A stretch of DNA of 23,870 nucleotides, taken from a virus. The notes under the pieces were generated by a model. It was not told the origin of the DNA. It saw nothing but the letters and a program-made list of their open reading frames with translations, and ran no database searches. Positions 1 to 23,870 of this stretch are shown piece by piece (the stretch's first letter is position 1; the number at the start of each line of letters is the position of its first letter). The position numbers were made by a program, and so were the translations under genes. The stretch covers positions 1 to 23,870 of IMG/VR virus record IMGVR_UViG_3300011113_000744. The stretch is one strand, 5' to 3'.

Positions 1-1535
1 ATCATGGCACAGCCCATAAAGTCATGGCCTTCAATAAACTCTACTACTGGATCATTTGGAGATGGAGAAAAAATACCAATCTCAGAAAAAGTAGGCACAA
101 ATCCTGCATGAGTTCCGCCTCTAGTCCCTTCTACCGTTAGCACATTTACCTTGCCGGATACATTATTTTGCAAAGCATGCAGAACATCCATGATTGTTAA
201 TCCATATTCTGGATCAGTTAATGGAGTACTTGATATTGTATCTGAATAAAATACTTTAGATCGACCATAAGGAAGTCTTATATTTTGCGTAGCATTAGTT
301 ACATCAATCTCTAATGAACCATAATAGAATTTATTTCCAGCATCAGAATAAACAGTAGTTTTACTATTTAAAACTATTTTATTTAATGATCTTTCACCAA
401 TTGAAAAAGAAAATTCAATACGATTCAATGCGGATTGCTTTACTCTCATCTCAATAGGACTAGCAAGAGACTCACTGGGAAGAACATATTTTGGACAAAA
501 ATAAAAGTGATATGGCGCTTTGCCATTTTTATTGTCTTCTCTTTCTGCATATTCTCTTCTAAAATGCAAAATTGGAACATCTTCATAATTACCAACAGAA
601 TTAAATATGTTTCTGACGTGTATAAGAGGATGATTTCTTCCGCCTCCACCACTTGCTGACTTAAGACCTCTAGTAATTACCTGATCGTAAAAAGCTACCC
701 CATTAGAGTCAAAATACTGTTTGTGCACAACGGAACTGTCTAATTGAGGACTGTTCCTTCTGTAAAACAATCCATTTTCTAAAACAGGACTTTCGGCTCT
801 GTCAATAACCGATATCAATGGAAAGCCAGATGGAACAGAAACAGTAGCCTTGTTTTTGATAATCACATTTTTTAAGTTTACCTCATCATCAAAAACAAAT
901 TCGCCAGATCCAGAGTATTGAACATTGTACCTGTCGCATCCAAAGTATTCATCTTGAGCAGAAAAATTTATCAATCTGTTTTGAGAGAACCTTTTGAATT
1001 CATCAATAACTAAAGCATCATCTTTTGCACCTTTTTTATCAACCCTTAAATTTAATCCGTCAAATAGATTTTCTGCCACTTTTGTTGGAGTAATCTCCAT
1101 AACTGGCTTTTGCTTCACCACTTTACCACGAGTAATTCCATCTGATGTAAAATTAAGTTTTAAATTAAATTTAAAAAATCCATTATTAAATATAGACCTA
1201 GTGTTAATTTCTATTATATTTTTGCTTCTACTGTAAGATATGTAGCCTTTAATTTGTCTTGCATTTTTTGGTGCGTTACTGTATGGAATAATAATGTCAA
1301 ATGGATTTTCTTCATTAAGTAAATAATGCACACTTTCTTTGGTAGCTTTGCCATCAGGCGCATATTGAGCATTAACTAAAGACTTTATATCTAAAACAAC
1401 TTTTTCACAACTCGAAAATGCAGTACCTATTTCTAGATTGTCTCCATTTTTTAATAGCTTTTGATAGTACACCTTAGCCTTGTTCTGGCTTATACCTATC
1501 GCTACAGTATCATATGCATTATAAGACTTATTCAT
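1..1535 (-). CDS. Large protein of unknown function, N-terminal 511 codons (runs off left edge)
   Basis: The reading frame is open from the ATG at 1535 to the left edge; I translated it row by row and found no stop. The start codon shares its A with the TAA stop of the preceding gene (TAATG), so the two are probably translationally coupled. I do not recognise the family. The visible part is rich in beta-prone, Asn/Asp-rich stretches, has a run of four glycines (near residue 297), and shows no signal peptide, membrane segment or nucleotide-binding motif. The N-terminus reads MNKSYNAYDTVAIGISQ. Length and composition would suit a virion structural protein (tail or baseplate), but this is only inferred from the phage context. 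The C-terminus is outside the window. Confidence 0.85.
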   Translation of the reverse strand, partial: MNKSYNAYDTVAIGISQNKAKVYYQKLLKNGDNLEIGTAFSSCEKVVLDIKSLVNAQYAPDGKATKESVHYLLNEENPFDIIIPYSNAPKNARQIKGYISYSRSKNIIEINTRSIFNNGFFKFNLKLNFTSDGITRGKVVKQKPVMEITPTKVAENLFDGLNLRVDKKGAKDDALVIDEFKRFSQNRLINFSAQDEYFGCDRYNVQYSGSGEFVFDDEVNLKNVIIKNKATVSVPSGFPLISVIDRAESPVLENGLFYRRNSPQLDSSVVHKQYFDSNGVAFYDQVITRGLKSASGGGGRNHPLIHVRNIFNSVGNYEDVPILHFRREYAEREDNKNGKAPYHFYFCPKYVLPSESLASPIEMRVKQSALNRIEFSFSIGERSLNKIVLNSKTTVYSDAGNKFYYGSLEIDVTNATQNIRLPYGRSKVFYSDTISSTPLTDPEYGLTIMDVLHALQNNVSGKVNVLTVEGTRGGTHAGFVPTFSEIGIFSPSPNDPVVEFIEGHDFMGCAM

Positions 1536-2431
1536 TAGTCAACAAACTCTATTAAAAAATATGTTTTTGGATCATCTAAGTTGTATTTCATAAAACCAGC
1601 ATCCCATTTAACGTTAATAACATTAGCTGATTTACCTACAACTGTACCTACAGACTTGCTTTTCATCAAATTAGTAGGCTTTGCTACAACCTTAGAGCCC
1701 ACATGAACTATTTTGTTTCCACCCGCAATATATCTAAGTAATTCGCTTAACCCCTCTTTGTTTACGTCTACAGAAATTAAAGCTTGCGCCACCTTTAGTG
1801 GGTCATGAGAAAGTGACTCAAAATCTTCTTTGACTTGGTGCGCATACTTTTTAAGTGCAGACATAACATTTTTTTCTTCTACATTAATATTACCATTCTG
1901 ACCAGCAAAAGTAAACTTATGATATCTCCATTTTTCTTCATCACGCATTATAAGAATTTCTACATTAAATTCTTTGCTTTTTGTAAATCTAGTAATTTCT
2001 TCTAGTGGATGATCGTTCATTACCACTATGCTTTCACAGCGCGCCCTAAAATTAGGGATACCCTTATGAAGAAGACATACAGTACCAAAGTCCTTATGCA
2101 CTAAATCTTTTCTATTAATTTTGCACAATAGCATATCCGTATTGGACAAAGAAGATATTTTAGAAAGAGTTGACCCCATTACTGTTTGACCTGACAATTT
2201 CTGATCTATGGCCAAAGATACCGATACGTCCAAAATAGTTAATGGGACATACACGTACTCTCCCACTAAATCGCCCTGAGACAGGCGTTCTGGCAAACGA
2301 GCCACCCTATTGTCCTTTATATGCTCATTATCAATAAAAAGGCTAACTGCCTCCATTATAGAAGCAGCATCTTCTGGGGATACAAAAATATCTCGCTTTG
2401 AATTAAAAGCGCTTATTATATCTTCTATCAT
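1535..2431 (-). CDS. Hypothetical protein with C-terminal SH3/KOW-like beta segment
   Basis: A 298-residue protein I do not recognise. It starts at an ATG overlapping the TGA of the gene before it (ATGA) and ends in a TAATG junction with the gene after it, so it sits inside a tightly coupled set. Residues 1-190 look like mixed alpha/beta without a familiar catalytic motif. The last 60 residues (from about HVGSKVVAK to the end) contain alternating hydrophobic and basic residues with G-T-V-V-G and I-N-V-K-W, like a small SH3/KOW-type barrel of the kind that binds RNA, DNA or protein. That resemblance is by eye and weak. No signal peptide or membrane segment is visible. Confidence 0.8.
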   Translation of the reverse strand: MIEDIISAFNSKRDIFVSPEDAASIMEAVSLFIDNEHIKDNRVARLPERLSQGDLVGEYVYVPLTILDVSVSLAIDQKLSGQTVMGSTLSKISSLSNTDMLLCKINRKDLVHKDFGTVCLLHKGIPNFRARCESIVVMNDHPLEEITRFTKSKEFNVEILIMRDEEKWRYHKFTFAGQNGNINVEEKNVMSALKKYAHQVKEDFESLSHDPLKVAQALISVDVNKEGLSELLRYIAGGNKIVHVGSKVVAKPTNLMKSKSVGTVVGKSANVINVKWDAGFMKYNLDDPKTYFLIEFVD

Positions 2432-2625
2432 GAATTCTTTTTACGAGAACATGCACCGCAACCCCTTGATCCATTATTCGTGTTATTATTTGTTTTTTGA
2501 TCAGCTGGAGTAGAGGGTTTTGGGGCGTTTGTGGGACCAGAAACAGGCTTATTGCCACCTATAGACTGTCTAAGCTCTGCTATCTTTTTAAGTAAATTGA
2601 TTTTTTGATTATTCATGTTTTCCAT
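2428..2625 (-). CDS. Small Pro/Asn-rich protein ending in a CGAC tail
   Basis: A 65-residue protein. Residues 1-22 could form a short helix (NLLKKIAELRQSIGG). A low-complexity linker rich in Pro, Asn, Ser and Thr follows, and the protein ends GCGACSRKKNS, a C-x2-C pair in a basic tail. It overlaps the previous gene by 17 bases and the next by 4 (ATGA). An AGGAGG sequence lies 11 bases upstream of the ATG at 2625; a second ATG nine bases downstream is the alternative start. The layout suggests a flexible adaptor. The family is unknown. The paired Cys could bind metal or form a disulfide, but one CxxC alone proves neither. Confidence 0.7.
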   Translation of the reverse strand: MENMNNQKINLLKKIAELRQSIGGNKPVSGPTNAPKPSTPADQKTNNNTNNGSRGCGACSRKKNS

Positions 2626-3238
2626 TTTCTAGTAATCCTCCTATATTTCCCTGTAAATCAGAAACCAAATCAATAAGAACATTTTTAAGTTCTGGACTTT
2701 TACTGCTTCTTACTCTTATTTCAATTATTTCTTGCAACTTCTTTATTACAATTCTGGCTGGCTCTATTCTTTCCGTTTCTTCTGATAATGCCGACTGTAA
2801 GCTACTTGCCTGATCAATCAGCTTATTTAATACTTCTGTTTGCTTAATACTTTCTTGGTCTGTTTTTTCATCTATTGCGCTTGCAAGTTGAAATATTCTT
2901 TTTTCTACAATAGATAAGTATGTATGCAGTCTTTCTGTTTTACTGGCAGATATAGATTTCCACTTTTCAAGATCTTCTACATATTCTTTCATCTTCTCTT
3001 GCCTGTTAACATCCACAAAATGATTCATCATATGAGATCGTATTGCAGGAATAGAGATTTCCTCATTATTAGATTTTAAAAATCTAAATACAGATGTGAA
3101 GCTTTTTTCATGACAATATGTCTCTTCTGCTTCTTGCCTGAATGCACTATTGCATAACTTGCAATTACTTTTAATAATTACTGACTCTGCCTTATTTTTT
3201 GCAAGTATATTGATTGTTTTAAGAGCTTTATCTTCCAT
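2609..3238 (-). CDS. Putative zinc-binding (CxxC...HxxxH) coiled-coil protein
   Basis: A 209-residue protein. Residues 26-29 form a C-x2-C knuckle and residues 69-73 an H-x3-H motif at the end of a short helix (AIRSHMMNHF), giving C-x2-C-x39-H-x3-H, a plausible zinc site closing a helix-turn-helix-like domain. Residues 75-209 are charged and strongly helical, probably coiled coil. This arrangement would suit a DNA-binding protein; a small terminase subunit or a regulator is possible given the RuvC-like resolvase a few genes away, but nothing specific shows it. It starts within the end of the preceding gene, and its own end overlaps the next start by 17 bases. Confidence 0.75.
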   Translation of the reverse strand: MEDKALKTINILAKNKAESVIIKSNCKLCNSAFRQEAEETYCHEKSFTSVFRFLKSNNEEISIPAIRSHMMNHFVDVNRQEKMKEYVEDLEKWKSISASKTERLHTYLSIVEKRIFQLASAIDEKTDQESIKQTEVLNKLIDQASSLQSALSEETERIEPARIVIKKLQEIIEIRVRSSKSPELKNVLIDLVSDLQGNIGGLLENGKHE

Positions 3239-3509
3239 TGGATTTAGAATTTGATTTGTAAGATTTTATCATAAATTGGTGATTCTTCTCAACAACTTCC
3301 ATGCATTCCTTAATGTAGGATTGAAACTTTTTTGGACTATCAAAACCTACTTCGCATGCAGAATTTAATAAATACAGCACATTTTCGTCTTGTGGTTTAA
3401 ATTCTTTAATAACATTTTTAATTAAATCAACAGATTTTTTTTGATCTGTAGACACATAATTGTGTGCTTTAACTAATTTTGTCATAAAGTCGTCTAAATA
3501 ATATATCAT
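3228..3509 (-). CDS. Hypothetical small helical protein
   Basis: A 93-residue, Lys- and Ser-rich, predominantly helical protein that I do not recognise. Start at 3509 is chosen because its ATG overlaps the TGA of the preceding gene (ATGA), the commonest junction in this region; an internal ATG at 3485 is a less likely alternative because no SD is visible before it. There is no metal-binding, nucleotide-binding or membrane motif. It ends 11 bases inside the zinc-binding protein gene, consistent with co-translation. Confidence 0.7.
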   Translation of the reverse strand: MIYYLDDFMTKLVKAHNYVSTDQKKSVDLIKNVIKEFKPQDENVLYLLNSACEVGFDSPKKFQSYIKECMEVVEKNHQFMIKSYKSNSKSNGR

Positions 3510-3967
3510 ATTTTATTAATTTTAAAATGTTTTGAACAATTATCCCACTCTTGCCCTTTACTTTTTGCAACAATAGGAAACCCGTTATCTCCTGTAATTA
3601 TTACTTCTAAACCACTCCATGGACCTTGAATTGAAAAATTATTATATAATATCTCTTTTTCTTTAGATCCTATTGAGCACTGTTCTTCAGAAATAGATTG
3701 AGTGTTTTTACAAACAATGTTCATGTTAAATTTTATGGCATATTTTTCTAATAAACTAATACAATGTTTTTTGTGTTCGTCTGGTAGGCCAGATATAATA
3801 TTATATAAATTATTAAGCTCTTTATTTTCATCTGACTTCGACTGCTTATCTACAACATTCACAGGCTTACTAGCACCAGTATTTCCCTTGCCTATATTCA
3901 CCAGCATATTTTCTAAAGAATTTTCATCTATTGAAAAAGGCTTTGGCTCTACAAATTCACTTCCCAT
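3506..3967 (-). CDS. Hypothetical protein
   Basis: A 153-residue protein of unknown family. The ATG at 3967 is preceded by a good SD (AAGGAG), and it begins within the 3' end of the RuvC-like gene. The first 55 residues are polar and look disordered. Residues 55-80 (NLYNIISGLPDEHKKHCISL) look helical. The C-terminal 50 residues are more ordered, with the pattern NFSIQGPWSGLEVIITGDNG. No catalytic signature is visible. Its place next to a resolvase might hint at a DNA role but does not establish one. Confidence 0.75.
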   Translation of the reverse strand: MGSEFVEPKPFSIDENSLENMLVNIGKGNTGASKPVNVVDKQSKSDENKELNNLYNIISGLPDEHKKHCISLLEKYAIKFNMNIVCKNTQSISEEQCSIGSKEKEILYNNFSIQGPWSGLEVIITGDNGFPIVAKSKGQEWDNCSKHFKINKI

Positions 3968-4520
3968 GTTTACTCCTTAACCAATTTGCTATTAACAAAG
4001 CTTCGGCCATACCATCATGCTTTACCTGCTTAATTTCATGAGCTATAGACGGAAATAAAAGCTTTGCTAATTCAATACTTTTTTTCTTTGCTTCTGCTTT
4101 CTTTTTTCTTTTCCATGAAGAAACTTGAGAAGCAGACATTAATGCTCGTTCTTCTTTAGTTAACTTTTCTTGAGCTAACTCTGGATACATCTCTTTCCAT
4201 TTTTGAGGAGTGCAAAAAGTGTGGGGCAGACTTAATGCTCCAACTATACCCTCCCATATCCCGTGACCTCTGCCAAAATGGTACATAGACACTCCACCAT
4301 TGCCAGGCATAGCATGCGTTAACTCTTGACACACATGCGATTCTTTTCCAACAAACTGTCTAAGATAATTTGACATAGTAAAAACGTCATAGTCAGATTT
4401 CTTTTTATTATTCTTCTTTATTGAAATGCACGGAGTGGGTTTTACAAATATGCACTGACCTTTTATGTCAATAGCAGCAATGCCTCCGCTAATACCTGGA
4501 TCTATGCCCACAAATATCAT
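3957..4520 (-). CDS. RuvC-like Holliday junction resolvase (RNase H fold)
   Basis: The first strand carries GIDPGISGG with D7, the hallmark of the RuvC/RNase H fold. E66 lies in the second acidic motif (CQELTHAMP), and the C-terminal helix has H168-D169-G-x-A-E173, matching the third and fourth acidic positions. The middle stretch, MPGNGGVSMYHFGRG, is typical of phage and poxvirus-type RuvC relatives rather than cellular RuvC. The enzyme would cut branched DNA, clearing junctions after recombination or before packaging. I start it at the ATG at 4520 (187 residues), which gives a TAATG junction with the epimerase; a start 15 bases upstream would add five residues and is less likely. A long Lys-rich helix (about residues 120-150) is notable. 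Confidence 0.9.
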   Translation of the reverse strand: MIFVGIDPGISGGIAAIDIKGQCIFVKPTPCISIKKNNKKKSDYDVFTMSNYLRQFVGKESHVCQELTHAMPGNGGVSMYHFGRGHGIWEGIVGALSLPHTFCTPQKWKEMYPELAQEKLTKEERALMSASQVSSWKRKKKAEAKKKSIELAKLLFPSIAHEIKQVKHDGMAEALLIANWLRSKHGK

Positions 4521-5482
4521 TAGCAGAACCACCAATCAACAGTTTTATCAACACCATCCCAGAATTGAGTAGATGGAGCATAGCCAAGTATAGACTGTGC
4601 TTTTGATATATCTGCTAACGTTTCCCTGACATCACCAGGACGTGGTGGTCTATTTTCCACAACAATCATACCATCTGAAAATTTACTTTTTAAGTAAGCT
4701 AAAAGTTCATTGCAAGAATAATTATTCCCACAAGCAACGTTAAAAGCTCCAGAAACAGTATCTACCTTTTGAGCAGACAACAAACATGCATTAACAACAT
4801 CTCCTACATAGCAGAAGTCTCGTCTTTGCTCGCCATCTCCCTCCATAGCTATGGGGAGTTTATTTTTTATCTTATGCATCCATGCAGCTAAAACAGTAGA
4901 ATAGGCAGAAGATCCGTCTTGACCTGGACCGTAAACATTAAAAAATCTAAGTCGTATGCTATTATAATTTGAAATACTCTCATAAATTTCAAGATACTTT
5001 TCAAAAGTGGCTTTTTGCAATGCGTAGGGACTAACTTGCTTGAGCGGCTCGTCCTCTTTCGTGGGCAAGTTCTTTGCCCCTCCGTATACTGAAGAAGAAG
5101 AAGCAAAAACCATAGGCGTATTAGACTTTAAGCAAGACTCAAGTAGGGCTACAGATTTATTTATGTTGTACTCGTCTGTTCTTCGAGGATTCGCTACAGA
5201 ATAAGCCACTCTTGGTAAAGCGGCCAAATGTATAACTTTGTCAAACATCTTGTCTGCAATTTGGTCAAGTATTTGATTATTAGAAAAATCTACGTTTATT
5301 AGATGATGCGTATTAGAAACTTCCCAATCAGTACCAAGATTTATTCTTGCCTTATCGCACGCGCAACTATCTATATCAACGCCAACAACACTGTCCACCC
5401 CCCACTTGTGCTTGTTGATTACACACTCTCTAAATAATGCAGAACCTATAAATCCAGCTGCACCAGTAATGAGTAATCTCAT
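4520..5482 (-). CDS. NAD-dependent sugar epimerase/dehydratase, UDP-hexose 4-epimerase type
   Basis: A 320-residue extended SDR enzyme, normal length for the family. The Rossmann motif GAAGFIG (G7, G10, G13) binds NAD(H), D36/D38 mark the end of the second strand, SSSSVYGG supplies the catalytic Ser region (129-131), and Y153-x3-K157 is the catalytic pair. The C-terminal segment RPGDVRETLADISKAQ followed by LGY is typical of UDP-GlcNAc/GalNAc 4-epimerases such as WbpP/TviC and related enzymes. A good SD (CGGAGGT) precedes the ATG. It probably interconverts a UDP-sugar in the cytoplasm to feed the glycosyltransferases encoded further right. Exact substrate cannot be read from sequence; a dehydratase or UDP-glucose epimerase role is possible. 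Confidence 0.9.
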   Translation of the reverse strand: MRLLITGAAGFIGSALFRECVINKHKWGVDSVVGVDIDSCACDKARINLGTDWEVSNTHHLINVDFSNNQILDQIADKMFDKVIHLAALPRVAYSVANPRRTDEYNINKSVALLESCLKSNTPMVFASSSSVYGGAKNLPTKEDEPLKQVSPYALQKATFEKYLEIYESISNYNSIRLRFFNVYGPGQDGSSAYSTVLAAWMHKIKNKLPIAMEGDGEQRRDFCYVGDVVNACLLSAQKVDTVSGAFNVACGNNYSCNELLAYLKSKFSDGMIVVENRPPRPGDVRETLADISKAQSILGYAPSTQFWDGVDKTVDWWFC

Positions 5483-5694
5483 TTTAGACCTCCGAGTAAA
5501 TCTTTTTCTTTTAGCAAATCTACTATTCCACTATCAACAATTAGATTATAGCCATCTTTACTTTGCACAATAAACAAATTATCTTTTTTTGCTATTAAAA
5601 AGTAACTGTGACTGTCACCAAACTTAACATCTTTTATTTCATTAATTATTTCTATATCAGAAGAAGAAGCGTGTTTTATATTTTTGTATAGCAT
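5479..5694 (-). CDS. Hypothetical small protein
   Basis: A 71-residue protein of unknown family, with alternating hydrophobic residues in the middle (YFLIAKKDNLFIVQSKDGYN) that suggest a small beta sheet, then a short C-terminal helix. An AGAGA sequence lies upstream of the ATG, and the stop overlaps the start of the epimerase gene (ATGA). There is no motif to assign a function. Confidence 0.7.
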   Translation of the reverse strand: MLYKNIKHASSSDIEIINEIKDVKFGDSHSYFLIAKKDNLFIVQSKDGYNLIVDSGIVDLLKEKDLLGGLK

Positions 5695-5696
5695 AT

Positions 5697-6050
5697 TTAT
5701 CTCTTTTCGTCAACATCGGACTCTAAATCATCATCGTCGTCAAAATCATCATCATCGTCGTCATCGTCATCATCGTCCTTTGAGGATAGGCCCCCACCTG
5801 TCATCCCGGCCATTTCATCATCATAATTTTCTTCTAAGAATTCCATCATGTTTCTCACTAAAGACCAAACGTTACAAAGAGTTGCACTATAAGCATGTAT
5901 GTCTGTAGCATTTATGTCTTTTGAATTTGGATTATGAAGTCTATTCCAAAGCTCATCAACTATTTTTTCAGCACAATTAATAATTTGATCATTCTTTATG
6001 CCAAGGTCGTCAAGTGGCTGACTGTTGTTTTTATCATGATTTTTGCTCAT
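5697..6050 (-). CDS. Small protein with polyaspartate C-terminal tail
   Basis: A 117-residue protein. The first 85 residues are helical with conserved-looking aromatic and hydrophobic positions (AEKIVDELWNRLHN and NVWSLVRNMMEFLEEN). After a Gly-rich hinge (MAGMTGGGLSS) the tail is eleven Asp, one Phe, five Asp and then a further acidic stretch. Such tails can mimic DNA, bind basic proteins or act as a flexible protein-recruiting tail, as in SSB C-termini. An AAGGAATC SD precedes the ATG, which overlaps the end of the preceding gene by 17 bases. It sits just after the replication block. The family is unknown and the role is inferred only from the tail. Confidence 0.8.
   Translation of the reverse strand: MSKNHDKNNSQPLDDLGIKNDQIINCAEKIVDELWNRLHNPNSKDINATDIHAYSATLCNVWSLVRNMMEFLEENYDDEMAGMTGGGLSSKDDDDDDDDDDDFDDDDDLESDVDEKR
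5727..5777 (-). repeat. GAY-codon tract encoding an Asp-Phe-Asp acidic run
   Basis: Seventeen codons, all GAT or GAC except one TTT. GAT and GAC are mixed, so this is not a perfect triplet repeat; the mix argues for selection on the acidic protein tail rather than recent slippage. Confidence 0.8.
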
Positions 6051-6954
6051 TTAGATTCCTTATTAAATTTATCGAATGTTTTTTGTTTACCTTACCAGCA
6101 ATTGCAGATCTCATATACACAATAGCTAGAATGCAAGATTCAAGTGTTTTTATCCTAGAAATATATAGCCAGCACAGCGAACAAAACATATGATCTTCTT
6201 GTTTAATTGTGCCTTTTAATTTTTGATAGACCATTTCGGTCAATTTAGAAGAAAAATTTAAATTACTTTTATTAATGGCATGATCAGTGTCCCCATTAGA
6301 CATTAAAAATTTAGAGACAGTGTAAATCCAAAGAGACATCTGTGGATGCAAATCTTTCCTATTGCCAAAGTAATAGTAACAAAAATTTATAAAATCATTT
6401 TCTGATTTGCAAAAAGCATTTGTCATATCTAGTGAACTAGCAGATACCCCCAGAGTTAAATCCGCAACAGAGCAATTGCTTTGCTTGTGTGCGTAAGTCA
6501 CATTAATTTTATGCAATATACTGCTGACAGAATCTCTTTGTAGGCGTTCTGACAAAGGAGTTAATTCAATATCTTTTATCAAGTCAGCCATAATGTTTTT
6601 ATCTACTTCAGCTGACTGAGAAATACTACTCTTTAAATCTATGTATTTAGGGATAGATACATTTTTAAATTCTACGTTTTTCTTTGTCAAATATTGTTTT
6701 ACTTTTTCAAATTCACAGTTCCATAAAAATAAAAATTTATATGACTTATTTAGCAATATACAAGAATCAACATCATCTAGATTTTTTATACTGCATACAA
6801 AGCAAACATCACATACGTCATCTGAACCAAATATATCAGAATTTGAAATTGGCATTTTCTCGCCAGAAGACCAATATGATAACTGACCACCCTTGCTAAG
6901 AGATTTAGCATGAGTAAACGCATCAAAAAATGGAACGTCAGCTAATACTATCAT
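6034..6954 (-). CDS. Unknown protein next to the sliding clamp; possible delta-like clamp-loader subunit
   Basis: A 306-residue protein with no motif that I can assign firmly. Residues 1-125 look alpha/beta, with hydrophobic strands at DVCFVCSIKNL and YKFLFLWNCEF; residues 130-306 are helical. This gross layout (degenerate AAA-like N-terminal part without a P-loop, helical C-terminal part) resembles delta subunits of bacterial clamp loaders, and the gene lies directly after the clamp, overlapping it by 4 bases (ATGA). The suggestion is inference from layout and neighbours only; a collar-domain protein or an unrelated phage protein is possible. Cys content is high (12 or so residues) without a clear zinc motif. 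Confidence 0.7.
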   Translation of the reverse strand: MIVLADVPFFDAFTHAKSLSKGGQLSYWSSGEKMPISNSDIFGSDDVCDVCFVCSIKNLDDVDSCILLNKSYKFLFLWNCEFEKVKQYLTKKNVEFKNVSIPKYIDLKSSISQSAEVDKNIMADLIKDIELTPLSERLQRDSVSSILHKINVTYAHKQSNCSVADLTLGVSASSLDMTNAFCKSENDFINFCYYYFGNRKDLHPQMSLWIYTVSKFLMSNGDTDHAINKSNLNFSSKLTEMVYQKLKGTIKQEDHMFCSLCWLYISRIKTLESCILAIVYMRSAIAGKVNKKHSINLIRNLNEQKS

Positions 6955-8093
6955 GATACTGCAAAGAAAGTTTTATATACACAATTATTTACACTTGAGC
7001 TCAGCAGTAGCGGAGAGCTTTTACCTTTAAAATTAGATGAATCAATATTTATAATAATGTCTTCTCCTAACATTTTTGATTTCATTGACATTGGAATGCA
7101 CACAGCATCTATAGTCAAGGTTTTGCTATCTTCTTCTTCGGAAGAAACATCTAAAGATGACTCAACCTTGCAAGATCCATCAACGAGCAAATTAATGCTA
7201 TTTTTAAAAGTAGTTACTTTGCACTTTAGAGTTTCGTTTTTATTGTCGTAAGACTCACAAGCCAAGTCTATATTTGAACATATTTCTTTTAACTGAGAAG
7301 TTTTTACAGTATATTCTGAGCCGGTATTTCTATTAAGTATAGAAGATGCATCTGGCCAATTTATAGCCTTTCTATCAACAGCTATATAAAATTTCATACA
7401 AGAAGACTGAATTACTATACTGTGATCGTCAAAACTAAACTTAATGTTTTCATCTTCACAAAGGTCAAGCACTGGCATTAAAGAGTTTGCTACGTTGATG
7501 GGCAAAATGCAAGACGCTTGATTGACGGCGTTCTGCATAGCTTCACATTTTGTGTAAGCAAAAAATGAACCGTTTCCGCATATACACGACATATGCTTGT
7601 CCTCAAATCCTATAAGAGCATAGTAATACGGCCTTTCTGCATCAATGTCAGATCCAGCAAATACAGTACTCTTAATTACTGAAGCAAAAGAAGCTGTGTT
7701 AATTTCCACACACTCTTTACATAGCTTTTTGTTCTTTATAGAACTCACTGGCTGAGAAAGAGGTATTGAAACGTTTGTATTAGACCCACTAGATATTTTT
7801 ATAGAAGACGGAACACCCTCGACGTTAAATAGAAATTCAACTACTACGTCTGTAGATTTAGATTTATTAATAAATTTAGACAAAAGTCTTCCATCAACCA
7901 TGCACTCTAAATCAGCTGGAGCATTGTGTTTAATATCTATGGGAACAAGGCAAGAAAACTTGTCAGTATAAACTGCTAAAAAAGTGCGGCTTTCTTTGAT
8001 AATAAGTGAAAGAAGTCCATGACTAGGGACATCTTTAGGTATTAGTTTTTGAGATATTCCAGAAAGCGCTTTTGCTACATCAAATATATTCAT
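6951..8093 (-). CDS. dnaN: DnaN-like DNA polymerase sliding clamp
   Basis: A 380-residue protein, close to the usual 360-380 of bacterial beta clamps and far longer than T4 gp45-type clamps. The second domain opens with the family pattern INTASFASVIKSTVFAGS, then D-x-E-R-P and a G-x-x-x-F strand, and the GNGSFFAYTKC strand matches the ATDGHRLA-type strand of DnaN. The AINWPDASSIL segment corresponds to the conserved FPDYxxVLP-like linker of DnaN. Three domains of roughly 125 residues can be traced. Two subunits would form a ring around DNA to tether polymerase and other partners. It follows the sigma factor gene by four bases and overlaps the next gene. Similarity is distant but the motifs are in order. 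Confidence 0.88.
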   Translation of the reverse strand: MNIFDVAKALSGISQKLIPKDVPSHGLLSLIIKESRTFLAVYTDKFSCLVPIDIKHNAPADLECMVDGRLLSKFINKSKSTDVVVEFLFNVEGVPSSIKISSGSNTNVSIPLSQPVSSIKNKKLCKECVEINTASFASVIKSTVFAGSDIDAERPYYYALIGFEDKHMSCICGNGSFFAYTKCEAMQNAVNQASCILPINVANSLMPVLDLCEDENIKFSFDDHSIVIQSSCMKFYIAVDRKAINWPDASSILNRNTGSEYTVKTSQLKEICSNIDLACESYDNKNETLKCKVTTFKNSINLLVDGSCKVESSLDVSSEEEDSKTLTIDAVCIPMSMKSKMLGEDIIINIDSSNFKGKSSPLLLSSSVNNCVYKTFFAVS

Positions 8094-8097
8094 CTAA

Positions 8098-8868
8098 TTA
8101 AAACGGCTCAATTCCTAACTCGTCAACCACTTGCTTCGCCTTAATCTTTATTCTACTAAGAGCATTATCCACGCCCTTTATGTTGACTTTTTTGCCGTCT
8201 CCATTTCTATTGAGTTTATCGGCAATTTCCTCATAGCTAAACCTCTGTGCATATAAAGCCAACACCTTTTTTTCAAAGTCTGACAAATGCTCCATAAGAT
8301 GAGAAATTATAGAGCGAAATATTTCTTGATTTTCACTTGCAATTGACTGTGGAGTTTCTTCAGAGTTCATTAAAGAACTCATATCAAAACTTTCTTCGTC
8401 TTCTGAAGCAAGAGCATTAAAACTTACAGATGTATTTAAAGCTGCTTTTTTATTCTGAAAACTGCATTTTAATAATGTAGACAGATGTCTCTTTACGCAT
8501 AACGCTGCAAATTTTTCAAAACCTACAAAATCATCTCCAATAATTCTACTTACATCAAAATCCGATATTGCCTTAAACCTTACCGCATACAAAGCTTCTT
8601 GGTATAAGTCAGAACTTTCATATCCAGGTATATTAAATTTTCCCACTATTCTTTTAATAAGCGGATCTATCTTTTCAATAATTTCATTGAAGATAATGTC
8701 TTGCCCTTGCTTGGTGCTTTCTTTCTGAAGCTTTATAACCATTTCTGCGATTGAGCCAGGCCTTGCTACGCTTGGTTTTTTAACAGCATCAACCTTATCA
8801 GCTTTCTTTGAAACAGACTTCTTAGTAGAAGTCTTTTTTATTTTTTTATTTACTTTCTTTTTTGACAT
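8098..8868 (-). CDS. Phage-encoded sigma-70 family factor (SigH-like)
   Basis: A 256-residue protein. Residues 62-134 match sigma region 2: IDPLIKRIVGKF, then the region 2.1/2.2 core YESSDLYQEALYAVRFKAI, FD, and FEKFAALCVKRHLSTLLK as region 2.3/2.4. The following LNTSVSFNALASEDEE matches the LNxxVSLDxP linker of SigH. Residues 185-247 are region 4, with a helix-turn-helix FSYEEIADKL...VDNALSRIKIK. Region 3 is absent, as in group 4-like and SigH-type factors. The first 35 residues are an unusual Lys/Ser-rich extension. The protein would redirect host RNA polymerase to phage promoters, probably late ones. It lies between the clamp loader and clamp genes; the acidic-hydrophobic C-terminus DELGIEPF could be a clamp-contacting tail (inference). 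The start overlaps the preceding gene by 23 bases. Confidence 0.88.
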   Translation of the reverse strand: MSKKKVNKKIKKTSTKKSVSKKADKVDAVKKPSVARPGSIAEMVIKLQKESTKQGQDIIFNEIIEKIDPLIKRIVGKFNIPGYESSDLYQEALYAVRFKAISDFDVSRIIGDDFVGFEKFAALCVKRHLSTLLKCSFQNKKAALNTSVSFNALASEDEESFDMSSLMNSEETPQSIASENQEIFRSIISHLMEHLSDFEKKVLALYAQRFSYEEIADKLNRNGDGKKVNIKGVDNALSRIKIKAKQVVDELGIEPF

Positions 8869-9976
8869 GATTTTTATGGTATGATATAATAGATTTTACA
8901 ACGAAAGTTTCAAATGCTAATGCTGGTATAATTCCCTGTGACATTTCTTCTCTAGCTTCTTTAATAAAACCAACAATTTCAATTAAGCTTTCAATACTTA
9001 TTTTCGACAAAATTTGCTTTATATAAAATTTAGTTTTAGGATTAATGTCAATAATGTCATTTGTATTTGGACAAGTTTTAGCAAGAAGTATATATCTTAT
9101 AATTCTAGCCATGTTTTTTAAATTGTTTTCATAAGTAATTCCGTCATTTGCTAACCTCAATGACTTTTCAATGCATCCAGCAGCATCTTTCTTGATAATG
9201 CAATTAAATATTTCAACAAACTGATCTTCATCAACTATCATAAGATATTTTTTAACTTCATCTTTTGATATATGACCATCAGAACAAGTAATAATTTTCT
9301 CCAAAAGCTGCAAAGACTTTCTTACACATCCATCACTATGATCAGCAATAATTGCTAAAGCATCTTGGTCAGCTTTTTGACTTTCCAGAGAACAAATTTT
9401 TGCTAAATGAGAAGATATCATTTGGTTAGAAACAGGTTTAAAAACAAAGTCAATACATCTGTTGATAATAGTTTCTTTTAACTTGTCAACTTCTGTAGTG
9501 CAAAAAATAAATATAGTATGACTTGGTGGCTCTTCTATCATCTTTAAAGCAGCCTCAATAGCCTGACCAGTGAGACCGTGAGCTTCATCAATAATGACAA
9601 ATCTTTTTCTGCACTCAAATGGTGCGTATTTGATTTCCTGCCGTAAGTTTCTTATGTCATCAATGCTTCTGTTTGACGCAGCATCAATTTCTCTAATGTC
9701 GTTACACATGCCCTCTACAATCTTTAAAGACAAGCTGCCGTCTTTCATGTCTGGCGTTAAAGATTGACCAGATTCATTATTAACAGCTGCCGCTATAATT
9801 CTGGCAATAGTCGTCTTACCTGTACCGGAAGATCCAGTAAACAGATATGCATGATGAAGCATATTTTTATTTATTGCATTTTTAAAATACGCTTTAACAT
9901 GATCCTGCCCAACCACATCATCAAGCAGTTTGGGTCTGTACTTGTTCGCTAAGCTCGTCTTGTTTACGTATGACAT
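8846..9976 (-). CDS. dnaX: DnaX-like AAA+ clamp loader ATPase
   Basis: With the ATG at 9976 it has 376 residues. The N-terminus has the conserved NKYRPKLLDDVVGQ of clamp loaders; Walker A is GSSGTGKT (48-55), Walker B is VIIDEAHGLT, sensor 1 is FIFCTTE, the arginine-finger region is IINRCIDF (SRC-like), and sensor 2 is in GCVRKSLQLL. The segment REIDAASN with DDIRNL is diagnostic of DnaX. The four-Cys zinc module that normally precedes it is missing: only one Cys (GMCNDIREID) remains. The C-terminal 130 residues form the helical collar. It would load the clamp encoded nearby. A GTG at 10000 is the longest alternative start but adds unconserved residues and has no SD. It overlaps the dNMP kinase gene by 56 bases, unusually long. 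Confidence 0.93.
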   Translation of the reverse strand: MSYVNKTSLANKYRPKLLDDVVGQDHVKAYFKNAINKNMLHHAYLFTGSSGTGKTTIARIIAAAVNNESGQSLTPDMKDGSLSLKIVEGMCNDIREIDAASNRSIDDIRNLRQEIKYAPFECRKRFVIIDEAHGLTGQAIEAALKMIEEPPSHTIFIFCTTEVDKLKETIINRCIDFVFKPVSNQMISSHLAKICSLESQKADQDALAIIADHSDGCVRKSLQLLEKIITCSDGHISKDEVKKYLMIVDEDQFVEIFNCIIKKDAAGCIEKSLRLANDGITYENNLKNMARIIRYILLAKTCPNTNDIIDINPKTKFYIKQILSKISIESLIEIVGFIKEAREEMSQGIIPALAFETFVVKSIISYHKNHVKKESK

Positions 9977-10727
9977 ATTCAAAGTACTTTCTTGTTGCAC
10001 GAAAAGCTATATCATTTTTCGACATAATATCTACGTCTGGAATGCTGTAAAAATGAGGGTATCCCGTGAATAAACTTAAATCTAAACCGTTCTCACTTTT
10101 ATGAGAACCGCCCTGCCCCCACATTCTCTGGAGGTGAACTATCATGGCATCTTCTTTCATCAAAGCAGATGCCTCATTATTAAATCTTAAATCGTCTACA
10201 AATATAACATCTGCGTCTGATTTTTTAACTTTATTAATCAAGCAATCGATCCATATTGACTGTGAAAAATAATTTCTAAATATGTCAGTACCTAAGACTT
10301 GCATAATTTCCCTAGATGTCATAGATCCAGATTTTTCAGATCCGTATGCACCCCTAATGCTATCTGGCATATTCTCCCATACATATTGAGTTACAGAATT
10401 CTTCTGCTCGTCAGTACCGTACACGCTATTTTGATCAAGATTCAGCACATTAACACAAAACTCTTTAATAGGTCCAGCAAAACTTAAAGTTTCAACATTT
10501 GGGTCTCGCTTTAACTTTGCTTCGGTGTAATTCCGCCCATTATCTGTAATGTACACTTTTTGTGAGGCATCTCTAGGCACCTGCGCTAGCATTCTATTGT
10601 CAAATGAACCAGCTAACCTGTCGTTGGTGATTAATCCATCGACTCTTGCTATGAGATAAGTTAAGTAGCGACAAAGGCTACTTTTGCCGGAATTTTTACA
10701 TCCAGCAATCGCAATAACCGCCTTCAT
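9921..10727 (-). CDS. Deoxynucleoside monophosphate kinase (T4 gp1-like)
   Basis: A 268-residue P-loop kinase. The N-terminus MKAVIAIAGCKNSGKSS gives Walker A at residues 9-16; SREIMQVLGTDIFR is the motif typical of phage dNMP kinases (R-x-x-x-Q-x-x-G-T-D), and VIFVDDLRFNNEA is the strand plus D-D-x-R of the substrate site. The enzyme phosphorylates deoxynucleoside monophosphates to diphosphates, supplying dNTPs, sometimes including modified bases, to the phage replisome. Length suits the family (T4 gp1 is 241 residues). AAGGTG precedes the ATG, which follows the stop of the preceding gene by six bases. The 3' end overlaps the clamp-loader gene, linking nucleotide supply to replication. Confidence 0.9.
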   Translation of the reverse strand: MKAVIAIAGCKNSGKSSLCRYLTYLIARVDGLITNDRLAGSFDNRMLAQVPRDASQKVYITDNGRNYTEAKLKRDPNVETLSFAGPIKEFCVNVLNLDQNSVYGTDEQKNSVTQYVWENMPDSIRGAYGSEKSGSMTSREIMQVLGTDIFRNYFSQSIWIDCLINKVKKSDADVIFVDDLRFNNEASALMKEDAMIVHLQRMWGQGGSHKSENGLDLSLFTGYPHFYSIPDVDIMSKNDIAFRATRKYFEYVIRKQDELSEQVQTQTA

Positions 10728-10733
10728 TTTATT

Positions 10734-11132
10734 TTACACCTTCTTAAAGAAAAGTACAGCCTTGCCATTCAAGTTAGGATCGTCTACTACAGCAATCTCT
10801 GCGTTCTTGTGATTTTTGGCATACCAAGACTTGCCATTTCTATTACCAAGAAGTATTTTTGCAGACTTGGTTTCTACCTTGGAACCATCGTCTGGATTGA
10901 AGAAAAAGTGCACGCTTCCTCTTACTTTTCCACCATAAAGAAGATCATTTGAATCATTAGACTGAGGTAAAAAACACTCCCAGTTACGATCTCTTTCAGC
11001 AGAAGTAAGGGCATTGTCTGTATTCAAGGAGTCCAAAACCTCCATAGCCTTTTTGGATGCCTCAGGAACTGTCTTAAAACGCCCCTGAATGCTGGCCTGA
11101 CCATATTCATCTCTCATCCATACTTCAATCAT
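10734..11132 (-). CDS. Hypothetical protein
   Basis: A 132-residue protein of unknown family with mixed alpha/beta character. The sequence includes VHFFFNPDDGSKV and NLNGKAVLFFKKV, which look like beta strands, and a basic loop LLGNRNGKSWYAKNHKN. The start at 11132 has an excellent SD (GGAGGTAA) formed by the end of the preceding gene. Codon use is richer in G and C than in the neighbouring unknowns, like the 12510-12764 and 14344-14670 genes, which hints at strong expression. It precedes the dNMP kinase by six bases. No catalytic motif can be named. Confidence 0.8.
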   Translation of the reverse strand: MIEVWMRDEYGQASIQGRFKTVPEASKKAMEVLDSLNTDNALTSAERDRNWECFLPQSNDSNDLLYGGKVRGSVHFFFNPDDGSKVETKSAKILLGNRNGKSWYAKNHKNAEIAVVDDPNLNGKAVLFFKKV

Positions 11133-11134
11133 TG

Positions 11135-11563
11135 TTACCTCCAGTTGTGGTGTGTATTAAGTATATCGGGTATATCTGGATTAGTTTCGTAGTCAACTCC
11201 AAAATTTAGCACCATAGATTTAGAATCATGCAAATCATAACCTCTAGCAACAATTCTGTCTTTCCATTCCATACATGAAAGCATAGAGGCCACTACTAGC
11301 GCTTGAGATTTTTCATCCATGCTTGACCATGAATCAAAATTTATTATAACAGCTAAGTCCGCCTCCAAAAGTTCATTAACTGGATCTGCTATAAAAACAA
11401 AATGCCATATCTTATTACCTTCCTTGGGTGGTCTTGCATTCAATATTCCAATAAATCTTAAACGCTCATATGGGATTTTTCCAAACTTATCCTCATATTT
11501 ATTGATTAAAGAAATAGCCATACTCTTTGCATCTGCCATCTCAATCCATTCACATTTTGCCAT
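11135..11563 (-). CDS. Phage metallopeptidase-like protein lacking HExxH
   Basis: A 142-residue protein whose layout resembles the phage putative metallopeptidase family (PF18894-like): an N-terminal helix, GILNARPPKEGNKIWHFVF, an acidic strand L-E-A-D-L-A-V-I-I-N-x-D-x-W (67-79), a D-E-x-x-x-A-L-V helix (83-90), and a C-terminal D-x-x-x-F-G segment. In that family the helix carries HELxH or HExxH; here the position reads ASMLSCMEW (92-100), so no zinc-binding His pair remains. If the assignment is right the protein is a catalytically dead relative. It has an AGGAGT SD and its start lies inside the previous gene. The family assignment is by eye and moderate. Confidence 0.75.
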   Translation of the reverse strand: MAKCEWIEMADAKSMAISLINKYEDKFGKIPYERLRFIGILNARPPKEGNKIWHFVFIADPVNELLEADLAVIINFDSWSSMDEKSQALVVASMLSCMEWKDRIVARGYDLHDSKSMVLNFGVDYETNPDIPDILNTHHNWR

Positions 11564-12458
11564 AACACATACTCCTGTATACTTTATAAACTTCTTTATC
11601 TGAACATCTTTTTAATTCATGATTACCATAAGAAATTTCAGAAATTAATTCATTGATTACTTTTTTAGTATCTGCAACTTTACTTTTTATAGTTCTTTTA
11701 TTATCAATAAAATTTTTGTGTATCATCATAGAGCCGTTTACTGAAGACATTATATTATCTTTTTCTAAATGAAATAACATTAACAAAAGCATCATGTCAT
11801 CAAACATAGAAAAACAAGATCCAAGTTTATCAATATTTAAATTCATATTTGCTTCAAAATCTTTTTGAGAACCGAGTATATATTTTTTTATAAAACTGTT
11901 ATCTAGTTTTTTTTCATTTATTAAATGACCATAAACTTTAATAAAATCTTTTTCAAAACTTGATATTTTGTAATTTAAGTCATAAAAATCAAATAGTCTT
12001 TTTCGTGAAACTTGAGTCAATACTTCTTGACCCCCTGATAAAGATAATTCCCAAAATAGATACTGAATATAGAAATGTTGATTTTTAGAATTTTTAATTA
12101 CTTCCATATTCCATATTTGATCAGCAATTTCTAGCTGATTTTTAAATTCAAACATGTGCAAAAATACATGAGAGAATATGGAAATCCCATTCATTTTGTA
12201 AGCAGACAGTATATTTCTAACCTTGGCAAAAAAGTACAAATTATTTCTTTCTTGCTCTGAAAAAACATTATTATTTATGATGTTAATTTTTTTATATAAA
12301 ATATATTCTTCATCTGTATTTTTATATGACGCTAAATTTTTGATGAATTCATTTTCAATACTTCCATAAAACAAACTTGCCAATTCTATTTGGTCAAATT
12401 TGCAAGAAATAGCCTTACGAATGTCTTTGTGTATAGAATGTGCTTTAAATAAAAACAT
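11550..12458 (-). CDS. Hypothetical helical protein whose start codon lies in a terminator stem
   Basis: A 302-residue, largely helical protein rich in Lys, Asn, Ile and Phe, with no motif I recognise. The first possible ATG (12458) is the last triplet of the 3' arm of the 14-bp hairpin at 12456-12488. Upstream in frame comes a TAG in the hairpin loop, so no conventional start lies further upstream. The next ATG is near residue 91, so translation either begins at this occluded ATG or at a non-ATG codon downstream. No SD is visible outside the stem. Base composition is more AT-rich than the gene on the other side of the terminator. Reading frame is long and clean, so the gene itself is likely real; the start is uncertain. 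Confidence 0.72.
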   Translation of the reverse strand: MFLFKAHSIHKDIRKAISCKFDQIELASLFYGSIENEFIKNLASYKNTDEEYILYKKINIINNNVFSEQERNNLYFFAKVRNILSAYKMNGISIFSHVFLHMFEFKNQLEIADQIWNMEVIKNSKNQHFYIQYLFWELSLSGGQEVLTQVSRKRLFDFYDLNYKISSFEKDFIKVYGHLINEKKLDNSFIKKYILGSQKDFEANMNLNIDKLGSCFSMFDDMMLLLMLFHLEKDNIMSSVNGSMMIHKNFIDNKRTIKSKVADTKKVINELISEISYGNHELKRCSDKEVYKVYRSMCYGKM

Positions 12459-12488
12459 AGTGGGAGAGGACTAGCCTCTCCCACTATG
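12456..12488 (-). terminator. Intrinsic terminator between DUF3892-like gene and next gene
   Basis: A perfect 14-bp stem (left arm 12456-12469, right arm 12475-12488) with a five-base loop. On the minus strand it is GC-rich and is followed directly by TTTTTATTT, the classic Rho-independent layout. It lies 22 bases after the stop of the 12510-12764 gene. No U-tract follows on the plus strand, so it is one-directional. It is the strongest terminator signal I noticed in the window and divides the gene string into two transcription units unless it is read through. Confidence 0.92.
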
Positions 12489-12509
12489 TCGGCAAAAGCA
12501 CCTAAACAA

Positions 12510-12764
12510 TCAGCGACGACGGCCAGCTGCGACCGGACGACGTGTCTCGCTTCGATTGGAAACTACAGTTGGCAAACTGTAAAGATTGCGAGAAGTGCTG
12601 CTGGTGATATACTCACCCTGTGGGCTACGCGCAACGCGAACACCCTTGATCTTGCCAGCCTTAGCAAGGCGGACTGCCTCGCGACGAGAAACCTGGCCAA
12701 CTCCAGTAATCATGTAACCGACAGTGTGGCGCTTCGTTGAAACAACTCTCTTATAAATCATCAT
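12510..12764 (-). CDS. Small DUF3892-like protein, probably highly expressed
   Basis: An 84-residue basic protein. After a short beta-like start, the core VGYMITGVGQVSRREAVRLA, then KAGKIKGVRVARSPQGEYI followed by LYSLP, matches the DUF3892 pattern (strand, S-R-x-E-A helix, G-x-I-x-G-V turn, G-x-Y, L-P). The tail is Arg-rich (RRPVAAGRRR). The start at 12764 is chosen for its perfect SD (AAAAGGAGA, eight-base spacing); a second ATG follows at once. A strong terminator ends the gene and codons are richer in G/C than most neighbours, all pointing to high output. DUF3892 proteins have no settled function; the basic tail may suggest nucleic-acid binding. Confidence 0.85.
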   Translation of the reverse strand: MMIYKRVVSTKRHTVGYMITGVGQVSRREAVRLAKAGKIKGVRVARSPQGEYITSSTSRNLYSLPTVVSNRSETRRPVAAGRRR

Positions 12765-12771
12765 AGCTTTT

Positions 12772-12778
12772 TCTCCTT
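12772..12778 (-). promoter_or_regulatory. Strong ribosome binding site of the DUF3892-like gene
   Basis: On the minus strand the sequence reads AAGGAGA, with eight bases between GGAG and the ATG at 12764. An almost identical AAGGAGAAAAA leader precedes the gene at 14670, suggesting both small genes are translated at high level. Confidence 0.8.
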
Positions 12779-12792
12779 TTAATTAGCTTTCT

Positions 12793-12807
12793 CTCCGTCA
12801 ATCGGAG
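12793..12807 (-). other. Small hairpin around the stop codon upstream of the DUF3892-like gene
   Basis: A five-bp stem (CTCCG with CGGAG) and five-base loop that contains the first two bases of the TGA stop of the 12798-13304 gene; the last base, 12798, also lies in the loop edge. No U-tract follows, so it is not a terminator. It might be an RNA processing or stability element just upstream of a strongly translated gene. It could also be chance. Confidence 0.35.
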
Positions 12808-13304
12808 TCTAAAGTGTTATCGTCAAAATGCTTTCTCATCATGAGATCATGCAGCTTTTTTTGCATAATATTTATGCACTCTTCTGACTGCATTTCTTTA
12901 AGCACTTTCTTGTTAAAAACTTCTTTGGCATTTAGAACAGACTCAAAAATGCCTTCATCAAGCAATAGTTTTTTAAAAGACTTATTCTCTATTGCATCTA
13001 CAATAAACAAAAGCTCTTCTTCAGTGTAGTGATTTTCCAGATAAATCTCAATGCTTTGAATCAAATCCAACACATAGTCGGAAATTATTCGATCCTTCCT
13101 GTCAGCCATATGTTCGATTATTGAATCTACCCATGCTGACACCACAATAGCACTATTATGCTGATCCATTTCATCACTAGAGCCACTAGTAATCGTAGAG
13201 GTCTGCAGATACATGTCTCTCATGCGATTTGGCTCAAGACTATTGGTAGCTGATTTCAGAATAACATCAGCTAACCTGTGGGCAATTTTACGTGAATGTT
13301 TCAC
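12798..13304 (-). CDS. Hypothetical helical protein (GTG start)
   Basis: A 168-residue helical protein I do not recognise. It starts with GTG directly after the TAA of the preceding gene (TAAGTG), with a GGAAAG sequence upstream serving as SD. The middle part (YTEEELLFIVDAIENKSFKK) faintly recalls DUF2059-type helices, but this is too short to assign. The C-terminal end, rich in Asp, is preceded by a Met/Lys/His-rich segment (LHDLMMRKHFDDN). No signal peptide, so it is probably cytoplasmic. Confidence 0.75.
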   Translation of the reverse strand: MKHSRKIAHRLADVILKSATNSLEPNRMRDMYLQTSTITSGSSDEMDQHNSAIVVSAWVDSIIEHMADRKDRIISDYVLDLIQSIEIYLENHYTEEELLFIVDAIENKSFKKLLLDEGIFESVLNAKEVFNKKVLKEMQSEECINIMQKKLHDLMMRKHFDDNTLDSD

Positions 13305-13643
13305 TTAAAACTTTCCAGTGTAGCCAGACGCAATACCAGCAATATAGCACCAATCACGCACAGAAATCTTACTCTTGTGCTTAAGCACCGAAAGCATGCT
13401 GTTTCTGGACTTGCATGGCCAACTATAAGGCTGCATTAGTCCATTAACAACAAATCTGTCAGCAACCGCGATGCACATGTCATAATTCAACTTGTGCTCT
13501 TTGGAAAACTTACTCACATCTAGAGATGCCTTAGAAAGAAAATGATGCATCATTAATATGCCAACATGTCCTTCAAAATCAGAACCTCTTAAATCGCCTA
13601 TCTCACAACCATGAACAAACTTACTAATGTCTTCAGGATTCAT
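13305..13643 (-). CDS. Hypothetical protein
   Basis: A 112-residue protein of unknown family. It is moderately rich in Cys, His and Trp (VHGCEIGD, MMHHFLSK, PYSWPCKSR, VRDWCYIAG). No regular metal-binding spacing is evident. It follows the phosphoesterase-like gene by 12 bases and abuts the GTG-start gene. The reading frame fills the space between two clear neighbours, which supports it being real. Confidence 0.75.
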   Translation of the reverse strand: MNPEDISKFVHGCEIGDLRGSDFEGHVGILMMHHFLSKASLDVSKFSKEHKLNYDMCIAVADRFVVNGLMQPYSWPCKSRNSMLSVLKHKSKISVRDWCYIAGIASGYTGKF

Positions 13644-13655
13644 ATCCTTACTCCG

Positions 13656-14303
13656 TCAAATCTGCACCGTCGTGTAGTTCCCAACATGGGACCTATTAGC
13701 ACACACGACAAGGTGACTTGTTGCGTTCTGTATTACATTATCCTCAACCAGCTGTCCAAATGCATGAATCTTTAAATTTTTTAGAGACTGCACTTTTTTA
13801 TTCAAGTAAATATCCCCCTGCTCAGATATATCATTACAATTTTTATGCATGTAACAATGATTCCACGTGATTAAAATATCAGTTTCTTCAGGTATGCTAT
13901 CAACAGCAGCTAAGTAAAGATCTATATCTCTAGACTTGAATGCATTTGGCTCCATGTTTGAAAAGTGAATAGGAACCCAAGGCATTGAGTAAACTTTAAG
14001 ACCCTTATAGGTCATTAATTCGTCTTGCAAATAGTTTGCTCTCATATAGTAATTAGCATTTGATCCATAAAACTTTGCCAAATGATCATTTGGACCACCG
14101 CCAAAAATAAAACAAGTGTTTGGATAGCGGTCCATCCATTTATTTAGATGGTCCTCTATCCAATCCACTTGATTTGTAATGTTCCAAGTCAGTAACTCTT
14201 TGTCATAAATAGGCAAAAAGTTTCCGCAGCAAATTAAACAATCTAGATTTTCTTTTAAATCAAAAAGACCGTCACATAAGTCTGTACAAAATCCTATTTT
14301 CAT
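13656..14303 (-). CDS. Metallophosphoesterase-like protein with degenerate active site
   Basis: A 215-residue protein with the strand/motif order of calcineurin-like phosphoesterases: MKIGFCTDLCDG (motif I, D8 but C10 in place of His), LICCGNFLP (motif II, usual GD replaced by G27-N28), FIFGGGPNDH (motif III, GNHD replaced, 67-74), VYSMPWVP (the vxvyGxPw strand), DILITWNHC (motif IV, TH replaced by TWNH, 142-150), and IHAFGQLVED (GHxH replaced by GQLVE). The order and spacing are right while most metal ligands are substituted, so it is probably a non-catalytic or repurposed relative. It follows the small gene at 14344 by 40 bases, with a weak GGA as SD. Substrate or partner is unknown. Confidence 0.8.
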   Translation of the reverse strand: MKIGFCTDLCDGLFDLKENLDCLICCGNFLPIYDKELLTWNITNQVDWIEDHLNKWMDRYPNTCFIFGGGPNDHLAKFYGSNANYYMRANYLQDELMTYKGLKVYSMPWVPIHFSNMEPNAFKSRDIDLYLAAVDSIPEETDILITWNHCYMHKNCNDISEQGDIYLNKKVQSLKNLKIHAFGQLVEDNVIQNATSHLVVCANRSHVGNYTTVQI

Positions 14304-14343
14304 TTAAAAATTCCAACATAGCTACTGACTCTTACCAATCCTT

Positions 14344-14670
14344 TCAATCAGCGGGCTGAGCACTCATCACAACACCTTCAACTGAAGTTGCTGCAGAATC
14401 TGCCTGCTTCTTTTGAGCAGCTGCCTGACGCTCAGCAATCTGCTTCTTCATTTCGTCAGAGAACTTCTTAAGTTCTTCTTCGTACTTTTCAAAAGCTTCC
14501 TCTAAGGACACAGCAGGTATAACAAATCTAACCTCTGACTGACCAAAATTGGTAACCATCTGTGCAACACCGAAATAGGAAAATTCTAAAGAATCACTGT
14601 CTCCAGCCTTTTCGATGTGCTCAATCTTGATGCCCTCATCATTAACGTATGCCTGTAACTTTCTAATCAT
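14344..14670 (-). CDS. Small coiled-coil protein, strong RBS
   Basis: A 108-residue protein: an N-terminal beta-like part (residues 1-48, with LEFSYFGVAQMV), then a charged helix from about 52 to 90 (SLEEAFEKYEEELKKFSDEM and an Ala/Gln/Lys-rich continuation) likely to form a coiled coil, and an Ala-rich tail. The ATG at 14670 is eight bases or less from AAGGAG and overlaps the preceding TGA (ATGA). GC-richer codons than neighbours suggest strong expression, perhaps a structural or abundant accessory protein. The family is not recognised. Confidence 0.8.
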   Translation of the reverse strand: MIRKLQAYVNDEGIKIEHIEKAGDSDSLEFSYFGVAQMVTNFGQSEVRFVIPAVSLEEAFEKYEEELKKFSDEMKKQIAERQAAAQKKQADSAATSVEGVVMSAQPAD

Positions 14671-14972
14671 TTTTTCTCCTTAAGCTTAAAATTGTTTATA
14701 AACTCACTAACTATATCGACTGATTCCTTTTCATTCGATTGCTTGACTATTATTTGATACTTAAATCTCTTACTCCTAACAAGATAGTTTCTGTTATAAA
14801 TAACATTCGCATCTTTTAATAAATTATCGACAGTATGACTATCAGTCTCTGACACATAAAATATTGTGTTCTTTTTTACCAACTGAGCATAACTAACATG
14901 TTGCAAAACTTCCGTGATATCTATGTTTGATTTTTTTAAGTATACTCTTTTTATTTTTCTTTTTCTGCCCAT
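14667..14972 (-). CDS. Hypothetical small basic protein
   Basis: A 101-residue protein with a very basic N-terminus (MGRKRKIKRVYLKK) and alternating beta-like and helical segments. Nothing identifies its family. It starts inside the end of the glycosyltransferase gene and ends in an ATGA junction with the next gene; its 3' end provides the strong SD for that gene. A nucleic-acid-binding role is possible from the charge alone. Confidence 0.72.
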   Translation of the reverse strand: MGRKRKIKRVYLKKSNIDITEVLQHVSYAQLVKKNTIFYVSETDSHTVDNLLKDANVIYNRNYLVRSKRFKYQIIVKQSNEKESVDIVSEFINNFKLKEKK

Positions 14973-16549
14973 ATAGATTTACTTATAATTAGATTTTTAA
15001 AATTATTAATATATTTTATATTAACATAGATTATATCGGATTTTTCTAAATTCGCTTTTTCTAAATCATTAGATTTTTCTATTAAATAATTATCAGTATG
15101 CAAAATTACACAGTCACAATCAGCGTAATTCTTTGCGTTTAGCAAAAAGCAGTCTCTATCATTATTGTCACTGCAACTAAAGCCAATCATATCTGAATGC
15201 ATAAATGCCGCACGATCAATTTCTTTTATTGACAATATGGGAAAGAAAGTTTTTTGCACTTCAGCAATAAGTGGAACATCTGAAGTAAAAGCTCTTTTTT
15301 TTATAATCTTGCTACCAACGACGTGCTTGTTTCTATATGTATTTTTAGGATAAACATTTTTAACCTTACTGATTTTTTTATCAGAAACCCTATTTTGAAT
15401 TACTTGCTTTATGTTTTCCCTTACATTTGCAGCTCTTGCTTCCTTATTTAATTTAACAAATTTTTCTGGAGCTGATCTGCCCGAAGTCTTATTATTAAAA
15501 TTTTCTATTACGGAAGATATAACTTTTTCATATTGTTGTTTTAAATAATTTTTATTTAAATTTTTAAAAGCCCAATTTTGAGTAGAAGCCTTAAGGGACT
15601 CGAGTTTTTCATTATTTGAACAAAGCATATTAAGTATAGATTCAGCTTCTACAAAAGAGTCAAATACATAACCATTAACTCCATTAACTATAAGCTCATT
15701 ATTGCCAGGAAGATTAGAGCAAACTACTGGCACTCCAGACGCCAAACTTTCCAGTACAGCCATAGATGTTCCCTCTGGTCTATTAATGTGATACAGGAAA
15801 ACATCCCACGATTTAAGTTTACTAAATTTTTCTTCATCATTATTTATTGCTCCTATCATGGCGCAATGACTTTTTTCTTTCCTGCACGATTCAGCTAAAG
15901 TGTAGGCTTCATTATAATACTGACCTGTACCCATGTATTCATGAAAATGATTTTTAGATAAACTTAAATTAGACACCCATTTAATAAAGTCTGGACTATA
16001 CTTTATGGCATTAATTGAATTAATACGTCCTGTTTTAAAAATTGAAGTATCTTTAACTTCTCTACAAGAAAACTGAGACACAAAGTTTTGGTCTACAATG
16101 TTTTTTATAGTATAAAAATTAGTGTTTCTATTATTGACGGACATTTTTTTTCTCATATGCTCGCTTACACATACACACTCTGTAAAATTAAACAATTTAT
16201 TAAAATTTGCGCAATCAGAATATGTATGATTGATAACAAAATATGGTCGTTTCACTTTCCATAATAAATTAGCAAACATTTTTGTTGGAGAGCACATAAG
16301 TTTATGAAAAACAAAAACGCTTTCATTATACTTATTACTTTTCGCGTCATTAATAATAGATTCAAAAGTAGAATAGCTTGCTGGAACTGGGAAAAAATCC
16401 GGCATGTTTTTGTCTACTCTTTTAGTTTTTACGCACACAACTTCTTGTTCGCTTATGAATGAAGAATCACTCAATGCATCATATATTTGCTTCAAAGAAG
16501 ATGCAGCGCCAGAATTAAAAGTTTTTTCTATGACATGAATAAGCTTCAT
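14951..16549 (-). CDS. GT4-type glycosyltransferase with long C-terminal extension
   Basis: A 532-residue protein. Residues 1-345 have the GT-B layout of family 4: an N-terminal domain (MKLIHVIEK, NSGAASS), INHTYSD and CVSEHM near the domain interface, FKTGRIN at the start of the donor domain, and E259-G-T-S with E267 (the E-x7-E nucleotide-sugar motif) followed by SGVPVVCSN and NGYVF. Residues about 350-532 are an added region of unknown family, first very basic (to about 425), then alpha/beta. The enzyme would transfer a sugar from a nucleotide-sugar donor in the cytoplasm. It overlaps the phosphatase gene by 4 bases and so belongs to the sugar cassette. Donor and acceptor are not readable from sequence. 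Confidence 0.88.
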   Translation of the reverse strand: MKLIHVIEKTFNSGAASSLKQIYDALSDSSFISEQEVVCVKTKRVDKNMPDFFPVPASYSTFESIINDAKSNKYNESVFVFHKLMCSPTKMFANLLWKVKRPYFVINHTYSDCANFNKLFNFTECVCVSEHMRKKMSVNNRNTNFYTIKNIVDQNFVSQFSCREVKDTSIFKTGRINSINAIKYSPDFIKWVSNLSLSKNHFHEYMGTGQYYNEAYTLAESCRKEKSHCAMIGAINNDEEKFSKLKSWDVFLYHINRPEGTSMAVLESLASGVPVVCSNLPGNNELIVNGVNGYVFDSFVEAESILNMLCSNNEKLESLKASTQNWAFKNLNKNYLKQQYEKVISSVIENFNNKTSGRSAPEKFVKLNKEARAANVRENIKQVIQNRVSDKKISKVKNVYPKNTYRNKHVVGSKIIKKRAFTSDVPLIAEVQKTFFPILSIKEIDRAAFMHSDMIGFSCSDNNDRDCFLLNAKNYADCDCVILHTDNYLIEKSNDLEKANLEKSDIIYVNIKYINNFKNLIISKSIWAEKEK

Positions 16550-17022
16550 TTAATCATTATGCTCATATATTCTGTTTTAAATAATTTAAAAAGTAATTCG
16601 TCTATTACTCCCTTACCTCCGCAAGATTCAAGCCTATTAACACCAGGAACACTAAGTACTGCATGACAAGCATCATACGGACAAAAACATTGACCACAAG
16701 CCTGCATAGCACATATATCCTGAGGCCCATCTCCTACGAAAATGCAATCAGACGCCAAATAACCCTGCTGTATGCATGTAGATATAACAGCTTCTTTTTT
16801 GTCTTTGCATCCTGCAATAAGTTTTAATTTATTGTTTTTAATTTTTTTTATTGTAGCAATATCTGTTGCTGCAGTTAAAAAAACAAAATTAAAACCATTT
16901 TTTACAAATGCGTTAATTGCATGAAAATCTCTAGTAGAAAATCCCTTGCCTATCATACCCTCTTCGTTATGATAATACATTCCATCAGTCAAAACACCAT
17001 CAACGTCTGAAAAAATTATCAT
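16546..17022 (-). CDS. KdsC-like HAD phosphatase (acylneuraminate/KDO/KDN phosphate type)
   Basis: A 158-residue HAD enzyme without a cap domain, as in KdsC. Motif I is D6-V-D8-G-V-L-T-D-G, with FSTRDFHAI next (the KdsC F-x-x-R-D), motif II is the T50 after FVFL, the motif III lysine is near KDKKEA (K75), and motif IV is GDGPQD (97-102). It would remove phosphate from a nine- or eight-carbon keto acid phosphate. Directly after NeuB (ATGA junction), so it most likely dephosphorylates the NeuB product. This parallels the Bacteroides KDN set of synthase, phosphatase and CMP-transferase. Confidence 0.9.
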   Translation of the reverse strand: MIIFSDVDGVLTDGMYYHNEEGMIGKGFSTRDFHAINAFVKNGFNFVFLTAATDIATIKKIKNNKLKLIAGCKDKKEAVISTCIQQGYLASDCIFVGDGPQDICAMQACGQCFCPYDACHAVLSVPGVNRLESCGGKGVIDELLFKLFKTEYMSIMIK

Positions 17023-17864
17023 TTAAAAGAATTCCTTAGCTTAATAGATTGACTTTTTTCCTCGTCAGTACATTCATTATTCATAAATTTTAACGCTCGC
17101 CCAACATGTCTAATGTCTCTTTTTAATGTTTTAAGACCGTTTGGCTCAAGACTAGCAGCAGCATCTGTATGCCTAAAAGTTCTATCATCTATAAAATGTC
17201 TTTCAATGAATGTAGCCCCCAGTGCAAGAGCTGCAATGTCAGCAGATATTCCATATCCGTGATTACTAAACCCTACCTGACCAAATAAATTATAAATATT
17301 AGATATTTCTTTTAAATATAGTCTTTCAAATGGACATGGATATTCAGTAGTGGTATGATAAAATATTACATTTTTTGACTTAAATTTTGTAAATAAAATA
17401 TTTCTGTCATCCTGATTCATCATACCCAAGCTTATGTGCAACATGCCGTCAAAATTTGACAAGCAATATTCAATTAAATTAAAATGCATGTTACAAGCAC
17501 TTGGTATCTTTAGCAATCCAGGCTTTATGTCTATTATTTCTTCGGCACTGTCCATATCCCAAACGCTACATCCGTACTCAACCCCCAATTCATCACAACG
17601 TTGTTTTAAAACTTCATGATCTTGTATGTCTAACTCTAAATTTAGTCTGTGCTCTAAATACGTGTCACCATATGCAAAATGAGGATTTGGATGAGGCTTG
17701 TTAGCTATATCATTAGGTACAGACTTGTAAGGATTTCTTTTTTGAAACTTAACAACATCGGCACCATTATATGCCGCTAATTCCGTAAGCATAATAGCCC
17801 TTTTTAAAGAGCCTGCATGAGACGCACCTATTTCGGCAACAAGCTTGCAATGTCTTTCTTCCAT
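17019..17864 (-). CDS. neuB: NeuB-like nonulosonate synthase lacking the SAF domain
   Basis: A 281-residue TIM-barrel enzyme of the NeuB family. It has VAEIGASHAGS at the first strand, ADVVKFQ, KIPSACNMHFNL, HTTTEYPCPF, VGFSNHGYGIS, and IERHF with D-x-T; H202 and H223 match the two metal-binding histidines of NeuB. It condenses PEP with an N-acylmannosamine, mannose-6-phosphate or related sugar to give a nine-carbon keto acid. Usual NeuB proteins have about 340-350 residues with a C-terminal SAF (antifreeze-like) domain that closes the partner's active site; this one stops at LRNSFK, where the domain would begin. A GGAGG SD precedes the ATG, which lies within the end of neuA. Confidence 0.92.
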   Translation of the reverse strand: MEERHCKLVAEIGASHAGSLKRAIMLTELAAYNGADVVKFQKRNPYKSVPNDIANKPHPNPHFAYGDTYLEHRLNLELDIQDHEVLKQRCDELGVEYGCSVWDMDSAEEIIDIKPGLLKIPSACNMHFNLIEYCLSNFDGMLHISLGMMNQDDRNILFTKFKSKNVIFYHTTTEYPCPFERLYLKEISNIYNLFGQVGFSNHGYGISADIAALALGATFIERHFIDDRTFRHTDAAASLEPNGLKTLKRDIRHVGRALKFMNNECTDEEKSQSIKLRNSFK

Positions 17865-18559
17865 TCAGAAACCTCCATATTTTTTATTGCTATAAAATTT
17901 AAAAATTCTAATTCCAAATAAGTATCAATTTGAAAAGATCTTAATTCATCATTTACGTGCATGTAAGAATCTTCTGACAATCTTAAATTTTTATTCATCA
18001 TATGCTCAACAGTGCATGCATAAATGTTTCCGTCTTCATGATAGTAAAACTCATTTTCACACAAATCTTGACGCATTTTTCTTTTATGAATATCATACAT
18101 AGGAATTTTATTATACCACAAAAACGGAGTAACAGGCTGTACAGTAAAACCAGATTGCTTGCCTGATTTTTTAAAATCCGAATCAAATTCAGCTATTAAA
18201 TCATTATGTCTTAATGGAGAAGTAGGCTGTAATATATAAATAAAATCTTCACTCTTTACAGAATCATTGTTTTGTAAAAATTCCAATACTGAAGATTCAG
18301 TAGTAGATTTATCTTGACTTGTTAAATCTGATCTAATAATTTTTTTTATATTACATCCACCAATATTGCCATTAAAAATATCTGCATACGCCAAAATAGA
18401 GACATCGTTAGATGAAAGATATATGGTATCAAAAATTTCAGACTCTGCAGCTGCTAAGATTGTCCAATAAATAAGCGGCAAACCATTCAGTGGCACTATA
18501 TTTTTATTTTTGATTCCTTTTGAACCGCCACGAGCTGGAATAAAGCAAATATTTTTCAT
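17828..18559 (-). CDS. neuA: CMP-nonulosonate (CMP-sialic acid) synthetase
   Basis: A 243-residue nucleotidyltransferase with the NeuA signature IPARGGSKGIKNKNI (residues 7-21), LSSND (second strand), the IRSDLTSQDKSTTESSVLEF segment (about 75-94), LQPTSPLR (110-117), HEDGNIYAC, and the IDTYLELEF end motif. It activates a nonulosonic acid with CTP to the CMP sugar used by sialyltransferase-like enzymes. It starts one base after the preceding stop with AGGAAAAA as SD and overlaps neuB. Length fits NeuA and PseF/KDN CMP-transferases; the sugar specificity cannot be decided. Confidence 0.93.
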   Translation of the reverse strand: MKNICFIPARGGSKGIKNKNIVPLNGLPLIYWTILAAAESEIFDTIYLSSNDVSILAYADIFNGNIGGCNIKKIIRSDLTSQDKSTTESSVLEFLQNNDSVKSEDFIYILQPTSPLRHNDLIAEFDSDFKKSGKQSGFTVQPVTPFLWYNKIPMYDIHKRKMRQDLCENEFYYHEDGNIYACTVEHMMNKNLRLSEDSYMHVNDELRSFQIDTYLELEFLNFIAIKNMEVSEWKKDIASLLPK

Positions 18560-19306
18560 TCATTTTTTCCTGTCACCATATTTTTCTAATACTTTATCGA
18601 GTTCAAATTGGTCAAAAATATTTAAAGCAGAGTCTTTAGTTGCGTTTATTATATGAGTATCACATTTTTCATTCATTTTTTTAAACAATTTCCAATATTC
18701 TAAAATATCTTGACACTCTTTTGATCCAATTGCAATTTTTGCATGAGAAGGCATAACCGATCTCTTATCTAATCTTACGGGCTTTACAAAACCTGGATAC
18801 TCCCAAAAGTATCTTTTGTCACCATTCATTTTGCAATCACATCCAAGCATCACAATTGGATTACAGCCCATCATCCGCATAATGTGTATGCCGCTTGCCA
18901 AACTGGTACGAGCCCCTATAACCGGCTGCTGGCAATCTCTGCCCATTACTAAGCCTTTCATGTTATATCTTTTTGTTTTAGGGTCAAAATACCATGTGTG
19001 CTCAAACATACAAACCTCATGCTGACGCAAATGATAAGCTCTACCTTGAAACTTTTTATCATAAAGAAATTTTACACAAGACGACTGCGACAAATCTCTT
19101 ATAAAATAAGACCAATTAGAAACAGACCAGTCGTCACTGACAAAATAATCACATGATTTGTCAAACAGTATTGAAGAATTTACTGTCATAGTAACATATG
19201 GGGACAGTAAATCTGGCTTAATATCCCTTAAAGATGGACCAGATCCTAAGATAAAACCAAGTTTATCTTTATGAATATTTTGAAATTGGCATATGTTTAA
19301 CGCCAT
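18560..19306 (-). CDS. Maf/DUF115-like putative glycosyltransferase, copy B
   Basis: A 248-residue protein. It carries GSGPSL at residues 21-26, VNSS at 42-45, a SDDW turn (57-60), and a GCDCKMNGDKRYFW segment (155-168), the layout of the central domain of Maf (motility accessory factor, DUF115) proteins, which is related in structure to GT42 sialyltransferases. Maf proteins attach CMP-activated nonulosonic acids to flagellin Ser/Thr. Here only the minimal domain is present. It sits just before neuA and overlaps the end of its paralogue by 38 bases. I infer a nonulosonate transferase; MptE-type pyrophosphokinase relatives share the fold and are the alternative. No SD is visible. Confidence 0.8.
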   Translation of the reverse strand: MALNICQFQNIHKDKLGFILGSGPSLRDIKPDLLSPYVTMTVNSSILFDKSCDYFVSDDWSVSNWSYFIRDLSQSSCVKFLYDKKFQGRAYHLRQHEVCMFEHTWYFDPKTKRYNMKGLVMGRDCQQPVIGARTSLASGIHIMRMMGCNPIVMLGCDCKMNGDKRYFWEYPGFVKPVRLDKRSVMPSHAKIAIGSKECQDILEYWKLFKKMNEKCDTHIINATKDSALNIFDQFELDKVLEKYGDRKK

Positions 19307-20033
19307 AATTTATTAAATCTGTGTTTGATAAATGCTTATGCTCAAAAGGTATTAAAGTAGAGGAATCATTTATGTTAAAAATATTTACATTTTTTATTTT
19401 TGCGTAGTTGCTAAGAGATTTGAATACATCTATATTCATGTTCCATACATTTTTTTGCATAGGCACTGGCTGCATTATGCGCGTAGGCTGTGCAAAAATG
19501 GTGCGGTTATTGCTGATAATTTTTTCTTTTGGTTGTATATGTTTTGGTAAAAATTGCCAAAAATGAGTTTTTTCTCCGCTTACTGTATGATCTATTCCAA
19601 ATAGATAAATGTTATTAAATCCAATTTTAATAGCTAAATCTATAGCTGATGGAACAGAAGAATTATATAATAATCCATCGTCATTTTCTTCAATAATATC
19701 TTCTCTTGTTTTTCTTGGTTTAAAAAAAAGAAAATCCTTCAATTCATCCGCATACTTGGCCCAAGAGTCTCTAACAATTTTATAACAAAAATCTGATTTT
19801 ACTTTGTCAAAATAAGACCATTTTCTACATAAACTATCATTGCTAATCCATGCACGCAAAATATCTTTTTCAAATTCTCTATCCCATTTAGTTTTTAATA
19901 TAGCACTATTAACAACAATCATATGACAGCTGCAAGCAGTAAAGTCATAAGAAACAAGTGACGGACCTGCTCCTAAAATAACAACAGGTTTTTTAGCCCA
20001 TGAAATTGTTTCTAGCTTCTTGTACGAGATCAT
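19269..20033 (-). CDS. Maf/DUF115-like putative glycosyltransferase, copy A
   Basis: With the ATG at 20033 it has 254 residues; a longer frame to 20132 would lie inside the helicase gene and add unconserved residues. GAGPSL lies at residues 21-26, VNSA at 41-44, SNDS (64-67), VPSAIDLAIKIG (128-138) and GIDHTVSGEKTHFW (146-159), all in the same order as in the next gene but with low identity, so the two are old paralogues. As for copy B, the likely role is transfer of a CMP-activated sugar to a protein or glycan. It overlaps the helicase gene by 41 bases; no clear SD, so translation may depend on the helicase gene. Confidence 0.8.
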   Translation of the reverse strand: MISYKKLETISWAKKPVVILGAGPSLVSYDFTACSCHMIVVNSAILKTKWDREFEKDILRAWISNDSLCRKWSYFDKVKSDFCYKIVRDSWAKYADELKDFLFFKPRKTREDIIEENDDGLLYNSSVPSAIDLAIKIGFNNIYLFGIDHTVSGEKTHFWQFLPKHIQPKEKIISNNRTIFAQPTRIMQPVPMQKNVWNMNIDVFKSLSNYAKIKNVNIFNINDSSTLIPFEHKHLSNTDLINYGVKHMPISKYS

Positions 20034-21924
20034 AATACTGACTCTGGTCACATAGTCCACTCTCAAATATAAATCTACTTGGCATCTTGAGTTCTCTAGA
20101 AAAACCTCCATCAGATATTGCAGTACTAACAAAAAGCTTATCCATAGCTCTTGTTATAGCAACATATGCTAATCTTCTTTCTTCTTCAATGCCAGTAGCA
20201 CTTTCTGCAATTGATCGACGGTGAGGTATAATATTTTCTTCAAAACAAGGAATGAAAACATATTTAAATTCAAGACCTTTTGCGGCATGCATGGTCATAA
20301 TTTTGACTGAGTTTATTTCATCCTGCTCAGACGCTTCCTTAGGAGTAGACATTAAAGACACAGACATCAAGAATTCTTCTAAAGATTGCTGAGAGATTGA
20401 AACGCTCTTAATTAACTCTTGAATATTTTCAGTTTTATCCACTGGAACTTCGCCCTTAAAAGTTTTAATATAATCAAAATACTTAGTGGCTTCTAATAAG
20501 TGACTAATGAGATCTGCAACAGACAATCCAGTAAGATCCTTGCTAAATATATCTTTCAACAATCTTATGAGAGCATTTTTTTGAGCTTCCTTTAATTCTG
20601 ACGAACTGCTTATATATTCAGCAATGTTTTCAGACATGCCATTTTTCAACGACAGTGAACTAATAAACTGAACACACTTACCTCCCAATCCACGCTTTGG
20701 CTTGTTCATAAAACGAGATAGGCTTAAAACATCTCTGGGATTATTAACAAATTTCAACATTGACACTACATCTTTTATCTCTTCTCGATCATAAAATCTA
20801 AAGCCACCAGTCATAGAGTATGGCACATTATGTCGCATCATTGCTTGCTCAATACTACGAGTTAAATGACTAGCCCTCACTAAAACTGCCACGTCATTCA
20901 TTTTTGTACCCATTAATTTAATTTTTACAATATTTCTACATAGCACATCTGACTCTTCATCTCTTGTCATATGCACAGATAAAGAAACTGGTTCTCCAAT
21001 TTCTCTGTGTGCAATAATCTGAGAATTAAGTCTATTTGGGTTATTGCATATTAAATTAGAAGCAGTATTTGCAATTGCGCCAGTACAACGATAGTTTTTA
21101 CTTAACCTGTAAACCTTACAACCTGTCTCTTTAATAAACTTAGAGACTTGACCTGGATTGGCTCCACGCCATTGATAAATACTCTGGTCAGTGTCTCCTA
21201 CCATAAATATGTTTTGACGATTTTCACACATAATTTTTGCAATCTCAAATTGTATGGTATTAGTATCTTGAACTTCATCAACCATCATAAAATCATAAAG
21301 GCTTTTTACTTCTTTTCTAAATTCATGATTATTACATAGTTCATCCCAAAAGTTATACATAATACCACTAAAATCTATAGCATTTACGTTCGACACCGCT
21401 TGCTCATACAAACTATACAAATGTTCATAAGCAGGATTGGAAGACCTCAATCCGTCTATTATCAAATCTTTAGTTAAAGCTTTTTCTCTCAAAGAATCAT
21501 AAAGATACTTAAATTTTTCTAACTCTTCTTTTTCTAAAGATACATGGTGATCTTCTGCTACAGATTTTAACAAAGAATCTACATCATCAGGGTCCATAAT
21601 ATTGCAAGATCTATATGATCTTTTCACACTTTTAGAGTATCGCAAAATTTGAAGACATGTTTTATGAAAAGTGCCAACAGACATGCCATCAACCGAAACG
21701 CCAACATCTTGAGCTAGCTTATTAATACGCTCTTGCATTTCTCGAGAAGCCTTATTAGTAAATGTAACAAGCAATATTTTTGACGGTTGTATACCCTTTT
21801 TTACTAATGATATAGCTCTATGAGTTATTACTCTTGTTTTTCCAGCCCCAGGACAAGCACTTACCAAGCATGGGCCAAAAACATGGTCCACAGCCATTAT
21901 TTGTTCATCATTTAGTTTTGACAT
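19993..21924 (-). CDS. UvrD/Rep-type SF1 DNA helicase
   Basis: A 643-residue helicase with all SF1A motifs: Q-motif LNDEQIMAV (4-12), motif I ACPGAGKT (23-30), motif Ia VTFTNKASREM, motif II VDEVQD (215-220), motif III FMVGDTDQSIYQWRG (240-254), LSKNYRCT (IV), KIMTMHAAKGLEFKYVF (V), EERRLAYVAITRAMD (VI). The expected 3'-5' translocase unwinds DNA in repair, recombination or replication restart, as Dda-like or UvrD-like phage helicases do. Start at ATG 21924, one base after the glutaredoxin stop; a frame opening at 21987 lies inside that gene. The neighbouring nuclease, Gam-like and SpoVS-like genes suggest a shared DNA-end processing role. Confidence 0.95.
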   Translation of the reverse strand: MSKLNDEQIMAVDHVFGPCLVSACPGAGKTRVITHRAISLVKKGIQPSKILLVTFTNKASREMQERINKLAQDVGVSVDGMSVGTFHKTCLQILRYSKSVKRSYRSCNIMDPDDVDSLLKSVAEDHHVSLEKEELEKFKYLYDSLREKALTKDLIIDGLRSSNPAYEHLYSLYEQAVSNVNAIDFSGIMYNFWDELCNNHEFRKEVKSLYDFMMVDEVQDTNTIQFEIAKIMCENRQNIFMVGDTDQSIYQWRGANPGQVSKFIKETGCKVYRLSKNYRCTGAIANTASNLICNNPNRLNSQIIAHREIGEPVSLSVHMTRDEESDVLCRNIVKIKLMGTKMNDVAVLVRASHLTRSIEQAMMRHNVPYSMTGGFRFYDREEIKDVVSMLKFVNNPRDVLSLSRFMNKPKRGLGGKCVQFISSLSLKNGMSENIAEYISSSSELKEAQKNALIRLLKDIFSKDLTGLSVADLISHLLEATKYFDYIKTFKGEVPVDKTENIQELIKSVSISQQSLEEFLMSVSLMSTPKEASEQDEINSVKIMTMHAAKGLEFKYVFIPCFEENIIPHRRSIAESATGIEEERRLAYVAITRAMDKLFVSTAISDGGFSRELKMPSRFIFESGLCDQSQYYDLVQEARNNFMG

Positions 21925-21925
21925 T

Positions 21926-22261
21926 TTAATTTTTCTTACAATTGTTACATCTTGACTTACCAGTAAATGTGGCACCTTTTTTGCCACTTATCTTTTCAGC
22001 CAATTTATTCATAAAATCTTGAGCACCTATTGTGCCAGCATGCTCAAATACAATACTGCCATCAACCCTATCATAGCATTGAGCATGAGGTAGTTTATCG
22101 ACATTATACTTATCGCAAAGAGCTTGTGTGTCACTGGAATTTGCATCAACAAAATCGTATGGTACGCCCATCATTGACATTTCTTCACATAGTCTTTTGC
22201 AATATATACATTCGTTTGCACCAAATATTCTAATTTTAAGTTTACTTGTAGAATCACTCAT
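21926..22261 (-). CDS. Glutaredoxin/thioredoxin-fold protein with extra C-terminal CxxC
   Basis: A 111-residue protein with the thioredoxin fold: first strand KIRIFGANEC, active site C18-I-Y-C21, DKLPHAQCYD with the cis-Pro (P58), and a C-terminal helix. The tail (about 94-111) is Lys-rich and contains C105-N-N-C108, a second CxxC outside the fold. It may supply electrons to a phage or host ribonucleotide reductase, a common role of phage glutaredoxins; no reductase gene is in the window. AGGAG precedes the ATG. The extra cysteines might bind metal or relay electrons. Confidence 0.9.
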   Translation of the reverse strand: MSDSTSKLKIRIFGANECIYCKRLCEEMSMMGVPYDFVDANSSDTQALCDKYNVDKLPHAQCYDRVDGSIVFEHAGTIGAQDFMNKLAEKISGKKGATFTGKSRCNNCKKN

Positions 22262-22264
22262 AAA

Positions 22265-22492
22265 TTACTCCTGCGGTAAAACAAAATTACATTTTTTGTT
22301 TTTCATTTTAGTGCAAAATGAATCCCAATCTTGTTTACTAATTTTTCCTTTAATTCCTACCGCCTCCGCAAAAGATGCGGCAGGAGAAGCTATTGTTTGA
22401 ACATTTGAATTATGTAAAAATTTAATAGTCCATAATAGCATATCATTGCCTTCATCGTACTCTAAATTTAAACATACTACTTCACTTGACAT
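22265..22492 (-). CDS. Hypothetical small protein
   Basis: A 75-residue protein of unknown family. It has a beta-like start (VVCLNLEYDEGND), a hydrophobic stretch LLWTIKFLHNS, and a helix ISKQDWDSFCTKMKNKK. It lies between the Gam-like and glutaredoxin genes with one and three base gaps. Weak SD (GACGG). Confidence 0.65.
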   Translation of the reverse strand: MSSEVVCLNLEYDEGNDMLLWTIKFLHNSNVQTIASPAASFAEAVGIKGKISKQDWDSFCTKMKNKKCNFVLPQE

Positions 22493-22493
22493 A

Positions 22494-23009
22494 TTAAATA
22501 CCGTCTAAAGAGTTATCATCAAAGTCGTCGATGCTCATCTTTTTAGAAGATGATCCTGACTTGTTGACTGGTTTTTCTTCTTCATGCTTGCCTGGAGCTC
22601 TAATTTGTAAAACTTTTTCCTGATTCATAGTAACAAAATCTGGCAGTCCATCACAATCACACAAATCATCAAGAATAGACTTTAACTTTCTTTTGTTAAT
22701 TGTTGTTTCAACTGTACATATTTTTTCAAATTTGCCAATTGATTTTAAATAATCAACCATAACATCATCAGATTGCCACTCAAAAGTCTTAACTCCATTA
22801 CGAATTGATATTTCTGTACCATCTCTTAAGGTAGCAAATACAGAAGAATTTTCATTCATTAATTGAGATATAGACTCCCTTATACTGTCACGCTCTTTTT
22901 TACAATCGGACATTTTAGAATCAATAGATTTTTTTTCATTAGAAAGATTGTCAATTTCTTCATCTAATTCTTTGATTCTTTTAACAAAATTTTCTATACT
23001 GTTAGTCAT
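22494..23009 (-). CDS. Coiled-coil protein resembling Gam/Gp157 (host nuclease inhibitor-like)
   Basis: Starting at ATG 23009 (GAGG six bases before it; the TTG at 23012 is the alternative) it has 171 residues. Residues 1-57 form a heptad-rich coiled coil (RIKELDEEIDNLSNEKKSI). A beta hairpin (FATLRDGTEISIRNGVKTF) and a V-D-Y-L-K helix follow, with INKRKLKSILDDL and FVTMNQEKVLQIR as final helix and strand. This order matches Mu Gam-type and Siphovirus Gp157-type proteins, which bind DNA ends or protect them from RecBCD-like nucleases. The acidic C-terminal DDFDDNSLDGI is an extra. Similarity is by eye, so the name is tentative. Confidence 0.72.
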   Translation of the reverse strand: MTNSIENFVKRIKELDEEIDNLSNEKKSIDSKMSDCKKERDSIRESISQLMNENSSVFATLRDGTEISIRNGVKTFEWQSDDVMVDYLKSIGKFEKICTVETTINKRKLKSILDDLCDCDGLPDFVTMNQEKVLQIRAPGKHEEEKPVNKSGSSSKKMSIDDFDDNSLDGI

Positions 23010-23328
23010 CAACTACCTCGTCTGCAAATATAGTAAACATAATTGCTGTTTTCTGACCACCATCAAAATCTGCCACATCAAACGAAGCAGTGCATACTAA
23101 ATCTAGGTTCTTATTCTTTGACATATTTCTGGCAACAATAAAAGCTTTTACTGCATTGTTTACCGATGGAGCGCCAACAGCCTTAAGCTTAACCTCATCG
23201 TATTTATCCAAAACAGTTAAAATGGCTGAAGCCAACTTTCTAATGTAAGCCTTACCATTAGCATTGTTTTGCTGAAATTCTTTATCTCCACGAATTTTTA
23301 AAACATTATCAATGTTTTGAGCACTCAT
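23002..23328 (-). CDS. SpoVS/Alba-like small DNA-binding protein
   Basis: A 108-residue protein matching SpoVS: LKIRGDKEF, a helix of A-Y-I-R-K-L-A-S-A-I-L-T-V-L, VKLKAVGAPSVNNAVKAF (the AxGAxxxNQAVKA motif), IVARNMSKNKNLDLVC, and KTAIMFTIFADE. The SpoVS/Alba fold binds nucleic acids as dimers. SpoVS in sporulating bacteria is a developmental protein; a phage copy could act in DNA packing, recombination or regulation. SD CAGGAGAT is present. Its end overlaps the next start by eight bases. Confidence 0.85.
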   Translation of the reverse strand: MSAQNIDNVLKIRGDKEFQQNNANGKAYIRKLASAILTVLDKYDEVKLKAVGAPSVNNAVKAFIVARNMSKNKNLDLVCTASFDVADFDGGQKTAIMFTIFADEVVDD

Positions 23329-23340
23329 ACAAATCTCCTG

Positions 23341-23870
23341 TTAATCAAAATTATCAAAACTATAAAACTTTCTCCTCAATTCATCCAAATTAGGAGAATT
23401 CCATATATTAGAATCATGACATGTGTCTTTAAACTCACAAAACTTACAATCAAAATCATTCTTATCAGTAGGTCTTGGTGGTGGCAGTGTTTTCTTTTCA
23501 AACATATTAAGCATAAGCTTGGCCTGCTTGTTTATGACATCCCACCACTCATCATTTTTAGTTACTTTAAACATTTTAATTTCTGAATCATCTTTTCTTT
23601 CATAAATAATAATACCCATATCCAAATTTAATACATGTAAATACACGGTCAACTGGACTATATAATAAAAATGCGCTCCCTTTTCAAGCTTAGACCACTG
23701 ATTTTTACCTATCGTCTTCATATCAACTACAATAGGTGAACTAGGCATAAAATCAATCATACTAGAAAGTGATTTAAATTGATCACTATTTTTAAATTCA
23801 TTGTCCATGTTTGAAAAATCAAGCACTTGATCACAATGGCCATGAAAGTTTAATTCTGGATGATCAATTG
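23341..23870 (-). CDS. PD-(D/E)XK (Cas4/RecB-like) exonuclease, C-terminal part
   Basis: The frame is open from 23341 through the right edge, so the first part is missing; a GTG at 23826 is not the true start because the upstream codons encode the conserved motif. Seen here: FHGHCDQVLDF (G-x-x-D, first catalytic Asp), SPIVVDMKTIG (D-x-K, motif II), YYIVQLTVYLHVL (Q-x-x-x-Y motif of RecB/Cas4 nucleases), and a C-terminal cysteine set D-C-x-x-C-x5-C that in Cas4/AddB-type enzymes binds an Fe-S cluster with an upstream Cys. It would degrade DNA ends, most plausibly for recombination with the helicase and Gam-like genes. Confidence 0.88.
   Translation of the reverse strand, partial: IDHPELNFHGHCDQVLDFSNMDNEFKNSDQFKSLSSMIDFMPSSPIVVDMKTIGKNQWSKLEKGAHFYYIVQLTVYLHVLNLDMGIIIYERKDDSEIKMFKVTKNDEWWDVINKQAKLMLNMFEKKTLPPPRPTDKNDFDCKFCEFKDTCHDSNIWNSPNLDELRRKFYSFDNFD

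Follow-up and report, generated by a model that had tools for sequence, protein, structure and literature searches.

A conserved jumbo-phage operon predicted to make and transfer a CMP-activated nonulosonic acid

The window, which is the whole stretch of 23,870 bases analysed here, is a fragment of a virus from IMG/VR. On its minus strand, from 20033 to 16546, lie five genes that abut or overlap one another and encode two PF01973-like proteins, a NeuA, a NeuB, and a KdsC-type HAD phosphatase (Table 1); all lie where the initial annotation had placed five co-directional genes joined by overlaps or zero gaps. Its motif assignments (DUF115/Maf twice, NeuA, NeuB, and KdsC-type HAD) agree with the family matches, both PF01973 matches being weak. 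The two PF01973-like genes overlap by 38 nt, the second of them meets NeuA with a zero-base gap, and the NeuA/NeuB and NeuB/HAD overlaps measure 37 nt and 4 nt (ATGA), respectively. HAD and the GT4 gene also overlap by 4 nt; the operon runs on into GT4, which was unmentioned in the initial annotation. The operon lies in a DNA-replication region that also encodes a deoxynucleoside monophosphate kinase. Within the window, nothing was recognised as a virion gene, and the frequency of promoter-like sites was not above that of shuffled sequence.

Table 1. Genes of the nonulosonic acid cassette and its upstream neighbour
Feature	Position	Strand	Remarks
PF01973-like gene 1 (Maf/GT42-like protein 1, 254 aa)	19269..20033	-	putative CMP-nonulosonate transferase
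PF01973-like gene 2 (Maf/GT42-like protein 2, 248 aa)	18560..19306	-	paralogue of protein 1
NeuA-type CMP-nonulosonate cytidylyltransferase (243 aa)	17828..18559	-	PF02348
NeuB-type PEP-condensing synthase, barrel domain only (281 aa)	17019..17864	-	PF03102
KdsC-type HAD phosphatase, putative sugar 9-phosphatase (158 aa)	16546..17022	-	TIGR01670, NF058599
GT4 glycosyltransferase (532 aa), ~180 extra C-terminal residues	14951..16549	-	PF00534 E 8e-14
UvrD/Rep-type helicase	19993..21987	-	PF00580 E 3e-67; immediately upstream, neighbour outside pathway

The same six genes occur in unchanged order in a second, independent viral contig (L006) with 45–69% identity, including 64% for protein 1, 69% for protein 2, and 47% for the GT4 enzyme, whose position is unchanged. 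In this comparison, codon position 3 is far less conserved than position 2. The retention of genes and order in an independent contig, together with the codon-position pattern, places the gene block beyond chance. More distant relatives are tailed-phage contigs of 92–548 kb, in which the set stays clustered even when NeuB is inverted. The NeuA, NeuB, HAD, and PF01973-like genes lie within about 20 kb in G003, G004, G005, G006, G011, and G012, and likewise in L015, L018, L019, and G025; GT4 ORFs are found near the cassette in L015, G006, G011, and G012 as well. The UvrD family adjoins the cassette in L006, L010, L011, L012, L018, and L090, marking a conserved genomic position. A single-NeuB query of the viral and genome collections returned almost no matches, and a four-sequence alignment returned more than 500 viral relatives; a search with the phage sigma factor, independent of NeuB, found NeuB in seven of eight relatives longer than 100 kb. 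The initial annotation's expectation of a conserved functional block in phage genomes is borne out by L006 and by the clustering in distant relatives. The Terminase_6N model gave no match, nor did the T4 portal model, which had no working control; tail-protein matches in the relatives were therefore used as evidence of phage identity, and they support the phage origin of the DNA.

NeuB matches PF03102 (E 5e-52, 177 bits) above the curated cut-off of 22.1 and scores 161 bits against TIGR03569, the N-acetylneuraminate synthase equivalog, below its cut-off of 399.65. It is identical to NmNeuB at E25, K53, Q55, K129, S132, S154, Y186, S213, H215, H236, and D247, the PEP, metal, and catalytic residues. 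In the sugar pocket, Cys and His replace Glu134 and Gly245 of NmNeuB. The protein ends at the linker before the usual C-terminal SAF (antifreeze-like) domain, and no such domain was found in the window or its nearest relatives (19 records searched). The Leptospira chain 6ncs (290 aa) is likewise SAF-less, so the missing domain does not exclude a place in the wider NeuB family. In the tree, the NeuB clade has 13 members (support 100/87; the L091 contig included), and HAD is present with every one of them.

NeuA matches PF02348 (E 5.5e-15, 56.2 bits) above the curated cut-off of 22.6; its best NCBIfam model is PseF (88 bits, below the cut-off of 206), and its PDB match is the CMP-NeuNAc synthetase 6ifd (E 2e-16). 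HAD matches TIGR01670 (E 5e-15) and NF058599, the KDN-9-P phosphatase model (E 1e-14, 55.1 bits), in the latter case below the equivalog cut-off of 180; none of NeuA, NeuB, and HAD reaches an equivalog cut-off. The HAD motifs DxD, Thr, Lys, and GDxxxD are present, and D6/D8, T50, K75, and D98/D102 are conserved or almost so among 11 relatives. Ala52 of HAD occupies the position of Glu56 in KDN-9-P phosphatase, the specificity residue of that enzyme; most relatives carry Ser there, and the 4hgq chain has Ala at position 56. In L020, NeuA and HAD are fused.

The occurrence of HAD with NeuB throughout the clade is the expectation under a 9-phosphate route, which is likely. Neither NeuC nor NanE was found in the window or its nearest relatives (19 records searched), so host sugar phosphates, the source proposed in the initial annotation, remain likely. 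In G011, NeuC occurs in a separate, second cluster together with a NeuB that has the SAF domain. KDN, which had been put forward, by itself or as Neu5Ac/KDN, as the simplest product, is possible, but as the specific product it was rejected as unproven: the Ala at the Glu56 position and the differing NeuB sugar pocket leave the assignment unsupported, and the HAD score (55 vs 180 bits) and the SAF-less NeuB also speak against it.

Protein 1 (E 1.7e-6, 28.3 bits) and protein 2 (E 2.6e-4, 21.3 bits) match PF01973 below the Pfam gathering score of 34.6, and the family is matched by 20/20 relatives at E <= 0.01 (best 2e-11). Both also match PHROG 4603, 'alpha-2,3-sialyltransferase' (E 2e-7 and 1e-8, respectively). 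phmmer against the PDB found no match with either protein, nor did a search of phage isolates with protein 2. The AF2 model of protein 1 (pLDDT 89) has GT42 sialyltransferases as all of its top five PDB matches (CstII, E 6.5e-5). For the protein 2 model (pLDDT 93), the order is MptE 8sd5 (E 4e-4), CstII (E 1.6e-3), and then GT29 sialyltransferases. The Foldseek matches of both models to GT42 enzymes have probabilities of 0.99–1.00 with TM scores of only 0.42–0.48.

The genes present, their conservation and linkage, the catalytic residues, and the similarity in fold, all observed here, are best read (probability about 0.6) as pointing to an operon with which a jumbo phage, while infecting its host, produces a CMP-activated nonulosonic acid and transfers it to a surface, most likely virion proteins. 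NeuB would condense PEP with a host hexose 6-phosphate, most simply mannose-6-P or ManNAc-6-P; the KdsC-type HAD would strip the C9 phosphate; and NeuA would activate the product with CMP. The pair of single-domain Maf/GT42-like proteins, aided by the GT4 enzyme, would then transfer the sugar to a surface acceptor, most probably the phage's own virion proteins inside the infected cell. A rather unlikely variant of the same pathway puts the sugar on the host envelope (capsule, LPS, flagellin, or S-layer), blocking superinfection or altering the host surface. Such a role has a parallel in Acinetobacter baumannii, where the prophage enzymes EpaA/EpaB, likewise phage-encoded, surface-acting enzymes of nonulosonic acids, modify the host-made pseudaminic acid of the capsule (PMC12053666), whereas the present cassette apparently makes its sugar from host phosphates. 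The GT4 gene in the operon also fits this variant, glycans being the usual GT4 product, as does the fusion of GT4 with a Maf-like domain in other phages. However, polymerase, flippase, and ligase genes were not recognised next to the cassette, and the transferases are single domains with no evident membrane anchor.

It is quite improbable that the PF01973-like pair are MptE-type pterin/nucleotide pyrophosphokinases placed beside NeuA/NeuB incidentally. MptE gives PF01973 its name, and the M. jannaschii enzyme is the best solved match of protein 2; however, it is the top fold match for that protein only, the top five of protein 1 being GT42 enzymes without exception, and the PHROG sialyltransferase match covers both. 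Furthermore, a PF01973-like protein is found near NeuB at 39/67 non-redundant viral NeuB loci. In other phages, GT4–PF01973 fusions lie upstream of NeuB, and three GT29 sialyltransferase genes surround NeuB in LR756508; these neighbours speak for sugar transfer rather than for a pterin kinase. The pair thus look like CMP-sugar transferases, as the initial annotation had supposed, on the combined weight of the CstII fold matches, fusions, and GT29 neighbours. An eight-carbon Kdo-type product is very improbable: HAD matches both KdsC models and the KDN-9-P phosphatase model, and NeuA weakly matches Kdo cytidylyltransferase models, but the synthase belongs to the NeuB family, KdsA models are unmatched, and NeuA fits PseF and CMP-NeuNAc synthetases best. 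Use of the CMP-sugar for phage DNA base modification (sugar hypermodification) is likewise very improbable: the operon sits among replication genes with a deoxynucleoside monophosphate kinase, but the proteins scanned included no recognisable nucleotide hydroxymethylase, the kinase and cassette are about 25 kb apart in G004, and nonulosonate transferases known so far act on glycans or proteins.

The set of synthase, 9-phosphatase, and CMP-transferase is common to the cassette and the CMP-Kdn pathway of Bacteroides thetaiotaomicron and Prymnesium parvum, in which the synthase uses mannose-6-phosphate (PMC6200933). In contrast, the phage HAD has no Glu56 and falls far under the KDN-9-P phosphatase model, the phage NeuB is SAF-less, and the phage set includes transferases. 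Maf proteins of flagellin O-glycosylation have a PF01973 domain and a CstII-like structure, lie alongside nonulosonate genes, and tolerate several donors (PMC11339370). The phage proteins match the domain weakly, give CstII-like fold matches, and share the gene association, but they are below the Pfam cut-off for PF01973, single-domain (~250 aa vs the 666-aa chain in 5mu5), and paired, with no flagellin gene. The GT42 sialyltransferases (Campylobacter CstII, Pasteurella 9c08) are similar in size and provide the best solved fold match for protein 1 and the second for protein 2, but their sequence similarity to the phage proteins is marginal (profile E 0.02). To our knowledge, virion glycosylation in mycobacteriophages involves no sugar-acid synthesis genes. 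The glycans there are placed on capsid and tail proteins (Freeman 2023, as cited in PMC12619734).

In viromes, neuA and neuB were listed among the genes in 2013 (PMC3877843), and the unannotated phage records MH319754 and LR756508 also contain NeuB/NeuA, but no HAD was found beside their NeuBs, which are 31–33% identical, and neither a conserved cassette nor a transferase pair is described in any of the three. We found no published account of the complete gene set, conserved as a unit and including a dedicated phosphatase and a pair of transferases; neuA and neuB were already known in viromes, and the full conserved cassette appears to be new. Sialic-acid-like sugars are usually regarded as cell products. 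If phages have a conserved cassette for making and transferring such a sugar, they would control a charged sugar at a surface, which would matter for adsorption, superinfection, and recognition, and enzymology would gain compact transferases and a SAF-less synthase. It also opens a direct question: do virions of this lineage carry nonulosonic acid?

A more far-reaching reading, which we consider doubtful, gives a whole jumbo-phage lineage a self-contained system that makes nonulosonic acid by enzymes other than the known KDN/Neu5Ac ones (a SAF-less NeuB, a non-canonical sugar pocket, and a dedicated phosphatase). Paired minimal Maf/GT42 enzymes would then O-glycosylate the phage's own giant virion proteins, in several members on poly-serine tracts of up to 88 residues. 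The examined sequence of G004, G005, G010, and G012 contains no Ser/Thr-tract proteins, and because G004 and G005, phages with a compact cassette, lack poly-Ser, the tracts are a lead only. The poly-Ser DNA pattern overcounts, some matches being other repeats, and translated runs were therefore counted instead; they occur in 5/9 lineage genomes and in 0/4 other NeuB phages.

Nearly all genes of the 23,870-base window, an IMG/VR virus record, lie on the minus strand, and the five-gene cassette encodes two PF01973-like (Maf/GT42-like) proteins, NeuA, NeuB and a KdsC-type HAD phosphatase, exactly within the limits placed by the initial annotation. Successive genes overlap by 38, 0, 37 and 4 nt, in that order, and the adjoining GT4 glycosyltransferase gene belongs to the same block. 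Further genes of the window encode a glutaredoxin-like protein, a Cas4-type exonuclease, a sigma factor, a clamp, a clamp loader, a dNMP kinase and a Holliday junction resolvase. The best reading of the cassette is that, in the infected cell, it would make a CMP-nonulosonate, the sugar of which would then be transferred to a surface acceptor. An epimerase/dehydratase elsewhere in the window could supply sugar nucleotides for the GT4 enzyme.

Features of the window and of the viral contigs compared with it
Feature	Sequence	Position (nt)	Strand	Remarks
Two PF01973-like genes, NeuA, NeuB, KdsC-type HAD phosphatase	window	20033-16546	minus	
GT4 glycosyltransferase	window	16549-14951	minus	4-nt overlap with HAD gene
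UvrD-type helicase	window	upstream of cassette		overlaps first PF01973-like gene
215-aa conserved protein	window	13656-14303	minus	no Pfam match; 75% in L006
NAD-dependent sugar epimerase/dehydratase	window	4520-5482	minus	PF01370, E 2e-50; 81% in G002
GT4-PF01973 fusions, 651-688 aa	L034; L048; L049; L058	4034-5989; 3918-5984; 3173-5209; 4022-5995		directly adjacent to NeuB in 3/4
Three GT29 sialyltransferase genes round NeuB	L004 (LR756508, 484-kb uncultured phage)	9247-9879, 11978-13322		E 2e-26 to 8e-32
NeuA-HAD fusion, 363 aa	L020 (sister group)	1273-2364		Gly-Glu motif of KDN-9-P phosphatase
Second nonulosonate cluster	G011	168-190 kb		NeuC, SAF-bearing NeuB and NeuA on same phage contig
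Actin-like protein	L109 (G004)	1043-2119		Volactin match, PF25216, E 1e-64; relatives in G003, G006, G011
DNA polymerase III alpha in two genes	L104 (G004)	10579-15318		PHP + NTPase start / NTPase rest + finger
Very large virion-like proteins	L092; L093 (G002)	12450-17999; 2465-14308	minus	at least 1,849 aa; 3,947 aa
Two proteins with Ser runs	G011 (L097)	around 236,700-241,800 (6711-8294, 9987-11837)		runs of 88 and 70 residues

The block recurs in a separate virus contig, L006, with all six genes and their neighbours in identical order. From protein 1 to GT4, the identities are 64, 69, 45, 68, 55 and 47%; third codon positions are less identical (45-55%) than second positions (69-86%), which shows that the frames are constrained at the protein level. 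When viral contigs were searched with a profile, over 500 relatives of NeuB emerged. A non-redundant set of 67 viral NeuB loci, biased in that its members were selected by their resemblance to the query, has NeuA close by at 53 loci, a PF01973-like protein at 39 and a HAD of the cassette type at 12.

The NeuB tree places the window inside a clade of 13 rows (support 100/87; largest contig, 548 kb), all with the HAD, although the row from contig L091 had been labelled beforehand and its HAD beside NeuB was confirmed later. A separate HAD is absent from the stretches examined in the sister group of eight. The clade contigs and the window have in common the sigma factor, clamp loader, UvrD and exonuclease, among others, at about 30-50% identity; in four other NeuB phages these genes have no match, bar one weak UvrD match. 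The cassette pieces remain together despite changed gene order and an inversion of NeuB in G003, G006, G012 and L015. Against circularity, the sigma factor replaced NeuB as the query, and NeuB was present in seven of the eight contigs over 100 kb, including the newly found G025 (298 kb), which also carries the HAD, NeuA and the transferase pair. The eighth, G024, derives from metagenome 3300005690, of which another contig, L013, carries the cassette. The cassette is a lineage trait. Tail proteins in the large relative G004, along with phage-type replication proteins, support tailed phages; a search with a terminase model gave no match.

The window NeuB retains the PEP- and metal-binding positions of the meningococcal enzyme, but has Cys in place of Glu at position 134 and His in place of Gly at position 245. 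Its C-terminus coincides with the start of the SAF domain in other NeuBs, as in the solved Leptospira chain 6ncs. The HAD contains the catalytic motifs, with Ala52 in place of Glu56, the specificity residue of KDN-9-P phosphatase. Neither SAF, NanE nor NeuC was found in the window, L006, G004 or G005. Together, these features suggest a route from a host hexose 6-phosphate through a 9-phosphate intermediate to phosphate removal. The host sugar phosphate source originally proposed is thereby suggested, while KDN itself is not supported, given Ala52 and NeuB positions 134 and 245. Conversion of mannose-6-P to KDN, an established pathway of both B. thetaiotaomicron and P. parvum (PMC6200933), would be the simplest case.

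AlphaFold predicts both PF01973-like structures with confidence (pLDDT 89 for protein 1 and 93 for protein 2). GT42 sialyltransferases fill all five best solved-structure matches of protein 1; those of protein 2 are, in order, the archaeal pterin pyrophosphokinase MptE, the GT42 enzyme CstII and GT29 enzymes. The TM-scores of 0.42-0.48 indicate that the folds are related but that the structures are not close, and the Maf_flag10 domain (PF01973) has been reported as CstII-like (PMC11339370). Context tips the balance towards putative sugar transferases, since other phages carry GT4-PF01973 fusions upstream of NeuB or GT29 genes around it.

Phage-encoded glycan genes are of a known kind, and neuA and neuB already appeared in a 2013 list of virome genes (PMC3877843). 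The conserved multi-gene nonulosonate pathway appears new: searches of the open-licence literature did not turn up any account of such a phage cassette in full, but with subscription papers and preprints outside this coverage, priority is not proven.

The main rival on the acceptor is that the sugar remodels the host surface, for which prophage EpaA/EpaB provide a precedent (PMC12053666). The virion is favoured because in G004 tail genes and clusters of giant proteins stand close to the cassette, and because five lineage members, the sister contig G002 among them, encode proteins in which Ser/Thr runs span 14 to 88 residues; this is only suggestive, as G004 and G005 have no such proteins. The L092 protein of G002 also has dockerin-type repeats (PF00404, E 7e-9), a Hint-like stretch and poly-Ser runs that reach 39 residues.
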